Below the pieces are notes generated by a model. It was not told the origin of the DNA. It saw only the letters and a program-made list of their open reading frames with translations, and ran no database searches. The translations under genes and the position numbers were made by a program. DNA of 64,000 nucleotides from Owenweeksia hongkongensis DSM 17368 (lineage in GTDB: Bacteria; Bacteroidota; Bacteroidia; Flavobacteriales; Schleiferiaceae): NCBI RefSeq assembly GCF_000236705.1, contig NC_016599.1:1-64000 (forward strand). Direction: 5' to 3'. Below, in pieces: positions 1-64,000 of this stretch; within the stretch, counting starts at the first letter, position 1, and every line of letters begins with the position of its first letter.

Positions 1-30
1 TAGTTAGAAGTGTTTCGGATGTTTTGTTAT

Positions 31-1299
31 TTAAAAAAATGAAGCTATGGTCGATGACACCCTCACTTTCCCGCTTATCAATTGCGGTAATAAGGTGTCT
101 CGAAGTTGGGTGAGGGTTTCAATTCGATCTTTATTCATAAGTCTCTTCTTAAAAAGAGATGATTCTATCTTAAGTAACTGATCTATCAATGAAGAAGGAG
201 CAATTTCAACAGTTAATGCTGACAAGTCCTTTATGGTAATTTGTGATTGAGCTGAACCACTGTCCAAGTGCCTAAGCCCTTTAGGAGCTAACAGGTAATA
301 CAAGTATTTCCCGTAAACTACTGTATCAATCATAATTGACAAATTGGTTAGGTAACAATCCTTTTCTGCGATTTTGACATCACCAGTGCCTCCCACTCCT
401 CGTGCAACAACTATTAAAGTCCCTTCAGAGCAGTTCTTCTGTGGATATTTGTTGATGTATTTGTATCCTGAAAAAGTCATGTAATTTCCGGTTCCAAGCT
501 TTTCTTTCTTGGGCATGGTTCCATATTTCAATTGAGCAAAATCCCCAATATTCTTCACCTCCCATCCCTCAGGCACCCACTTCTCCAAAGTCTCATTGTA
601 TTCAAAACTGCTTGGGAAAAGCTTGGCGAGTTCGGGGTTTGCATAGATTAAAGGAGCACCGTTTTCGGTAGTGGCAGATTCCGCATCAAGTGCGGAATGA
701 CGGTCTAAAATGGCTTTGCGTTTCTCGGCTTTGGTTTTTAGTGCCTCGGGAATCTCTTTACCGGCTGCAAGGGCATTATCCACCACGGGGTCAAAGTCTA
801 CAAACCAGCTTTTGAAAAGTGCCTGGGCCATGGCCTCCAGCGTTTGGTTCATCTTGCGGTTGAGCTCTATTTTGTCATCCAGCGTGCCTAAAATGTGGGC
901 AATGGCTTTTTGTTCGGGGACGGGAGGTATTTGAGTTATTATTGGGTGAATATGATTTCTATTTAAAGTAGGTACAGCACTTCCACCTCTGTAATTCTTC
1001 AAATTTAAAGTGATGAGAAAGTAGTATATAAAGTATGCATCATTCCCTTTAAAATCATCAATATAAAGTGTTGTATTATGAGACCAACAATCTTGGTTTG
1101 TTAAGAAAGGATTTCCAACATTCCCACTCCTTCCGATAGATACACATGGTGCCTTAGTGGTAATCTCATTATGAAATCCAATAATCCCATTGGAACCAAC
1201 GACAGGAACACCTTCATCTACCATTTTAGTCTTTGGTAAGTCATGCCCCCTTCTGAAATTTACAATTTCACCTAAAGTAGTTTCGCGCCACTCACTCAT
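31..1299 (-). CDS. hsdS: Type I restriction-modification specificity subunit HsdS
   Basis: This is the DNA-recognition subunit of a type I restriction-modification enzyme. It sets the target sequence for the HsdM methyltransferase and the (unseen) HsdR nuclease. The 422 residues show the usual two target-recognition halves: the first begins with EWRETTLGEI, the second near residue 242 with WVPEGWEV. Each half is followed by a conserved helical spacer, PVPEQKAIAHILGTLDDKI in the first and SLIDQLLKIES in the second. The start overlaps the end of hsdM by 8 bases, the normal operon arrangement. Residues 200-208 (RHSALDAES) come from an in-frame palindromic repeat in the linker between the halves. 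The target sequence cannot be read from the protein. No hsdR lies in the window, but it could sit just left of base 1. Confidence 0.93.
   Translation of the reverse strand: MSEWRETTLGEIVNFRRGHDLPKTKMVDEGVPVVGSNGIIGFHNEITTKAPCVSIGRSGNVGNPFLTNQDCWSHNTTLYIDDFKGNDAYFIYYFLITLNLKNYRGGSAVPTLNRNHIHPIITQIPPVPEQKAIAHILGTLDDKIELNRKMNQTLEAMAQALFKSWFVDFDPVVDNALAAGKEIPEALKTKAEKRKAILDRHSALDAESATTENGAPLIYANPELAKLFPSSFEYNETLEKWVPEGWEVKNIGDFAQLKYGTMPKKEKLGTGNYMTFSGYKYINKYPQKNCSEGTLIVVARGVGGTGDVKIAEKDCYLTNLSIMIDTVVYGKYLYYLLAPKGLRHLDSGSAQSQITIKDLSALTVEIAPSSLIDQLLKIESSLFKKRLMNKDRIETLTQLRDTLLPQLISGKVRVSSTIASFF
678..698. repeat. Palindromic interspersed repeat inside hsdS
   Basis: ATTCCGCA and TGCGGAAT form a perfect 8-bp inverted repeat around a TCAAG loop, followed by GACG. 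It is read in frame as RHSALDAES inside the HsdS linker. From memory, very similar palindromes are scattered between genes in many Bacteroidota genomes, so this looks like a dispersed element that settled in a tolerant linker. The match to a named family is recall, not a search. Confidence 0.6.
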
Positions 1300-2863
1300 A
1301 CCCCAACAGCTTTAAGTTTTCAGCAATAGCCTTGTCCAGTTCGGCAGCTTCGGCCATTTGGCTTTTCAGGGTTGCGGTGAGGTCGGTCATTTTTTCCTCA
1401 AAGGGCACTCCATCGTCTTCCTCTTCGGCTACACCTACATAGCGGCCGGGGGTAAGTACGTAGTCGTTTTTTTGGATGTCTTGTAAAGTGGCAGATCGGC
1501 AATAACCCGCAATATCGTTGTAGTCCTCCCCCGCCTCCGGCACCCCCTCCAGAGGGGGACAATTACGCCAGTTATGGTAGGTAGAGGCGATGTGTTCAAT
1601 ATCATCTTTGGTGAGTTCCTTTTGAGTACGGTCTATCATGCTGCCCATATTTCGGGCATCAATAAAGAGGGTTTCACCAGTGCGCTTGCGGTAGCCGTGT
1701 GCTTCGTCTTCCTTCTTATTCTTGGTAATAAACCACAGGCAAACGGGTATTTGGGTTGTGTAAAACAACTGGCCGGGCAGTGCTATCATGCAATCTACCA
1801 TATCGTTTTCTATCAGTTGCTTGCGTATGTCGCCTTCACCGGAGGTATTAGTACTCATAGATCCATTGGCCAATACAAAACCCGCGGTACCGGTTTCGCT
1901 CAGCTTGCTCAGCATGTGTAGGATCCAGGCATAGTTTGCGTTTCCGGCCGGAGGAGTGGTGTAGCCCGCCCAACGGCTATCGTCTTCCAGTTCATTTTTT
2001 TCGCGCCACTGGCTTTGGTTAAAGGGCGGGTTGGCCATAATGTAATCGGCCTTCAGGTCGGGGTGCTGGTCTTTAAAAAAGGTGTTGGCCGGCACATCGC
2101 CCAGGTTGGCCGAAATACCACGAATAGCGAGGTTCATCTTGGCCAGCTTATAGGTTACCGCTGTGTATTCCTGCCCGTAAATGGAAATATCCTTGGTGTT
2201 TCCCTGGTGGCTTTTTACAAAGTCGATACTCTGCACAAACATTCCACCGGAGCCACAAGCGGGGTCGTAAATCTTCCCTTTGTAGGGTTCCAGCATTTCG
2301 GCAATGAGGTTTACAATACACTTTGGGGTGTAAAATTCACCACCACCTTTACCTTCAGCGGCAGCAAAGCGCCCCAGGAAGTATTCATAAATACGGCCTA
2401 CCACATCTTCTTCGGCATCGCCCGTAGTGTCAATATTGTTGATAGTGTCCAGCAGGGCAGCGAGTTTACTTGGGTCGAGGTTTAAGCGCGAGAAGTAATT
2501 GTCGGGCAAAGCTCCTTTCAGGGAGGTGTTATTTTTTTCAATGGTGTGAAGGGCGGTATCTACAATCAGCGCAATGTTGTCTTGCTTAGAATTTTCCATC
2601 ACAAAACTCCAGCGGCTTTCGGGCGCAAGGAAGAAAACGTTCTTCATGTTGTAAAACTCTTTCATCTCAAGGTATTTCTCCTTGCCTTCTGTTATGAGTT
2701 CTTGCCTGCGCTCTTCAAAGGTATCGCTGGCAAACTTTAGGAATATGAGTCCCAGTACAACGTGTTTGTACTCAGAGCTTTCAACGTTACCACGGAGTTT
2801 GTTGGCAGCATCCCATAGCTGCTCTTCCATAGTCTTGGTGTTTTTAGTTTTTGTTTTGGGCAT
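1292..2863 (-). CDS. hsdM: Type I restriction-modification DNA methyltransferase subunit HsdM
   Basis: This is an N6-adenine DNA methyltransferase that works with HsdS to protect host DNA. The 523 residues carry an N-terminal helical domain (about 10-150), the SAM-binding motif DPACGSGG (200-207) and the catalytic NPPF motif (278-281). The C-terminus has the family signature VLTPGRYVG. Residues about 435-447 (CPPLEGVPEAGED) are an in-frame repeat insertion in a loop between YHNWRN and DIAGYCRSATL, a segment that is contiguous or differently spaced in other HsdM proteins. hsdS follows with an 8-base overlap. All key motifs are intact, so the enzyme is probably active. Confidence 0.95.
   Translation of the reverse strand: MPKTKTKNTKTMEEQLWDAANKLRGNVESSEYKHVVLGLIFLKFASDTFEERRQELITEGKEKYLEMKEFYNMKNVFFLAPESRWSFVMENSKQDNIALIVDTALHTIEKNNTSLKGALPDNYFSRLNLDPSKLAALLDTINNIDTTGDAEEDVVGRIYEYFLGRFAAAEGKGGGEFYTPKCIVNLIAEMLEPYKGKIYDPACGSGGMFVQSIDFVKSHQGNTKDISIYGQEYTAVTYKLAKMNLAIRGISANLGDVPANTFFKDQHPDLKADYIMANPPFNQSQWREKNELEDDSRWAGYTTPPAGNANYAWILHMLSKLSETGTAGFVLANGSMSTNTSGEGDIRKQLIENDMVDCMIALPGQLFYTTQIPVCLWFITKNKKEDEAHGYRKRTGETLFIDARNMGSMIDRTQKELTKDDIEHIASTYHNWRNCPPLEGVPEAGEDYNDIAGYCRSATLQDIQKNDYVLTPGRYVGVAEEEDDGVPFEEKMTDLTATLKSQMAEAAELDKAIAENLKLLGYE
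1524..1559. repeat. C-rich palindromic repeat inside hsdM
   Basis: This stretch contains the inverted repeat CCCCCT-CCAG-AGGGGG (1543-1558) beside a C-rich run. On the coding strand it reads as CPPLEGVPEAGED. G/C-rich repeats of this type are familiar between genes in Bacteroidota. Here one sits in frame in a surface loop of HsdM. Family membership is from memory. Confidence 0.55.
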
Positions 2864-2918
2864 CGAGTGATTTTAAAGAGAGGTGAAGGTAAAGAAGGTA
2901 TTTGTTTTATTCGGAGAT

Positions 2919-2941
2919 AATGTAGGTTAAATACCTACATT
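2919..2941. promoter_or_regulatory. Perfect 9-bp inverted repeat between hsdM and the divergent cluster
   Basis: AATGTAGGT and ACCTACATT flank a TAAAT loop, with a short T run on the right. It lies 56 bases upstream of hsdM in the divergent control region, so it could be an operator. It could also be a weak terminator for rightward transcription. No protein can be assigned to it. Confidence 0.4.
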
Positions 2942-3016
2942 TTTTAGTGTCAGAACCTTGCGAGTAAGGGAGTTTGTGAGGTAAAACTTATAAAGTTAAA
3001 GCAATTGGATGATAGA

Positions 3017-3040
3017 AAAATCCCTGAAATCTGGGATTTT
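3017..3040. promoter_or_regulatory. Inverted repeat upstream of the unrecognised cluster
   Basis: AAAATCCC and GGGATTTT enclose an 8-base loop, and GATA/TATC on either side extends the pairing with a bulge. It ends 72 bases before the first gene of the 3112-7637 cluster. There is no T run after it, so an operator or a leader hairpin is more likely than a terminator. Confidence 0.35.
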
Positions 3041-3111
3041 ATCGCTTTTGAAATCATATTACCTTAGAGGTCAGTTAACTAAGGTCTGACTTTAATCAAA
3101 CCAACCAAACC

Positions 3112-3465
3112 ATGAGAAAAATTTATAGGTACAAAGACTTAACAAAGGTTGTACAAAAGGAAGAACATGTAACCCTTACTGTTGAATTCGTCACGGACGG
3201 GAATACAGGTGTAACCGCAGTGAACATTCCCGGGCCAAATGATCCAACTATTCTGAATGAAGGCTCTGCCAATATTGGGAAAGGTAAAGACCTGTATAGC
3301 GAGTTAACAGCCTGCGTGACAGATGTAGCTAATCCTATTCCAGAAGAAGATACAATCACTGTTCGCTACTTCATTAACGAGGATTTATTGTTAGAGCATA
3401 CTAATGCAAAATCTGTCTCTGATCAGCCGATGATTATTTTGATGATCAAATTTGTAGAGTCATGA
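3112..3465 (+). CDS. Hypothetical protein, first gene of the unrecognised cluster
   Basis: I do not recognise this 117-residue protein. It has no signal peptide and no TM segment. It alternates short beta-type stretches (VTLTVEFV, TGVTAVNIPG, DTITVRYFI, MIILMIKFVE) with charged turns, suggesting a small all-beta cytosolic protein. The last codons overlap the next gene by 4 bases (ATGA), so the two are probably translationally coupled. It faces hsdM divergently across a 248-base gap with two inverted repeats. The start codon ATG is preceded by an AC-rich leader rather than a Shine-Dalgarno motif, as is common in this phylum. Confidence 0.75.
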   Translation: MRKIYRYKDLTKVVQKEEHVTLTVEFVTDGNTGVTAVNIPGPNDPTILNEGSANIGKGKDLYSELTACVTDVANPIPEEDTITVRYFINEDLLLEHTNAKSVSDQPMIILMIKFVES

Positions 3466-4769
3466 AAAGAAATATCATAGTGCTTAGCTTTTTGGTGTTT
3501 CCTTTCTTACTATTTTCTCAGGAGAAGTTAAGTAAACTTAAGGCGCCAACCTCTCCAGCGGCAAGTGTTTTAGGACTTCAACCGTCCGTTGTACTTGCCC
3601 CAAAATCTTATGAAGCATTGGAAACGGCCCTCTTTACGAACTTTGTTGAGGAAGGTTCAGTGATAATTCCAAATGATTTATCTGTTGAATTCACACCTTA
3701 TTGGGCAAAGGATCATAGCCTAAGTTTGGATGAGTATCTTTTTCCCGAATCATTTGGGGATCAGCTTTGGCGTGGATCTTCATTTTCGATCGCTTCAAGT
3801 CAAAATTTCTTGCTTGAGGATAGTACCAAATCCAATGGACTGTCATTTGGATACCGAACCACATTTTATTTTGGAACAAAGAATTGGAAAGAGTCTGTAG
3901 TTGGAAAGGTTAAAGCATTGAATGCAAGTCAGGCGGTTGTCGCTGGTATTTTTTCGGAATTGATCCTTTTATATCCAAAGTATGCTGATAGAATTAAGCT
4001 TCTTAATGCAATTGAACCTATTATGCTTATTAAGATCAATGAAGTTGGAGCTTATGAGAACCCTTCAAAAGTGGTTGTTGAAATAGTTGCTGAAATGAAG
4101 AAGAGTGAGGTTGTTTATGATCAAAATAATCCAGATGACTTTGAAAAGGAGTTTTTGATAGTTCTTGATAAGCATTTAAAAAGTGAGGAAGTATTTGAGG
4201 CAGTTAAAGAGGATATTTTGAATAGGAAAGGGTGGTCAGTTGATTTTGCCTATGCAGGAGTGTTAAATTTTCCTTCAAATGATATGGGTTTTTCATATGT
4301 TCCAAAACAAGCTTTTTGGTTATCTCCGACATATGATTTTTCCAATAAGTGGAGTTTTTTGAAGTTAGTTGGTGTTCTAAGGTATGAGTGGTACAATCAA
4401 GGTTACTACAAAAGATACTTTCCTTCAAAGGACATTTATGAAAAAAACTTTGACTACGGATTTTCGATTAATACTGAATTTGAAAGATTCTCAATCAATA
4501 TCGAGTTTGTTGGAAGAAGTAGTAGTTCTGAAATATTGGCTGGAATGGATTCGGAGGGTAATCAACTTTACCGTATGGATCAGCAGTCAGATAATCAAAT
4601 CCTTGGAACATTTAACTATAACTTGACTGATCAATTGGTTTTGAGCTATTCTTTAGGGAACAAGTTTGTTGGTATAATCTACCCTGATGATACTTTAGTG
4701 TCTTTACTAACTCTGAATTTTGGGTTTGGTGCGCCAACTGAAAAAGATCTTGATTTGATTAAGAATTAG
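3462..4769 (+). CDS. Secreted protein, probably outer-membrane beta-barrel with helical insert
   Basis: This 435-residue protein is of unknown function. It begins with a clear Sec signal peptide (KR, then IIVLSFLVFPFLLFS, cleavage near FSQ). Residues about 25-60 are Pro/Ala/Leu-rich. The middle, about 140-250, looks helical and charged. The last 170 residues alternate aromatic and polar residues in strands typical of outer-membrane barrels (FNYNLTDQLVLSYSLG, LLTLNFGFGAP). It overlaps the preceding gene by 4 bases and is followed by a 90-base gap before the CHAT-like gene. I infer the outer-membrane component of the cluster. A periplasmic protein cannot be excluded. Confidence 0.75.
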   Translation: MKRNIIVLSFLVFPFLLFSQEKLSKLKAPTSPAASVLGLQPSVVLAPKSYEALETALFTNFVEEGSVIIPNDLSVEFTPYWAKDHSLSLDEYLFPESFGDQLWRGSSFSIASSQNFLLEDSTKSNGLSFGYRTTFYFGTKNWKESVVGKVKALNASQAVVAGIFSELILLYPKYADRIKLLNAIEPIMLIKINEVGAYENPSKVVVEIVAEMKKSEVVYDQNNPDDFEKEFLIVLDKHLKSEEVFEAVKEDILNRKGWSVDFAYAGVLNFPSNDMGFSYVPKQAFWLSPTYDFSNKWSFLKLVGVLRYEWYNQGYYKRYFPSKDIYEKNFDYGFSINTEFERFSINIEFVGRSSSSEILAGMDSEGNQLYRMDQQSDNQILGTFNYNLTDQLVLSYSLGNKFVGIIYPDDTLVSLLTLNFGFGAPTEKDLDLIKN

Positions 4770-4859
4770 TTAGGTAATCTGTAGGTAATTGATTTAAGCA
4801 TTTGGAAGCGAAAAGCATCTAAGAAACTCTCTCCTATTCTTGAATTTAATTTTATTGCT

Positions 4860-6599
4860 ATGAAAAGGATTTGTTTAGGGATTATTCTGACACTTGGAAT
4901 ATTTAATTTTTTGGAAGCACAGTCCTTTCAAAGAATGGCTATTGCCAAAGGGACATATAAACTTTCTGCTGGATCAAGTAGTAAGGTAACAGCTTATTGT
5001 TTGGATTTTACCAGAAAGGCTCCACGAGGAGGCATGCAGTATGGAAATATTCTTAGCGGTGGTGCACAGGCGGTAGTTAGAGTAACTTCGGATGCTGGGG
5101 TTGTAACAAGACTGACTTTAGATGACGCGGTCAAGCGTGGGTACATTGGAATAGAAGGAATGGAGGCTTTAGAAGGGCGAGGCAAAGAGGTGTTGGAAGA
5201 ATTAATATCCACTTCATCACAGTCAGGTAAGGAATCTATTGAGCTAAAGGAGCTTTTACAAAATTGGGATAATTTTTCAGAGGTGGAAAAAATGCAGTTA
5301 GAGCGAGAATTAACCCAAATTCTTCAACTTACAGAAGAAGGTAATCACTCTGCATTAAAATTTGTAAATAAAACTGACCTAGACATTGAAATAGACCTGA
5401 TAGACAACCTCCAATTAGGCTCTAGGTCTGAGGCAAATCCCTTGACCGGGGTTGATAGTTATAATTTATCGAGGGATCCTAATTTGCAGGATAAGATTCA
5501 GAAGGAAATAGTGTGGAGAAACCGAGAGTCACAAAATCTTAAGAGTCTAAAAGAGATTGGAGTTTACGATGGTAAAACAACAATTGCATCGAATGATTAT
5601 TCTTATATACATGGTATATATTCAGAGATTCAACAGAGTCATAATTTAACAGTCACATCATCTGAGGTAGGAGTATTTTCTGAGGCCATGGAGAAGTGGG
5701 TGAAATCTGAGAAAAGTAGATTAAGTAATACTCTTTCTTCCATTGGTTTTGATGGTGATTTTCAATCAGCGGTTAGAGCTTATCAAAAACATTGTGGCTA
5801 CAGTGAAACAGGAGCTTTTTCAAAATCTCTTAGAAGCAGGTTAGCTAAAGATTATAATAGGGGCATTTATGTAAGTCAAAACGGGAAAGTTTATAATACC
5901 AAAATACTTAAAAGAAGTGCAGGAGAAGAAAGAATGTTTGAACTTGGTGATAATGTTTACTTAAGCTTTTCCTCAAGACATTCAGTTGATAAAATTGAAA
6001 AGATATTATCGGAGAGAAATTATATACCGGATGAATTTGAAATAATTTCGCTGGTGCAGGATCAGGCAACAATAAATATTTTGGAAAAAAGATTTCCCCA
6101 TAACCATTTAACTTTTGGCACTTCTGAGATGGCTGATTTTCTTAAACAGTTAAAAAGCAGGAAACGTAAGTCCGTGATTGTTCTGGGACATGTAGAGAAT
6201 GGGACATTTTTTAGCAAAATGAGAGATGGTCGTGAATTTTCCATTAGCATAAGTGACTTGAAGCGGTTGGGAGATGAGTTTGACATTAATATTTTTCCTA
6301 TGGGGTGTAATACTGGAGATTTTGGTTCTGGCATCGGAAATGTTTTTAATTCGGTTGATGCACTGAACCGTCTAGAACCTGCCATTAATAACAATAGGAA
6401 TATGATGGGTTTTTTACGTGAATTGTCTGGTGAGGATATGAAGGTAATAATTGATGAAGTACCTTTTCAGGAAAGAGGATATTTAAGGGCAAAAGTTGAA
6501 AAAGTCATGATTCAGGATGGGGTGGTTGTTCTTGCTACAGCGGGGGTGGCAGGGCTTCTTATTTTTCAAGACGAGGCTTATTCAAACCATAAAGAGTAA
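4860..6599 (+). CDS. Exported protein with peptidoglycan-binding-like segment and CHAT/caspase-like domain
   Basis: The 579-residue product begins with a Sec signal peptide (MKRICLGIILTLGIFNFLEAQ). Residues about 296-330 (GFDGDFQSAVRAYQ, then TGAFSKSLRSRL) fit the PG_binding_1 helical repeat. Residues about 435-490 have the layout of a clan CD protease: a hydrophobic strand then GH (H444), a dozen polar residues, a short helix, a second strand, and GCNTG (C483). CHAT domains end in a very similar (S)ACNTG motif. A hydrophobic segment at about 555-569 precedes a short charged tail, suggesting a type I inner-membrane protein with the His/Cys domain in the periplasm. Two tightly spaced genes follow, 6 and 3 bases apart. 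The protease-like assignment is my inference from motifs. The fold needs structure prediction to confirm it. Confidence 0.7.
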   Translation: MKRICLGIILTLGIFNFLEAQSFQRMAIAKGTYKLSAGSSSKVTAYCLDFTRKAPRGGMQYGNILSGGAQAVVRVTSDAGVVTRLTLDDAVKRGYIGIEGMEALEGRGKEVLEELISTSSQSGKESIELKELLQNWDNFSEVEKMQLERELTQILQLTEEGNHSALKFVNKTDLDIEIDLIDNLQLGSRSEANPLTGVDSYNLSRDPNLQDKIQKEIVWRNRESQNLKSLKEIGVYDGKTTIASNDYSYIHGIYSEIQQSHNLTVTSSEVGVFSEAMEKWVKSEKSRLSNTLSSIGFDGDFQSAVRAYQKHCGYSETGAFSKSLRSRLAKDYNRGIYVSQNGKVYNTKILKRSAGEERMFELGDNVYLSFSSRHSVDKIEKILSERNYIPDEFEIISLVQDQATINILEKRFPHNHLTFGTSEMADFLKQLKSRKRKSVIVLGHVENGTFFSKMRDGREFSISISDLKRLGDEFDINIFPMGCNTGDFGSGIGNVFNSVDALNRLEPAINNNRNMMGFLRELSGEDMKVIIDEVPFQERGYLRAKVEKVMIQDGVVVLATAGVAGLLIFQDEAYSNHKE

Positions 6600-6605
6600 T
6601 AAGCA

Positions 6606-7247
6606 ATGGGAAATAATAATATTCAACTAAGCCAGAGAGCCCCTGTGAATGAAATTGTTGGGCTCTTGCAAACGCACAACGAATCAGAATTAGATTTATT
6701 AAGGCAAAGGTACCCTGGCTTTTTGGAGATTCTTAAGCCTGGCCTACCTATGGGGGATAATGAAAACCAATTAGACACAGAAAAAGAGTTAGAAATGAGA
6801 GCCACCGTTTGTGAGGCGGGCTTAAATTTAGTTTTTGAAAAGGCAGGAAACCTGCTTCCACTACTCAAAGGCAGACTAAAGAAATTAAATGGGGTTCAGT
6901 TTATTAGTCAAATTCTTGTTCTGTTAAGTGGGACTACCATCTTAGCATATTTTAAAGAAGATCATGAAAAAATTGTTTCCATGATTGTAGGTTTTTTTAC
7001 CTTGAGTGCAGGAATACTATCTCTTTATGTACAAAGAAAATCAGGAACTATTATTTCTGAAAGTGGTGGAATAACAAAAGTATACAATGAACTCACAGAC
7101 TATCAACTGAAAGCTGAGATATATTTAAATGAACTTAAAATACTTCGTGAAATTAATTGGTCTAAACCAAATGAGCAAGTCATGCAGATTATTACTGAAG
7201 CTAATTTGATTAGCTCTGAAATGAATCGTATAATAATAAAGTATTAA
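6606..7247 (+). CDS. Two-TM membrane protein, SLATT-like layout
   Basis: This 213-residue protein has no signal peptide. A polar N-terminal region (1-95) is followed by two adjacent membrane segments (about 97-115 and 123-143) and a charged helical tail. That layout resembles SLATT-type two-TM effectors found in nucleotide-sensing defence systems, but no sequence motif proves it. It starts 6 bases after the CHAT-like gene and ends 3 bases before a lipoprotein gene, so the three are one transcription unit. Both termini should face the cytosol. A plain structural membrane partner for the CHAT-like protein is the simplest alternative. Confidence 0.75.
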   Translation: MGNNNIQLSQRAPVNEIVGLLQTHNESELDLLRQRYPGFLEILKPGLPMGDNENQLDTEKELEMRATVCEAGLNLVFEKAGNLLPLLKGRLKKLNGVQFISQILVLLSGTTILAYFKEDHEKIVSMIVGFFTLSAGILSLYVQRKSGTIISESGGITKVYNELTDYQLKAEIYLNELKILREINWSKPNEQVMQIITEANLISSEMNRIIIKY

Positions 7248-7250
7248 GCT

Positions 7251-7637
7251 ATGAAACTTCTAGTTATTTCATTTTTCATACTACTTATGGCAAGTTGTAC
7301 TTCAAGAGAAGATGAGACGGTACAGATTTTCGAAGAAAGTGTACACAATTTAGACCTGGAAAAAGTTCAGAGTATGTGTACGGAGGATACACGCTTTTAT
7401 TTTAAAGTTGCAATAGAGCCGTTGTTTAAATTTTCAGGTAGAACTGAACTGAATTCAGTTAAAAAAATAGCATTATCACTGACTTGTACGGGTGAGGGAA
7501 GAAAGAGAAATTGCAGTTATCTGGACAGTGCTGGAGAGATTCATACATTTGAGTTATCACTTGTTGAAGACTTTGAGGAGTTAGGGAGTTCACGTTTGCT
7601 TATTGACATTGAAAGAAAGTATTTCTTCAAAGAATAG
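7251..7637 (+). CDS. Small lipoprotein of the unrecognised cluster
   Basis: The 128-residue product has a lipoprotein signal with lipobox LMASC, so Cys16 should be acylated and the protein anchored in an envelope membrane. The rest is a compact alpha/beta domain (helix FEESVHNLDLEKVQSM, then strands), like small NTF2/DUF4878-type lipoproteins, though I cannot place it in a family. Two further cysteines (in LTCTG and RNCSY) could form a disulfide. It is the last gene of the 4860-7637 unit and ends 16 bases from the convergent S24 repressor gene. Confidence 0.75.
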   Translation: MKLLVISFFILLMASCTSREDETVQIFEESVHNLDLEKVQSMCTEDTRFYFKVAIEPLFKFSGRTELNSVKKIALSLTCTGEGRKRNCSYLDSAGEIHTFELSLVEDFEELGSSRLLIDIERKYFFKE

Positions 7638-7653
7638 AATCGTTTATATTAAC

Positions 7654-8412
7654 TTATCTTGATCCATTATCAATAACTTTAAGCATATTAATAATTTTAT
7701 TTATCGTAGGTGTTTCTTGCTTCGGCTCATCAAGCGTAATGCTGCAAGCAAACCCCCACATTTCCACAATATCAGATAGAGCAATAGGATAAGGTGCATA
7801 CTCTTCATTGTCAGAGTAAAGGATTACTTGCTTTGAGTTTTCTTTATCCTGAAAAACCCGTTTGAATACGATTCCTTCATCCTGTGTAACCACAATGTAA
7901 GTGTGACCATCCTTGTAGTTTCGAATGTCTTCGAGGTATTTACCAACTACATAAGAGCCATTCTGGAGAGGTTGCATGGAATCACCACTGATAGGAAATG
8001 CCCTGAGCTTGTCTTTACCCAAAAACGGAATTCTAAGTGTGTCCAGTTGTTCGATAAACTCAGGATCGGCATAACCTGATAAGTAACCAGCAGTTGCTTT
8101 GTGGGTAACAATTTCAATGGCATTTTCGTTGTCTGGACTCACTTTGATCGGTAGTAATACCCGATTACCCTCAAGTTCGACCAGTTGGTCAAGATCCACC
8201 TTGGATAAATCCACGTTAATCAGAATATCCAGACTAAGCGAGTAAAGACTGGCAATACGCTTTAGAGCAGGTATTGGAGGTTCAGCTCTTCCTGTTTCAT
8301 ACTTAGAATACATTTCACGCGAAACGGCCAATTGATCGGCAACTTGAGCTTGCGTCCAGCTTTTGCGTGAACGTAATTCCTTGAGGTTGTTGGATAAAAT
8401 AGTACTGGTCAT
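7654..8412 (-). CDS. XRE-S24 self-cleaving repressor (LexA/CI type)
   Basis: This 252-residue regulator has an N-terminal helix-turn-helix (about 10-65, with the XRE signature KYETGRAEPP) and a C-terminal S24 peptidase domain. Ser145 in SGDSMQP and Lys184 in GIVFKRVF are the expected catalytic pair. Ala108-Gly109 in KATAGY fits the autocleavage site. It should act as a DNA-damage-responsive repressor that cuts itself when RecA filaments form. It is divergent from the Y-family polymerase and DnaE genes. Two GGTC-N7-GACC sites lie in the 68-base gap, one over its own -7 box and one over its start codon, predicting control of itself and probably of the polymerases. Confidence 0.92.
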   Translation of the reverse strand: MTSTILSNNLKELRSRKSWTQAQVADQLAVSREMYSKYETGRAEPPIPALKRIASLYSLSLDILINVDLSKVDLDQLVELEGNRVLLPIKVSPDNENAIEIVTHKATAGYLSGYADPEFIEQLDTLRIPFLGKDKLRAFPISGDSMQPLQNGSYVVGKYLEDIRNYKDGHTYIVVTQDEGIVFKRVFQDKENSKQVILYSDNEEYAPYPIALSDIVEMWGFACSITLDEPKQETPTINKIINMLKVIDNGSR

Positions 8413-8421
8413 AATACGACC
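8407..8421. promoter_or_regulatory. Second operator copy, GGTC-N7-GACC, over the repressor start codon
   Basis: GGTC (8407-8410) and GACC (8418-8421) have the same 7-base spacing as the stronger site at 8439-8457, with centres 34 bases apart. The repressor start codon (8412-8410) lies inside it. Two matching palindromes in one short divergent gap make a specific operator more likely than chance. Confidence 0.5.
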
Positions 8422-8438
8422 GTTTAAAGATTGCTTTA

Positions 8439-8457
8439 TTGGTCAAATGTAGACCAA
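8439..8457. promoter_or_regulatory. Main SOS-cassette operator TTGGTC-N7-GACCAA
   Basis: TTGGTC (8439-8444) and GACCAA (8452-8457) form a perfect 6-bp palindrome around 7 bases. The repressor's own -7 element sits inside it, so binding would block that promoter. It also rules out the in-frame TTG at 8439 as the natural start of the polymerase gene. Confidence 0.6.
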
Positions 8458-8474
8458 ATTTGCAAAACAATCAA
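8444..8474 (-). promoter_or_regulatory. Promoter of the S24 repressor gene
   Basis: Read leftward, a TTG (8474-8472), a 20-base spacer and TACATTTG (8451-8444) match the Bacteroidota TTG/TAnnTTTG promoter. The predicted start of transcription is about 8437, giving a leader of some 25 bases. The -7 box is embedded in the operator palindrome. Confidence 0.55.
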
Positions 8475-8480
8475 GACGAA

Positions 8481-9641
8481 ATGTTAGGCGATAGATCAAT
8501 TGTACATATGGATATGGACACCTTTTTTGTGTCCTGTGAACGACTTCAGGATAGTCGTCTAAATGCTGTTCCATTGATAATTGGCGGCCATTCTGCGCGT
8601 GGAGTAGTGAGTTCATGCTCTTATGAAACCAGATACTTTGGAGTTCGGTCAGGGATGCCAATGAAGCAAGCTTTGCGCTTGTGTCCCGATGCCAAAGTCA
8701 TAAAGGGAGACATGGAGTTGTATTCCAAATATTCCAATTTGGTAACAGAAATAGCGAATGAGCACGCGCCAATGTTGGAGAAGTCCAGTATTGATGAGTT
8801 TTATATCGACATATCCGGTATGGATCGATTTTTTGGATGTCTACAATGGACGACAGAACTTTCAGATAAAATAAAACGAGAAGCAGGACTACCAATCAGT
8901 TTTGGATTGTCTGTAAATAAGACCGTTGCCAAGATTGCAACGGGGGAAGGAAAGCCGTTGGGAAGGATAGAAGTACCAGCAACAGCTGTTAGGCCATTTA
9001 TGAACCCCTTATCCATAAAAAAGATTCCTATGCTGGGCAATGCTACATTTCAAATATTGGCACGTATTGGTATAAGGAAGGTGCATACATTGGCAGATAT
9101 GCCCGTTGAAGTCTTGCAACGGATATTGGGGAAAAATGGAATAAGCCTTTGGAAGAAGGCCAACGGTATAGATAATACACCCGTTGAACCTTACCATGAG
9201 CGAAAGTCTATTTCCACGGAAAGGACATTTAATCAAGATACTTTTGATGTGGATATGCTTAGGCGGCTACTGGTTTCAATGGTTGAGAATTTAGGCTTTG
9301 ACCTGAGAAAAGAAAACTGGCTGACTTCAACCATTACCTTAAAAATTAGGTACAGCAATTTTGATACACATACACGCCAAAAACGGGTGGCTTATACTTC
9401 GGATGATCAAAAAATATTGGAGGTAATATCTGAATTATTTGATAAACTCTACGAGCGGAGAATGCGATTGAGACTCATAGGAATAAGTTTTTCAGGGTTG
9501 GTAAGAGGTAGTTATCAAATAGACCTATTTGAGGATACTCCCCATAAAATAGCCCTGTATCAAGCAATGGACAGTATGCGTATGAGATATGGAAAAGAAG
9601 CTGTTACTCGAGCCGCTAACTACACACCAAAACCACGATAG
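8481..9641 (+). CDS. Y-family translesion DNA polymerase (DinB/UmuC/ImuB type)
   Basis: This is an error-prone polymerase for copying damaged DNA. From ATG 8481 it is 386 residues. The palm residues are present: D11 in HMDMDTFF, and D105/E106 in SSIDEFYID, so it should be catalytically active. SYETRYFGVRSGMP is the family finger motif. QIDLF at about 346-350 is a good sliding-clamp-binding motif. An in-frame TTG at 8439 would add 14 residues but falls in the operator, so I prefer the ATG. DnaE starts on the base after its stop codon. The S24 repressor is divergent. The set resembles the imuB-dnaE2 mutagenesis cassette, but no imuA is seen. Confidence 0.93.
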   Translation: MLGDRSIVHMDMDTFFVSCERLQDSRLNAVPLIIGGHSARGVVSSCSYETRYFGVRSGMPMKQALRLCPDAKVIKGDMELYSKYSNLVTEIANEHAPMLEKSSIDEFYIDISGMDRFFGCLQWTTELSDKIKREAGLPISFGLSVNKTVAKIATGEGKPLGRIEVPATAVRPFMNPLSIKKIPMLGNATFQILARIGIRKVHTLADMPVEVLQRILGKNGISLWKKANGIDNTPVEPYHERKSISTERTFNQDTFDVDMLRRLLVSMVENLGFDLRKENWLTSTITLKIRYSNFDTHTRQKRVAYTSDDQKILEVISELFDKLYERRMRLRLIGISFSGLVRGSYQIDLFEDTPHKIALYQAMDSMRMRYGKEAVTRAANYTPKPR

Positions 9642-12600
9642 ATGTTTCTGAACTGCCATTCATATTATTCATTGCGCTATGGTACAATGTCAGTGGAAGA
9701 ACTGGTTAGCAATGGTGTTGCAACGGGGGCAACGGCACTTGCCCTTACCGATATTAACGCAACAACTGGAGTATTTGATTTTATAAAAGCTTGCAATGGG
9801 GCCAGCATAAAACCAATAGTAGGTTTAGAGTTTTGGGAAGAAAGTTGCAAATACATAGGGTTAGCAAAAAACAGGGAAGGGTTCAAGGAGTTGAATGAAA
9901 TTCTAACTCAGCGAAACCTTAAAAAGGAACCGTTGCCTGACCGTCCAATGGCAGACAATGTTTTCTTAATTTATCCTTTTGGAAAGGAGCCAAAGAACCT
10001 ACAGGAAAATGAATTCATAGGAGTACGGCCGGATCAAGTAAATAAGCTTTTGCAGTATCCAAATATCAGCCGTTGTGTACCGTTGCAGCCGGTTACTATG
10101 GCAGCAACATCGGATTTCACCTTTCACCAAGTATTGAGGTCAATTGATAATAATACTCTGGTTTCTAAGGTGGATAAAACGACTTTAGCAGCTCCTCATG
10201 ATACCTTCTTTCCGTTTCAACGGTTGCAGCAACGGTTTTCGGTTTACCCAGAAGTCTTTAAAAATGCAGAAAGGATAATTGAAGATTGCAATTTTGAATT
10301 TGACTTCAGCACTCCAAAAAATAAGAAGTATTACACAGGCAGCAAGCACAGTGATAGACAATTACTGGAAAGTTTAGCGAAGGAAGGTATTGTAAGGAGA
10401 TATGGCAAGGGAAATCTCGAAGCTATGAAGAGGGTAGCGAAGGAAATTGATGTGATTGATAAACTTGACTTCGCGGGGTATTTTTTAATTACCTGGGATA
10501 TTATTAGATATAGTCAATCAAGAGGCTTTTTTCATGTGGGTAGGGGAAGTGGGGCAAACAGTGTGGTGAGTTATTGTTTGGGCATAACCAACATTTGCCC
10601 CATAGAGCTCAATCTTTACTTTGAGAGGTTTTTGAATTCCAGCCGCAAAACACCTCCTGACTTTGACATTGACTGGAGCTGGAAGGATCGTGATGATATT
10701 TTGGATTACATATTTAAACGATTTGATAGCCGTTGCACTGCTTTTACTGGTACCGTTGCTAAGTTTAAATATCGTTCTACCATTAGAGAAGTAGGTAAGG
10801 CATTGGGGCTACCAAAGGAAGAATTGGACATACTTTCAAAAGCGCGAGCAACGGCTATTGATCTTTCTGATCCAATAGTTAGTCAAGTAGTAGATATAGG
10901 GCAACGGCTGGAGGGGTTCCCGAATCAACGGAGCGTACATTCTTGTGGTGTAATTATTTCAGAGGAGCCATTGACGTATTATACAGCTTTAGACTTACCT
11001 CCAAAAGGTTTTCCAACTGTACAATTCGATATGTATATAGGTGAGGATATAGGCTTTGAAAAGTTTGATATACTCAGTCAGCGAGGTATTGGGCACATCA
11101 ATGAATGTGTAGAGATCCTAAAAGAGAATCGAGGCGTAGAAATAGATATACATGCCGTTGATAGCTTTAAAGACGACCCGTTGCTCAATGAGAAATTAGC
11201 AAAAGGCGAAACCTTAGGTTGTTTTTATATCGAATCGCCAGCCATGCGCGGTTTGCTTAGAAGGTTAAAATGTGACAACTATCCAGTACTTGTAGCAGCA
11301 AGCAGCATAATAAGGCCGGGGGTAGCCAAGTCCGGAATGATGCGGGAATATATTCAGCGCCATAATGATCCCGAGAACTTTGAATATTTTCATCCTGTTT
11401 TTGAAGAACAGTTGGCAGATACCTATGGTATAATGGTATATCAGGAAGATGTAATTAAGATAGCAGAAGGTTTTGCCAAACTGGATCCAACAGATGGTGA
11501 TATTCTAAGAAGAGCCATGAGCGGAAAAACCAGATCAATTAAAGAACTGGATGCTATTAAAGGGAAGTTTTTTGCTAATTGTAAAGAACTTGGCTACGAT
11601 GATAATCTCGCTCAGGAAGTTTATAGGCAGATAGAGAGTTTTGCGGGGTACTCCTTTTGTAAGGCACACTCGGCCAGCTATGCCGTTGAAAGCTACCAAA
11701 GCCTGTATCTAAAGACATATTACCCCATTGAGTTTATGGTAGCTGTAATTAACAATTTTGGCGGCTTTTACCGAACCGAAGTTTATGTACATGAAGCAAT
11801 TAGAGCAGGAGCAACGGTACATGCACCGTGCATAAATACCAGTGATTACAATACTAAGGTGGTCGGAAATGAAATTTACTTAGGCTTTATTCATGTCGAG
11901 GGCCTAAACGAGGAAACAATTAAAACAATACTACTGCAACGGCAGCAACAAGATCTGTTTCTTTCTTTGGATGATTTTATGAGTAGAGCGAATGTAGGTT
12001 TAGAACACTTACAAACACTTGTCTATACTGGTGCTTTCAGATTTACAGGATGCTCAAAGAGTGAATTGATTATTCAGGTGAGAATGAAGTTTGTTGCAAC
12101 CAAACCACAACCGTTGCAACAGTTATTTCAGTCTCCAACAAGGGATTTTACTTTACCAGAATTGGAGCGAACCCCAATTGAGGATGCATTTGATGAAGTT
12201 GAGATACTTGGATTTCCAATAAGTATTCAGCCATTTGATCTATTAAAAACCAATTTTCGTGGTGATGTCTTCGTTAAGGATTTACTAAAGTATCAAGGCC
12301 AAGTTGTGAGAATGCTGGGGTACTTAATATCTCAAAAGCCAGTACCAACGTCAAGAGGCTTAATGTACTTTGGTACTTGGATAGATCATCAAGGTGAATA
12401 TTTCGATACTACCCATTTCCCAGATAATCTTCAGAGGTATCCATTTAGTGGTGGTGGATGTTATCTTCTTAGAGGCAAAGTAGCCGTTGACTTTCACTTT
12501 CCCACCATTGAAATTCTGCAAATGGCCAAATTGCCATATAAACCAGATCCACGATATGGAGAGGAGGGGCAGTCTAAGGAAAGGAAATCTGTAAATAATG

Positions 12601-12677
12601 ACATTAACCCTTGGATACCTCAGAGAGCACCTTATCCATCGAAGGATGATCGAGATAGATCTTTCAATAATTCTTGA
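9642..12677 (+). CDS. DNA polymerase III alpha subunit homologue (DnaE2/ImuC-like)
   Basis: This C-family polymerase probably cooperates with the adjacent Y-family enzyme in damage-induced mutagenesis. At 1011 residues it is shorter than replicative DnaE (about 1,150 or more), in the range of DnaE2. The order is PHP domain (1 to about 220), palm with GRGSGANSVVSY and catalytic DFDID (340-344), fingers with GYSFCKAHSASYA, and an OB-like segment near 890-980. The PHP metal sites are degraded: the usual HLH reads NCH and TDH reads TDI, so proofreading by this domain is unlikely. It begins directly after the polymerase stop codon, so the two are cotranscribed. Confidence 0.93.
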   Translation: MFLNCHSYYSLRYGTMSVEELVSNGVATGATALALTDINATTGVFDFIKACNGASIKPIVGLEFWEESCKYIGLAKNREGFKELNEILTQRNLKKEPLPDRPMADNVFLIYPFGKEPKNLQENEFIGVRPDQVNKLLQYPNISRCVPLQPVTMAATSDFTFHQVLRSIDNNTLVSKVDKTTLAAPHDTFFPFQRLQQRFSVYPEVFKNAERIIEDCNFEFDFSTPKNKKYYTGSKHSDRQLLESLAKEGIVRRYGKGNLEAMKRVAKEIDVIDKLDFAGYFLITWDIIRYSQSRGFFHVGRGSGANSVVSYCLGITNICPIELNLYFERFLNSSRKTPPDFDIDWSWKDRDDILDYIFKRFDSRCTAFTGTVAKFKYRSTIREVGKALGLPKEELDILSKARATAIDLSDPIVSQVVDIGQRLEGFPNQRSVHSCGVIISEEPLTYYTALDLPPKGFPTVQFDMYIGEDIGFEKFDILSQRGIGHINECVEILKENRGVEIDIHAVDSFKDDPLLNEKLAKGETLGCFYIESPAMRGLLRRLKCDNYPVLVAASSIIRPGVAKSGMMREYIQRHNDPENFEYFHPVFEEQLADTYGIMVYQEDVIKIAEGFAKLDPTDGDILRRAMSGKTRSIKELDAIKGKFFANCKELGYDDNLAQEVYRQIESFAGYSFCKAHSASYAVESYQSLYLKTYYPIEFMVAVINNFGGFYRTEVYVHEAIRAGATVHAPCINTSDYNTKVVGNEIYLGFIHVEGLNEETIKTILLQRQQQDLFLSLDDFMSRANVGLEHLQTLVYTGAFRFTGCSKSELIIQVRMKFVATKPQPLQQLFQSPTRDFTLPELERTPIEDAFDEVEILGFPISIQPFDLLKTNFRGDVFVKDLLKYQGQVVRMLGYLISQKPVPTSRGLMYFGTWIDHQGEYFDTTHFPDNLQRYPFSGGGCYLLRGKVAVDFHFPTIEILQMAKLPYKPDPRYGEEGQSKERKSVNNDINPWIPQRAPYPSKDDRDRSFNNS

Positions 12678-12691
12678 AATCCTTGATTTGG

Positions 12692-12862
12692 TTATTTCAT
12701 ACCAAAATCTTCCTTTAGTTTATCAAACGTTGCCCCAAACAACCAAAGGCCCCCAAACCATCCGCTAAATGCGATAATAGATGTTTCGATTACATCTCTA
12801 TTAGCTACTATAACAACACAAAATATCTTTATTATAAGAAGTATGTTCCCTACGATGGTCAT
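12692..12862 (-). CDS. Small 56-residue two-TM protein (hypothetical)
   Basis: An ATG at 12862 opens a 56-codon frame ending in TAA. The product has two hydrophobic segments (GNILLIIKIFCVVIVAN and ETSIIAFSGWFGGLWLFGAT) and a charged tail, DKLKEDFGMK. The composition and topology look like a real small membrane protein rather than chance. It lies antisense-oriented between the DnaE and SRAP genes. No function can be assigned. Confidence 0.45.
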   Translation of the reverse strand: MTIVGNILLIIKIFCVVIVANRDVIETSIIAFSGWFGGLWLFGATFDKLKEDFGMK

Positions 12863-12933
12863 TTGCTCTGGTGTCTATCTTATAGCAAGATAGAATTTAT
12901 TACTAAATTCATAATGTAATAAAATTGAGAATT

Positions 12934-13719
12934 ATGTGTGTTTATACAACTCAGGAGGCAGACTTTACAAACAAGTATTCCAATTGGAAGGATTTGGTAA
13001 CTCGAAGTATTCAACCAGTCACAACATGGATAGAAAGTCCTGAATTCATGGAAGTAGATAGACCTCAATTCAAAGATCGGTCACCCGTTATTGGAATTGG
13101 AAACTGGGCGACTATTCAGTACAAAAAAGGTGATCAATACTGGTGGGATTGGGCACAATTTGCCCCAACTGTAAGTATGTGGCCTGGTGGCAAGAAGATG
13201 CCATATTACAATGCTAAAGTAGAAACTCTTGTTGGATATTTTGAGGAGGACAAACGAGGCGAATTTCCTATGAGGGTAAGAGATGACTTGCAACAGCGAA
13301 CCTGTGTTTTTTGGGTGAATTCATTTTTTGAAAGTAATGGGAATAAAACCAACCCCCGCTGGTTTAATATCCACAGAAAAGATGATAAGATGATACCCTT
13401 AGCTGCGTTTTATCACATTGAATCAGATCCAGAGGGAGGTACAGCTTTACCTTCCTTCACTATTATCACACGAGATCCATATCCTCTGGTTGCCGAAACC
13501 GGTCACCCTCGCTCCCCTGGAGTTCTACCCCATGAATACTTTATGGATTGGATGGATCCTGCACTTAATATCTATGATAAGTTTTCACTTATAGCTGAAA
13601 CAGCTGATGGAGAGTATGTGATTGATGAAGTTGAAAAGTCAAGTGTTACTAAAAGAACGGAACACGCGACCCAGCCGATTGAAGGTGGAAGAGCTGTGTT
13701 TGTTGGAGAGTTGGAGTAG
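12934..13719 (+). CDS. SRAP-family protein (HMCES/YedK-like abasic-site crosslinker)
   Basis: SRAP proteins protect abasic sites in single-stranded DNA by a covalent link through Cys2. I choose ATG 12934 because it puts Cys directly after Met (MCVYTT), which the chemistry requires. An upstream in-frame TTG at 12925 would destroy this. The other active-site residues align by pattern: N93 in PYYNAKVET, E133 in NSFFESN, and H191 in AETGHPRSPGVL. At 261 residues it is a little longer than YedK and divergent in sequence. Position beside the S24/Y-polymerase/DnaE cassette fits a shared role in the damage response, although it has its own start region. Confidence 0.85.
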   Translation: MCVYTTQEADFTNKYSNWKDLVTRSIQPVTTWIESPEFMEVDRPQFKDRSPVIGIGNWATIQYKKGDQYWWDWAQFAPTVSMWPGGKKMPYYNAKVETLVGYFEEDKRGEFPMRVRDDLQQRTCVFWVNSFFESNGNKTNPRWFNIHRKDDKMIPLAAFYHIESDPEGGTALPSFTIITRDPYPLVAETGHPRSPGVLPHEYFMDWMDPALNIYDKFSLIAETADGEYVIDEVEKSSVTKRTEHATQPIEGGRAVFVGELE

Positions 13720-13732
13720 CTTTAATTCTTAC

Positions 13733-14506
13733 TTAGTTGTTGTATTTCGTAGCATTAAGTCGCTTGTCGCGATTTACATGCCTATAGTCTTTTTCTGATA
13801 GAATGGCTAAGTCAAACATTTCGTTCATACGACTACCAACTCGTTGACCATATCGTTCAACGAATTGTTCTTTAGTAAGATTTGTGCACAGATGAGTGAT
13901 GATTTGTTGTTCGTCCATCTTAGCGTATCTTCTTTCAAGAATCCTCCTTAGGATATCTTCTTTCTTTCCGTAATGAACAGCGTTTTCTTCGGTGTCAATA
14001 TCATCGAAAAGCCAGTTGCCACTCATATACTTTTTTAATCCCTCATCACCGTCCTTTTCATATGCTGATACCATATCTTGAGTGGAAACAATATTAAACC
14101 GTTGTGATTCTAAGTCTGAAAACTGCATTATCCATAGGCGTAGAATTTTGAACATGGTTGATTTTCCCGATCCTGGTTTTCCGAGGAGAAATATCCCACG
14201 GTTATTTTTTTGGCTTACCTGCTTCATGCAAAAATTTGCAACACTTTTGGTATTTCGGGTAAACTCAAATCCGAACTTATCCCATTTTTCAGGGCAGATT
14301 TTTCGAGCTATTCTGCTAAAAAGTTGTCCAGCTTCTTTTTGGGATATCTCTTTCGCTGGAGGTTTTTTGTCATTTATTTTATCAAGGTAACCTGGTGGAA
14401 GTGATACTACTGGGTTGGATTTTATCTTTAAGGGATTCCTTTCCCAGTGTGGTGATTGGATATGCTTCATGTTAGCTAACTTTGAAAGGTGTTCAATAGG
14501 GTTCAT
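13733..14506 (-). CDS. DnaC/IstB-like AAA+ ATPase, probable helicase loader
   Basis: This 257-residue ATPase has Walker A GKPGSGKST (109-117), a Walker B-type WLFDDIDTEE (165-174) and an arginine-rich C-terminal region (RYGQRVGSRMNEM) typical of DnaC-type loaders. Its start overlaps the DnaD-like gene by 4 bases, forming an initiator plus loader pair as in phage and satellite replication modules. It would load the host replicative helicase at the element's origin. An IstB transposition helper is the main alternative, but there is no IstA transposase nearby. Confidence 0.85.
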   Translation of the reverse strand: MNPIEHLSKLANMKHIQSPHWERNPLKIKSNPVVSLPPGYLDKINDKKPPAKEISQKEAGQLFSRIARKICPEKWDKFGFEFTRNTKSVANFCMKQVSQKNNRGIFLLGKPGSGKSTMFKILRLWIMQFSDLESQRFNIVSTQDMVSAYEKDGDEGLKKYMSGNWLFDDIDTEENAVHYGKKEDILRRILERRYAKMDEQQIITHLCTNLTKEQFVERYGQRVGSRMNEMFDLAILSEKDYRHVNRDKRLNATKYNN

Positions 14507-15351
14507 AATGTATATTGGTTTTGATTAAAATCTATCTTTTCTTTTTTTTCGGAACTTTTTTCTTTTTGGATAAAGGGCAGTGTGTTGATGAGCGTAGCCT
14601 TCCAATTGGTGATTTTTTTGTTTTTGCCCGTTTTCCAATGGTTTTCAGTCCATGAATAATATTTAGCTCGAAGAGCAGTTGGGTCAACTGTCATTTTCAT
14701 TTTTGTCGCTTGATCAAAACCAAATTTTTCAAAATCTTCGAGGGAGGGGTGCTCTTCCTCCTTCTTAAATTCTTTTAATTGTTGTTTCTTTATTTCTTTA
14801 ATTGTTGTTGATTGATTGTTTACTTCTGGTTGCTGAGATGTTACAGCGCTTGTTGGTGTGTTAGTTAGTGAATTGCTTTTAAGAGCCGATGCCCTTGATG
14901 GATACTGCCTTTCAGTTTGTTTTGGAAAGTTTATTTTACTTGTTGGCTTATCATTAGTTATCTGTTTAAGAATCGGTGAATTCTCAGGTGGATTTGGCTC
15001 ATTGCAATTGGAGGAGAAACTGTTCCGGATATTTTCAGAACCCTGCATTTCATGCCAATTGTTGATTGTAATAACTTGGTATTTATTAGTGGGGGATCTA
15101 GAAATCGTTTTGCTTCTCTCAAGTTTATTCATGGCAGTTCTAAGTTGTTGTGTGCTTAATCCTAACTGGAGGGACAGTTTGTTCCAACTTATAATAGTGG
15201 ATCCTGCTTTTATGGTTATACCTTTCCATGGTTTGTCTTCGTAGTTTGCAGTTAGGAGTAAGTGTAAATAGAGCCTAACTACATTTGTGTCACTATACCA
15301 TTCCCATTGTAATAGGCTTCTATAGAATTTAAGCCATCCATTTGTCATCAT
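14503..15351 (-). CDS. DnaD/phage replisome-organiser-like replication initiator
   Basis: The 282-residue protein begins with a winged-helix domain (about 1-105; GWLKFYRSLLQWEWYSDTNVVRLYLHL at the start, then ISWNKLSLQLGLSTQQLRTA). This layout matches the N-terminal domain of phage replisome organisers. A low-complexity Ser/Asn/Lys linker (about 115-205) leads to a C-terminal DnaD-like segment with YYSWTENHWKTG. It is cotranscribed with the helicase-loader gene through a 4-base overlap. Two ATGs sit in tandem at the start; either could be used. Confidence 0.82.
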   Translation of the reverse strand: MMTNGWLKFYRSLLQWEWYSDTNVVRLYLHLLLTANYEDKPWKGITIKAGSTIISWNKLSLQLGLSTQQLRTAMNKLERSKTISRSPTNKYQVITINNWHEMQGSENIRNSFSSNCNEPNPPENSPILKQITNDKPTSKINFPKQTERQYPSRASALKSNSLTNTPTSAVTSQQPEVNNQSTTIKEIKKQQLKEFKKEEEHPSLEDFEKFGFDQATKMKMTVDPTALRAKYYSWTENHWKTGKNKKITNWKATLINTLPFIQKEKSSEKKEKIDFNQNQYTL

Positions 15352-15431
15352 GTTTTTTGAATTAGAGGATTATTAATTTTTCTATCTTAATTTTTGTTTC
15401 TATTTGATTTGTTAAAAATTCTAGGCCGGAA

Positions 15432-15659
15432 TTATAGGGACATATTTTGTTGTTCCACCAATATCTTAGTGAGCTCATTGACTCTTTCAATTCGAGAAAC
15501 CCGTTTCGGTTTCCGAATGATGCTAGTTGATGAGTCCTGCAGGTTCTGGTTATTAATAGTTGCAAAAATCTCGTTCTGTTGAATTGGGTCAAGCTGCTTT
15601 AGAAGCAGTTTGATAGCCTCAACAGTACCATGATTATTATTTACAACTAATGATTGCAT
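15432..15659 (-). CDS. Small hypothetical protein upstream of the replication genes
   Basis: The 75 residues start MQSLVVNNNHGTVEAIKLLL and are polar and helical throughout, with a basic centre (IIRKPKRVSRIERVNEL). There is no TM segment or recognised domain. It lies first in the leftward replication operon, 80 bases before the DnaD-like gene. A small DNA-binding or regulatory protein is plausible. A competing frame on the same strand (15362-15592) has a less coding-like composition. Confidence 0.5.
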   Translation of the reverse strand: MQSLVVNNNHGTVEAIKLLLKQLDPIQQNEIFATINNQNLQDSSTSIIRKPKRVSRIERVNELTKILVEQQNMSL

Positions 15660-15863
15660 TCAGTTAATTTGACCTTTGGGTTGGAGCTATTTGCTTTTTA
15701 GGTTTACATCAAAATTTTCACAGATCTCTTTGTTGTAGAGTAATATTCTATTGGTTGCTGTATAATATATTACTTAGATTTTTTAGTGAAATAGTTTGTT
15801 GAGTTGAATCAATTAATGTTGTCAGGTGTCATGATGTTAGTGTTTTGTAATTCATGTTTGTTA

Positions 15864-15893
15864 TTTGTTTGTTAATATTTATTTATACATTTG
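15864..15893 (+). promoter_or_regulatory. Promoter of the XRE repressor gene
   Basis: TTTG (15864-15867), an 18-base spacer and TACATTTG (15886-15893) match the Bacteroidota consensus. The transcript would start near 15900, immediately before the operator repeats. Confidence 0.55.
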
Positions 15894-15905
15894 TTTTGTC
15901 AAAGA

Positions 15906-15942
15906 TATGTAAAAAGTTACATAGTGTATAAAAAGTTGTATA
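15906..15942. promoter_or_regulatory. XRE operator repeats
   Basis: TATGTAA-AAAG-TTACATA (15906-15923) is a perfect 7-bp palindrome. It is followed at once by a related copy, TGTATAAAAAGTTGTATA (15925-15942), sharing the AAAAGTT core. They lie just downstream of the XRE promoter and across a possible leftward -7 box. They are therefore likely operators by which the XRE protein controls itself and the replication genes. Confidence 0.5.
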
Positions 15943-15975
15943 ATTTTATGCCGAGAAAAGCTAAATCGAATATAT

Positions 15976-16383
15976 ATGTCTGATAATGAATTAGGTAAAT
16001 CAGGGTTTCCCGAGCGGTTAAATGAACTAAGGGAGAATTTGCACTTAAGTGGGAATCAATTGGCAGCAGTAATGGGACAGAATACAAGTAAGGTCGCGGG
16101 TTATTTGCGTGGTGCAAATCTTCCACGGATTGATTTTTTGATGACTATTAACTTGTGGTACCCTTTAGTTAATATTGACTACTTAGTTACGGGAAGAGGG
16201 AAGTTGTTTTTAGACAAGGAAAAGGCTTTGCTTCAGGCTGTTAAGCCTGATCATGTAGAAATTACTGCTGGGAAAAGTGATGGACAGACTTTGAATTATA
16301 AGGAGCTTTTCGAGAGTTGTAAAGAGCAGGTTAAGGACAAGGATAAAATTATCAGATTGTATGAAAAGCAATTAGGAATCTAA
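15976..16383 (+). CDS. XRE-family transcriptional regulator of the element
   Basis: The 135 residues have an N-terminal helix-turn-helix (about 10-60: FPERLNELRENLHLSGNQLA, then KVAGYLRGANLPRID) ending in the family motif NIDYLVTGRG. A linker leads to a C-terminal charged helix (ELFESCKEQVKDKDKIIRLY), probably a coiled coil for dimerisation. Divergent placement from the replication genes, with palindromes between, suggests a phage-type repressor. It lacks a peptidase domain, so it cannot self-cleave. It converges on the integrase gene with a shared terminator between them. Confidence 0.85.
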   Translation: MSDNELGKSGFPERLNELRENLHLSGNQLAAVMGQNTSKVAGYLRGANLPRIDFLMTINLWYPLVNIDYLVTGRGKLFLDKEKALLQAVKPDHVEITAGKSDGQTLNYKELFESCKEQVKDKDKIIRLYEKQLGI

Positions 16384-16398
16384 AGTGTAATACTATTT

Positions 16399-16448
16399 AA
16401 AACTAAATCACCCGTCAACTTATCAAAGTTCACGGGTGATTTAGTTTT
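16399..16448. terminator. Bidirectional terminator between XRE and integrase genes
   Basis: A perfect 17-bp stem (16399-16415 with 16432-16448) is flanked by A and T runs, so it can end transcripts from both converging genes. Confidence 0.85.
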
Positions 16449-16490
16449 AGAAATTCTGTAATTGATCTACAGGATGATCAATGTTTGTAT

Positions 16491-17786
16491 TTAGAACCTC
16501 AGAGTAAATTTGTTAGACCAGTCCTCGGCAAGTTCCATACTATAATCCCGTGTGTACTTTCTCAGGGCGTCAATTGTTCGATGGCGAGTGATGGTCATAA
16601 GTTTAAATTCAGCTTCATTCTTTGTCATCATTTTTCTAAGTTCTTGAAAAATGTTTTGGATGAAAGTGTGTCTTATTCCATACAGCGTATGATCTTGGGT
16701 GAAACTTCTATTATTTTTTTCTGTCATCTCCTCTTTCCACCTATTAAATCTTCTTGAGAAGTATCTTGTCTGAGCAATTCTTTTTGGCCCGGGTTTTTCA
16801 TCAAGTGTAAACAGGTAGTAGTGCTTAGGAGTGTTTTCGGTAAACATTTCAGAGAGGGTAATAAATAGTGGTTCTATGATGGGGATTGTCACAGCATCCA
16901 CTTTAGCGCTTTCACGTCTTAATTTTATCACACGATTTTGAAGGTCGATATCTTTTAGTTGCAGGTCAAGTATCTCTTTAGGCCTTAGAAAAGCGTACGC
17001 AATTAACTGTGTATACTTATATAGGTAAGGACTATGTTCTTTACTCCATTTACTGAATAGAATAATATCCTCAGAAGAGTAGGGCACATGCCGCCCTGTT
17101 TTTTCCTGAAGCTTTTTTATCTTGGTGCATGGATTGATTAGAATCAGTTCATGGGCGACCATTGTATTGAAAATAGATGATAGGTCACCCAAGTATCCGT
17201 TTCGTGTTTTGTTACTTGCTATTTGACCATTCAGTCCACGGCTTTCCTGCACGTATTTAAGATAAGCAAGTATGTGTTTTCGTGAGAGCTTGTCTGCGAT
17301 CAGGTGGTCAAGATTGTTATTGATCAAGAACTCCTTAAAGTTTTCCATACGCCAGCTCAGCATTTTGAAGTACTTCGGGGAGGCTTCGGATTTTTTTAAT
17401 TCCAAAGCTTGTCCTATTGCATCAATTATGTTTACAGAAACTTCCTCTGGTACTTTAGTTGGAAGTTTATCTTGAAGTTTGGTGATTGGGAACTTTTTAT
17501 TTGGAACCCAATCTAATTTAAGTAAGCGTTCTAAAACATCCCTTAGAATGGAAAGTTCCTCGTATCTCACCTTAGGATCTTGTGATCGATTAGGAGATAG
17601 GTGTCCAGGAATAGATGATTTACGAGCTTTTATAAGTCTTTGCTTGTCGTCATCCCAATATTTGTAATAGACATGCCATTGCTTGGATAGATCACCATTG
17701 TGATCAACAAGAACAGGCTTCAAGTAAGTTTTTCCATTTTCGGAAGTTCCCCACTTTGTCCCCACTTTTTTTAATCGTTGAGTCAA
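16491..17786 (-). CDS. Tyrosine recombinase (integrase) of the tRNA-Pro island
   Basis: This 431-residue site-specific recombinase probably integrates the island at tRNA-Pro. It has an arm-binding-like N-terminus, a SAM-like core-binding domain (about 115-215) and a catalytic domain with R268 (AFLRPKEI), a likely K295, R372 (GIRHTF), H402 (RHRTIDAL) and the nucleophile Y411 (KYTRDY). The first His of the usual HxxR box is Tyr369, a tolerated variation in the family. It starts 108 bases from the 3' end of tRNA-Pro and is transcribed away from it, the classic arrangement for tRNA-targeting elements. Confidence 0.93.
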   Translation of the reverse strand: MTQRLKKVGTKWGTSENGKTYLKPVLVDHNGDLSKQWHVYYKYWDDDKQRLIKARKSSIPGHLSPNRSQDPKVRYEELSILRDVLERLLKLDWVPNKKFPITKLQDKLPTKVPEEVSVNIIDAIGQALELKKSEASPKYFKMLSWRMENFKEFLINNNLDHLIADKLSRKHILAYLKYVQESRGLNGQIASNKTRNGYLGDLSSIFNTMVAHELILINPCTKIKKLQEKTGRHVPYSSEDIILFSKWSKEHSPYLYKYTQLIAYAFLRPKEILDLQLKDIDLQNRVIKLRRESAKVDAVTIPIIEPLFITLSEMFTENTPKHYYLFTLDEKPGPKRIAQTRYFSRRFNRWKEEMTEKNNRSFTQDHTLYGIRHTFIQNIFQELRKMMTKNEAEFKLMTITRHRTIDALRKYTRDYSMELAEDWSNKFTLRF

Positions 17787-17791
17787 TACGT

Positions 17792-17803
17792 CTGTAATTA
17801 CAG
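17792..17803. promoter_or_regulatory. 12-bp palindrome just upstream of the integrase start
   Basis: CTGTAATTACAG is a perfect palindrome beginning 6 bases before the integrase start codon. It could be an operator or a recombinase/excisionase arm site. Only its symmetry and position support it. Confidence 0.3.
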
Positions 17804-17852
17804 TTTCAATTGATTGACTAAAGTAAGCTATTTTGCTAGAATTGGTGCGGAA

Positions 17853-17880
17853 AGAGAGACTTGATTGCTCAAGTCTCTCT
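17853..17880 (-). terminator. Terminator of the tRNA operon
   Basis: AGAGAGACTTGA and its exact complement form a 12-bp stem with a TTGC loop, 14 bases past the 3' end of tRNA-Pro on the leftward strand. It is followed by a short T-rich stretch. Confidence 0.75.
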
Positions 17881-17893
17881 GCACCGGATTGAT

Positions 17894-17940
17894 TGGTCGG
17901 GGCGGCAGGATTCGAACCTGCGACCTCCTGCTCCCAAAGC
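17894..17940. other. Candidate island attachment site (3' half of tRNA-Pro)
   Basis: The integrase gene lies immediately 3' of tRNA-Pro and the tRNA remains intact, as happens when an element supplies a copy of the tRNA 3' end. No second copy of this segment was found further left in the window, so the other junction probably lies outside it. The exact core is unknown. Confidence 0.4.
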
Positions 17941-17971
17941 AGGCGCGATAACCGGGCTACGCTACGCCCCG
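17897..17971 (-). tRNA. tRNA-Pro (anticodon TGG)
   Basis: It folds as a full cloverleaf: acceptor CGGGGCG/CGCCCCG, anticodon stem CCTGC/GCAGG with loop TTTGGGA (anticodon TGG), and T arm with GGTTCGAATCC. The discriminator A is at 17897 and a genomic CCA follows at 17896-17894. It is 45 bases downstream of tRNA-Ser, on the same strand. Confidence 0.96.
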
Positions 17972-18016
17972 AAATTTTTTAGTGTGGTTTTCATCCACAG
18001 GATTAAATATCCTATG

Positions 18017-18103
18017 CGGTGAGAGCGGGATTCGAACCCGCGGTACGGTTGCCCGTACGGCAGTTTAGCAAACTACTGGTTTAAGCCACTCACCCATCTC
18101 ACC
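18017..18103 (-). tRNA. tRNA-Ser (anticodon GCT)
   Basis: The acceptor stem is GGTGAGA/TCTCACC and the anticodon loop is TTGCTAA (GCT, reading AGC/AGU codons). A long variable arm (CGTACGG-GCAA-CCGTACCG) is typical of tRNA-Ser. The T arm contains GGTTCGAATCC. The discriminator G is followed by CAT, so CCA is not encoded. First gene of the leftward tRNA operon. Confidence 0.96.
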
Positions 18104-18148
18104 GGGTGTTTATCTTAATAAAGATCGTCTCTTGTTGTAAGAGGGGTG

Positions 18149-18178
18149 CAAATTTAAAGATTCAATACAATCCTGCAA
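18149..18178 (-). promoter_or_regulatory. Promoter of the tRNA-Ser/tRNA-Pro operon
   Basis: Read leftward, TTG (18178-18176), a 19-base spacer and TAAATTTG (18156-18149) match the Bacteroidota consensus exactly at the -7 box. The transcript would start near 18142, about 40 bases before tRNA-Ser. Confidence 0.65.
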
Positions 18179-18269
18179 CACCTTTGAACACTAATTTTAA
18201 ATTATTTTTTGAAGCCTTGATTTACAGGTAGTTTAATTTTATCCTAAATCATAAACAAGCTTGTAAGGG

Positions 18270-19595
18270 CTAAATAGAAGAAGGAACCTCTAATCCGGTG
18301 TCTTCCACTAAATTTTGTAGCGATTGATTAATCTGTTCTTTATCAGAAGCGTTAGAGATATACTCTTCAGCATCTTGTATAATAGCCTTTACAAACGCTC
18401 CAATTACATGTTTACAGTTTTCATTTAACTTGTCTGCATACATCATGTTTTTGCAAGCTTCAATTAAATTTAGCATTACCAATGCATCGGAGTGGCCATA
18501 AGTTCTAATAGGAGCCAACATTTCATACAGGAGGTCTTCAAAACTGTATTCTTTATAAAAAATGTTGGTGATGTTTTCTTCTTCATTATTGTAAAATCCA
18601 AAGTCGGGAATATTGGTTTTCTCAATAAAAAGAATGCTCAGCATATCAATGGCGCGAATTGCTGTACCTGGATCATTTATCCCTGGGCTGAGAGCTTTAA
18701 TGGCCACTTGAGATATTTGGCGGAAGCCGTAGCTGTAGTGGTCAGTTGTGTATTCTTCTACATAAAAAGTAAAATGGCTCAATATTTCTTCAATCAACTC
18801 TTCATCATTGGAAATATCTCTACTTACGGAAAGTAGTGGAAAGCCTTTTACCGTAAAGGTTCCCTTTGTTACTCGGACATAGAGTTGCAAGTCATGCTTT
18901 TGCAAAAGTTTACTGAGCCTGTTTTCGGCCATACTTTTATAATAGCCGTTTTTGGTAGAGTATATGTACGTCCAATCTTTTCTGTCAGGAAGGGAAGTGT
19001 TGTCGTTTTGGTTGTTGAGTTTCCATTTTTCCAGATGTCTTAAGGTTTGTTTAAAAATCTGATTGAGGACATTGTCGGTTTGTATAGTACGCGATATTGA
19101 TTCTATAAAATAGACAAACAGTGCGAGGCACATTATCCCAAAAATCATGGCGAGTAACACGCCAAGGGTAGGCGTGCGGTAGGTTTCTTCGTTTTTCTGA
19201 ACGTTGATGATAAGAACGAGGCAATAAATAATGCTTCCTAAATAGAAGCCAAGAACAACTTGATGCGCCTTTTTGCTAACGAGCCCTGGCAATACTCGTG
19301 GCGAAAGGTTGGCAGAAGCCGTATTGAGCACCACCATTACCATAGAAAAACTAAAAACTGTGAGCGATATAAGACTAGCCACCAGAGTGGTGAGTACAGA
19401 TTTAGCTGTTTCCTTATCAGCCACCAATAGAAAGTCAATTTTGTCCTTCAGGTCCATTAGGGGCTTGGTATATTCAGCCCACATCATAGCAATAGCAAAA
19501 GCCAAAAAAACCGAGGCTATAAGGGATGGGTAAAAAGCAATGCTATTGATGATTTTGAAATAAAGCTCGCGAAAGAAGCCTAAGTATTTTTTCAT
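18270..19595 (-). CDS. DUF2254 family membrane protein
   Basis: The 441-residue protein has four membrane segments in its N-terminal third (around residues 18-38, 62-90, 112-130 and 145-165). A cytosolic domain of about 270 residues follows, ending in a helical C-terminus. The stretch SFSMVMVVLNTASANLSPRVLPG is the hallmark of DUF2254, a widespread family without an established function. The gene is alone on its strand between the tRNA operon and a divergent MutS-like gene. A possible -7 box lies upstream at 19666-19659. Confidence 0.85.
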   Translation of the reverse strand: MKKYLGFFRELYFKIINSIAFYPSLIASVFLAFAIAMMWAEYTKPLMDLKDKIDFLLVADKETAKSVLTTLVASLISLTVFSFSMVMVVLNTASANLSPRVLPGLVSKKAHQVVLGFYLGSIIYCLVLIINVQKNEETYRTPTLGVLLAMIFGIMCLALFVYFIESISRTIQTDNVLNQIFKQTLRHLEKWKLNNQNDNTSLPDRKDWTYIYSTKNGYYKSMAENRLSKLLQKHDLQLYVRVTKGTFTVKGFPLLSVSRDISNDEELIEEILSHFTFYVEEYTTDHYSYGFRQISQVAIKALSPGINDPGTAIRAIDMLSILFIEKTNIPDFGFYNNEEENITNIFYKEYSFEDLLYEMLAPIRTYGHSDALVMLNLIEACKNMMYADKLNENCKHVIGAFVKAIIQDAEEYISNASDKEQINQSLQNLVEDTGLEVPSSI

Positions 19596-19658
19596 GTGTC
19601 GAATGGGCTGTTTGTTCTAATTAACAATGTACAGCAATTTGGTTCATTCTACACGGTT

Positions 19659-19666
19659 CAAAAGTA
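19659..19666 (-). promoter_or_regulatory. -7 promoter element of the DUF2254 gene
   Basis: Read leftward this is TACTTTTG, a full match to TAnnTTTG, 64 bases before the start codon. The -33 element is weak: GTG at a 19-base spacing. Confidence 0.4.
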
Positions 19667-19715
19667 TACTTAGCGAATTGTTTCTCACCTTTGGCGGCTC
19701 AATTTTAAGCGGCAA

Positions 19716-21494
19716 ATGACACAGGATTTTTATAAAAAGAAAGAGACGGGCTACAAAGCTATTTTAAAGCAACAGAAAAAAGTGGATCGCTGGTTTTCTG
19801 CGCTACGTTTTACTCTTATCCTTTTGGCTGCAGCTTCTGGATATGGATATTTGGCGCAGTCCAATTCATTGTTTCTCTATGGAGCACTGTTTTTGCTGGT
19901 GGCCTTTGTTGTTGCCTTGTTTCGTCACCTTAAGCTTAGAAAACACATTACCGATTTAAAAAATTATATCCGACTGAATAATGATGAGGCAGCTTATTTG
20001 GGTGGAAACCTTAATCCTTTTGATGGTGCTAAAGAACTAATTAATGGCGAGCACCTTTTTGCCAATGACTTGGATTTATTTGGGCACCATTCACTTTTTC
20101 AACACGTAAATCGTACCGTTACCCTTAGCGGGAAAATGAAACTGGCAGACGAGTTTCTTTCAGATTCACAATTGGAAATAGAGGCCAAGCAAGATGGAGT
20201 AAAAGAGCTGGCGAAAGAGGTGGATTGGCGTCAAGGGTTTGCTGTGGCAGGAATGGATGTGGAAGAAAATCCAGCACTGAAAAGTGCTTTAGACAGATGG
20301 TTGAAAACCGAAAGCTCAAAATCTATTTTCACTTCATCTTTTCTATTGTATCCCTTAGCGGGAATCACCTTTGGGCTGCTGGTTTATTGGTTGGTTAATA
20401 CTTCGCTGCAATCTTTCACCTGGCTTTCGTATGCCTTTATGGCAAATTTGGCGGTGGTATTTTTACAGTTTAAAAACATTAAAAAGGAGTACGAGCAGCT
20501 GAATAAAATTTCGCAATCGCTCACTTTGTATAGTAGACTGTTAAAGCATATTGAAGAAAGAGAATTTGAGAGTACTGTACTTGTAAAACTTAAAAAAAGG
20601 CTTGAAACAAATGAGGTGTCCAGTAGCACTGCCTTAAAAAAACTGTCCAAGCTTTTGGATGGTTTTGATCAGCTCAACAATGTGGTGGCCTTGCTTTTTA
20701 CCAATGGGCTTTATCACTATCATCTGCACGTATTGCGTGGACTTTATCATTGGAAGAAGAATCACGGTTCGGCTATATATGAATGGCTGGATGTGGTGGC
20801 CGAATTTGATCAACTGAATAGCAAGGCCAATTTTACCTTTAACCATCAGGAGTACGTTTATCCAAAGCTAAAGCACGAAAAAGGCTTAGAGGCATTGGAG
20901 ATGGGCCACCCGCTCTTAAGTTCTCATAAGCGTGTGAGTAATGATTTGAATTTTGACGGAATCAAGTATGTGATTCTCACCGGAAGTAATATGTCTGGCA
21001 AGAGTACTTTTTTGCGCACTATTGGTGTAAATATGGTTTTAATGAAACTGGGAATGCCAGTTTGTGCTAAGGAGTTTTCGGCTTACCCCTTCCGCCTTTT
21101 AACCTCCATGAAGTTGGTAGATTCATTAGATAAGGATGAATCTTATTTTCAAGCTGAGGTAATTCGCCTAAAGCGAATAAAAGATGTGCTGGAAACAGCG
21201 GAGCCTTGCCTGGTACTCTTGGATGAAATACTACGGGGAACCAATAGCGATGATAAGCGAAATGGAACACGCCTTTTTATGGAGAAAATTGGCAACTATA
21301 ATGCTTTGGGCGTAATAGCTACACATGATATTGATATTGCAGAATTGGCGGCACAAAACGCTACAGTTTTTAACGCTAAGTATTTTGAATCTAAAGTAAA
21401 AAGTGGAGAGCTTACCTTTGATTACATCCTTCGCAATGGAGTGTGTAAAACACCTAATGCTACGGATTTAATGAGGGCACAAGGGATAATTTAA
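19716..21494 (+). CDS. Membrane-tethered MutS-family ATPase
   Basis: The C-terminal 190 residues are a MutS domain V ATPase with Walker A GSNMSGKST (about 426-434) and Walker B LVLLDEILRGT (about 498-508). The N-terminus instead carries two membrane segments (ALRFTLILLAAASGYGYLA and FLYGALFLLVAFVVALF), and a second hydrophobic pair lies near 205-245. The mismatch-recognition and connector domains of MutS are absent. So it is not a canonical repair MutS but belongs to a MutS-related membrane group common in Bacteroidota. The substrate is unknown. The 592-residue gene is divergent from the DUF2254 gene. Confidence 0.85.
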   Translation: MTQDFYKKKETGYKAILKQQKKVDRWFSALRFTLILLAAASGYGYLAQSNSLFLYGALFLLVAFVVALFRHLKLRKHITDLKNYIRLNNDEAAYLGGNLNPFDGAKELINGEHLFANDLDLFGHHSLFQHVNRTVTLSGKMKLADEFLSDSQLEIEAKQDGVKELAKEVDWRQGFAVAGMDVEENPALKSALDRWLKTESSKSIFTSSFLLYPLAGITFGLLVYWLVNTSLQSFTWLSYAFMANLAVVFLQFKNIKKEYEQLNKISQSLTLYSRLLKHIEEREFESTVLVKLKKRLETNEVSSSTALKKLSKLLDGFDQLNNVVALLFTNGLYHYHLHVLRGLYHWKKNHGSAIYEWLDVVAEFDQLNSKANFTFNHQEYVYPKLKHEKGLEALEMGHPLLSSHKRVSNDLNFDGIKYVILTGSNMSGKSTFLRTIGVNMVLMKLGMPVCAKEFSAYPFRLLTSMKLVDSLDKDESYFQAEVIRLKRIKDVLETAEPCLVLLDEILRGTNSDDKRNGTRLFMEKIGNYNALGVIATHDIDIAELAAQNATVFNAKYFESKVKSGELTFDYILRNGVCKTPNATDLMRAQGII

Positions 21495-21532
21495 AGTCTA
21501 CTAAGTACGGTATCTTTTTGTTTCTTGCATTT

Positions 21533-22126
21533 ATGAACAAACTAAAGCTAACATTCCTCCTCCTATTTGTTACCTCTGCTTCATTCGGGCAGCAACAAAA
21601 GCCACAAGTAAAATCAATAGATGAGCCTTCAAGTTTATTTGAAGTGAATTTGGGCTTGGTGAGTTATAGCTATTTCAATGTATTGGCACCATCCTTACAG
21701 TTTAATATTGCAGCCCCCGTGAGTAGATATTTTTCATTTGGTGTGCTGTTGAGTCTTTACAGTACACCCAAACCTGCCAGTAGAAAGGATTATTTGGGAA
21801 ATAAGGTTCTATACAGCCCACAAGGTGTGAGGGGAGGGTTTTTACTTCGAGCCAGCACGAACCCGGCTAAAAGCCATTTCTATGGTGAACTTATCGGAAC
21901 TGGAGGAAAAGCTTTTCAAACGGGCGTGAGTAAGAACCTTGAAGAAAGTAAGGCCAACGAGTTTATGGGTGGTGGTAATATTGGCGTAAATTTTAAAGGA
22001 AAGAACAACTCTTTTTTTGGGGTTTATACAGGCTTTAGTCTCGGTAAGTTAAACTTTGATATGAATGATGATAGCGAAAAGATTACAAGGTTTCAGTTTG
22101 GTTTCACTTACCACATGAAAACTTAA
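21533..22126 (+). CDS. Secreted protein, probable outer-membrane beta-barrel
   Basis: From ATG 21533 the 197-residue product starts with a Sec signal peptide (KLKLTFLLLFVTSASFGQ). An in-frame TTG five codons upstream is a worse start. Beta strands alternate through the mature part (FEVNLGLVSYSYFNVL, YFSFGVLLSLYS, GVYTGFSLGKLNFDM) and it ends RFQFGFTYHMKT, typical of small outer-membrane barrels. It follows the MutS-like gene by 38 bases on the same strand. Function unknown. Confidence 0.8.
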   Translation: MNKLKLTFLLLFVTSASFGQQQKPQVKSIDEPSSLFEVNLGLVSYSYFNVLAPSLQFNIAAPVSRYFSFGVLLSLYSTPKPASRKDYLGNKVLYSPQGVRGGFLLRASTNPAKSHFYGELIGTGGKAFQTGVSKNLEESKANEFMGGGNIGVNFKGKNNSFFGVYTGFSLGKLNFDMNDDSEKITRFQFGFTYHMKT

Positions 22127-22207
22127 AACTTGTATTGCTAGAACAATTTAATGGGTGAGAGTTTTACTACTTTTCCACTTTCGTAAATACCTAAACTCAC
22201 ACACAGC

Positions 22208-24187
22208 ATGGAAATACCACTTCTCCAGGATATTGTCATTTTACTAGGCCTATCAGTGGTGGTTATATTTCTGTTTCAAAAACTAAAATTACCAACTATA
22301 CTTGGCTTTTTGGCCACTGGTATCGCCTTTGGTCCTTATGGCTTTGGCCTTATTCAGGCTTCCCACGATATTGAAATTCTTTCTGAAATAGGAGTAATTC
22401 TTTTGCTCTTTATCATTGGTCTGGAATTTTCGCTGGCTAGTTTAGCCAAAATCAAAAAAGTGGTTTTTATTGGAGGGGCTAGCCAGGTGCTGCTTACCAT
22501 TGGAGCGGTGGTTGCGGCTACTATGGCTCTGGGTTTTGGTCTCAATGAATCTCTATTTATAGGTTTCTTGGTGTCTTTGAGTAGTACTGCTATTGTGCTC
22601 AGCTTGCTGCAATCTTCCGGTATGATGAACAGTCCTCACGGTAAAATAGCTTTAGGAATTCTCATCTTTCAGGATATAATAGTAGTGCCTATGATGCTGC
22701 TTACGCCAATGTTGGCTGGAGAAGGCGGGAATATTTGGGTAGAATTAGGATTGCTTATTGCCAAAGCTGCAGCCGTAATTGTAGCGGTACTAATTTCTGC
22801 CCGATATCTAGTTCCCAAACTTTTGCAAGCAATTGTAAAAACACGTAGTAGAGAGCTTTTTATCATCTCCATTGTAGTAATATGTTTTGCGGTAGCCTGG
22901 ATTACAAGTAGCATAGGACTTTCGTTGGCTCTGGGAGCTTTTATGGCGGGGCTTACCATATCTGAATCAGAGTATAGTCATCAGGCGACAGGCCTTATTA
23001 TTCCCTTTCGGGAGATTTTTGCCAGTTTCTTTTTCGTGTCTATCGGTATGCTTTTGGACATTAGTTTTTTTGTAGAGCATATAGGTTTTGTTCTTCTGAT
23101 TACCCTTGCAGTATTTGTGCTCAAGTTTACAATTATCGTCTTCTCTAGCGCTATTCTGGGGTTTCCTGCGCGTACTAGTTTGTTAAGTGGTTTTACACTG
23201 TTTCAGGTTGGTGAGTTTGCGTTTATTCTTGCCGCTGTGGGTGTTAGTTATGATTTACTTACAGATGAACCATATCAATATTTTCTTGCGGTTTCTGTTT
23301 TAACGATGGCACTTACACCTTTTGTAATGCAGGCTTCCGATAAGCTATCCACTGCGCTTGTAAATAAAAGTCGTTTTAAGCATGTAAAAATGAATGGTGC
23401 CAATGCAGGAATGGAAGAGGTGAGCGAAGAACTTAAGGATCATCTTATTATAATTGGCTATGGCCTCAATGGTAGACACCTTGCCGAAATAGCCAGAAAT
23501 GCCGAAATACCGTATGCCATTATTGACATCAACACCGATAATGTGGAACTGGGAAAATCAAAGGGCGAACCTATATTTTTTGGAGATGCATCTAACCCTT
23601 ACATGCTAGAGCATTTGCATGTGTACAAGGCGCGTGTGGCGGTAGTGGCCATATCAGATCCTCCGGCCACTCGCAAAGTGGTGTCATCAATTCGAAGCAT
23701 TTGCAATACCGTCCACGTTATAGCACGTACTCGCTTTTTTGGCGAAACCAATGAATATTTGAAGCTCGGTGCCAGCGAGGTGATCTCCGAAGAATTTGAA
23801 ACGTCAGTAGAAATATTTACTCGTGTACTTCATCAGTACTTAGTTCCGGAAGCAGATATTACCAACTATGTGCAAGGTGTTCGAAAGGAAAACTATGAAA
23901 TGTTACGTCCATTTTTTAATGGAAACGCAAATCTCGGTTTGCCTGATTGGCAAGATTTGAAAGTGATATCTATTCGAGTGGAAACCTCAAATGAAGAAAT
24001 TGTTGGAGTGCCTTTAAGTGAAGCCAAACTGCGAAACAAGTATGGCATTAGTGTAATGGCCATTTACCGTAATGATGAGGTACAAAAAGTGGTAGATCCA
24101 AGTGCCCATTTAGAAAAAGGTGATCTAGTGTATGTGTTTGGAAGCCCAGAGTCGATAGGGAAGTTTGGGCAGGCTGTAAAAGGTTAA
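22208..24187 (+). CDS. KefB/CPA2-type cation:proton antiporter with RCK domains
   Basis: The 659-residue protein has an Na+/H+ exchanger domain of about a dozen membrane segments (1-375). A TrkA-N/RCK nucleotide-binding domain follows (about 410-530; IIIGYGLNGRHLAEIA is the Rossmann motif) and then a TrkA-C domain (about 575-655). It should move K+ or Na+ against protons in the inner membrane, gated by a bound nucleotide. The conserved LLLFIIGLEF and SLSSTAIVLSLL motifs of the family are present. Its stop overlaps the convergent T9SS fragment by 4 bases. Confidence 0.93.
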   Translation: MEIPLLQDIVILLGLSVVVIFLFQKLKLPTILGFLATGIAFGPYGFGLIQASHDIEILSEIGVILLLFIIGLEFSLASLAKIKKVVFIGGASQVLLTIGAVVAATMALGFGLNESLFIGFLVSLSSTAIVLSLLQSSGMMNSPHGKIALGILIFQDIIVVPMMLLTPMLAGEGGNIWVELGLLIAKAAAVIVAVLISARYLVPKLLQAIVKTRSRELFIISIVVICFAVAWITSSIGLSLALGAFMAGLTISESEYSHQATGLIIPFREIFASFFFVSIGMLLDISFFVEHIGFVLLITLAVFVLKFTIIVFSSAILGFPARTSLLSGFTLFQVGEFAFILAAVGVSYDLLTDEPYQYFLAVSVLTMALTPFVMQASDKLSTALVNKSRFKHVKMNGANAGMEEVSEELKDHLIIIGYGLNGRHLAEIARNAEIPYAIIDINTDNVELGKSKGEPIFFGDASNPYMLEHLHVYKARVAVVAISDPPATRKVVSSIRSICNTVHVIARTRFFGETNEYLKLGASEVISEEFETSVEIFTRVLHQYLVPEADITNYVQGVRKENYEMLRPFFNGNANLGLPDWQDLKVISIRVETSNEEIVGVPLSEAKLRNKYGISVMAIYRNDEVQKVVDPSAHLEKGDLVYVFGSPESIGKFGQAVKG

Positions 24188-24519
24188 TCCACTATCAACT
24201 TCTTGGTAAACACACGGCCATCTGAATCTTGTATTTCTAAATAATACAATCCATTCCACTTGTCTTTCAATGTCAGCTGTATTTCAGATGCTGAATGTTT
24301 AAAATTGGTTTCAAACACCTTTTGGCCAGTAAGGTTATAAATGGTGATAGCTGAAACTTTAGTTGTTCCATCTATGGTAATACTGCTTCGAGCTGGATTT
24401 GGGTAAACCGAAAAGTGATTTTTATTATCAAAATCATCAAAGCCTGCTACTGGGCAATTTGAAACTTGAATCATTATTCTAGTGTTGCCTTCCATTTCAT
24501 AACTACAATCATCAAGCAA
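24184..24519 (-). pseudogene. Orphan T9SS type A sorting-domain fragment
   Basis: This frame encodes a complete T9SS C-terminal sorting domain: SVYPNPARSSITI near residue 37, IYNLTGQKVFE, and GLYYLEIQDSDGRVFTKKLIVD at the end. It has almost nothing before the domain, no signal peptide and only a TTG as possible start. The frame stays open a few codons upstream (EGNDGNRLLDD) until a stop at about 24541. Sorting domains work only at the end of a Sec-exported cargo protein. This is therefore most likely the 3' remnant of a deleted cargo gene. Confidence 0.65.
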
Positions 24520-24707
24520 GCGGTTGCCATCATTACCTTCCTAAAAAGAAATAAGGGGGAAATTAGTTAAAGAATTTACACATTGGCCCAACCATAAAGC
24601 ACTTGGGCACGTATCTCTTTTCAAGGCCACTTAAGGTTTTATTAACTCAACATAATTTTCACAGCTAAAACTAAATCTGTTTCTATCTTCAAAAATCAAA
24701 CAAAATA

Positions 24708-25229
24708 ATGAGGGGATGCTTTATTGCGGTGGCCTTGCTTTTACAAGCAATGGCTCACGGCCAAAATATTTTTGATGTGGCTCGCACGAATGATTTGGCA
24801 TCACTGGGTAAAATGATAAAATTAAATCCAGATACGGTACATAGTAAAAATGCAAGCGGGCATACACCTTTGATTTTAGCTGCTTACAACAATCAAGTTG
24901 AGATGGCTGATAAACTCATCCAAAGTGGAGCGGATGTAAACTATACTTTTTCGCAAGGTTCAGCTATACATGGCGCAGCTTTTAAAGGGCATTTGGATAT
25001 TGTAAAACTACTGGTGAAAAACGGAGCTGATATTGATGAGCCCGACCAAAACAAAACTACGCCTTTGATTTACGCTACGCTTTTTGGTCATACTGAGCTG
25101 GCCAAGTATTTATATGTAAATGGAGCCAACCCTAATTATTCAGATGCCACCGGAAGTTCAGCCATTAATTATGCTGAATCATTAAATAACGAAATATTAT
25201 TAAACACCTTTAAATCGCAAAAAGAATGA
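24708..25229 (+). CDS. Periplasmic ankyrin-repeat protein
   Basis: The 173 residues start with a Sec signal peptide (GCFIAVALLLQAMAHGQ) followed by about four ankyrin repeats (GHTPLILAAYNNQVEMADKL, SAIHGAAFKGHLDIVKLLV, TTPLIYATLFGHTELAKYL and a final degenerate one). Ankyrin repeats bind proteins. Exported bacterial versions often accompany redox enzymes. The stop overlaps the DOMON gene by 4 bases, so the two are coupled and may work together. Confidence 0.88.
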   Translation: MRGCFIAVALLLQAMAHGQNIFDVARTNDLASLGKMIKLNPDTVHSKNASGHTPLILAAYNNQVEMADKLIQSGADVNYTFSQGSAIHGAAFKGHLDIVKLLVKNGADIDEPDQNKTTPLIYATLFGHTELAKYLYVNGANPNYSDATGSSAINYAESLNNEILLNTFKSQKE

Positions 25230-26227
25230 ATAAACAAATACTCGTAAACTTTAAGAAAACAATGCTCTTTGGAGCCTTAGCTATTTTTAGTAGCGCACTT
25301 TCTGCACAATCTTTTGTGGGGAGTAAGGTGCTTAGAGCTAGCAATAATTTGTCAGTTGACATAAGTACCTATTCGGTAGGTGATTCTGTAAACATTATAA
25401 TCACCGGGCCTGCTACTGCGTGGCATGCTGTGGGCTTTGGAGGCAACTCTATGAATGGCACGTATTGTATAGTAGTGGATGGAAATGGAAATGTAACCGA
25501 ACGAAAGTTAGGAAATCATAATGGTGGCACGCAACTGATGTCTTCAGTTAGTTTTAGTAATACTAATGTTGCCTCAGGAACCAGAACTACCCTCATCAAA
25601 AGACCTCTTACAGGTACTACAGCCAATCACTTTACTTTTCCCGGTAACGGAAATGCAGTGAGTGTAATATGGGCATATGGCTCAGGGCCAAATTTTGGTT
25701 CACATTCAAACCGTGGTGCTTCCTTGGTAACGTTTAATCCAAATTGCTTGAATGCTGTGGATGTTACAACCAGCAGAACGGGAAACGAATTGTCTTCAAA
25801 TCAGACTGGAGCCACTTACCGTTGGTTGGATTGTGGAAACTCATTTGCGCCAATCTCTGGTGAAACTAGTCAGTCCTTTACCGCTACCAGCAATGGAAGC
25901 TATGCAGTGGAAGTTACTTCGGGTTCTTGTGTAGATACCTCGGCTTGTATTATTGTTTCTACAGTGGGCCTGGATGAAAACTCATTAGCCGAAATGACAG
26001 TGATTTATCCAAACCCGGCCACAGATAAGATTACAGTAGAGTTTCCAGTTGTAATGGAAGGTGGTAATATGTTTTTGAAAGATCTCAGTGGCCGTATGCT
26101 TAGGTCAAAAAGTTTTGATGCCTCCAAAAGCATTGAATTTGATTTGAACGAAAGCACTGGAATCTACATTTTAGAGATTCAGAGTAATACTGGTGAGTCA
26201 ATCTCAAAGAAAATATTGGTTCAATAA
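25226..26227 (+). CDS. DOMON-like T9SS cargo protein
   Basis: The 333-residue protein has a signal peptide (TMLFGALAIFSSALSAQ). Residues about 40-165 resemble a DOMON domain (TAWHAVGFGGNSMNG), which binds heme or sugars in other proteins. A short beta region with four cysteines (about 170-245) follows. The T9SS type A sorting domain closes it (VIYPNPATDKITVEF, then GIYILEIQSNTGESISKKILV). It should be secreted and attached to the cell surface. Translationally coupled to the ankyrin gene and followed by a terminator. Confidence 0.85.
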   Translation: MNKQILVNFKKTMLFGALAIFSSALSAQSFVGSKVLRASNNLSVDISTYSVGDSVNIIITGPATAWHAVGFGGNSMNGTYCIVVDGNGNVTERKLGNHNGGTQLMSSVSFSNTNVASGTRTTLIKRPLTGTTANHFTFPGNGNAVSVIWAYGSGPNFGSHSNRGASLVTFNPNCLNAVDVTTSRTGNELSSNQTGATYRWLDCGNSFAPISGETSQSFTATSNGSYAVEVTSGSCVDTSACIIVSTVGLDENSLAEMTVIYPNPATDKITVEFPVVMEGGNMFLKDLSGRMLRSKSFDASKSIEFDLNESTGIYILEIQSNTGESISKKILVQ

Positions 26228-26251
26228 CCAAAGGTTTTAAAAGCTAACTCC

Positions 26252-26284
26252 AAAGGTCACGACTCACTGTTGTGGCCTTTTTTG
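26252..26284 (+). terminator. Terminator of the ankyrin/DOMON operon
   Basis: AAAGGTCACGAC pairs with GTTGTGGCCTTT (two G-T pairs) around a 5-base TCACT loop, followed by a T run. It lies 25 bases after the stop codon. Confidence 0.8.
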
Positions 26285-26347
26285 TTTTACAATCATAAAT
26301 TGAATAGAAAAACATCAAAACAGGAATATACCTAAAGTAGGAGAAAT

Positions 26348-26878
26348 ATGGAAGAGGGATTATTAGAAAAAACAGGAAAGTCGCTAAAGGATTGGATAGA
26401 AGTAGTGAAGAAGACGGAGCTTGATAAGCATAAAGCTATTATCGATTACTTGAAAAAGGAGCATGGATTTACTCATGGCTATGCCAATTTTGTAGCATTG
26501 AAAACTCTGAAATCTGATACAGGCTCTATGGATGATAGTACTTTGTTGGAAAATCAATATAAGGGTAAAGAAAGTTTAAAACCTATCTATGAAAAGTTGA
26601 TAGAAGGGATTTCATCATTTGGTAATGACATAACCAAAACTCCTAAAAAGGATAGCTTGAGTATGATCAGAAAAAGGCAATTTGCTTTGATAAAACCAGC
26701 TACAAAAACTAGAATTGACTTAGGCTTAAAGCTAAAAGGAAAAGAGGAGGAGGGGCGCTTGGGTAGTTCCGGGCCTTTTGGAACTATGTGTACTCATCGC
26801 GTACAGCTTACTTCAGTAGATGAGGTGGATGCTGAGGTGCTTGATTGGATAAAGGAGGCCTATGAAATGGCGGGATAG
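26348..26878 (+). CDS. DUF4287/DUF5655 domain protein
   Basis: The 176-residue soluble protein has a DUF4287 domain (TGKSLKDWIEVVKKTELDKHKAI to about residue 60) and a DUF5655 domain (about 78-175, with IRKRQFALIKPATKTRIDLGL). These domains are commonly paired in bacteria and have no established biochemical role. DUF5655 is often described as a predicted transport or nucleic-acid-associated domain. It is a single gene between two terminators. Confidence 0.85.
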   Translation: MEEGLLEKTGKSLKDWIEVVKKTELDKHKAIIDYLKKEHGFTHGYANFVALKTLKSDTGSMDDSTLLENQYKGKESLKPIYEKLIEGISSFGNDITKTPKKDSLSMIRKRQFALIKPATKTRIDLGLKLKGKEEEGRLGSSGPFGTMCTHRVQLTSVDEVDAEVLDWIKEAYEMAG

Positions 26879-26887
26879 GCTAAAAGC

Positions 26888-26922
26888 AAAACGACCTTTA
26901 CCAAAATGGAAAAGGTCGTTTT
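26888..26922. terminator. Bidirectional terminator
   Basis: A perfect 12-bp stem (AAAACGACCTTT with its complement) between convergent genes, with A and T tracts that serve both directions. Confidence 0.85.
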
Positions 26923-26945
26923 AGCATAAAGTATGATTTGGAATA

Positions 26946-27575
26946 TTAGTTACCCAATCTTACAGCAATTCCACCTGTAAAGGCAAACTGTACAATAGGA
27001 GACCATCCGCTTACACCTACAGACGCACCTCCATTTGAGCTCCAGCCAATTCCTGCACCAATATCGGTAATTGGGAAGTTGAGGTTCATACCCCCACGAA
27101 GACCGATTGCATCGCTAAAGAAGTATTTGAAACCAAGATTTAAGCCTGCTGCAAGTTTGGTTATGGTATTAAAATCATTTGAAGGGGAGTCAAAAATAGC
27201 CATCCCTATCTTCATCCCTCCGGTAAATTGAAGGTCATCTGTTACGCTGGGTAATATCTTATTTCCCCCTATCATAAGGTAGTTAACCGATACATCACGT
27301 ATAAAATCTTCCTGGTCCTGAAACAAGTATGAACTTGCCTCCAATCTGGTTTCTTGTCTAGAATACATCAGTTCTACTGCGTTATTTTGACCTACCGGAA
27401 ATGCTGCAGTAATACCGTAAGTAGCACCATCGCGAAGTATTGCTTTCCCTCCCGAAATATTAAACTTATTTTGAAAAGTATAGCCGGCAAACGGTGTTAG
27501 CTCAATTTTCTGAGCATTCATTGCCACACCAAAAAGTAGGAAGGTAGCGAGTATTATATTTTTTGCTTTTTTCAT
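26946..27575 (-). CDS. Small outer-membrane beta-barrel protein
   Basis: The 209 residues begin with a signal peptide (KNIILATFLLFGVAMNAQ) and run as amphipathic strands (GYTFQNKFNISGGKAILRDG, VGQNNAVELMYSRQETRLEA) ending in IAVRLGN. It is last in a leftward four-gene operon that alternates lipoprotein and barrel genes. It starts 3 bases after the lipoprotein gene. Function unknown. Confidence 0.82.
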   Translation of the reverse strand: MKKAKNIILATFLLFGVAMNAQKIELTPFAGYTFQNKFNISGGKAILRDGATYGITAAFPVGQNNAVELMYSRQETRLEASSYLFQDQEDFIRDVSVNYLMIGGNKILPSVTDDLQFTGGMKIGMAIFDSPSNDFNTITKLAAGLNLGFKYFFSDAIGLRGGMNLNFPITDIGAGIGWSSNGGASVGVSGWSPIVQFAFTGGIAVRLGN

Positions 27576-27578
27576 GAT

Positions 27579-28199
27579 TTATGGGTTTTGTTGGTCAGTT
27601 GTGTCTGGAAATAAACCATCCTTTTGCATACGTTGGTATACCTCTTTTACAATTTCAGAAATAGTTTGCTCTAGTGAAACGGGGTTTACCGTAGTTGTCA
27701 TTCCTGACCACAAGAGCTTATTTTCTTTCAATGAATAAAGGTTGGTTTCTACACTATAATTTACATCCTGCTGAATGTATCCTGGATCATAATATGAGCC
27801 ATAGTAATACCCATGGTAACCCCAGTAGTTATAGCTAGTACCCGGTACATAGGTTTGTGTTGTGTTCTTGTCTTTTAATGCAAATACTAGCACCGCGTCA
27901 AAGCTTTCTTTTTGCAGGATTTGCTTACTCACGGTAGTGTCAAGTGCTATTTTTTGAGTGGGCAATATCTTATACGATGGTGTGAAAACCGGACTGTAAC
28001 CAGCAATTTGATCTTCAGCAATTCTTCGTGAAGTTTCATTTTTGGTAAGTACAGAAACCATTACTTTTTGAAGATCTTGTTTCTCAATGGTCTCACCCGG
28101 AGCTTTCCAGGAGTCCACCATATAAGTGGAGCCGCCACAGCTTGCCAGAGTAGTAATTATGCTTATCGCAAAAAGTACTTTGGATAATATTGATTTCAT
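27579..28199 (-). CDS. DUF4136-like lipoprotein with Tyr/Gly-rich insert
   Basis: This 206-residue lipoprotein has lipobox TLASC. The core (VDSWKAPG, then LQKVMVSVLTKNETSRRIAED) and the tail (TNLYSLKENKLLWSGMTTT, then IVKEVYQRMQKDGLF) fit the DUF4136-like fold. A loop at about 120-140 is packed with Tyr and Gly (YWGYHGYYYGSYYDPG). It is third in the operon and paired with the downstream barrel. The first lipoprotein of the operon has a similar low-complexity insert, so the two look like distant paralogues. Confidence 0.82.
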   Translation of the reverse strand: MKSILSKVLFAISIITTLASCGGSTYMVDSWKAPGETIEKQDLQKVMVSVLTKNETSRRIAEDQIAGYSPVFTPSYKILPTQKIALDTTVSKQILQKESFDAVLVFALKDKNTTQTYVPGTSYNYWGYHGYYYGSYYDPGYIQQDVNYSVETNLYSLKENKLLWSGMTTTVNPVSLEQTISEIVKEVYQRMQKDGLFPDTTDQQNP

Positions 28200-28246
28200 T
28201 TTTTATAAAATAAAAGATTGTTTTACCATAAATGGAGGTTTTGTAA

Positions 28247-28864
28247 CTATGGTCCCCACGTAAGTCCTATGTTAAAGGCTAAATAGCCAACCGAGTTATA
28301 ATCATTAGCAGCAAATGCCTGATGATATTGGATACCCACATTAAGAGATGAGTTGTAGAAAGCGGGAAACATAACCCCTGCGCTGGGAGAAATTCCAAAA
28401 CGGGTACTTTCTTCTTCAGCAGCGTATAGGCCCATTTCCACGCGTTGGTTTATGTAATATAGACCAGCTCCGGCACCAATATATGGTCTTATATCATCAC
28501 TATCCCCCCAGTGATAATGAGTAGTAATAAGAACAGGAATAGAATTGGTGAAACGAAAACGTTTGCCAGAAATAGTAGCGGTGTTGTTTTCGCCAACAAT
28601 TACTTCGCTTACCACGCCATCACTTTCTTCTCTCAACACGTTCCACCCAGTATTGAAACCAACGCTTACATTATCGTTTAAAAGAAAGCGGGCATCAATG
28701 CCAACTCCACGCCAGCTAAAATCGCCAGTAAAATTGGCTACATCACCTACAGGAAGACTTGGGCTGTATGTTAAAGAAAAATAGTAATCGGCTTGAGCGC
28801 TAGAAGCGGTTGGTAGGCAAAATGATATAATGGCTACCAGTATAGATATTTTAAAAGTTTTCAT
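28247..28864 (-). CDS. Small outer-membrane beta-barrel protein
   Basis: The 205-residue product has a signal peptide (TFKISILVAIISFCLPTASSAQ) followed by barrel strands (YYFSLTYSPSLPVGDV, NDNVSVGFNTGWNVLREE, YIGAGAGLYYINQRVEM), ending in YLAFNIGLTWGP with the aromatic terminal strand of the OmpA/OmpW type. It is second in the operon, 3 bases after the first lipoprotein. Function unknown. Confidence 0.82.
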   Translation of the reverse strand: MKTFKISILVAIISFCLPTASSAQADYYFSLTYSPSLPVGDVANFTGDFSWRGVGIDARFLLNDNVSVGFNTGWNVLREESDGVVSEVIVGENNTATISGKRFRFTNSIPVLITTHYHWGDSDDIRPYIGAGAGLYYINQRVEMGLYAAEEESTRFGISPSAGVMFPAFYNSSLNVGIQYHQAFAANDYNSVGYLAFNIGLTWGP

Positions 28865-28867
28865 TGC

Positions 28868-29536
28868 TTATTTTTTATCTAGGTAAGGAGAGTCTTTAAA
28901 CATTTGATCTAAAGCAGTGGATACGCGGTTGTTTATGCTGCTTTTTGAGCCTTCAAGCAAACCATTTATACCACCTGCCCAAAGTATAGGCAATGATGCA
29001 TCTGCACCACTTGGGCTAGGAATAGGATTGTTGGGATCTACCATTTCAATAAGAAGGGTACCTTCACGATAAGTGTAAATAGTAGTATAAGAAGGACCGT
29101 AGCCAGGATAGTAAGGGTAATAACCACCGGGATAACCTGGGTAGTAGCCCCAGCCTCCCCAGCCATACCAGTAGTCCCACCAGTTGGTGAAGTAGCTTAC
29201 GCTAACATCTTCGAGTACCGAAACAAGAATTAATACATCCGGAGCTTCTACTGTGGTATCGACTTCGGTCCATCCAAATTCTTTCATGTGCATATCCACT
29301 TCATTAATAATGAAGTCAGATTCTTGATCCGTGATATCTGAGTTTGGAGTGTTGGTAAGATACATTACTGTATCTGCAATGGAGTATTTAGTGTAATTGG
29401 TAAAGTTTGCGTCATTAGGGCGAACACTGATCACAAGATCAAGTTCATCAACATACTCTGCGCCTTGTGGATTGCAACTCGTAAAAACGGAGACAATTGC
29501 AAAGGCAAGAAAAAAAGGTGGTTTTTTCCAGTTCAT
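28868..29536 (-). CDS. DUF4136 family lipoprotein
   Basis: From ATG 29536 it is 222 residues with a lipoprotein signal (PPFFLAFAIVSVFTSC). A possible start nine codons upstream would push the signal inward and is less likely. The domain (DLVISVRPNDANFTNYTKYSI, then LPILWAGGINGLLEGS) fits DUF4136. Residues about 125-155 form an extreme Gly/Tyr/Trp/Pro insert (WYGWGGWGYYPGYPGGYYP). It is the first gene of the leftward operon. Confidence 0.85.
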   Translation of the reverse strand: MNWKKPPFFLAFAIVSVFTSCNPQGAEYVDELDLVISVRPNDANFTNYTKYSIADTVMYLTNTPNSDITDQESDFIINEVDMHMKEFGWTEVDTTVEAPDVLILVSVLEDVSVSYFTNWWDYWYGWGGWGYYPGYPGGYYPYYPGYGPSYTTIYTYREGTLLIEMVDPNNPIPSPSGADASLPILWAGGINGLLEGSKSSINNRVSTALDQMFKDSPYLDKK

Positions 29537-29741
29537 TTGGTTGGTATTATAAATTTTATCCAATGTAATAAGATCAGCGAAAATATGTACAATATTCCTC
29601 GCTGTTATTTAAATCTATGTAAATAATAGCCTAAGAGACATTGGTTTTTTTATTTTCGAAATTGATATTAATCATTACCACCTTAGGAAGAGGAATTAGT
29701 AGGATTTTTAGATAAACCAAATATTACCAAATCAATAAGAA

Positions 29742-30806
29742 ATGAAACCCAAGAATACAACTAACACTAGCATTACAAAAGTTTTGTATAAAGCTATATT
29801 GACCTGTGGATTTTTAATAGTAACACTCCCGGCTTTAGCTGATAATACAGATACATTGAGATTGAAAAATGATGCAGTCTTGGTAGGTGAGATAAAGAGC
29901 GTGAGTAAAAATGTGGTAACCTTCGAAACTGACTATAGTGATAGTGATTTTAAGATTAAATGGCTGGAGGTAAAGGAGGTAAAAAGTAAACGTGTTTTTA
30001 TGCTAACATTATCTAACGGTCAGGTACTTCATGCCTCCATTTCGAGTTTTGATACAGGTGATAATTCTGTAAATCTAAAAACCATAGAGAGTGGAGAAAA
30101 GAATATAAAGCTCAGTGAAATTGTTGATATGCAGCCTTTTGAAAGTACATTTTTAAGTAGGCTGGATGCCTCTATAGATTTTGGATATACATATACCAAA
30201 GCCAATAACCTTCAGCAACTATCTACACGAAGTGTTCTTGGATATTTGGGGAATAGATGGTCAGGTAATGTTTCGTTTGATATGGTTCGTAGCATGCAGG
30301 ATTCAGTTGAACCTATTCGAAGAACTAATGGGGTGATTAATTTTGAATACTATCTTAAACATAATTACTTTTTACTGGCATCGGCTAACTTTCTTCAAAA
30401 TGACGAACAACTACTAGCATTGCGCGCAACCACAAGGATGGGACTGGGTAAATTTTTGGTAAGAAATAATAGGATGTATCTGGCACTTGCCGCGGGTGGA
30501 GCATGGAACAATGAACAGTATACGGAAAACACGGAGCCGGATAGAAATTCTGCTGAAGCATTTGTCGGTGTGACCGCTGACTTGTTTAATACAGGTGACC
30601 TGAGTCTGGCATCCAGTTTAGTAGGTTATCCCAGTCTTACTGAAAGTGGGCGTTTTCGTTCGGATTTTAAATTTGATGTAAAATATGACCTCCCTTTAGA
30701 TTTTTATGTGAGGTTAGGTTTTACAATTAACTATGATAATCAACCCATTGAGGGAGCTTCGGAGAGCGATTATGTGTTACAAACGTCTATCGGGTGGTCT
30801 TTGTAA
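29742..30806 (+). CDS. DUF481 outer-membrane protein
   Basis: The 354-residue protein has a signal peptide (TCGFLIVTLPALA) and an SH3-like N-terminal region (DTLRLKNDAVLVGEIKSVSK, about 35-115). A barrel of about 220 residues follows, with DUF481-type strands (ASIDFGYTYTKANNLQQLS, then LGYLGNRWSGNVSFD) and the C-terminal strand YVLQTSIGWSL. It probably sits in the outer membrane. It is divergent from the DUF4136 operon and ends with a strong terminator. Confidence 0.85.
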   Translation: MKPKNTTNTSITKVLYKAILTCGFLIVTLPALADNTDTLRLKNDAVLVGEIKSVSKNVVTFETDYSDSDFKIKWLEVKEVKSKRVFMLTLSNGQVLHASISSFDTGDNSVNLKTIESGEKNIKLSEIVDMQPFESTFLSRLDASIDFGYTYTKANNLQQLSTRSVLGYLGNRWSGNVSFDMVRSMQDSVEPIRRTNGVINFEYYLKHNYFLLASANFLQNDEQLLALRATTRMGLGKFLVRNNRMYLALAAGGAWNNEQYTENTEPDRNSAEAFVGVTADLFNTGDLSLASSLVGYPSLTESGRFRSDFKFDVKYDLPLDFYVRLGFTINYDNQPIEGASESDYVLQTSIGWSL

Positions 30807-30831
30807 TGTAAAAGCAATAGTTTCAAAATTT

Positions 30832-30875
30832 CATAAAACAGCCCGATAAGTAACTACTTATCGGGCTGTTTTATG
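30832..30875. terminator. Bidirectional terminator, 21-bp palindrome
   Basis: A perfect 21-base inverted repeat (30832-30852 with 30855-30875) has AAAA and TTTT at the outer ends and only AC between the arms. It sits between convergent genes. Confidence 0.88.
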
Positions 30876-30902
30876 ATTGTATTTTAAATTCAGAATAGAG
30901 GA

Positions 30903-31079
30903 CTATTCCTGAGCTTTCTTATTTTTATAGGCTTTGTAGCCGCCATAAGCAGCACCAGCTCCAATGAGTAACTCCACAAAGCCAAAAGGGGCAGGAGCTG
31001 AAGGGTTACCAGGCTGAGCCATAAGTACGCCCATAGCTACAACTGAAAGGCAAACTGTAAAAAGTGTTTTGGTATTCAT
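30903..31079 (-). CDS. PID-CTERM-like short sorting-signal protein
   Basis: This 58-residue gene has a signal peptide (TLFTVCLSVVAMGVLMAQ), a short Pro-rich stretch (PGNPSAPAPFG), a hydrophobic segment (FVELLIGAGAAYGGYKAY) and a basic tail (KNKKAQE). The signal peptide, P-rich motif, short TM and basic end match the PID-CTERM type of short Bacteroidota proteins. That name is from memory. It starts 20 bases after the T9SS cargo gene and is probably cotranscribed with it. No exosortase-like enzyme is in the window. Confidence 0.72.
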   Translation of the reverse strand: MNTKTLFTVCLSVVAMGVLMAQPGNPSAPAPFGFVELLIGAGAAYGGYKAYKNKKAQE

Positions 31080-31099
31080 AATGTTGTCTATTTATGCGA

Positions 31100-33319
31100 T
31101 TACTTATTGATGTATAGTTTTCTTGCTCCAGCAAGGTCATTATCCAATGAAATTAGATAAATACCAGTGGGTATATTAGGAACACTAATTTTAGTATTCG
31201 GTTCATTTACCTCAAACTTTCTGATAAGTTTTCCTTGAAGGCTATAAAGTCCACCCGTAGTTGGTTCAAAGCTTTCTTCCTGAAAGATAAAACTGATGTT
31301 TCCATTGCCATAATATGCGTCATAATTGGCAGCACCTGGAATCATTCCTTCTGGTAGACCTACGCTTTTTTCAAAGTGAATTACAAAACGATCTTCGCTA
31401 TAGGCAGTGTCATTAACAAACGCATAGTTGGCACTGGTAATCTCAGTAAAGCTGCTGTTCTTTTTGTCTTCAATAAAAACTCTTCCGTAAGAGGTTAAGC
31501 TGTTTTCAGTAATGCTATATTCCATTTGTTGGCCGTGATCAATATCGCTAAAGTGCAGCGGGAAAGATTTACGTGATGGGTTAGCAGCACAAAGAGCCCA
31601 TGTTCCATTTCCCAGCTTTACATATGTATTAGGCACATCCCCTATGTTACTTTTCTTCGGAACATCCATACTAAAATCTTCTGCATCTGAAGCATTTTGG
31701 TCAAGTCTGATTAATACTTGATCAGAGTTTGATCCATTCACTTCCTTTACTTCAATTTTCAAAAGATCAGGAGTAGCGGTAGTCTTAAACATTTGAGAAG
31801 CCCCGCTCATTTTTTGATTTGCAGCTTCAAATGTGGTAGTGCCAGACCAGGTAGCATCTGTTCTAAACCATACACCTTGGCCAGGTGCTATATATCTTGG
31901 TGCAGACGCTCCATTAGGAGCTGTTCCTCCGGTGCCATTTGTAAGGCCTCCCTTTTGGTAAAAACTGTAATTACTTCCATTTAATACATAATAATAATTG
32001 GCCATATTTCCTGATGTAGAGCCAGAAAGTCCATGTCCTTCAAAATCATAATTTGATAAAAAAGGATTGGCAACAAAGTTCCATCCGTCAATTACTGCAT
32101 CTTTAAAAGTTGCCGAACTACCTGTTCCATCATGATAGAATAAGGTAGCGTTTACGTCATTAAAATGTACTGAGTTACTTTCTACATCCACGGTACCGCT
32201 TGATCCAGGAAGAAGGAATGTTCCAAAAGCATTGGTGCCTGCGTATACAGTGTATCCTTCGGTTGCATCATTATTAGTACTAGCGGGCTCAGCCCAGTTA
32301 GAGGTTGAGGCATCCCATTTCCATACTGAACCATTACCGTTATTTGCAAAATTCATGATTTGACCATTATTGAGATCCTGCAAATCGGCACCGTCAAGTG
32401 CTGTACCTCTGTGGAAATACTTTTCCGTGGTCACGTCCAAGTAATACTGTTTCTGAACAGTAGAGCCATTGATGGTATCCATTTCTACCAAAGTTTTTAG
32501 CTGGGCATAGCTATTTGTATCGGCTTGTAAAATTAAATCTGTGTGATTTTGAAATTCAGTTCGAATTGCAACTGTGTCTCCAGCAGCAATTTCCTTTATA
32601 TTTTCTGATAAGTAAAGTATATCATAACTACCACTAGGAATATGCTGTGGTATAAACGAAGCCGCATCATTGAAAACAACCTTGGTTCCTGAGGGCCAAT
32701 AGGCAACGGGGATTGGGGCGGAAGAATCACACTCTGTAGTAATGGTGTAATTCCCAGTTCCTGATTTATTCACAACAAAGGCCGAACCACTATCCGATAA
32801 TACGTGAGTATTCAAATCCAATGTAAAGTCCACAGTGCCGGCTAGCTGTAGTTCTTTAGCAATAATGTCTCCAGCGGCTGTTTTTGTCCCAGAACCTGAA
32901 AGTTGAATTTTATTGTATGTTCCTGGAATTACATCAGTGGCAAGATTTCCTGTATATAGAACTGATCCGCCACCAATTAGATCTTCAATAGTTATGTTAG
33001 CAGACGCAACATTGCCGTTAAAATCTAATATTTTACTATTTACATCAATAGTACATGAAGTTCCTGAGTTAAGCACATTTCCATTTATAATAAGGGAGGC
33101 GCTAATAACATTTGCAATAGGAACTCCATTTAAATCCCATGTCCCACCGTTAAAATTTGGAGCAGCCGATCCGCTTCCATCTTGCTGAGTGTTCCAGTTA
33201 GAGATATTGCTCATATCAGTTACGCTGGGAGACTGATCCTGAAGATAATAGTTTTGGCTGAGACCAACTTGTAATGAGGTTAGCACAACTAAAGTAGAAT
33301 AGAATAATCTTTTAATCAT
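31100..33319 (-). CDS. Large T9SS cargo protein (surface or secreted)
   Basis: The 739 residues have a signal peptide (RLFYSTLVVLTSLQVGLSQ). A long beta-rich body follows, with repeated short strands and many Asn/Thr/Gly residues (about 25-250 looks like a beta-solenoid). The C-terminal T9SS type A sorting domain is clear (TGGLYSLQGKLIRKFEV, then GIYLISLDNDLAGARKLYINK). No catalytic motif was seen. It should be exported and attached to the surface, possibly as an adhesin. The PID-CTERM-like gene follows it. Confidence 0.85.
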   Translation of the reverse strand: MIKRLFYSTLVVLTSLQVGLSQNYYLQDQSPSVTDMSNISNWNTQQDGSGSAAPNFNGGTWDLNGVPIANVISASLIINGNVLNSGTSCTIDVNSKILDFNGNVASANITIEDLIGGGSVLYTGNLATDVIPGTYNKIQLSGSGTKTAAGDIIAKELQLAGTVDFTLDLNTHVLSDSGSAFVVNKSGTGNYTITTECDSSAPIPVAYWPSGTKVVFNDAASFIPQHIPSGSYDILYLSENIKEIAAGDTVAIRTEFQNHTDLILQADTNSYAQLKTLVEMDTINGSTVQKQYYLDVTTEKYFHRGTALDGADLQDLNNGQIMNFANNGNGSVWKWDASTSNWAEPASTNNDATEGYTVYAGTNAFGTFLLPGSSGTVDVESNSVHFNDVNATLFYHDGTGSSATFKDAVIDGWNFVANPFLSNYDFEGHGLSGSTSGNMANYYYVLNGSNYSFYQKGGLTNGTGGTAPNGASAPRYIAPGQGVWFRTDATWSGTTTFEAANQKMSGASQMFKTTATPDLLKIEVKEVNGSNSDQVLIRLDQNASDAEDFSMDVPKKSNIGDVPNTYVKLGNGTWALCAANPSRKSFPLHFSDIDHGQQMEYSITENSLTSYGRVFIEDKKNSSFTEITSANYAFVNDTAYSEDRFVIHFEKSVGLPEGMIPGAANYDAYYGNGNISFIFQEESFEPTTGGLYSLQGKLIRKFEVNEPNTKISVPNIPTGIYLISLDNDLAGARKLYINK

Positions 33320-33560
33320 AATATTTGGGGATTAGCAAATTAGGGAGCCAATTTATTGAAAAACAACAGAAGTGCATAAGAAATGTTTTGAAACGTTTTC
33401 GACTTCACTCATACTAAACGTTGCATTTTAGAAATGTTCGTCAATATTGGATATACGATGCTTCTCGGTTTTTGGATTTAGAGCAGCAGGTCTGCATGTT
33501 ATTTTGTAAAAAGTTTACTTTAGAAGTAAAAATTTTCAACTAATCTAACATTTCATTTCT

Positions 33561-34304
33561 ATGAGATATTATTTATTCATGGCACTTTGGTTAAGTGCTA
33601 CCATGGCAATAGCTCAGGAGCGTCAAGTTGATCCTGTGGCTGTAAGTATAATGGACAGGATGGCATCCGTAATTGGCAATTTACACTCATGCAGTTTTTC
33701 GTTAACTGCGTCCAATGATATAAATGATTATCCATATGGGATGACAACTCACTTTACCGAAAGTGAAGTGCAGATGCTAGGACCTGATAAAATGTTGATT
33801 CACTCAAGAGGTGATGATCATCATAAGGGGTTTTGGTACAATGGTGATAAAATTGTGTACTACTCCTATGCCGAAAATAACTATGCTGTGATGGATGCAC
33901 CGGGTAATATACTTTCGGCTATTGATTCTGTTCATCATACATACGGAATTGATTTCCCTGCCGCTGATTTCTTCTATCCAACTTTTACAGATGATATATT
34001 GGTACATTTTGATGAAGTGCAATATATCGGTGAAAAAAAGCTAAATGATAAGGAGTGTTTTCATATCAAAGCTTCAAATAAGGATATGGTAGTTCAGTTT
34101 TGGATTGCTGATGATGCTTTCAATCTACCAATGCGGTTTTCAATTGTGTATTTGAATCAGGAGGGAAACCCGAGATATGAGGCAACTTTTAAGGACTGGA
34201 AGATTAACCCGGTATTGCCTGAAGCGATTTTTGAATTTGCAGCGCCTCCGGGGGCTCGACAAATAGCCATTGCTGTAAAAAGTACAACCACCTCAAAAAA
34301 GTAA
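33561..34304 (+). CDS. DUF2092 family exported protein
   Basis: The 247-residue product has a signal peptide (YYLFMALWLSATMAIAQ). Its fold is lipoprotein-carrier-like, matching DUF2092: VDPVAVSIMDRMASVIGNL at the start, the central FWYNGDKIVYYSYAENNY, and LPMRFSIVYL near the end. Such LolA/LolB-like domains bind hydrophobic molecules in the periplasm. The DUF6515 gene begins on the base after its stop codon, so they form one operon. Confidence 0.85.
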   Translation: MRYYLFMALWLSATMAIAQERQVDPVAVSIMDRMASVIGNLHSCSFSLTASNDINDYPYGMTTHFTESEVQMLGPDKMLIHSRGDDHHKGFWYNGDKIVYYSYAENNYAVMDAPGNILSAIDSVHHTYGIDFPAADFFYPTFTDDILVHFDEVQYIGEKKLNDKECFHIKASNKDMVVQFWIADDAFNLPMRFSIVYLNQEGNPRYEATFKDWKINPVLPEAIFEFAAPPGARQIAIAVKSTTTSKK

Positions 34305-35303
34305 ATGATGATAAAATTGAACGATATATACAGGTATTCTTTAATTGTCTTTTTATTGATTTTTACAGCGGTGCCGGATGTAGGTTTATCCCAACGCATG
34401 CCACACGGAGGTGGAGCTCGTGGTGGTATGAGCGGTCAAGCTCCTTCGAGGGCAGCACAAAGGCCAGCATCACGCCCAAGTAGACAAACTCGCCCGGCTC
34501 AAACACCCAATCGAACTATAAATGGAGGAGCACAACGATCACCAAACAGGCAAGTTCCGCAAAGCAGGCCTAGTGCAAATACAGGAAGTTCCAGAAATCT
34601 TAATGCAGGCGGAAACAGAACAAAACCTTCTAATGATAGGGCCACAGCAGCTAACAAGCCCAATAGAGGCGGGAATACTCCAAATAGCAGAGGAGATCGT
34701 GGTGATGTGAATGTGAATATTGATAATAGTAAGCATGTGAATATTAATAATAGAAATACGGTGGTACGTCCTGCGCCTAGGCCTTATGTAAGACCCCCGT
34801 ATCGCTATGGTGGTTTTAGTTTTTACTGCTATCATCCATATCATTATCATCCTTATCGTCCCTACTATTGGGGGCCAGTTTGGCATCCATGGGGATTTTT
34901 CGTGGCAACCATGGCTACTACGGCTATTATTGTAAGCATTGAAAGTCAGCAGTATTACTATGATCAGGGTGTATATTATGTTTCATCTGACGGAGGGTAT
35001 ACTGTGGTTCAAGCTCCGGTGGGTGCTACTGTTGCTACTATACCCGATAATTCGCAAACGGTTGTTGTGAATGAAACCACCAATAATTATTACTACGGAG
35101 GCACTTATTATGAAAAAGATGATGACGGCTATATAGTAGTGCCACCTACGGCAGGAACGATTGTGGATAACTTACCGGAGGGCGCTGAAGAAGTAAAAGT
35201 AGGAGATCAAACCTATGTAAAGTATGGTGAAACTTATTATCAGCCTACCCAAGTAGATGGCAAAAATGTATATGAAGTAGTGGAAGTGAAGGATGAAGAG
35301 TAG
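34305..35303 (+). CDS. DUF6515-type surface protein with Arg/Pro-rich N-terminus
   Basis: The 332-residue protein has a hydrophobic leader (YSLIVFLLIFTAVPDVGLSQ) and then about 110 residues rich in Arg, Pro, Gln and Asn (SRAAQRPASRPSRQTRPAQ). A His/Tyr/Pro patch follows (YCYHPYHYHPYRPYYWGP), then a TM-like stretch. It ends with repeated YY-containing modules (GVYYVSSDGGYTVV, GTYYEKDDDGYIVV, ETYYQPTQVDG), as in DUF6515. The function is unknown; an envelope-anchored structural role is likely. Confidence 0.8.
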   Translation: MMIKLNDIYRYSLIVFLLIFTAVPDVGLSQRMPHGGGARGGMSGQAPSRAAQRPASRPSRQTRPAQTPNRTINGGAQRSPNRQVPQSRPSANTGSSRNLNAGGNRTKPSNDRATAANKPNRGGNTPNSRGDRGDVNVNIDNSKHVNINNRNTVVRPAPRPYVRPPYRYGGFSFYCYHPYHYHPYRPYYWGPVWHPWGFFVATMATTAIIVSIESQQYYYDQGVYYVSSDGGYTVVQAPVGATVATIPDNSQTVVVNETTNNYYYGGTYYEKDDDGYIVVPPTAGTIVDNLPEGAEEVKVGDQTYVKYGETYYQPTQVDGKNVYEVVEVKDEE

Positions 35304-35342
35304 ACATGGTTTATTAGCATTTAAAATGGAAATGGGTGAGAT

Positions 35343-36104
35343 TTATTCATCCTTTTCTTTTTTGTACTGCTCAAAGTAAACTCTTAGCCTAATTATAAAC
35401 TCGTCAGTGGTAAAATTACCTTCCAAAGTATTTCGGGAGCGCTGCCAAATGAGATCAACCTGATAGTTCCAGTCAAGTTTTAACTCTTGCCCAAAACCAG
35501 CACTAAGTCGCGATGCGTTAAAGAAACGTTCGTCAACATTGCTGCCCAGAGGGAAAAAATATTCGGCTCCAGCAATAAGATATAAATACTCGGCTCTATT
35601 AGTTATCTTAAAGTAATTGCTGCGCACACTCAGCATATATCTAAAGCGGAAGTTTTGTTGTTGATTGTCAAAGTTATCCACAACGTCTGCCTGGTTGTAA
35701 AAGAGAAAGCGCTCTTCAAACCGAAGTCTATGAATGAAATAGAAATTATTGAAAGAGGGCCACTCGGCCTTCCCTTCTTGCGCAAGTCTCATTTCAAACA
35801 TATCTGAAGGGTCACTTTGAAACGTTTGAAACAAACCTAAAGCCCCACTTACCTGGATGAAAGGTGTAAAGTGATACTTTAGGGTGGGTCGTACATATAC
35901 CAACCCCCAATTGGGTTTGGAAATAATACCTCTCATACCCATATCCCCACCTATTCCCAGTTTATTAAATTTATTGTAGGTATAGTTGAAATCTGCCCAT
36001 GTAATAAGAGAGATTTTATCTTGAGCAACAGAGGATTTGGCTAAAAGTAGAAACAGTGCCAAGGCTAAGTAAGAAAATAAAACGGAGTGTTTTCCGAATA
36101 TCAT
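35343..36104 (-). CDS. DUF2490 family outer-membrane protein
   Basis: The 253 residues have a signal peptide (VLFSYLALALFLLLAKSSVAQ) and the DUF2490 pattern: TWADFNYTYNKFNKLGIGGDMG at the start, RLRFEERFLFY in the middle, and RLRVYFEQYKKEKDE at the end. These are predicted outer-membrane barrels. It is a single gene convergent with the DUF6515 gene across 39 bases. Confidence 0.85.
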   Translation of the reverse strand: MIFGKHSVLFSYLALALFLLLAKSSVAQDKISLITWADFNYTYNKFNKLGIGGDMGMRGIISKPNWGLVYVRPTLKYHFTPFIQVSGALGLFQTFQSDPSDMFEMRLAQEGKAEWPSFNNFYFIHRLRFEERFLFYNQADVVDNFDNQQQNFRFRYMLSVRSNYFKITNRAEYLYLIAGAEYFFPLGSNVDERFFNASRLSAGFGQELKLDWNYQVDLIWQRSRNTLEGNFTTDEFIIRLRVYFEQYKKEKDE

Positions 36105-36549
36105 TGATGTATGGCTGGAGATTCTTGTTAGTGAGTGAAATTAAGGAATTATGGCTTAAATGAAATTATAAAAGTGAGTATGACGTAACTGAGACTATAT
36201 CGATAAGTCACTAAGGTAATAGCTGAATTTTTTTGATGAATGGTTCTAGTCAATGATAATGCTATGTTTATTCTTAGGCTTTACAAAGCAAAAGCCCTGT
36301 ATCTTATTTGCTTTGATTAGGGTTTTAGATGCTTACCGGTTATGGTATGGTTAACTCATGTTTATTAAAAAGTGTTGTCTATTTTATTAATACTTTTAAG
36401 GGTAGATTTAATGATTTTTAAGATGCTTTGAAGAAATAAGATGTCACGTCAATTTGATAATATTATTTATAATGTTGGATGAATCTTTTGGGAATTCTAA
36501 ATATAAGTTCATCGATTCGAAGTGAAAATAACAACAAACCACTCTCAAC
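36105..36549. other. 445-base intergenic region with a possible pseudoknot
   Basis: No gene is seen between these divergent genes. It holds interlocking inverted repeats at 36284-36326 (listed separately). A possible promoter for the next gene is TTTG (36427-36430), 18 bases, then TCAATTTG (36449-36456), one base off the -7 consensus. The rest is AT-rich with nothing notable. Confidence 0.4.
36284..36326. repeat. Interlocking inverted repeats, H-type pseudoknot layout
   Basis: CAAAGCAAA (36284-36292) pairs with TTTGCTTTG (36307-36315). The overlapping AAAGCCCT (36291-36298) pairs with AGGGTTTT (36319-36326), with one G-T pair. The arms are interleaved rather than nested, so they would form a pseudoknot or two alternative hairpins in RNA. 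Confidence 0.35.
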
Positions 36550-37794
36550 ATGAAAAGAAATTTTACCCGATTATCCGTCTTTGTTTTGGGACTTGTCTTT
36601 ACACAGAGTGTATTTGCCCAAACGGATACAACCAAACGTACTGATGAGGATGGTAAACTCATTCGCGAAATGAGTTTTGTGCCTTTGCCCGTAATTGCGG
36701 CCAATCCCGCAAATGGCTTTATGTATGGCTTAGCACCCTCGGCAAGTTGGCTCATGGGAAGTGAGGCTACTACAAGTAGATCTTCATTGGTATCTACCAT
36801 AATATATACTACCAAGAAGCAGCTGATTCTAACATTTAAGACCAATGTGTTCTTAAAAGATGATGGTTGGAATCTGATGGGAGATTGGCGTTATTTTATC
36901 ACTTCACAACCAACCTATGGTTTGGGAACGGGGCCTCAGTCGGCTAGGTTAGTGTCGAATGGAATTGAGTATGATGATGGAGACTTTTCAACCGGAATTT
37001 TGGAAGCACAGATGATGGAGTTTAACTACTTAAGACTTCACGAAACAGCTTTAAAGCGGTTTGGCGATTCGCGCTTTTTTGCAGGGGTAGGCTATCATTT
37101 GGATTTACATTCTAAAATAAATGATCAGCTATTAAATTTGGATACCATTCCACCTTCCATTACCTCGCATTATGCTTATTCTGATGATCGTGGATTTGAT
37201 CCTGAGGGGTATACACTTTCTGGAATTTCGCTAAACGGACTTTATGATTCTCGGGATAACACTATTAATCCCTATTCAGGGCGCTATGCTTTTGTGTCTC
37301 TGCGCATTAATCCCGAGTTTTTAGGAAGTGATCAAAGCTCTACCATGTTGTGGGCAGAGTATCGTGATTATTTTGGCTTAAGCAAAAAAAGGCCAAGACA
37401 CTTACTTGCACTGTGGGCTTATGGAAGCTTTGTTACCAGCGGTAATGTGCCATATTTAGATTTGCCAGCTGTAGGGTGGGATCAGTTTGGAAGATCAGGA
37501 CGAGCTTATCCTCAAGGGCGCTTTAGAGGAGGAGGCGTAATGTATGGAGAGCTGGAGTATCGTTTTCCTTTACAGAAAAACAGCGATACTTTTGGAGGGG
37601 TGCTTTTTGCGAATGCTACAACTGCCAATAATAAGGATGCCAATATTGACCTATTTGAATATGTGGAACCAGGTGTAGGTGTTGGTTGGCGAATTATGCT
37701 GAACAAAAAAGCCAGAACTAATCTCACAATAGATTATTCGTGGGGAGCTTATGGCTCGCATGGCTTCTACCTCAATGTAAATGAGACTTTTTAG
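36550..37794 (+). CDS. BamA/TamA-type outer-membrane surface antigen
   Basis: The 414-residue protein has a signal peptide (LSVFVLGLVFTQSVFAQ) followed by a 16-strand type barrel of the bacterial surface antigen family. LPVIAANPANGFMYGLAPSA is the usual entry, GLYDSRDNTINPYSGRYAFVSLRINPEFLG the central motif, and YPQGRFRGGGVMYGELEYRFPL carries the RGG-type lid motif. No POTRA domains precede it, so it is not the essential BamA itself. A related barrel gene lies at 51868. Confidence 0.85.
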   Translation: MKRNFTRLSVFVLGLVFTQSVFAQTDTTKRTDEDGKLIREMSFVPLPVIAANPANGFMYGLAPSASWLMGSEATTSRSSLVSTIIYTTKKQLILTFKTNVFLKDDGWNLMGDWRYFITSQPTYGLGTGPQSARLVSNGIEYDDGDFSTGILEAQMMEFNYLRLHETALKRFGDSRFFAGVGYHLDLHSKINDQLLNLDTIPPSITSHYAYSDDRGFDPEGYTLSGISLNGLYDSRDNTINPYSGRYAFVSLRINPEFLGSDQSSTMLWAEYRDYFGLSKKRPRHLLALWAYGSFVTSGNVPYLDLPAVGWDQFGRSGRAYPQGRFRGGGVMYGELEYRFPLQKNSDTFGGVLFANATTANNKDANIDLFEYVEPGVGVGWRIMLNKKARTNLTIDYSWGAYGSHGFYLNVNETF

Positions 37795-38235
37795 TTTTAG
37801 AAAAATTGTACAGCTTTAAATGGCTGTTGTGGTTTTATTGGCTTTTGTTTACGTACAAGTGTTTGAGTCAACCAAGTAAGATTCATTAGGCCTACAAGAT
37901 TTCATTTGCATCTAGATTCTATCATCAGCATTGCGGTGTGTATCGTTCAGTTAGGTTCTAATAATGTTCATTGTTATTTTGCTATTGTCAGAGAATTACT
38001 GATTAATGGGAATCTATACTGATGTAAAATAAATGTTATTTTAATCTTAAGAAGAGCAACCTTACTGGGGTGCGTTAATGATTAATGCCCAAAGATTAAA
38101 GCGTAGCAAACTTTCGTTTTATTGAGAAGACATTAATTGGATCCACGTAAATATTTCTCTACCGCTATTAGGACTGTTCAACAACTTTTATATATTTAAA
38201 CTGTAATATTTTTAGTACAGAATTATATCGTTTTT
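37795..38235. other. 441-base intergenic region, no feature recognised
   Basis: No ORF, RNA gene or strong hairpin was found. A weak 5-bp hairpin (ACAGC/GCTGT) lies about 15 bases past the barrel gene. The 80 bases before the formylglycine-enzyme gene are very AT-rich and probably hold its promoter, but no full consensus is seen. Confidence 0.4.
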
Positions 38236-39327
38236 ATGCAGCATAATTTACTGGTCCCATTTAAAAATTTCCTTATTGTTCTTTTGATTTCTGTGGCTTG
38301 TTGGCAATGTCAACAAGTGGAAAGTCAACCTGTTGAGGAGCGCTCGGATGATGAAGCCAGTGTTGGTTTGGAAGAAAAGTCACTAGAGAAGGTAGAAGGT
38401 ATGGTTTGGATTCCTAGCGGGGTTTATCGTGTAGGGAGTGAAGATAAACATGCCAATAAATCCGAAGGACCTTCTCATGAAGTAAAGGTTTCTGGCTTTT
38501 ATATGGATGAAACGGAGGTTACGAATGATGAGTTTAGAGAGTTTGTTGATGCGACTGGTTATCTCACGGTTGCCGAACGACCTGTAGATTGGGAAGAAAT
38601 TAAGCAACAACTACCGCCCGGAACACCTAAGCCACATGATTCAATCTTGCAGCCCGGTTCTATGATTTTTCAGCCAGGCCCTACCTCTAATCTTTATGAT
38701 ATTTCTCAATGGTGGGCGTGGAAAATAGGTGCAGATTGGCAGCATCCTCATGGCCCTAATTCGGATATAAAAAAGAAGGGTGATTACCCTGTTGTTCATA
38801 TAGCTTTTGAGGATGCACAAGCCTATGCTAAGTGGGCAGGAAAACGCCTTCCTACGGAGGCTGAATGGGAAATAGCAGCGCGTGGAGGAGAGCCTGCAAA
38901 ACCATTTGCTTGGGGAGACAAGCTTACCCCAATGGGTGAGTATTTGGCTAACTTTTTTCAAGGCACTTTTCCGGATGGTAATACAGCCTTGGATGGCTAC
39001 GGTAACTCCGCTCCTGTAAAAAGCTATGCGCCAAACGGATATGGATTATATGATATGATTGGTAATGTGTGGGAATGGACAAGCGATTGGTATCGCCCCG
39101 ATACGCATGTACAAAACAAGCAAGCAGGATTGAAAGGGTGCATAAACCCCAATGGTCCATCAACAAGCTATGACCCTCAGGAACCATTGGTACCAAAGCG
39201 GGTAACGAAGGGAGGGTCTTTTTTATGCAGCGAAGAATATTGCAGCAATTACAGACCAAGTGCACGTATGGCTACCGCCTATGATTCAGGGCAAGAGCAT
39301 TTAGGGTTTAGATGCGTGAAGAACTAG
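38236..39327 (+). CDS. Formylglycine-generating enzyme family protein (sulfatase activator)
   Basis: This 363-residue exported protein (leader LIVLLISVACWQC, probably a lipoprotein) carries an FGE/SUMF1 domain from residue 53 to the end: MVWIPSGVYRVGS, MDETEVTNDEFREF, KRLPTEAEWEIAARGG and GNVWEWTSDWY. Cys331 and Cys336 in GGSFLCSEEYC have the spacing of the active-site pair of human FGE. It should therefore convert a sulfatase cysteine to formylglycine. Two sulfatases lie 0.8 and 3.6 kb downstream on the same strand. Location in the envelope implies modification after export, unlike the usual cytosolic case. Confidence 0.88.
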   Translation: MQHNLLVPFKNFLIVLLISVACWQCQQVESQPVEERSDDEASVGLEEKSLEKVEGMVWIPSGVYRVGSEDKHANKSEGPSHEVKVSGFYMDETEVTNDEFREFVDATGYLTVAERPVDWEEIKQQLPPGTPKPHDSILQPGSMIFQPGPTSNLYDISQWWAWKIGADWQHPHGPNSDIKKKGDYPVVHIAFEDAQAYAKWAGKRLPTEAEWEIAARGGEPAKPFAWGDKLTPMGEYLANFFQGTFPDGNTALDGYGNSAPVKSYAPNGYGLYDMIGNVWEWTSDWYRPDTHVQNKQAGLKGCINPNGPSTSYDPQEPLVPKRVTKGGSFLCSEEYCSNYRPSARMATAYDSGQEHLGFRCVKN

Positions 39328-39416
39328 AATTATTCTGATCTTTTAACAAAGAAATTGATACCCGATACCGAAGTGTTTCAAAACAAAAAGATGAAAACCA
39401 CCAATCCTGCCATTCA

Positions 39417-39971
39417 ATGAAGAATTTCTACTCTTCAAAATTGATATTGAAGCTGCTGTTGGCAGCTTTAATTAGTGTTTTTTCTTTAGACTTATCTGGT
39501 CAAACAGCAGAGGAAACAGAGTCTTTTTTCCATAGTTTTACAGTAGGTATTGGGCATACTATGGTAGCCAAAGGTATAGAGGCGGGGGATAAAAAGTGGT
39601 TGGCACTTCCAAGCTGGGCTTTGGACTACAACTATCGCATAAATCCGAAATGGGGTGTAGGTATTCAAAATGAAATCATATTATCAGATTTTGAGGTAGA
39701 AACTTTCGATAATGAAAGGGTTATTTCTCGTAGCAAGCCTTTTTCATCAATTGCTGTTTTAGGGTATTATCCTTGGCGTGAAGTAATGGTGTTTATGGGG
39801 GCTGGTGCAGAAGTAGCTAAGGAAGAAAGTTTTGTGCTTTTGAGATTGGGTGCAGAGCCAGCATGGGAAATTAGCGAAAGGTTCAGTTTAGTATTAGGGC
39901 TTACCTATGATTTTAAAATAGAGGGGTATGATAGCTTCGGCTTAAGCTTAGGTGTGGAGTATAAGTTTTAA
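39417..39971 (+). CDS. Secreted small barrel-like protein in the sulfatase cluster
   Basis: The 184 residues have a signal peptide (LILKLLLAALISVFSLDLSGQ) and strands of an outer-membrane barrel (HSFTVGIGHTMVAKGI, YNYRINPKWGVGIQNEIIL, FSLVLGLTYDFKIEG, FGLSLGVEYKF). No family was recognised. It sits between the formylglycine enzyme and the first sulfatase, all on one strand, so a role in handling the sulfated substrate is possible but unproven. Confidence 0.78.
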   Translation: MKNFYSSKLILKLLLAALISVFSLDLSGQTAEETESFFHSFTVGIGHTMVAKGIEAGDKKWLALPSWALDYNYRINPKWGVGIQNEIILSDFEVETFDNERVISRSKPFSSIAVLGYYPWREVMVFMGAGAEVAKEESFVLLRLGAEPAWEISERFSLVLGLTYDFKIEGYDSFGLSLGVEYKF

Positions 39972-40097
39972 AAAGGATGTGCTTAAATTTTAAGTAACAT
40001 TAACTTTTAACTTTCACTTATAAAGTCCTCAGTATTTAGTTTTACATAATTTGAAATAAAATTTTCTTCATAAAATTTAACCACAAACACTTGAATT

Positions 40098-41606
40098 ATG
40101 ATTAAAAAGTCGATTCTTTTACTAACCACCGTGTGTATGTCTTTTGGGGTATATGCTCAGAAAAAACCGAATATCCTTGTGATATGGGGAGATGATATCG
40201 GGTGGTTTAACATTAGCGCAAACAATAACGGTATGATGGGGTACCAAACCCCTAACATTGATCGCATCGCTGATGAAGGTGCATTATTTACGGACTGGTA
40301 TGCCCAGCAATCCTGTACCGCAGGTAGAGCCGCTTTTATTTTGGGTCAACACCCATTTAGAACAGGCTTGCTTACAATTGGTATGCCTGGAGCTAAACAG
40401 GGTATTCAGGACAATCAACCTACGATAGCTGAGGTGCTAAAGCCTCATGGATACGTATCGGGTCAGTTTGGTAAAAACCATCTAGGAGACCGCGATGAGC
40501 ATTTGCCTACCAAACATGGTTTTGATGAGTTTTTCGGAAACCTTTATCACCTGAATGCTGAAGAAGAGCCAGAAAGTTATTACTATCCAAAAGATCCAGA
40601 ATTCCGCAAAAAGTATGGTCCTCGTGGTGTAATTCATTCCTATGCAGATGGTAGATTAGAGGATACGGGGCCATTGACCAAAAAACGTATGGAGACGGTT
40701 GATAGAGAGTTTGAAGAAGCTGCTATTAAATTCATAGAGAAAGCTCACGCGGATGGTAAGCCATTCTTTGTTTGGTTGAACTCTACTCGTATGCACGTGT
40801 GGACTCACCTTGACGATGAGAGCGAAGGTGTAACAGGTATTGGCCTTTACCCTGACGGAATGGTGGAGCATGATAAAGCTGTGGGGCGCGTATTGGCCAA
40901 GCTTGAGGAGCTCGGTATTATTGACAACACTATTATTATGTATTCTACAGATAATGGTGCCGAGAAATTCACATGGCCTGATGGAGGTACCACTCCATTT
41001 GCTGGCGAAAAAGGAACAACCTGGGAAGGTGGATTTCGTGTGCCATGTGCTATCCGTTGGCCTGGGGTGATTGAACCAGGAACAGTTTTTAATGATATTT
41101 TCTCACATGAGGATATGATGCCAACTCTTGCAGCAGCAGCTGGCGAGCCTAAGTTGGTAGAAAAAATGCTAAAAGGCTACAGTGCTAATGGCAAAACCTT
41201 TAATGCACATTTAGATGGGTACAATATGCTGCCATTTTTGAAAGGTGATGTTGAAGAATCTCCAAGAAAGGAAATCTTCTATTTTGACGCATCTGGTAAT
41301 ATGAATGCAATTCGTTACAATAACTTTAAGCTGCACTTTACTATTATGGAGGGATCTATCGCAGAAGCCTACCGTAAGTCACCAAGCTGGCCGGTTGTAA
41401 TCAACCTAAGGGCTGATCCATTTGAAGTTTCACAAGAATCTGCTCTGTACATAAAATGGTATGCAGATAACATGTGGATGTTTGTTCCTGCACAGCAATT
41501 GGCAGCTAACTTCTTACAGTCTTTCGAAAAATACCCACCAGTAAAGGGTTCGTCACTTTCTGTTGACGAAGTGGTTGAGAGTATGAAGACAGGCCCACGA
41601 AACTAA
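40098..41606 (+). CDS. Arylsulfatase-type sulfatase (first of a pair)
   Basis: This 502-residue exported sulfatase removes sulfate esters. A signal peptide (SILLLTTVCMSFGVYA) leads to the metal site D32/D33 in VIWGDDIGW. The formylglycine cysteine is C73 in SCTAGR, where the usual CxPxR is CxAxR. Further motifs are GKNHLGDRDEHLPT and STDNGAEKFTWPDGG. It is closely similar to the second sulfatase along its whole length. The nearby formylglycine enzyme is the likely activator. The natural substrate is not evident. Confidence 0.92.
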   Translation: MIKKSILLLTTVCMSFGVYAQKKPNILVIWGDDIGWFNISANNNGMMGYQTPNIDRIADEGALFTDWYAQQSCTAGRAAFILGQHPFRTGLLTIGMPGAKQGIQDNQPTIAEVLKPHGYVSGQFGKNHLGDRDEHLPTKHGFDEFFGNLYHLNAEEEPESYYYPKDPEFRKKYGPRGVIHSYADGRLEDTGPLTKKRMETVDREFEEAAIKFIEKAHADGKPFFVWLNSTRMHVWTHLDDESEGVTGIGLYPDGMVEHDKAVGRVLAKLEELGIIDNTIIMYSTDNGAEKFTWPDGGTTPFAGEKGTTWEGGFRVPCAIRWPGVIEPGTVFNDIFSHEDMMPTLAAAAGEPKLVEKMLKGYSANGKTFNAHLDGYNMLPFLKGDVEESPRKEIFYFDASGNMNAIRYNNFKLHFTIMEGSIAEAYRKSPSWPVVINLRADPFEVSQESALYIKWYADNMWMFVPAQQLAANFLQSFEKYPPVKGSSLSVDEVVESMKTGPRN

Positions 41607-41637
41607 TCGACATTAAATAATTGTAATGCCGAATTCT

Positions 41638-41674
41638 AAAGGAGTGCTTGTTTTTTCAAGTGCTCCTTTTTTTT
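41638..41674 (+). terminator. Terminator after the first sulfatase
   Basis: AAAGGAGTGCTTG pairs with CAAGTGCTCCTTT (two G-T pairs) around a T6 loop, followed by a run of 8 Ts starting within the stem. It is 32 bases after the stop. Confidence 0.8.
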
Positions 41675-41713
41675 AGAACAGTTTTAGCATCTAAATCCAT
41701 TTAAAAACAGTTT

Positions 41714-42754
41714 ATGAAAAAAAATATACTTTCCTGCGCATTGGTATTTGCTCTATTAACGAATTGCACGCCATCGAAAGAAGATAATACCCATGCACAA
41801 CCAGATACTCCGTTAAAACAAGAACAGGCGGCTGATCCATTATCATCTTGGAATGAAGGTGCCACCAAAAAGGCAATAATCGATTTTGTAGAAAAGACCA
41901 CCACCGAAGGTTCTACAGATTTTGTGGAGGTGAAAAACCGAATCGCAACCTTCGATAATGATGGTAATCTATGGAGTGAGCAGCCACTTTATTTTCAGTT
42001 AATTTTCGCGATGGATAGAATAAAAGGCATGGCGGAAGGGCATCCAGAATGGAAAAACGAGGAGCCTTATAAATCTATTTTGGAAGGTAATGTAGAAAAG
42101 GCTCTTGCTGGAGGAACGAAATCAATTTTGGCACTAGTTATGGCCAGCCATGCAGGAATGACAACGGATGAATTTAATCAAGAGGTGAACGATTGGCTAG
42201 CAACTGCAAAACACCCAAAAACGGGAAAGCCTTTCAACGAAATGATTTACCAACCTATGGTAGAGTTGCTCGATTACTTGCGAGCTAATGACTACAAAAC
42301 ATTTATTGTTTCTGGGGGAGGTGTAGATTTTATGCGCGCTTGGGTTGAAGAAGCATATGGCATACCTCCACATCAAGTTATAGGCAGTTCTAATAAAGTG
42401 AAATATGAAGTTAGTGAAGATGGAACACCTACATTGATAAAGCAAGCGGAGTTAAACTTTATTGATGATAAAGAAGGTAAGCCTGTGGGTATTCATCAAT
42501 ACATAGGTATGCGACCTGTTTTTGCTTCGGGTAATTCGGATGGTGATTATCAAATGCTGGAGTATACCATGGCGGGAAATGGTCCTCGTTTCGGACTATT
42601 ATTACACCATACCGATTCTATTCGTGAATTTGCCTATGACCGTGAGTCGCACATTGGGCAGCTCAATAAAGGTCTTGATGATGCTGAAAAAATGGGGTGG
42701 ACTGTAATTGACATGAAGAAAGACTGGAAAAAGGTCTACCATTTTGAAAAGTAG
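41714..42754 (+). CDS. HAD-superfamily phosphatase-like lipoprotein
   Basis: The 346-residue product has a lipoprotein signal (lipobox LLTNC, Cys18) and a HAD fold. Motif I is D81/D83 in ATFDNDGNLW, motif II is FIVSGGG, a conserved lysine lies in SNKVKYEV, and motif IV is GNSDGDYQML. The family members nearest in pattern are phosphoserine-phosphatase-like. Here the enzyme is exported and lipid-anchored. Sitting between two sulfatases, it may dephosphorylate a related substrate, but that is inference from position only. Confidence 0.87.
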   Translation: MKKNILSCALVFALLTNCTPSKEDNTHAQPDTPLKQEQAADPLSSWNEGATKKAIIDFVEKTTTEGSTDFVEVKNRIATFDNDGNLWSEQPLYFQLIFAMDRIKGMAEGHPEWKNEEPYKSILEGNVEKALAGGTKSILALVMASHAGMTTDEFNQEVNDWLATAKHPKTGKPFNEMIYQPMVELLDYLRANDYKTFIVSGGGVDFMRAWVEEAYGIPPHQVIGSSNKVKYEVSEDGTPTLIKQAELNFIDDKEGKPVGIHQYIGMRPVFASGNSDGDYQMLEYTMAGNGPRFGLLLHHTDSIREFAYDRESHIGQLNKGLDDAEKMGWTVIDMKKDWKKVYHFEK

Positions 42755-42884
42755 AATAACCATTATTCTAGTTATTTGAGGATTATTTAAATCTGTATTT
42801 TTTATCATGTTATTCTTGAAGGAAAATGTAGAGTAGCACAAAAAATTCTATTATTTTAACAACTTCTAATCAAATAAAAACCTT

Positions 42885-44417
42885 ATGAAAAAAACGGTAT
42901 TGTCGCTAGCTGGCGCATTTTTAATGCTTTCAGCCACAGCACAAAAAAAGCCAAATATCCTTGTCCTTTGGGGTGATGATATAGGTCAATCAAACATTAG
43001 TGCCTATACCATGGGAATGGTGGGTTACAGAACTCCTAATATTGATAAAATAGCTAAAGAGGGGATGATCTTTACTGATTACTACGCAGAGCAAAGTTGT
43101 ACTGCGGGTCGTTCTTCTTTTATCCTTGGTCAAAGTGTATTTCGTACAGGGTTGAGCAAAGTGGGTATGCCTGGAGCCAAAGAAGGTATTTCTGAAAAAG
43201 ATCCAACTATAGCAGAACTGTTAAAGCCTGCGGGTTATGCAACGGGTCAGTTTGGTAAAAACCACCTGGGTGATCGTGATGAGCATTTGCCAACAAACCA
43301 CGGTTTCGATGAATTTTTTGGAAACCTGTATCACTTAAATGCTGAAGAAGAGCCAGAATTGCCTGATTACCCGAATCCAGAAGAGTATCCTGATTTTAGA
43401 AAAAATTATGGTCCTCGAGGTGTAATTCATTCAACGGCTGATGGGAAAGTGGAAGATACGGGACCCTTAACCAAAAAGCGTATGGAAACTATTGATGATG
43501 AGTCATCAAAGGCTGCCATGGATTGGATTAGAAAACAGCATGAAGCAGGCAAGCCTTGGTTTTGTTGGTGGAATGGAACACGCATGCACTTTAGAACTCA
43601 CGTAAAAGAAGAGCATCGTGGACTTTCTGGCCAAAATGAATATGGTGATGGAATGGTAGAGCACGATATGCACATCGGTATGTTCCTGGATTTATTAGAT
43701 GAATTAGGAATAGCTGAAAATACCATTGTAATGTATTCTACCGATAATGGTCCACATAAAAACACATGGCCGGATGCTGGTGTAAACCCATTTAGAGGTG
43801 AGAAAAACACCAACTGGGAAGGTGGTTGGAGAGTGCCAGCTATGGTGCGTTGGCCAAATAAAATTGAAGCCGGTTCTGTTTCCAACGAAGTGATGAGTGG
43901 AATGGATTGGATGCCTACATTCCTTGCGGCAGCTGGACAAAAAGACGTTCCAGAAAAACTATTGAAAGGTTACAATGCTAATGGAAAGAGTTTTAAAGTT
44001 CATTTGGATGGCTATAATTTCTTGCCTTATTTGACAGGAAATGAAGAAAAAGGGCCGCGTAAAGAAATTTTCTATTTCTCTGATGATGGTGATTTAACTG
44101 CAATGCGTTATGATGATTGGAAGTTGATTTTTATGGAGCAACGCAGTCCTGGTACTCTTGCTGTATGGGCAAATCCATTTACTCCTTTAAGAGCTCCTTT
44201 GATTTTTAACTTGAGAAGAGATCCTTATGAATTTGCTACTGTTACATCTAACACATATTATGACTGGTGGTTAGATCACGCATTTTTATTGGTTCCTGCA
44301 CAGGATATTGTTGCGGATTTCTTAGGAACTTTCAAAGAATATCCACCACGTATGAAAGCGGCTAGTTTTAGTTTGGATAAAGTTTTAGATCAACTTTCAA
44401 CCCCGACTAATAATTAA
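42885..44417 (+). CDS. Arylsulfatase-type sulfatase (second of a pair)
   Basis: The 510 residues have a signal peptide (TVLSLAGAFLMLSATAQ), metal site D31/D32 in LWGDDIGQ and the formylglycine cysteine C72 in SCTAGR. GKNHLGDRDEHLPT and STDNGPHKNTWPD are also present. It matches the first sulfatase along the whole chain, including the unusual tail, with differences clustered in loops that could change specificity (for example WNGTRMHFRTHV against LNSTRMHVWTHL). A gene duplication is the simplest origin. Confidence 0.92.
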   Translation: MKKTVLSLAGAFLMLSATAQKKPNILVLWGDDIGQSNISAYTMGMVGYRTPNIDKIAKEGMIFTDYYAEQSCTAGRSSFILGQSVFRTGLSKVGMPGAKEGISEKDPTIAELLKPAGYATGQFGKNHLGDRDEHLPTNHGFDEFFGNLYHLNAEEEPELPDYPNPEEYPDFRKNYGPRGVIHSTADGKVEDTGPLTKKRMETIDDESSKAAMDWIRKQHEAGKPWFCWWNGTRMHFRTHVKEEHRGLSGQNEYGDGMVEHDMHIGMFLDLLDELGIAENTIVMYSTDNGPHKNTWPDAGVNPFRGEKNTNWEGGWRVPAMVRWPNKIEAGSVSNEVMSGMDWMPTFLAAAGQKDVPEKLLKGYNANGKSFKVHLDGYNFLPYLTGNEEKGPRKEIFYFSDDGDLTAMRYDDWKLIFMEQRSPGTLAVWANPFTPLRAPLIFNLRRDPYEFATVTSNTYYDWWLDHAFLLVPAQDIVADFLGTFKEYPPRMKAASFSLDKVLDQLSTPTNN

Positions 44418-44437
44418 TCTTTTTTTAATTGATTTTG

Positions 44438-44470
44438 AAAGCTCGAAGAACATTGGTTTTTCGAGCTTTT
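44438..44470 (+). terminator. Terminator after the second sulfatase
   Basis: AAAGCTCGAA and TTCGAGCTTT form a perfect 10-bp stem, followed by Ts. It separates the sulfatase cluster from the Bat operon and lies 21 bases past the stop. Confidence 0.82.
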
Positions 44471-44542
44471 TTATTTTTAATAAAAACCACAATTGCTTTT
44501 GTTATTTTAGGCATAGAATTGAACCAATCAATATTACATCAC

Positions 44543-45508
44543 ATGACGCCATATGAATCCATACTTGAGCTAAAAAAACGAATGCAGGCCTCCATCATTG
44601 GGCAAGATGATTTGGTAGATCGAATCATTTTAGTATTGCTGGCCAATGGAAATATGCTTCTTGAAGGCTTACCCGGATTGGCAAAAACCCGTGCTATTAA
44701 ATCGCTAGCCAAAGAGCTGAATTGTGGATTAAGCCGAATACAGTTTACGCCAGATTTGCTGCCAAGTGATGTTACAGGAACAGAGATCTACCAACCTGAA
44801 ACGGAAGAAAAATTCATCTTTCAAAAAGGACCGATTTTTAGTAATTTAATTTTGGCCGATGAGATAAATCGCTCGCCAGCCAAAGTGCAAGCAGCTTTGC
44901 TTGAAGCGATGGAGGAACGCCAAGTTTCGGTAGCCGGAAAAACCTATATAATGGATACGTTATTTATGGTAATGGCTACTCAAAACCCGGTGGAGCAAGA
45001 GGGAACTTACCCGCTACCGGAAGCACAAATGGACCGCTTCCTTATGCACGTTATTATCAGTTATCCCGATGATGGTTCAGAGCTGAAAATCATGCGCCTC
45101 AACCGAGAGGAACAGCATAGTGGAGAAAAAGCTGAAAAAGAAAGATTGGCACCAGAAGTAGTTTTTGCTGCGCGCGAAGAAATTGCCAAAGTGAAGATTT
45201 CGGAGCCCATGGAAAAATACATTGTCGACATTATTTCGGCCACACGCTACCCAGATAAATACAGCGAAGAATTAGACGCTTGGTTAGATTTTGGCGCCAG
45301 CCCACGTGGCAGCATTGCGATTGATCGCGCTTGCCGCACCCATGCCTGGATGATGGGCAATGACTTTGTTTCGCCAGATAATATTCGTGCTGTGGTGCAC
45401 GATTGTCTACGCCACAGAATTATGCTGAGTTACGAAGCCAATGCCGAAGGCATTACCCCAGATAAAGTGCTGGATGAAATATTGGAGAAAGTAGCTGTTG
45501 TGGCATAG
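44543..45508 (+). CDS. MoxR-family AAA+ ATPase (Bat operon)
   Basis: I choose ATG 44543 (MTPYESILELKKRM), giving 321 residues. A longer frame from 44429 would run through the preceding terminator and lacks family similarity. Walker A GLPGLAKT is at 42-49. Walker B is in LADEINRSPAKVQAALLEAMEE, and the sensor region is MATQNPVEQEGTYPLPEAQMDRF. MoxR ATPases act as chaperones for VWA proteins, here presumably the BatA/BatB products. It is the first gene of a six-gene operon, 5 bases before the DUF58 gene. Confidence 0.95.
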   Translation: MTPYESILELKKRMQASIIGQDDLVDRIILVLLANGNMLLEGLPGLAKTRAIKSLAKELNCGLSRIQFTPDLLPSDVTGTEIYQPETEEKFIFQKGPIFSNLILADEINRSPAKVQAALLEAMEERQVSVAGKTYIMDTLFMVMATQNPVEQEGTYPLPEAQMDRFLMHVIISYPDDGSELKIMRLNREEQHSGEKAEKERLAPEVVFAAREEIAKVKISEPMEKYIVDIISATRYPDKYSEELDAWLDFGASPRGSIAIDRACRTHAWMMGNDFVSPDNIRAVVHDCLRHRIMLSYEANAEGITPDKVLDEILEKVAVVA

Positions 45509-45513
45509 TTAAA

Positions 45514-46452
45514 ATGAGTTCAAAACAGGCAACATACCCAAAAGACGTTTTTACGTCTCTCCAAGAACTTCTCCGCATGGAAGGTGTTTCGCGGCATTTT
45601 AGTCTGCGGGCCAACCGCCAAAAAGTGAGCAGTATTTTGGGTGGAAAGCATGCCTCTAAATTGCGCGGCCGCGGTCTCGATTTTGAAGAAGTGCGCCTGT
45701 ACAGCAAAGGCGATGACATTCGCAACATAGACTGGAAAGTAACGGCTCGCACCCAGCAAACACACACACGTGTTTTTTCGGAAGAAAAAGAAAAACCCGC
45801 ACTCATTATTGTAGACCAAAGCAAAAGCATGTTTTTTGGGTCGCAAAAGCGCACCAAATCTGTGGTGGCGGCAGAGCTGGCAGTAACCTTGGCCTTTCAA
45901 GTTTTAAAACAAGGAGACCGCGTAGGCGGAATTGTAATGGCCGATGAAGGCACAGATATTATTTTCCCAAAGCGTGACCGTAAAAATATTCTACGCTTTC
46001 TGGAGAGAATCGTAGTACGAAATCATGAGTTGAATCATTCGAAACCTATTGATTTTGCAGCTTCACTGAAAGATGTAATGGCCAAAACGCGCAACATCGT
46101 TACCCACGATTTTTTGGTGGTCATCATCAGTGATTTTCATCGCTATTCACCTGAGGTGACCAAATACATCAAGCAATTGGCGCAGCACAATGATGTGATG
46201 TTGGCCAAAGTTTTTGACCCTATGGAGCGCAACATCCCCAACGAAAAGTTTATTGCGGGAAACGCGCAACATCAGGTAAGTGTAGATGGTAAAAAGAAAC
46301 AACTTCGTAAAAAATTTGAGGAGGGTTTTGATAATGATTTTGAGGATTTTAAAACTGAATTGAAAAAACATAGGATTCCCTCATTTAGCGTAAGTACCAT
46401 AGATTCTTTGGAAGATCAGATTAAGGAATATTTTAAAAAATCAAGTAAATGA
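45514..46452 (+). CDS. DUF58 protein of the Bat operon
   Basis: The 312-residue cytosolic protein carries the DUF58 signature (RGRGLDFEEVRLYSKGDDIRNIDWKVTAR) followed by a VWA-like half with DQSKSMFFGS. In all known MoxR operons this gene follows MoxR. It overlaps the next gene by 4 bases. Its exact role is unknown; it is thought to link the ATPase to its membrane partners. Confidence 0.93.
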   Translation: MSSKQATYPKDVFTSLQELLRMEGVSRHFSLRANRQKVSSILGGKHASKLRGRGLDFEEVRLYSKGDDIRNIDWKVTARTQQTHTRVFSEEKEKPALIIVDQSKSMFFGSQKRTKSVVAAELAVTLAFQVLKQGDRVGGIVMADEGTDIIFPKRDRKNILRFLERIVVRNHELNHSKPIDFAASLKDVMAKTRNIVTHDFLVVIISDFHRYSPEVTKYIKQLAQHNDVMLAKVFDPMERNIPNEKFIAGNAQHQVSVDGKKKQLRKKFEEGFDNDFEDFKTELKKHRIPSFSVSTIDSLEDQIKEYFKKSSK

Positions 46453-46946
46453 GTTTGCTTTTGCAAATAGCTCCGTCTGATTCATTGACAACAGTAGTTG
46501 CTGACTTGAACCTAGGACCATTGCAGGAGCCAGCTGATGTGGCTTTTACTTTTGAAACTATAGGGTGGCCAATTCTAGCCATACTTATGTTGATATTGAT
46601 TATTGTCTTTTCATTTTTTCAAATGAGAAAATACAAACGCAATCAATACCGCAGAGAAGCCCTTGCAGAATTGAAAAAAGTAGCTTCTGGCGAGTTAGAT
46701 TTTGCCTACAGCATGGTGCTAGTTAAGCGTACGGCAATTCAGGCCTTTGGTCGCGAAAAAGCAGGTAAACTAGCGGGAAAGGAATGGTTCACTTTTCTGG
46801 ACGAAAACGCAAAGAATGTTAGTTTTTTATCTGTGCTTACAGAAATAGAAGCTCTTATTTATAAAAGTGAAATTCCCGAAAAAACAACCCAAGAAAAAAT
46901 AATAGTCAACGCCAAAAACTGGATATCCACTCATGTTGCCCGATAA
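46449..46946 (+). CDS. DUF4381-like membrane protein of the Bat operon
   Basis: This 165-residue protein has one TM segment (WPILAILMLILIIVFSFFQM, about 40-60) followed by a helical cytosolic tail (YRREALAELKKVASGELDF, then KLAGKEWFTFLDENA), as in DUF4381. It overlaps the BatA gene by 14 bases. In related operons it is the third gene. No enzymatic motif. Confidence 0.85.
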   Translation: MSLLLQIAPSDSLTTVVADLNLGPLQEPADVAFTFETIGWPILAILMLILIIVFSFFQMRKYKRNQYRREALAELKKVASGELDFAYSMVLVKRTAIQAFGREKAGKLAGKEWFTFLDENAKNVSFLSVLTEIEALIYKSEIPEKTTQEKIIVNAKNWISTHVAR

Positions 46947-47931
46947 TTTTGAACTCGCCTTTCCTTGGATGCTGTGGCTTTTGCCACTGCCCATCCTCGT
47001 GTATTTTATCCTGCCACCGTTGCGGATGAAAAGCGAGGCGCTCTATTTTCCAGGTTTTAAAAAGGCTGCAGGATACACAGGTGATAAGCCTCGAAAATCA
47101 GCCATGGTAAAGCGCAGGAACTTTTTCAGTTGGTTGATTTTGATGATAATTTGGGTATTAATGATAGGTGCACTTTCATCTCCACAATTGGTGGGTGAGC
47201 CCGAAATGAAAGTAAAAACCGCACGAAACTTTTTGATTACAGCTGATATTTCTTTTAGCATGGCGCAAAAGGACTGGAAGCTTGAAGACAAGAAAGTGCG
47301 CAGGTGGGATGCCGTAAAAAGCCTGATGCATGATTTTATAAAAGAGCGAAAAGGTGATCGAATGGGTTTAGTTTTTTTTGCCACCAATTCGTACGTTCAA
47401 GCCCCTTTTACTCCTGATTTACAAACCGTGGATCAACTGCTAGATGAAGCCGATGTGGGGATGGCAGGGCAAATGACACATATTGGAAAGGCGATTAGTA
47501 TGGGTATAAGTCTCTTTAAAGAAGATACTATAAAAACCAAAGTAATGCTGTTGCTCACAGATGGTGTGGACGGGGGTGCAGATATTCTTCCTCTTGACGG
47601 AGCCGAGATGGCAAAAAAAGATTCGGTTATTATTTACACCATTGGCATTGGCGAGCCCGGCACAAGTGGTTCTGATTTGGATGAGAAAACACTTCAGGAG
47701 ATAGCTGAGATTACAGGAGGAAAATACTTTCGTGCAAAAGATGCTGATGCGCTAAAGCAGGTTTATGAAGAAGTAAACAAGCTGGAACCTATAGAATTTG
47801 AGGAAGAAGAAAACCGACCAGTAACGTTGCTATATATGTACCCGCTGGGAGCAGCATTGGGCTTGGCTTTGGCAGCAAGCTTTTTGAGTGTTCTTGTAAG
47901 TTTACTTATGCAGTTGATCAATAAAAGATGA
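46933..47931 (+). CDS. batA: BatA-type VWA membrane protein
   Basis: The 332 residues have two N-terminal TM segments (about 10-30 and 66-82), a VWA domain (about 97-290) and a C-terminal TM near 305-325. The metal-dependent adhesion site is intact: D105, S107 and S109 in ADISFSM, and later TDGVDGG. The VWA domain should face the periplasm. Bat proteins have been linked to aerotolerance in Bacteroides and relatives. It overlaps the next gene by 4 bases. Confidence 0.93.
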   Translation: MLPDNFELAFPWMLWLLPLPILVYFILPPLRMKSEALYFPGFKKAAGYTGDKPRKSAMVKRRNFFSWLILMIIWVLMIGALSSPQLVGEPEMKVKTARNFLITADISFSMAQKDWKLEDKKVRRWDAVKSLMHDFIKERKGDRMGLVFFATNSYVQAPFTPDLQTVDQLLDEADVGMAGQMTHIGKAISMGISLFKEDTIKTKVMLLLTDGVDGGADILPLDGAEMAKKDSVIIYTIGIGEPGTSGSDLDEKTLQEIAEITGGKYFRAKDADALKQVYEEVNKLEPIEFEEEENRPVTLLYMYPLGAALGLALAASFLSVLVSLLMQLINKR

Positions 47932-49673
47932 CAGATATTTTCCCCATAATATGGAGTGATTTTCACTTTTTGCGACCTCATTTTTTGTGGGGTTTTGCAG
48001 GTGTTGCTGTCATTTTAATATTGGGATTATTGAATGCCCGTGAAAATGCGGGTTGGAAAAAACATATTGCAGCACACCTAAGGCCATTTGTAATTAGCAA
48101 GGGAAGTGCTTCAATAAAAATTGTGATGCAGTTTGTTCAAGCTATTGCCTTGAGCTGCGCTGTGCTGGCACTGGCCGGGCCAACTTGGAAAAAAGTGCAA
48201 TTACCCGGGCAAATTTTGGAAACGCCTATGGTTATTCTGCTTGACCTTTCGCAAAGCATGATGGCCGATGATATTCAGCCGACAAGGCTGGAGCGAGCTA
48301 AATTTAAAATCAATGATTTCCTGGATTCCAAACCAGGTGCCAGGGTTTCTTTGGTAGGGTTTGCAGGCACTGCACATACCATTGTTCCGCTTACGCGTGA
48401 CTATAAAATCATTAAAAATCATGTTGAAACCTTGTCACCTAAGGTGATGCCTTTTCTTGGAAGCGATTTGAAAAAGGCGTTAGATCTGGCTGACACATTG
48501 ATGAGCATAACCACAGCGCCTGGCACTGTGTTGGTTTTTTCGGATGATTTTGATAACCAAGACTTTGATGTGATTCAAAATTTTATTGAACCATTAAAAT
48601 CCACTACGCCTAGCCGAAACAAGATTGAAATAATGCCCATGAATACACCTAGTGGTGCCGATGTACCGGCCTATAGTGGTCGTGGGTTTTTGAAAAACGA
48701 TGGTAAGGCGCTTCATTCTTCACTAAATAGTGCGGTGCTTTCACAGATTGGTGGTTTGGAAAATGTAACAATCCATCAACTCACTTTAGATAATAGTGAT
48801 GTAGAATTGATTGCTAAAAATGTAAGCGATCATTTAAAATTTACCGAAGCACCTACCGAAAAAGAGGACGAATGGCGAGATGTAGGATTGCTGTTGGCAG
48901 CACCTTCGGCCTTGTTGATTTTGATGTGGTTCCGCAAAGGGTGGGTGGTTTTTTCATTATTGATGATGGTGAGCTTAAGTAGCTGTAATAGCTCAAATAA
49001 AGTGGAAGATTTTAATGACTTATGGTTTACCCGAGATTATCAAGGACAAAAGGAAAGTAAGGCAGGGCACTTTGTAGAAGCTGCAAACTTGTATAAAGAT
49101 CCATTGCGACAGGGGGTGGCATATTTTAAAGCTGGAGAATATGATGAAGCTATTCGTGCTTTTAGTAGAGATACTTCGGCTATGGGAGCTTACAATTTGG
49201 GGTTAGCTTATGTGCAAAATGGCGATTTGGCTGCGGCACAATTGGCATTTGGAGAAGCGATAAAACTTGATCCAGAAAACGAAACAGCGCGTAACAATTA
49301 TAATAAGTTGGGCCATGTATTAGAAGGTGAGTCTGAAGCAAGCATGGCAGATGCACAGGAAGCTGGAGCTGAAAAAGGAAAAGCCAAAAATGAGCAAAAC
49401 AAAAGCCCCGAAGACTTAAGCGGAGGAGGGCAGAAAGCTACCAAAAAGGACATGGAAAAAGAGCGTTTGGAAGAAACTGTGAATACGGATATCCGAAAGG
49501 CAAAGGAACAAGATGAAGTGCCAGTTGATTTTAAATCTGGAGAAAACAACAATCAGCAAATGGTAATGATGCAAAAATTGGATGATGACCCTGCTCGTTT
49601 TTTAATGAAGAAATTTGAGTTTGAAGCCAAACGGAAAAACCTAAAACCAAATCCTGATGAGAAGCCTTGGTAA
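47928..49673 (+). CDS. BatB/BatC fusion: VWA membrane protein with TPR tail
   Basis: The 581-residue protein has TM segments near 20-36, 65-83 and 315-350. A VWA domain (about 98-300) carries the metal site D106/S108/S110 in LLDLSQSM. A TPR region (about 385-465, YFKAGEYDEAIRAF and YVQNGDLAAAQLAF) follows, then a Gln/Glu/Lys-rich tail. In many operons BatB (VWA) and BatC (TPR) are separate genes; here they are one. It overlaps BatD by 17 bases. Confidence 0.9.
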   Translation: MTDIFPIIWSDFHFLRPHFLWGFAGVAVILILGLLNARENAGWKKHIAAHLRPFVISKGSASIKIVMQFVQAIALSCAVLALAGPTWKKVQLPGQILETPMVILLDLSQSMMADDIQPTRLERAKFKINDFLDSKPGARVSLVGFAGTAHTIVPLTRDYKIIKNHVETLSPKVMPFLGSDLKKALDLADTLMSITTAPGTVLVFSDDFDNQDFDVIQNFIEPLKSTTPSRNKIEIMPMNTPSGADVPAYSGRGFLKNDGKALHSSLNSAVLSQIGGLENVTIHQLTLDNSDVELIAKNVSDHLKFTEAPTEKEDEWRDVGLLLAAPSALLILMWFRKGWVVFSLLMMVSLSSCNSSNKVEDFNDLWFTRDYQGQKESKAGHFVEAANLYKDPLRQGVAYFKAGEYDEAIRAFSRDTSAMGAYNLGLAYVQNGDLAAAQLAFGEAIKLDPENETARNNYNKLGHVLEGESEASMADAQEAGAEKGKAKNEQNKSPEDLSGGGQKATKKDMEKERLEETVNTDIRKAKEQDEVPVDFKSGENNNQQMVMMQKLDDDPARFLMKKFEFEAKRKNLKPNPDEKPW

Positions 49674-51003
49674 AATCGTTTTTCTGACCTGGGTATTAGG
49701 GGTGCTATTGGTATTTTTATCTCATTCAGCGCAAGCACAAAAGCTATGGTCAGAGGTGAGCTTAAATAAACAAAGCGTTTATTTGGGAGAACCCGTGGAG
49801 GTTACCGTTTCAGTATATACTTCCACTTGGTTTACGGCTGGTGTAGATCCTGGAAATGTAAAAGTAAAAGACGCCTACACTGTTTTTTTTAGAAACGTAA
49901 GCACTAGTAAAACGGTAGCAGGAAAAACAGTTTCAGGTGTTCAAATGATTTTTAATGTATTTCCAAACTCGGCTAAGAATATCACTTTTCCAGAGCTGGA
50001 AATAGAGGTGGAAACTCCAAAGGAAGGTGGGTATAAAGGTATTGCTCATGTGGTAAAGACAAAACCGCACCAAATAAAAGTTCGTCCTATTCCTCCAGGT
50101 TTTGAAGCTGAGCAATGGTTGGTAACCACTAGTCTCTCTGTAAGCCAGCAGTGGGATGCGGATATAAAAAACGTGAAAGTGGGTGATGTGCTTACGCGAA
50201 CTATATCTAGAAATGCGGCCAATACGGTTAGTCAGCTTTTGCCCCCGGTAATTTGGGATAGTGTAGCTGGCATCAGCGAGTATCCTTATCGAAGCAATGT
50301 AGAAAGTCATAGGAGTAAAACTGCAATCAGCGCCAAGCGTACAGAAACTATGCGTTATCTTTTTGAAAAAGAAGGAGAAGTGATTTTACCGGAAATGGAG
50401 TTTACCTGGTGGAATCCTTACCATAAGAAGTTGTATAAGCGTACTTTAAAAGAAGTAAAAATTGACGTGCAGCCCAATCCGGATTTAGGGATGCTGGCCA
50501 GTGTGCGTGATAGTTTACAAGCACAAATTGCGAAAACTGAAGCAGCTGAAGAACAGGCTGAGGCACCCTTCACCATATTGGGCATGAGCGTGAAAAAGTT
50601 TGTCACTGTTTTAGCGTCTATTATTCTGTTGTTAGTGGCTTTGATGTTAATGTTGAAATGGGCTCTCAACTATCGAAGAAATTACTTACTAAAGTATCAT
50701 AGTTCCGAACTTTATTACTTCAGAAAACTGAAGAAAGCTATAAGACGTAATAATAACAAAGAGCAAGTAAAAAACTTGTATATATGGATTGATAGATTAC
50801 ACTTAAAAGAGCCTACATTAACTTACTTTGCCGAAGTATATGGAACTGAGAATTTTTACAATCAAGCACAACTTTTTGAAAGTAGGATTGCGGAAGGAGA
50901 TCTTACTTATAAACTCGATGTTAAGGAATTAAGTAAAGGAAGAAAAAAGTTTGTTGAATCAGGTAGATATACTATAATCACTAATGGATGGATAAACCCT
51001 TAA
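49657..51003 (+). CDS. batD: BatD-type oxygen-tolerance protein
   Basis: The 448-residue protein has a signal peptide (FLTWVLGVLLVFLSHSAQA). BatD-type beta-sandwich repeats follow (VSLNKQSVYLGEPVEVTVSVY, then VKVGDVLTRTISRNA), then a TM segment (VTVLASIILLLVALMLML, about 312-330) and a cytosolic helical tail. It should be anchored in the inner membrane with the large domain in the periplasm, where it would meet BatA/BatB. It is the last of the overlapping genes. Confidence 0.92.
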   Translation: MRSLGKIVFLTWVLGVLLVFLSHSAQAQKLWSEVSLNKQSVYLGEPVEVTVSVYTSTWFTAGVDPGNVKVKDAYTVFFRNVSTSKTVAGKTVSGVQMIFNVFPNSAKNITFPELEIEVETPKEGGYKGIAHVVKTKPHQIKVRPIPPGFEAEQWLVTTSLSVSQQWDADIKNVKVGDVLTRTISRNAANTVSQLLPPVIWDSVAGISEYPYRSNVESHRSKTAISAKRTETMRYLFEKEGEVILPEMEFTWWNPYHKKLYKRTLKEVKIDVQPNPDLGMLASVRDSLQAQIAKTEAAEEQAEAPFTILGMSVKKFVTVLASIILLLVALMLMLKWALNYRRNYLLKYHSSELYYFRKLKKAIRRNNNKEQVKNLYIWIDRLHLKEPTLTYFAEVYGTENFYNQAQLFESRIAEGDLTYKLDVKELSKGRKKFVESGRYTIITNGWINP

Positions 51004-51095
51004 ATTTTTAGAGCGAAAAAGTGTAAAATTATTTGGGAGAGAAATATTGATTGGAGTACTTTTAAAGAATTGTTAACCAACTATATTTATTTAAA

Positions 51096-51563
51096 ATGAA
51101 AAAGTTATTAGTGCTAAGTTTAGTGATGTCAATGTTTTCTGGCTATTCTCAGTCAAGTAAAGAAGAAGTAGATTATTATCAATCCATTTTCGGAATGGGT
51201 AAAAAAGAAGTGGTAGCTGAGTTAATTTCTTTGGATGCCGAAACAAAGGATTCTTTTTGGAAAATTTATGATGAGTATGAAACGAGCAGGAAGGAACTTG
51301 GAAAAGACAGAATCATACTTTTGGAAAAATATGCCAACGGATATGAGTCTATGTCTGCCGAGGAACTAAATTCGATCATGAAGGAGTCTATGAGTTTGTC
51401 TGTGAAAACAGATAAACTTATTGGGGCTTACTATAAGAGGTTGGAAAAAGAGGCTGGAGTATTGGCAGCATCTCAGTTTTATCACATAGAATCTTACCTG
51501 GTGAGTGAAATAAGAGTCGCAATTTTTGGAAATATACCAATGATGGAAAAGATAAAGAAGTAA
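51096..51563 (+). CDS. Small secreted helical protein after the Bat operon
   Basis: The 155-residue protein has a signal peptide (KKLLVLSLVMSMFSGYSQ), then an almost wholly helical charged body (SLDAETKDSFWKIYDEYETSRKELGK, then YYKRLEKEAGVLAASQFYHIESYL). The pattern resembles small periplasmic Spy/LTXXQ-type chaperones, but the LTxxQ motif is not seen, so this is only a structural hint. It lies 92 bases after BatD and ends at a strong terminator. Confidence 0.8.
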   Translation: MKKLLVLSLVMSMFSGYSQSSKEEVDYYQSIFGMGKKEVVAELISLDAETKDSFWKIYDEYETSRKELGKDRIILLEKYANGYESMSAEELNSIMKESMSLSVKTDKLIGAYYKRLEKEAGVLAASQFYHIESYLVSEIRVAIFGNIPMMEKIKK

Positions 51564-51867
51564 AATTTGAAAGAGGCTCTTAAATAGAGCCTCTTTTTTT
51601 TATTTATTATTTGGCTTTGAGAGTACAGCTTAAGATTACTTAAGTGTATAGGCTTAGAATAGATATTTTTTCGCATCCGTGTTTCTCCCGTAATTTCTTT
51701 TCTAGGAAATTAAAGTCAACAGACGAGTGGATTTTAAACCAGATATGAGGAGCATTGAGTGAGGATTTTAATGAAAAAGCTTTGTTTGTCTTTAGTGGCT
51801 TTAACCTGTTTCTTTCTGCTGAGTTTTGATAGTTATACATTCCTTAGTTTTCAAAAAAAAAACAGCT
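51564..51867. other. 304-base intergenic region after the Bat operon
   Basis: The first part is the terminator at 51570-51600. The rest holds no supported gene. A 35-codon rightward frame (51771-51878) begins like a signal peptide but runs over the start of the next gene. A leftward 66-codon frame (51640-51840) has no support. The next gene's promoter should lie in 51780-51860, but no clear match was found. Confidence 0.4.
51570..51600 (+). terminator. Terminator of the Bat-operon region
   Basis: AAAGAGGCTCT and AGAGCCTCTTT form a perfect 11-bp stem with a TAAAT loop, followed by a run of eight or more Ts. Confidence 0.9.
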
Positions 51868-53010
51868 ATGATTTTTAAGAGAGGAGCCATTCTTTTTTTC
51901 TTTTTGGTAAGTACTGTGGGCTTAGCACAACAGGAAAAAACAAAATCATTGTTTAGAGACAGTATCGATGGCAAACTAGATGTTAGTAATTTCCTGATTG
52001 AGGCAAATGGTTTTATACCTGTGGTTCAATTAATCACGGAGCCAGCATTGGGAGGAATAGGCGGCCTTTTAACACCAATATTTATACATCCAAATAAATA
52101 TCAGGAAGAGGGAAAGTATGTAGCCCCTAATATTACAGCAGGATTTGCCGGGTATACTGCAAATGATAGTTGGTTTTTTGGAGGTATGAGAATAGCCTCT
52201 CTACCGAAGTATGGACTTAAATATAGAGTAGGAGGGGCATATGCCTCGGTGAACCTTGATTTTTACAGAGATATAGGTTCTAATAAGGATGTTGAATTTC
52301 CATTTAATTTTGAAACCTTTGGTTTCTTTGGATCCTTGACGAAAGAGATTGCGAACACCAATATCTACGCGGGACTGGAGTATTTATTTTTGAAAAATAA
52401 TATTTCACCAGAATTTGCTTTCACCGCATTACCAGATTTTGTCACTGAGAAGGAGTTCAAAAATGTGCAAAGTAGTCCTGGGTTTATCATTGAGTATGAT
52501 GTGAGGGATAACATTTTTACTCCCAACAAGGGAACTCTAATTACAACCAACTTTAGGGTAAACGCTGATTGGACAGGTAGTGATTTTGAATATCAAAATT
52601 TTAGCGCTTGGATTTTACAGTATTTTCAGACTACGGCAAAGTTGGTGAGCGGTTTTAGGCTAGAAACACAGCAGCAATTTGGTAAAGCACCATTTTATGT
52701 AGAACCGGGAATCAGCTTGCGTGGAGTACCTGCTGTTCGGTATCAAGGAACTTCTACATATTTGGCAGAAACCGAACAGAGGTATGATTTTACCATGCGG
52801 TGGAGTGGAGTTGCCTTTACTGGTATGGCAAAGGCAATTGCCGACAAGGAATCTTTCAAAACTGCGGAGCTGATTTATAATTATGGAGTTGGTTTAAGGT
52901 ATTTACTGGCGCGCAAGTTTAATCTCAGGATGGGCATTGATGTAGGGTGGTCCAACAATGACTTTGGTTATTACATTGTGTTCGGCTCTGCTTGGAATAA
53001 TCGTAGCTAA
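51868..53010 (+). CDS. BamA/TamA-type outer-membrane barrel protein
   Basis: ATG 51868 gives a 380-residue product with a strong signal peptide (RGAILFFFLVSTVGLAQ). An in-frame TTG 14 codons earlier would spoil it. The body is a surface-antigen barrel: PVVQLITEPALGGIGGLLTPIFI, the NIFTPNKGTLITTNFRVN motif, SLRGVPAVRYQG and the C-terminal strand DFGYYIVFGSAW. There are no POTRA domains. It is a distant relative of the barrel encoded at 36550. Confidence 0.85.
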   Translation: MIFKRGAILFFFLVSTVGLAQQEKTKSLFRDSIDGKLDVSNFLIEANGFIPVVQLITEPALGGIGGLLTPIFIHPNKYQEEGKYVAPNITAGFAGYTANDSWFFGGMRIASLPKYGLKYRVGGAYASVNLDFYRDIGSNKDVEFPFNFETFGFFGSLTKEIANTNIYAGLEYLFLKNNISPEFAFTALPDFVTEKEFKNVQSSPGFIIEYDVRDNIFTPNKGTLITTNFRVNADWTGSDFEYQNFSAWILQYFQTTAKLVSGFRLETQQQFGKAPFYVEPGISLRGVPAVRYQGTSTYLAETEQRYDFTMRWSGVAFTGMAKAIADKESFKTAELIYNYGVGLRYLLARKFNLRMGIDVGWSNNDFGYYIVFGSAWNNRS

Positions 53011-53242
53011 ACGGTTTTTAGTATTTGTAAAAGAGCTCTAAGCCTTATGATTAAAAAATGAAGTCTTATTTCTTTCTGGACTGAAAGAAGTTTCCGTCAA
53101 TCCTTTCTTACAAGTTTTTTATTGAAATGTTTTTTAACCTTTTGATAATATAAGGGTGATGTGAAATCAAAACAAAGTACTCTAAAATCTAGTTTTCAGA
53201 ATACCGCTTTGTAACTTGCGGCTCTTTTTGAAAACACACAAA

Positions 53243-54463
53243 ATGCAGATTTTGAAGGCTAAGAGCACACTTATTTTTTCAATTATTTGTTTAGTCACCA
53301 GCAATCTTTTTGGTCAGGGTGATGATAGTACGGTTGTTAAGAATCCCAACGCAGTACAGGCTAAGTACGGTAGTAAGGGTTTCGAATTCACCACAAATGA
53401 TAATAGGTTTAAACTTCAAATTCAAAGTAGGTTGCAGTTTAGGTTTGCGACTCCCAGTGATCAGGATCCACAGACTTTTGATGATTATAGCGAAGACTAT
53501 GAAAGTGTTTTTAAGATAAATAGAGCACGTTTTAAAATTGGAGGGCATGCTTTTCAACCGTGGTTAAAGTACTACTGGGAGTATGATGTTAGTCAGTCTA
53601 ATTTACTTGACTTTAGATTAATGATCGAAAAGTGGGAGTGGCTGAATTTTAAAGTAGGTCAATGGAAAGTAGAGTTTACCAGAGAGCGTTTTATCAGCAG
53701 TGGCAAGCAGCAGATGGTAGATCGATCTATTTTAAATCGAGTCTTTACCGTAGATAGGCAGCAAGGTATAGAAGTATATGGCCGTCTGAAAGGTGATGGA
53801 ATTGCTGACTTCAATTATTGGATAGGAACCTTCACAGGAACAGGTCTGGGAAATGGTTCCAATGATGACTCTCATTTAATGTATTTCGCTAGAGGGCAAT
53901 GGAATTTTTTGGGAAGAGAAGTAAAGTTTGAAGGTAGTGATGTAGATATTAGTGAAAAGCCAGGAGGTATAATAGCGGTAGCTACCGTTAGCAATAGAAG
54001 TCCTTATACTCGTTTTTCCTCTGGTGGGGGTGGAAGCTTACCAGGCTTTGAGAACGGTGATGACGGACAGTACAGAGTAAATCAACTAAATATTGAAACA
54101 GCTTTTGTTTACAAAGGATTCAGCTGGCAATCCGAACTCCATCAAAAAGAAATTACCGACCGGTTGAGCAACGCTTCACCTGAGATATTGCATGGGTATT
54201 ATGGACAGGCCGGGTACTTTTTTAATCAATTGATTGGGTGGTGGCCCAAACCACTTGAGCTCGCAGCACGTCATGCTGGTTATTTTCCCGACAGGGGGGC
54301 AAGTGATAGAATACAACATGAAACATCTTTAGCAGCCAATTGGTTTTTTGCAGGCCACAAAAATAAGCTCACTATGGAAATAAGTCGATTTGACGCGGAG
54401 GACTTAAACTTCGATTATCAAGAGCAATGGCGCTTTAGAATTCAGTGGGATATATCCATCTAA
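53243..54463 (+). CDS. OprP/OprO-like porin (phosphate-selective porin family)
   Basis: From ATG 53243 it is 406 residues with a signal peptide (KSTLIFSIICLVTSNLFGQ). An in-frame upstream start at 53216 would give an unusual N-terminus. The family pattern is visible: FKLQIQSRLQFRF at the start, INRARFKIGGHAFQPWLKYYWEYDV, then FKVGQWKVEFTRERF. The end is WRFRIQWDIS. It should form an anion-type channel in the outer membrane, though substrate cannot be read off. It lies 232 bases after the barrel gene. Confidence 0.87.
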   Translation: MQILKAKSTLIFSIICLVTSNLFGQGDDSTVVKNPNAVQAKYGSKGFEFTTNDNRFKLQIQSRLQFRFATPSDQDPQTFDDYSEDYESVFKINRARFKIGGHAFQPWLKYYWEYDVSQSNLLDFRLMIEKWEWLNFKVGQWKVEFTRERFISSGKQQMVDRSILNRVFTVDRQQGIEVYGRLKGDGIADFNYWIGTFTGTGLGNGSNDDSHLMYFARGQWNFLGREVKFEGSDVDISEKPGGIIAVATVSNRSPYTRFSSGGGGSLPGFENGDDGQYRVNQLNIETAFVYKGFSWQSELHQKEITDRLSNASPEILHGYYGQAGYFFNQLIGWWPKPLELAARHAGYFPDRGASDRIQHETSLAANWFFAGHKNKLTMEISRFDAEDLNFDYQEQWRFRIQWDISI

Positions 54464-54491
54464 AACCCCTGCATCATTACCTTTTTTTGAT

Positions 54492-54866
54492 TTACTCAGT
54501 CGCTGCTTCTACTTCTTTTTTTGGCTTTTTGGCAAAGAAGATATATAAAGCGGCAAGAAGGTTAATTCCCAATAGAATAATAAGGCCATATTGATTGAAC
54601 CAGGCAATTACTGCTGCTGTATTATCTCTTATCCAAAAGAAAAAGATGATTCCCAGTACAATTCCAATAACCCCACTAATCGTATAGTTGCGAGTCATTT
54701 TTAGGCTTTGCATATTTCGAAGAAGCGCAGAGGAGGCAAAGGCAACTACTATTACTAAAATTAGTGTGAGTAAAAAGCTGAGGCTGGTGGGATTGATATC
54801 TACACCATGGGTAAACCACATTATAATATCCGAAAGAATAATTAGTCCAAGAGCAAAACCCCTCAT
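54492..54866 (-). CDS. Four-TM hypothetical membrane protein
   Basis: The 124 residues contain four hydrophobic segments (GFALGLIILSDIIMWFTH, TSLSFLLTLILVIVVAFA, YTISGVIGIVLGIIFFFW and YGLIILLGINLLAALYIFFA) and end in a basic/acidic tail, KKPKKEVEAATE. It is convergent with the porin gene (28 bases between stops) and divergent from the stress-protein gene. No family was recognised; it looks like an inner-membrane protein of the general DUF type. Confidence 0.8.
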   Translation of the reverse strand: MRGFALGLIILSDIIMWFTHGVDINPTSLSFLLTLILVIVVAFASSALLRNMQSLKMTRNYTISGVIGIVLGIIFFFWIRDNTAAVIAWFNQYGLIILLGINLLAALYIFFAKKPKKEVEAATE

Positions 54867-54934
54867 GTATTTTCGTTTTTAGGTTGATGCTGCTAAAGTT
54901 ATAAATACTTGCTTTACTTGTACATCATTGTGTT

Positions 54935-55049
54935 AAATATTCATGAGTATTTATAATTAAATGTGTTCATTATCCTACATAATTATATCCTTCTTGTAAG
55001 TTGTTGTAAAATTTAATTTTGATATTGTGAAGCATTATTCATGATGAAT
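54935..55049. promoter_or_regulatory. Two TTCATGA-type palindromes upstream of the stress protein gene
   Basis: AAATATTCATGAGTATTT (54935-54952) is an 18-base palindrome with one mismatch, and ATTCATGATGAAT (55037-55049) is a perfect 13-mer. Both share TTCATGA. They lie within 157 and 43 bases of the stress-protein start, so they may be sites for a common regulator. Confidence 0.35.
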
Positions 55050-55091
55050 CATTTTCGCAATATGAAGTTTGTTTAACCAAAACCAATCATA

Positions 55092-55907
55092 ATGAAATTT
55101 CTTGTCCCTTACGACTTTAGTGCTGTAACCAAAGCGGCCTTAGATTATTCCATAATGCTTTCAAAAAGCTTTCCTGGCGAAATAGAAGTGCTGCATATAA
55201 TTGAAAGTGAAGATCAGCGGAAAGCTGCTGAGGACAAATTAGAACAGATTATCACTAATTTAAAAGTGAATTCAGGTACTGTTTTTACTCAAAAAGTAAG
55301 GGTAGGCAACATTCTCGAGGATATAAATATGGAAGCAAATGAGGGGCATGCTCAATTGCTAGTCATGGGAACTCATGGTTCACATGGTTTACAAAAACTA
55401 CTTGGCTCAAATGCCATTAGGATAATTACTAATTCAAAAACACCTTTTGTAATTACTCAAAGTAAAGCAGCTGATGATATTAAAAACATTGTAATTCCGG
55501 TAGACTTGACCAAGGAAAGGATGCAAATACTTCGTTTTGCAACTTTGGCTGCAGCTAAGTTTAATGCAAGGGTGCACTTGGTTTGTAAAGCAGAAACGGA
55601 TGAATTTTTATTGAATAAGCTCAACAACAATATTCAGCAGGCCAAATCTTTTTTAAGTAAAGAGGGGGTTTCTCATGAAGTACATTTGCTGGAGGGGAAA
55701 AAATCACTTCAGGATGAAGTAATGGATTATGGGTACGAGATTGGTACAGATCTTTTTGCCATTGCCCACTACCCAAAAGGTATTTTACCCCAGTTTGATT
55801 CCTTTTCGCAAGCAATGATCACCAATCCCAAAGAAGTACCGGTTTTGATTGTAAATGCTAGCGAAATAACAGGCGTGCGAGCTCAGTACTCATTTATTGG
55901 TATTTAG
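55092..55907 (+). CDS. Universal stress protein with two UspA domains
   Basis: The 271-residue cytosolic protein has two UspA halves (1-145 and 147-265). The first half keeps the nucleotide-binding motif GTHGSHGLQKLLGSNA (GxxG, nine residues, GS/N). The second half (IVIPVDLTKERMQILRFA) has lost it, so only one half should bind ATP. Such proteins support survival under stress or starvation. It is followed 12 bases later by a DUF502 gene. Confidence 0.92.
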   Translation: MKFLVPYDFSAVTKAALDYSIMLSKSFPGEIEVLHIIESEDQRKAAEDKLEQIITNLKVNSGTVFTQKVRVGNILEDINMEANEGHAQLLVMGTHGSHGLQKLLGSNAIRIITNSKTPFVITQSKAADDIKNIVIPVDLTKERMQILRFATLAAAKFNARVHLVCKAETDEFLLNKLNNNIQQAKSFLSKEGVSHEVHLLEGKKSLQDEVMDYGYEIGTDLFAIAHYPKGILPQFDSFSQAMITNPKEVPVLIVNASEITGVRAQYSFIGI

Positions 55908-55919
55908 TTTATTAGCGTT

Positions 55920-56531
55920 ATGTCTATTTCTAAAAAACCCGTTGGCGCCATAATTATTGGTGGAATATTTTTTCTGTTACCCGTGCTGGCCATCCTAGTG
56001 TTGGTCACCAGAGGGATTAAGATTTTATTGCCAGTCGGTAATAAGTTAGTAGATGTCTTAAACATTCATAGCCTTTTTGGGGCGGCCACCATCACCGTTG
56101 TTAGCTTAGTGTTGCTGCTTATTATTGCCTATTTGAGCGGTTTACTTTTAAGCAAAGGCTTTTTTAGAAGATGGAATAACGCTATTGAGGAGAAGCTCTT
56201 TCTCCTTTTTCCGAACGTGCAAATGCTGAAATATCAGATGATGGATGATACAGCGGCATTTTTGGATAAGAAGTGGGATGCTATTTTACTGGAGGAAGAC
56301 GGCTCCTTTACCATAGCCTTTATAACTGATGAAAGCTATGGTAGCGTGCTATCTCTTTATATACCGGATGCACCAAGGATTGATGCAGGCGAGGTGCGTT
56401 ATGTTAAACATTCAGCATGTACTTTTCATCCTATTTCTATGAAAATGGCAATGAAAGCACTAAGTCATTTTGGGAGAAATCAGGCGCTGACAGAGGAGAT
56501 AGAAAGAATTATTGCAAAGGATAAGAAATAA
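55920..56531 (+). CDS. DUF502 family membrane protein
   Basis: The 203 residues show two N-terminal membrane segments (GAIIIGGIFFLLPVLAILVLV and TITVVSLVLLLIIAYLSGLL), then the DUF502 cytosolic domain (EEKLFLLFPNVQMLKYQM, then TIAFITDESYGSVLSLYIPDAP). The role of the family is not established. It is coupled to the universal stress protein gene and both may be induced together. Confidence 0.87.
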   Translation: MSISKKPVGAIIIGGIFFLLPVLAILVLVTRGIKILLPVGNKLVDVLNIHSLFGAATITVVSLVLLLIIAYLSGLLLSKGFFRRWNNAIEEKLFLLFPNVQMLKYQMMDDTAAFLDKKWDAILLEEDGSFTIAFITDESYGSVLSLYIPDAPRIDAGEVRYVKHSACTFHPISMKMAMKALSHFGRNQALTEEIERIIAKDKK

Positions 56532-56538
56532 CTTATGC

Positions 56539-57279
56539 TTACTTTTTCTTCTCCTTGTCTTCCGGATACACAATAGGAAAAGTGGCTATAAGCTGAAAAT
56601 TTGAATTTTTGGCAGGTGAGCTGGTAGCACCATCAAGCACATCAAAAAGCCCAAAAGTATAGCGTAGTCTAACGTCCATACCTTTTCCATCTACCGCTGG
56701 AAAAATGACGTATCCTACTTCAATAGGAATTCCCAGGTCAAACTTCTTTAGCTTGCTTTTTACATCTTGTCTAAGTTCAAGTTCATTACCATTATCAAGT
56801 ACTATATCCGTTTGGTAATTGGCCTTGTTTAAAAAGCAGGCCTCAATACCTCCTGAGAAATAAAAGTGCTTCTTTGTTCGGTATTGAAGTAGCACGGGAA
56901 AGTCAAGATAGTTTAGGCGAACAAAACTTTCGACACTTGCAACAGACAGGTTTTGAATATCAGCAGGTAGGTCGAAAACAGGGTTTTTTACACTTTTTAG
57001 TCCTCTTGTAGAAAGAGCTTTAAATTCAGGAACTAAAAATAGTTGATCGGTAAGGCCAACATGCAAGCCTAGGCCGAAATTTGGGCCAATTCGCATATCG
57101 CCATCCACTTGGCTTATGTTACTGAAATTTAAACCAGCATCAAGGCTTAAATGCAAGTCAGGACGAGCAAGCTTATTACCAAAAAATAAAAGTATTAGAG
57201 CCGCTTGGGCTCCCATTTTGAAAAAGAAGCTCATTGACAAAAAGAGTGTCAAAGCGACCTTCATATGAAGCTTACTCAT
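56539..57279 (-). CDS. PorT-like outer-membrane beta-barrel protein
   Basis: The 246 residues have a leader (ALTLFLSMSFFFKMGAQAAL) and the pattern of the PorT/DUF3575-like barrel family: LSLDAGLNFSNISQVDG, then GPNFGLGLHVGLTDQLFLVPEF, VRLNYLDFPVLLQY and SGGIEACFL. The motif YLDFPVLLQY is typical of Bacteroidota barrels with porT-like domains. It is convergent with DUF502 (7 bases between ends) and lies 12 bases after the HD gene on its own strand. Confidence 0.85.
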   Translation of the reverse strand: MSKLHMKVALTLFLSMSFFFKMGAQAALILLFFGNKLARPDLHLSLDAGLNFSNISQVDGDMRIGPNFGLGLHVGLTDQLFLVPEFKALSTRGLKSVKNPVFDLPADIQNLSVASVESFVRLNYLDFPVLLQYRTKKHFYFSGGIEACFLNKANYQTDIVLDNGNELELRQDVKSKLKKFDLGIPIEVGYVIFPAVDGKGMDVRLRYTFGLFDVLDGATSSPAKNSNFQLIATFPIVYPEDKEKKK

Positions 57280-57291
57280 ATTGAAAAATAA

Positions 57292-57882
57292 TTAGCTAGC
57301 CCGAGCTGTTCGTTGAAGACTTTTCAAAACCTTGTCCTTATTTGGTGCTAAGTTTTCCTTGGCCCAATCCGTCCAATAGTGGTGTGATTCTAAAAATTTG
57401 ATTTGAATACTTAGCCACTTATCCTTGTCTATATCTTGTCCATTTAAAACTAGTTCTTCGTAAAGTTTATTTGAAATGGTGTAATAATCATCACCTCCCA
57501 AATAATCTAAATCAGCATCGCAAAGTAATTTTTCAAGTTCTGTTTTTGGTGACTGAGGTACTTTTGTGGCCATTATCATGTTACAAACAATCTCAACTTG
57601 CTCTTCATTAAAATCAAATTTTGGAAGTAACCGTTTGGCATTTTTACAGCCTTCTTCCTCATGATTGGTATAAGAATTTAAAAAACCAGAATCGTGATAG
57701 GCTGCAGCTGTAAGCAAAAGCTTGAGGTCATCACCAGTAACCCCGGTTCGTGTGGCAGTGCGCTCCACACATTTTATCACAGAAAGTGTATGTTCCAAGC
57801 TATGGTATTTAAGGCGAGGAGGGATATTTCCTCTCATCTCATTAATAATGAAATCCATAGCAGATTGGTGTTCCATGTTCAA
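57292..57882 (-). CDS. HD-domain phosphohydrolase
   Basis: This 196-residue protein has an HD metal site: H31 in YHSLEHTLSV, the HD pair H63/D64 in AAAYHDSGFL, and a later aspartate in LCDADLDYLGG. The substrate is not shown by the sequence; related small HD proteins act on nucleotides. It is upstream of the PorT-like gene on the same strand. Tandem ATG-like starts (M1, M3) are possible. Confidence 0.85.
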   Translation of the reverse strand: MNMEHQSAMDFIINEMRGNIPPRLKYHSLEHTLSVIKCVERTATRTGVTGDDLKLLLTAAAYHDSGFLNSYTNHEEEGCKNAKRLLPKFDFNEEQVEIVCNMIMATKVPQSPKTELEKLLCDADLDYLGGDDYYTISNKLYEELVLNGQDIDKDKWLSIQIKFLESHHYWTDWAKENLAPNKDKVLKSLQRTARAS

Positions 57883-58023
57883 TTACCTGATTGGTTAAAA
57901 TCGGTTTTTTGGGTGTGTGCAGTTATTTCAAGTCTGTTTTTAAGAAGAAATTGGCATCACATTCAAAGCTAAAAATAGGATAAAATATGTTGGTAATGAA
58001 AACCTTATTGTATCAATCTGATA

Positions 58024-58647
58024 TTATTTTTTTGAAGTAGAAGTATTTATGTGTGTTGGAAAGGTCATAAAGTTGGCCGCATATCGCTCAATACCATCCG
58101 TTGGTTCTGTACCGCAAAACACCAATTGTGCCTTTGGGAAACTCTCTAGAAGTCTATGAATATTAGTAAGTGTACTATGACGCATGAGTGATGTGGCATC
58201 ATCAATTATCACATGTTTTATATCAATTGCATTGAGGCCTTCAATAGACATAAGTTCGGATAGCCTTTCTGGAACAGCTAAGACTATATCAGAGCCAAAA
58301 TAGATTTCATCTTTTTGATCGAGAATATTCTTTTTGGTATTGATAGGAACAATACGCAGACTAGTGTGCCTGCAAATTTTAGAAAATAGCTCCTCCATTG
58401 CTTCTACTTTTTCGTTGGTTGGCACCAAATAAACTGAGCGGGGAACATCATCTTTTTCTTCTTCCAAAAGCTGTGCAAGGGCAATTGCCAAAGCTGTACT
58501 TTTTCCGCCTTCCTCATCCGCGTACGCCACTACATCGCCACCACTTTTTATTTGTCCAATTAGCTTTTTTTGAAATGGATTGGCTTTTTCAAGCTGCATT
58601 TCTTCAACTGCTTGCTGAACGGGAGGGTACATTTTTTTTAGAAACAT
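58024..58647 (-). CDS. Half DEAD-box helicase: N-terminal RecA domain with degenerate motifs
   Basis: The 207 residues resemble only the first RecA-like domain of a DEAD-box helicase: NPFQKKLIGQIKSGGDVVAYA at the Q-motif side, VYLVPTNEK for motif Ia, VLAVPERLSEL for Ib, IIDDATSL for motif II and CGTEP at motif III. The Walker A is DEEGGKST instead of AxTGSGKT, and motif II is IDDA instead of DEAD. It lacks the second RecA domain, so it cannot unwind as a normal helicase. It could be a regulatory relative. Confidence 0.75.
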   Translation of the reverse strand: MFLKKMYPPVQQAVEEMQLEKANPFQKKLIGQIKSGGDVVAYADEEGGKSTALAIALAQLLEEEKDDVPRSVYLVPTNEKVEAMEELFSKICRHTSLRIVPINTKKNILDQKDEIYFGSDIVLAVPERLSELMSIEGLNAIDIKHVIIDDATSLMRHSTLTNIHRLLESFPKAQLVFCGTEPTDGIERYAANFMTFPTHINTSTSKK

Positions 58648-58737
58648 GATGCTATGCTATTTTGCGCAAAGGTAGCGGGTGAGGGTATAAACAAAAAGAG
58701 AATCCAAGTTTATCCAAAAACTGATTTGGAAATGAAA

Positions 58738-58777
58738 TGCCCGCTGTTGTAAAAACGAATTTTAGCAGCAGCGGGCA
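58738..58777 (-). terminator. Terminator of the M14 peptidase gene
   Basis: TGCCCGCTG and CAGCGGGCA form a strong stem, extended by TTGTAAAA against TTTTAGCAG with one bulge. It lies 23 bases beyond the peptidase stop codon. Confidence 0.7.
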
Positions 58778-58799
58778 AAATGATAAATTAACGATTATT

Positions 58800-59930
58800 C
58801 TAAAATTTGTGAACCTTTTCAATCACGCTAAGAAGCACATTCAAGAATGACTCACCAAAAAGAATGGACCTTTCAGCCGACCAGCCATAAACTGGGTTTG
58901 GCAAATCATCATTGTCTTTAAAAGGCATTTCTAAAGTAAATGAAGGACACTTATAGCGGTGATTGATATTGTTGGAGCAAACCGTGAGGTTAGCCTCACC
59001 AGGCTTATCTTTATCATAGTGATGCGTATCCTGAAAATCGGGGCACAGCTGCATCCACACATTTTTAAAATTTTCTTCAAAATCATGCAGTTGCTGAGTA
59101 TAACCAGGAACACCTTCTGAAGTAGTTACAAAATTGTAAGGAATGGCTTCATCACCGTGTACATCCAGCATAAAATCTACACCCACTTCATCCATTTTGG
59201 CAATGGTGTGAAATACTTCAGGACTTTTTTGTGCATCTGGCTCTAACCAAGCTCTGTTTAGGTTTTCACCAGCAGCATTTGCTCTAAGGTTTCCGCCAAT
59301 AGATCCATCTGGGTTCATATTTGGAATAATGTAAAAACAGCAGTCTTCAAGTAACTTTCTAGAGACAGAGTCATCTTCATCCAAAAGCTTGATAAGTAAG
59401 CCTTCGATAAACCACTCAGCCATGCTTTCGCCTGGGTGCTGGCGGCCAATTACCCAAATGGCTTTCTTGCCTACATGTGGATCGCCAACTATAAGCATAT
59501 CCATATCTCTACCTTCCACAGATAGTCCGATAACTTCTAAAGAGCAAAGTGGTGAAAGCTGCGCTTCATGCACCAAATTTTGATGCTGTTCGTAAGAGTA
59601 TGGTGTGAAATACGCGAAGTAAATACTGTTGTGAATAGGCGTATAGTCAATGGTCAAAACACCATTTTCATATTTTGTTGGAACACGAAACCACTCCTGG
59701 CGGTCATAAGAAGCACAAGCTTCATAATTCTCCCAACCATCAGGAAAAGTACTTGCCCCGGCATTTAATATTTCAAACTTGCAAGCCTCTCCAAGCACAT
59801 CAATTGCTCTAAAGTGAAACCACTGTAAAAAATCAGAGTTGGTGTCTTTGCGAAGATTCAGTTTGGCGTGGCCATTTTCGATGCTGGCTACTTCTATATT
59901 TCCACTGTCAAAGTTGGAAGAAATTCTCAT
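58800..59930 (-). CDS. M14 carboxypeptidase, cytosolic (AGBL/CCP-like) type
   Basis: The 376-residue protein lacks a signal peptide. A beta-sandwich N-domain (1-145) precedes a zinc carboxypeptidase domain. The zinc ligands are H165/E168 in RQHPGES and H258 in LDVHGDE. Substrate-binding residues lie in IPNMNPDGS and GENLNR. The catalytic Glu is probably the one in TLEMPFKDN. The N-domain plus catalytic layout is that of the cytosolic carboxypeptidase 6 group, known in eukaryotes for removing glutamates from tubulin. Bacterial relatives are common and their substrates are unknown. Confidence 0.9.
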   Translation of the reverse strand: MRISSNFDSGNIEVASIENGHAKLNLRKDTNSDFLQWFHFRAIDVLGEACKFEILNAGASTFPDGWENYEACASYDRQEWFRVPTKYENGVLTIDYTPIHNSIYFAYFTPYSYEQHQNLVHEAQLSPLCSLEVIGLSVEGRDMDMLIVGDPHVGKKAIWVIGRQHPGESMAEWFIEGLLIKLLDEDDSVSRKLLEDCCFYIIPNMNPDGSIGGNLRANAAGENLNRAWLEPDAQKSPEVFHTIAKMDEVGVDFMLDVHGDEAIPYNFVTTSEGVPGYTQQLHDFEENFKNVWMQLCPDFQDTHHYDKDKPGEANLTVCSNNINHRYKCPSFTLEMPFKDNDDLPNPVYGWSAERSILFGESFLNVLLSVIEKVHKF

Positions 59931-60051
59931 GGTGATAAATTTTACGCGAAGATAATAGAGCTATAAGAAGGGAAGAGGGTGAGGCCAAAATAATGTCTGT
60001 ACGCTGGAGTTAAATAATTATTACTTTTAAAGGAACTAAACAGCTAACTCA

Positions 60052-60465
60052 ATGAAAAGACTAACCCTACTGCTTTCTTTTTTGTTTGCATCCTTTATGG
60101 CTTGCCATGGCCAATATGAACCTGCTCCTTCAAAGGATACAATTGAAGGATATTATACAGAGGGAGAAATAAGACGCTTTTTGTTGACCCAGGAAAAAGG
60201 AAGTCCCGTATGGAAATTGGCAAGACAATCCAGAACCAGTAATACAGTAGGGATTTCTACCGCTGTATTGGGAGCTACATTATTAGTAGCTGGAGGTATT
60301 GGCTTGGCGAGCGCAACACCTGAAAACGATAGCTTTGGTATTTTGGAGGTCGTATCTTATGCAACCATCGGGATAGGAGCAGTAAGCACCACTATAGGCA
60401 CTTGGCAACTTGTAAGATCTCATCGTAAGCTCGAACAATCAAAAAAGCTTTATAAGCATAAATAA
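60052..60465 (+). CDS. Small secreted two-TM protein, first tandem copy
   Basis: The 137-residue product has a signal peptide (LTLLLSFLFASFMACHGQ), the conserved YEPAPSKDTIEGYYTEGEIR stretch, EIRRFLLTQEKGSPVWKL and two membrane segments (TAVLGATLLVAGGIGLA and VVSYATIGIGAVSTTIGTW). A basic tail with LEQSKKLYKHK ends it. It is a clear paralogue of the next gene, 37 bases downstream. The MACHGQ leader end could also be a lipobox. Function unknown. Confidence 0.8.
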   Translation: MKRLTLLLSFLFASFMACHGQYEPAPSKDTIEGYYTEGEIRRFLLTQEKGSPVWKLARQSRTSNTVGISTAVLGATLLVAGGIGLASATPENDSFGILEVVSYATIGIGAVSTTIGTWQLVRSHRKLEQSKKLYKHK

Positions 60466-60502
60466 TACATAAGGAGTCAAATTTAATCCTGAAGACATTA
60501 AT

Positions 60503-60916
60503 ATGATGAAAACTATAGCGCCATTATTAATATTTCTAATTTCAGGTTTCAGTAGTTGCTTCGGTCAATATGAACCAGCCACCCCGGATAGTACAATTGC
60601 AAAGGATTACACAGAGGTAGAGATAAGGCGTTTTTTGCTTACGCAAGAAAAAGGCACTCCAGTATGGGAATTAGCTAAACAGTCACAAGTTAGCCATAGT
60701 ATGGGCGTTTTAGCAACCTTTGTTGGTACAGCCTTCATACTGTCAAATGCAGTGATCTTATCATCTGGTAGCTCTGATGGTTATTATGGTACTGACAACT
60801 CATTTTATTATACGGGAGTTGCTTTTGGAGTAGCCAATATAGGGGTTGCAGTATGGCAATTGTTAAGAGCAGATTTAAAATTACAGGAGGCAAAAAGACT
60901 TTATAAATATCAATAA
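60503..60916 (+). CDS. Small secreted two-TM protein, second tandem copy
   Basis: It is also 137 residues and shares with the first copy the GQYEPA motif, YTEVEIRRFLLTQEKGTPVWEL, the paired membrane segments and the LQEAKRLYKYQ end. Identity is high in the EIRRFLLTQEKG block and low in the loop between the TM segments, so the copies have diverged in that part. Function unknown. Confidence 0.8.
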   Translation: MMKTIAPLLIFLISGFSSCFGQYEPATPDSTIAKDYTEVEIRRFLLTQEKGTPVWELAKQSQVSHSMGVLATFVGTAFILSNAVILSSGSSDGYYGTDNSFYYTGVAFGVANIGVAVWQLLRADLKLQEAKRLYKYQ

Positions 60917-60924
60917 ATTTAACT

Positions 60925-61230
60925 ATGAATCTCACACTTCAAAAATCAGGCGCACACCCCATTGTTCCGCTTGCTGCGGCAGCTTTTCTTATCACACTGC
61001 TTCTTTTCTTCATCGATGAAGGCAATTACAGTTTTGAAAACATCACCCACCCGGGTAATATCGTGGCCTTGTCCTTTTACTTTATGGGAATGATGCTGGC
61101 ACAGAGTATTAGTTTGGCTGTTGCCGAAAGATTTATGGAGCGTTCAAAAGCCGTTCTTACTTCAATCATCATAGGAATTCCAGTCGGGGTAATGGCTACA
61201 ATATTTTTCTTTTTAGCCTTGCGAGGCTGA
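60925..61230 (+). CDS. Small multi-pass membrane protein (hypothetical)
   Basis: The 101 residues have three hydrophobic segments (VPLAAAAFLITLLLFFID, ALSFYFMGMMLAQSISLAVA and IIIGIPVGVMATIFFFLAL). No recognised family. It follows the second tandem gene by 8 bases and its end overlaps the convergent flavoprotein gene by 18 bases. Confidence 0.72.
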   Translation: MNLTLQKSGAHPIVPLAAAAFLITLLLFFIDEGNYSFENITHPGNIVALSFYFMGMMLAQSISLAVAERFMERSKAVLTSIIIGIPVGVMATIFFFLALRG

Positions 61231-62439
61231 TGTTCCGCTAAGGTAGCCGCTGGTCCAGGCATGTTGAAAGTTAAAGCCACCGGTTACACCGTCCACATTT
61301 AGTACTTCCCCCGCCAGATAAAGGCCGGGGATTTTTTTTGCTTCAAAATTTTTGAGGTCAACTTCTTTTAAATTTACACCACCGCAGGTTACAAACTCCT
61401 CTTTAAAAGTCGTTTTGCCATTTACCTCAAAAGGACAGCGAACGAGCATTTCTATAAGCTTGTTAAACTGTTTTTTAGAAAGGTCTACATATCGTTTGTC
61501 CTCCTCAATTTCGGCCTTATGGCAAATGCGTTGCCACAGCCGTGAAGGTATTTCCAGCAACTGATTGGTGCTCACCACCTTTCTAGGATGTTGCTTCTTA
61601 TAATCATTCAGGACGGTGCGAGTAGCTTCTTCGTCCAATCCTATCCAGTTTATTAAAATGGGGAATTGGTAGCTTTTGTCAAAAAGATCAATAGCTGCCC
61701 AGGCGGAAAGCTTGATGACGGCCGGAGCACTAAAGCCCCAATGCGTGATCAAAATTGGGCCATCTTGTTTCCACTTTGTCCCTGGGATTTGCACGTAGCC
61801 CTTGTTTACCGATAGGCCCAGCAAATCTTTCAGGTCGCTATCGGGTACGTTGAAAGTAAATAGTGAAGGAATGGGACGCTCGATTTTTAGTCCAAGCTGT
61901 TTTAGCCAATCATAGCCGCTGGCTTTATTTTGACCCCCCGTTGTTACAATTACTTTTTTGCAGTTTATATGTGCACCACTTTTTAGCTTTAAGCTAAAAC
62001 CTTCCTCCTTCTTGATGATTTTTGTAACCTCGCTTTTCAGCTCAATAGTTACATCGTTTCTTTTGGCTTCCGCAAAAAGACAGTTTATGATGGTTTGCGA
62101 ATCATCGGTTGTTGGGAATATGCGTCCATCTTCTTCCACTTTAAGTTTTACTCCTCGCTTTTCAAACCATTCGCGAGTTTGCTGGGTACCAAATATTTCA
62201 AAGGGCTTGCGAAGGCTTCTTCCTCCGCGCGGGTAGTGATTTATGAGCTGTGCTGCATAGTCACAATCATGCGTTACGTTGCAACGGCCCCCACCACTCA
62301 CTTTTACTTTACTTAGTAGTTTATTGGTTTTTTCAAGCAATACTACTTTTTGCTTAGTACCCTTGGCAGCGTGTATGGCGGCAAAAAAACCAGCCGCACC
62401 GCCTCCAATCACCACAATGTCATAATCTGTTTGCAACAT
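61213..62439 (-). CDS. YhiN/HI0933-family FAD-dependent oxidoreductase
   Basis: This 408-residue soluble flavoprotein starts with the Rossmann motif VVIGGGAAGFFAA (about 9-21) and the family motif KVSGGGRCNVTHD (about 46-58). It ends with GGVNLKEVDLKNFEAKKIPG and GEVLNVDGVTGGFNFQHAWTSG. The HI0933/BaiN-like group contains oxidoreductases of uncertain physiological substrate. A perfect 12-bp palindrome (TAAGACGTCTTA, 62495-62506) lies 56 bases upstream. Confidence 0.92.
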   Translation of the reverse strand: MLQTDYDIVVIGGGAAGFFAAIHAAKGTKQKVVLLEKTNKLLSKVKVSGGGRCNVTHDCDYAAQLINHYPRGGRSLRKPFEIFGTQQTREWFEKRGVKLKVEEDGRIFPTTDDSQTIINCLFAEAKRNDVTIELKSEVTKIIKKEEGFSLKLKSGAHINCKKVIVTTGGQNKASGYDWLKQLGLKIERPIPSLFTFNVPDSDLKDLLGLSVNKGYVQIPGTKWKQDGPILITHWGFSAPAVIKLSAWAAIDLFDKSYQFPILINWIGLDEEATRTVLNDYKKQHPRKVVSTNQLLEIPSRLWQRICHKAEIEEDKRYVDLSKKQFNKLIEMLVRCPFEVNGKTTFKEEFVTCGGVNLKEVDLKNFEAKKIPGLYLAGEVLNVDGVTGGFNFQHAWTSGYLSGTSASQG

Positions 62440-62630
62440 GCCGCGAAGGTAAGGCTTGGGGGTGATTGTTAATTGGATAATTGAGCAGGTATTGTAAGAC
62501 GTCTTAAATTTCTAAGTTCACCGATTATAAGGTAAATTGTTGGAGGATTGAGAAATGGCCTTTCGCCTATGTGGGTTTACAAACAGGCAGATGGTTATAG
62601 ATAGAATTTGTGATGGTTTAAAGATTGACA

Positions 62631-63035
62631 ATGTTTGGGTTATTTAAGAAAAAATGGTTTTGGATAGTATGGTTAGCCCTAGCCTTGACAGGGGGAGTAG
62701 TTGGATACTTTGGGAGTGAGTACCAAAGCGAAAGAATAGAGAATGCTGAGTTAGTTGAATTACAAGATTATTACAATCCAGATAGACCGCGCATTCATGG
62801 AATAAAGGACACAACTCTTGTTGATGAGTACATAAAATTTGAAAAGGACACCAATTATCCGAAAGCATTAAAATTCAGTAGCGAGACGATTCCTATTAAT
62901 CAAAAGCTGTATGCCATTGACTGGACAAGTGACAGTCTTTTAGTTCTAATAGGCAGACAAAATTCAAACCCAACAGTGGCAGACCCTCGATGGACTGAGC
63001 TCTGGGTATGGAAAAATCATGTAAAGAAGAGATAA
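62631..63035 (+). CDS. Hypothetical single-TM protein
   Basis: From ATG 62631 it is 134 residues. A cytosolic stretch MFGLFKKKW is followed by one TM segment (FWIVWLALALTGGVVGYFG). The extracytoplasmic domain has several aromatic and charged strands (SLLVLIGRQNSNP, then WTELWVWKNH). No family is recognised. It sits 191 bases from the flavoprotein gene, divergent from it. Confidence 0.7.
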   Translation: MFGLFKKKWFWIVWLALALTGGVVGYFGSEYQSERIENAELVELQDYYNPDRPRIHGIKDTTLVDEYIKFEKDTNYPKALKFSSETIPINQKLYAIDWTSDSLLVLIGRQNSNPTVADPRWTELWVWKNHVKKR

Positions 63036-63119
63036 AATACACTCAGCTAACACCTCAGCGAAATAATATTTAAGTCATTTTAAAATCTGTATTTTTAAAA
63101 CAGCCAAAAACCAACCGCT

Positions 63120-64000
63120 GTGTATTTCAAACTTAACCACCGTATTATTTTCATCTTTTTATTCTCGGGAATGTCTACTGCTTTTGCTCAGGCAGATGAT
63201 ATTTTGGCGAAAGCCACCACCTGCTATGTAGAAAAGCAAACAGATTGTAAATCGGTCTTGAATGAGGCCATGAGAGTAGCGAAGTCTGAAATGAGCGATA
63301 GTGCTTACTTATCCTGGATTGGCAAAAACGCGCAAAATCTAGCAAACAAGGGAATGTTTGTACCAGCAAAAATACTGGCCCACCAGAGGTATAGGGAGTT
63401 TCAGAAAGGACAGGATAGTGCTAAAATTGGAAAAGCACTTTTGAGGTTAGGTGCTTATCATTTGTATTCTGGAGAGTTGGACTCTTCGCTTTTTTATCAC
63501 CAAAAATCATTGGAGTGGTATACGCTGCTTCAAGATTCCATAAGAATAGGATTCGGGTATATTAATGTTGGTCTGTCATTCAAAGAGCTTGGTATATACC
63601 CGGAGGCTTTTGACAGCTACACCAAGGCATTGAAGCTGTATCAAACTTTAGGTGAGGAAGGATATGAGGCAAGGGTTTATAGCGAACTGGCCTCACTTTC
63701 GGCTATGACCGGGGAAGTAGATAAGGCCATTAGCTACAACAAAAAGGCAGCGGACTTTTACAATGACAATGAGGATCAACATACCTATGCCTATATCCTT
63801 ACCAATCTGGCTAATGACTTGATTTATACTTTGAGGGAAGATACTGCTGAAGCATTGTTGAAGACAGCAATTTCAATTTTTGATGAAGAACAGGACAATA
63901 ATTTACTGATGAACGCTGAGGCGCAATTAGGTCGGGTGAAATATCATCAAGGGCAATACGATTCGGCCATTACGCTTTTTGAAAGGTCAAATAGTAGAGC
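63120..64000 (+). CDS. TPR protein, truncated by the window edge
   Basis: The frame is open to the last base, so the gene is partial. A GTG at 63120 gives a good signal peptide (YFKLNHRIIFIFLFSGMSTAFA) just before QADDILAKATTC. An ATG at 63171 would lie inside it. From about residue 55 on there are tetratricopeptide repeats of about 40 residues (IGKALLRLGAYHLYSGELDSSL, GYINVGLSFKELGIYPEAFDSY, VYSELASLSAMTGEVDKAISYN and YILTNLANDL). In this phylum such exported TPR proteins often end in a membrane-bound sensor or regulator domain, but none is visible yet. Confidence 0.78.
   Translation, partial: MYFKLNHRIIFIFLFSGMSTAFAQADDILAKATTCYVEKQTDCKSVLNEAMRVAKSEMSDSAYLSWIGKNAQNLANKGMFVPAKILAHQRYREFQKGQDSAKIGKALLRLGAYHLYSGELDSSLFYHQKSLEWYTLLQDSIRIGFGYINVGLSFKELGIYPEAFDSYTKALKLYQTLGEEGYEARVYSELASLSAMTGEVDKAISYNKKAADFYNDNEDQHTYAYILTNLANDLIYTLREDTAEALLKTAISIFDEEQDNNLLMNAEAQLGRVKYHQGQYDSAITLFERSNSR

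Follow-up and report, generated by a model that had tools for sequence, protein, structure and literature searches.

Genomic context of the g3 gene

The window analyzed here comprises the first 64 kb of the single 4,000,057-base contig of Owenweeksia hongkongensis, whose chromosome is described in passages of PMC3570807 as circular and as having a G+C content of 40.2%. The left part of the window belongs to an island of about 27.5 kb at a tRNA-Pro gene, which spans the numbering origin and covers positions 1-17916 as well as chromosome positions 3,990,480-4,000,057. An exact 23-bp direct repeat is found in two copies, one within the 3′ end of tRNA-Pro (Table 1) and the other beginning at chromosome position 3,990,480; the distance between them, counted through the join of the contig ends, is 27,471 bp. 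By family matches, the island carries the type I restriction genes HsdR, HsdM and HsdS, and it also carries an OLD-like ATPase, a PD-(D/E)XK protein, a DUF2130 protein, the recombinase listed in Table 1 and a series of five + strand genes (g1-g5, 3112-7637). The G+C content of this g1-g5 cassette is 35.5-36.3%, against the 40.2% of the chromosome. Two further gene groups were recorded in the window. On the island, 7654-12677 encodes an HTH and Peptidase_S24 (LexA-like) protein, a Y-family polymerase (IMS) and a DnaE-type polymerase, which by their predicted functions make up an SOS mutagenesis set. At 40098-41606 and 42885-44417 we noticed by eye two neighboring exported arylsulfatase-like proteins; an exported protein resembling phosphatases separates them, and upstream lies one resembling sulfatase-modifying factors.

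Table 1. Features of the g1-g5 cassette and of the island that carries it (window coordinates).
Feature	Coordinates	Strand	Remark
g1, 117-aa protein, no signal peptide seen	3112..3465	+	upstream of g2 homologues elsewhere
g2, 435-aa exported protein	3462..4769	+	matches in other genomes; no Pfam family
g3, 579-aa exported protein under study	4860..6599	+	ORF
Signal peptide of g3, MKRICLGIILTLGIFNFLEA, cleavage probably before Q21	4860..4919	+	crude rule; mean hydropathy 2.77 over residues 4-15
PG_binding_1-like half-domain of g3, residues 297-322	5748..5825	+	Pfam E = 0.023, below cut-off
C-terminal part of g3 with the H/C motifs, residues 330-579	5847..6596	+	alternating strands and helices in low-confidence model, pLDDT 37.6
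H444 codon (VIVLGHVENG), proposed catalytic His	6189..6191	+	reads CAT
C483 codon (IFPMGCNTG), proposed catalytic Cys	6306..6308	+	reads TGT
C-terminal hydrophobic stretch of g3, residues 554-569, anchor doubtful	6519..6566	+	hydropathy 1.92; flanking charges oppose proposed topology
g4, 213-aa protein, two hydrophobic stretches (by eye)	6606..7247	+	weak SLATT-like signal
g5, 128-aa predicted lipoprotein	7251..7637	+	lipobox-like MASC
Tyrosine recombinase of the island, beside tRNA-Pro	16491..17786	-	Phage_integrase E = 3.4e-9
Right copy of 23-bp repeat, within tRNA-Pro 3′ end	17894..17916	.	exact direct repeat

The third gene of the run, g3, is an intact ORF from ATG to stop in the ORF list. 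The genes are tightly packed: g1 shares 4 bases with g2, and the following gaps are of 90 (g2-g3), 6 (g3-g4) and 3 bases (g4-g5). From its make-up, we would guess that g2 is an outer-membrane barrel. For g4, the match to NCBIfam SLATT_4 reached 13.3 bits (E = 0.055) where the cut-off is 55, and in Pfam CyanoTRADDas_TM was matched at E = 0.36. Matches to g4 in 12 other genomes (E 7e-4 to 0.048) were taken as chance similarity of hydrophobic sequence, and the locus of one of these genomes (L187) gave no blastp match to any of g1-g5. The MASC motif of g5 is what we take to be a lipobox-like motif.

Export signal and envelope features of g3

The N-terminus of g3 consists of MKR followed by uncharged hydrophobic residues at positions 4-15, and LEA-Q forms a likely cleavage site. 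By a crude signal-peptide rule and by this site, g3 carries a Sec-type signal peptide, and other proteins of the window were seen by eye to carry Sec signals similar to its MKRICLGIILTLGIFNFLEA-Q. The location outside the cytosol, put forward in the earlier note, is therefore well supported, and export of g3 to the envelope can be predicted with some assurance. Export by the T9SS is unlikely, as no C-terminal sorting domain was seen by eye.

The same note had proposed that the protein is held at the cell wall by a peptidoglycan-binding segment and a C-terminal transmembrane (TM) helix, and both of these proposals are weaker than that of export. PG_binding_1 (PF01471) matched g3 with 15.3 bits over positions 26-51 of the 57 in the model, against a Pfam cut-off of 23 bits, and a search of its own genome brought up three matches, with g3 second at 16.3 bits (E = 0.048); noise starts roughly at the level of the third, which has 14.8 bits. 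Thus, there is a match to a peptidoglycan-binding model at residues 297-322, but it covers about half of the model and stays below the cut-off, and no full PG_binding_1 domain scoring above 23 bits was found in g3. The C-terminal stretch, with a mean Kyte-Doolittle hydropathy of 1.92 across 19 residues, is hydrophobic enough for a TM helix, but the charges beside it are the wrong way round for the proposed anchor. The tail of g3 has a net charge of -2 and the N-terminal flank one of +2, whereas 13 of the 14 Bacteroidota TPR-CHAT proteins (PF12770) with a TM-like stretch at the end have tails of positive net charge; for this reason we doubt the anchor.

Relatives of g3 and comparison with the CHAT family

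Searches for relatives of g3 in overlapping sets of 60, 395, 149 and 149 genomes yielded none that we accepted, and scans of plasmids, phages, genome_contigs and viral_contigs, the last two of which detect close relatives only, yielded none either. Among PDB sequences, the best match had E = 0.4. When the two parts of the protein were searched separately, the C-terminal part gave only matches with E of at least 0.0116, in 15 other genomes, and the N-terminal part only matches with E of at least 0.11, in 12 other genomes and at a second place in its own genome. One genome match (L002, E = 0.004), to a 563-aa protein resembling by eye TolB-type repeats, aligned with residues 176-255 of g3 and was rejected as chance, the region of the His and Cys motifs being uncovered. 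Among the genomes searched, g3 is an orphan known from one genome only.

The two residues that the earlier note proposed as catalytic, H444 and C483, are both present, in VIVLGHVENG and IFPMGCNTG, and were picked from the 13 His and Cys residues that g3 holds in total. The protein has a His after a hydrophobic strand and, later, [SAG]C[NEDQ]TG. This loose pattern was matched by 32 of 40 CHAT proteins, by g3, and by none of 608 other proteins from a background of 800 kb from two genomes plus the window; as it was composed after g3 had been seen, it is no independent test. A stricter version matched 0/40 CHAT proteins, and hence was worthless as a test. The His and Cys are 39 residues apart in g3, compared with 45-52 in those 14 CHAT proteins for which a simple pattern could locate the two residues. 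On these motifs, a His/Cys dyad in g3 is plausible.

Family profiles did not detect a CHAT domain in g3. At E <= 10, the only Pfam families reported for the protein were PG_binding_1, LpxI_N and Plectin, all under their cut-offs, and no part of g3 had a match above cut-off in Pfam or NCBIfam. CHAT itself (PF12770, cut-off 24 bits) gave no match to g3 and, at E <= 10, none in the whole genome. A profile that we built from 40 Bacteroidota CHAT domains and ran with filters off scored the core of g3 from His to Cys at -4.9 bits and the whole domain at -2.4 bits; against the same background, this put g3 at rank 344 (core) and rank 177 (whole domain) of 610. Shuffled versions of g3 scored as high in 586 of 1000 cases (core) and 160 of 1000 (whole domain). 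By profile, the CHAT-like domain predicted in the earlier note is therefore not borne out: PF12770 has no match in g3, and the score with the CHAT profile is at the level of shuffled sequences.

Two AlphaFold models of the single sequence, made without relatives to look for the caspase-type alpha/beta sheet of clan CD, were of low confidence (pLDDT 37.6 and 42.5), and Foldseek found nothing at E <= 0.001 with either. With the first model, SAVED-CHAT chains (8tl0) appeared at ranks 20, 26, 28 and 50 (E 0.21-0.50), while unrelated folds (TsaB, ODP) ranked ahead of them, with E from 0.004; with the second, there was no CHAT or caspase entry among the 50 matches listed. We give the SAVED-CHAT matches almost no weight, since they stand behind unrelated folds and were not repeated by the second model. 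With the motif partly there, the profile signal absent and the models of low confidence, "CHAT-like" is to be read for g3 as a resemblance of motifs.

Exported CHAT and caspase-like proteins

According to the earlier note, a CHAT protein outside the cytosol would be unusual. Within the phylum Bacteroidota, PF12770 is present in 60 of the 118 genomes searched, and from roughly 105 places listed we sampled 40 (ranks 1-42 minus 30 and 39), with the upstream DNA included. The crude signal-peptide rule was passed by 30 of the 40, compared with 5 of 120 internal pieces; as a Met anywhere in the first 140 residues of the frame satisfies the rule, and as some internal pieces pass, a few of the 30 calls may be wrong. 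A terminal TM-like stretch was found in 14 of the 40 and in 2 of the 120 internal pieces. Seven of these 14 pass both rules (L101, L107, L114, L116, L119, L122 and L123), and the other seven fail the signal-peptide rule. For Bacteroidota the expectation was thus wrong: by these predictions, export of CHAT proteins is ordinary architecture there, whether or not the protein ends in an anchor.

The TPR-CHAT proteins of Bacteroidota resemble g3 in their signal peptides (by the crude rule), TM-like ends and H...[SAG]C[NEDQ]TG layout, and g3 differs from them in having neither a PF12770 match nor a signal with the CHAT profile. It is also shorter, with 579 residues against the 857-1293 of the 40 sampled open frames. 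Gingipains (C25) are exported caspase-fold peptidases, and they and clostripain (C11) have an H-then-C dyad outside the cytosol. The likeness of g3 to these enzymes lies in such a pair, also predicted outside the cytosol, but neither C25 nor C11 was listed by Pfam for g3.

Export is on record for other caspase-fold proteins as well. Clostripain (PMC11296011) is one such exported peptidase. Excerpts of a paper from 2012 (PMC3501461) count 11 metacaspases that putatively bear a domain for binding peptidoglycan and may be extracellular, and 46 with a single N-terminal helix, which may be a signal peptide, and they discuss metacaspase action at the cell surface. These prokaryotic metacaspases are like g3 in their proposed architecture, an H/C protease domain joined to a signal for export or to binding of the wall, but they match their own family, whereas g3 has no Peptidase_C14 match. 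A TAT-like signal is mentioned for cyanobacterial pseudo-orthocaspases in passages of PMC6426788. In passages of PMC10907252, a CHAT-bearing protein (DGR 2) is predicted to be cytoplasmic, which matches the expectation of the earlier note. For an exported CHAT protein itself, nothing closer was found in the open-licence literature. As CHAT proteins with predicted export signals are common in Bacteroidota, and as possibly extracellular metacaspases with a putative peptidoglycan-binding domain have already been reported, a wall-associated protease of this kind, as the earlier note had framed it, would be little new.

The g1-g2 pair and its neighbors in other genomes

The first two genes of the cassette (3112-4769) recur as a pair across Bacteroidota and in one Ignavibacteriales MAG. 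Matches to g2 were found in 13 of 296 genomes searched (12 without our own) and at 12 loci in genome_contigs, one of which (L194) repeats a locus from the genomes (L082). A g1 homologue lies directly upstream of g2, on the same strand, at all 12 genome_contigs loci and also at L081 and L082. At L083-L087, among them a second, distant g2 in the genome of g3 itself (L087), the upstream position is occupied by an ORF about as short as g1, for which blastp gave no credible match.

The genes next to the pair change from locus to locus. They were mostly judged by eye, with selected ones scanned against Pfam, and none at the loci examined resembled g3 by blastp. Several partners are lipid-acting: an LCAT-type hydrolase at L188 (6.8e-12), with similar ones by eye at L189 and L190, and a patatin at L193 (1.5e-8). 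Others act on peptidoglycan: an Amidase_2 protein at L195 (4.4e-10), with a similar one at L196, and, 775 bases downstream of the pair at L197, a PG_binding_1 protein (4.9e-12) that also matches endolysin families and carries a SAGC motif. Weak relatives of g2 adjoin a LysM-CHAP protein at L184 (blastp E 1e-5) and, at L185 (blastp E 8e-7), a TIR protein with a sub-threshold PhoD-like match, L186 being similar. No recognizable hydrolase was seen, mostly by eye, beside the pair at L081, L082/L194, L083, L084, L085, L087, L181, L182, L183, L191, L192 and L199; the L198 locus is incomplete. L086 has a DUF3754 protein and an exported protein of 211 aa, for which no Pfam family scored above its cut-off. 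The latter (L086:5554-6189), downstream of a g1-g2-like pair, contains RTNCSS followed further on by SNAHAVFV; judged by eye, this points to a papain-like enzyme with the Cys ahead of the His.

Possible functions of g3

Taken together, we propose, with a probability of about 0.4, that g3 is an exchangeable envelope hydrolase, and probably a divergent H/C cysteine peptidase. The cassette would be a small, horizontally moved unit on the tRNA-Pro island with type I restriction, made up of the conserved g1-g2 followed by g3-g4-g5, and g3 would fill its variable slot, where in several other Bacteroidota the pair adjoins unrelated peptidoglycan- or lipid-acting enzymes, or a TIR protein. We infer that g3 is the enzyme of the cassette by analogy with the hydrolases found in the corresponding place at some of the other g1-g2 loci. 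It may be held near the wall, would most likely use H444 and C483 in catalysis, and may work with the membrane protein g4; the cassette may serve in conflicts with phages or competing bacteria.

Of the readings considered, that of a divergent H/C cysteine peptidase is the likeliest; a protein without catalytic activity and a genuine CHAT domain are its main rivals. That g3 is an exported CHAT-type caspase-like protease, too diverged for profiles, is rather unlikely in our view: its GCNTG end resembles (S)ACNTG, its H-to-C layout has DG and a helix ahead of the Cys strand, and four SAVED-CHAT chains were matched by one poor model (E 0.21-0.50), but profiles give no signal, the better matches of that model are unrelated folds, the second model has no CHAT or caspase entry among its 50 listed matches, and the W[AGS]xF end found in 25 of the 40 CHAT frames is absent from g3. 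We regard it as unlikely to the same degree that g3 is a non-catalytic exported orphan, serving as a binding, immunity or structural partner of g2, with its H and C there by chance. The failure of our searches to find a homologue or profile match agrees with this, as does the choice of the pair from as many as 13 residues; the rarity of the H...C pattern in background proteins speaks against it, although the pattern was devised after seeing g3. Least probable among these is another wall enzyme with the His ahead of the Cys, for example a diverged domain resembling L,D-transpeptidases (YkuD) or sortases. PG_binding_1 is a frequent partner of YkuD, so that the PG_binding_1-like segment of g3 would fit such an enzyme, as would the endolysin-like partner at L197 with its PG_binding_1 and SAGC motif. 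However, Pfam lists neither family for g3, the SHGC motif is absent, and the poor models are alpha/beta, unlike the all-beta folds of YkuD and sortase.

A still bolder reading can be drawn, which we consider a long shot: g1-g2 would be the fixed core of an undescribed, mobile and modular envelope conflict system of Bacteroidota, whose enzyme can be swapped (a peptidoglycan amidase, LysM-CHAP, lipase or TIR protein), and the enzyme here would be a caspase-like protease of the periplasm that breaks down envelope proteins and is partnered by a membrane protein. The sequences of the g1-g2 pair offer a way to search for a family of envelope cassettes whose enzymes change, and so make the role of CHAT-like and other hydrolases outside the cytosol testable.
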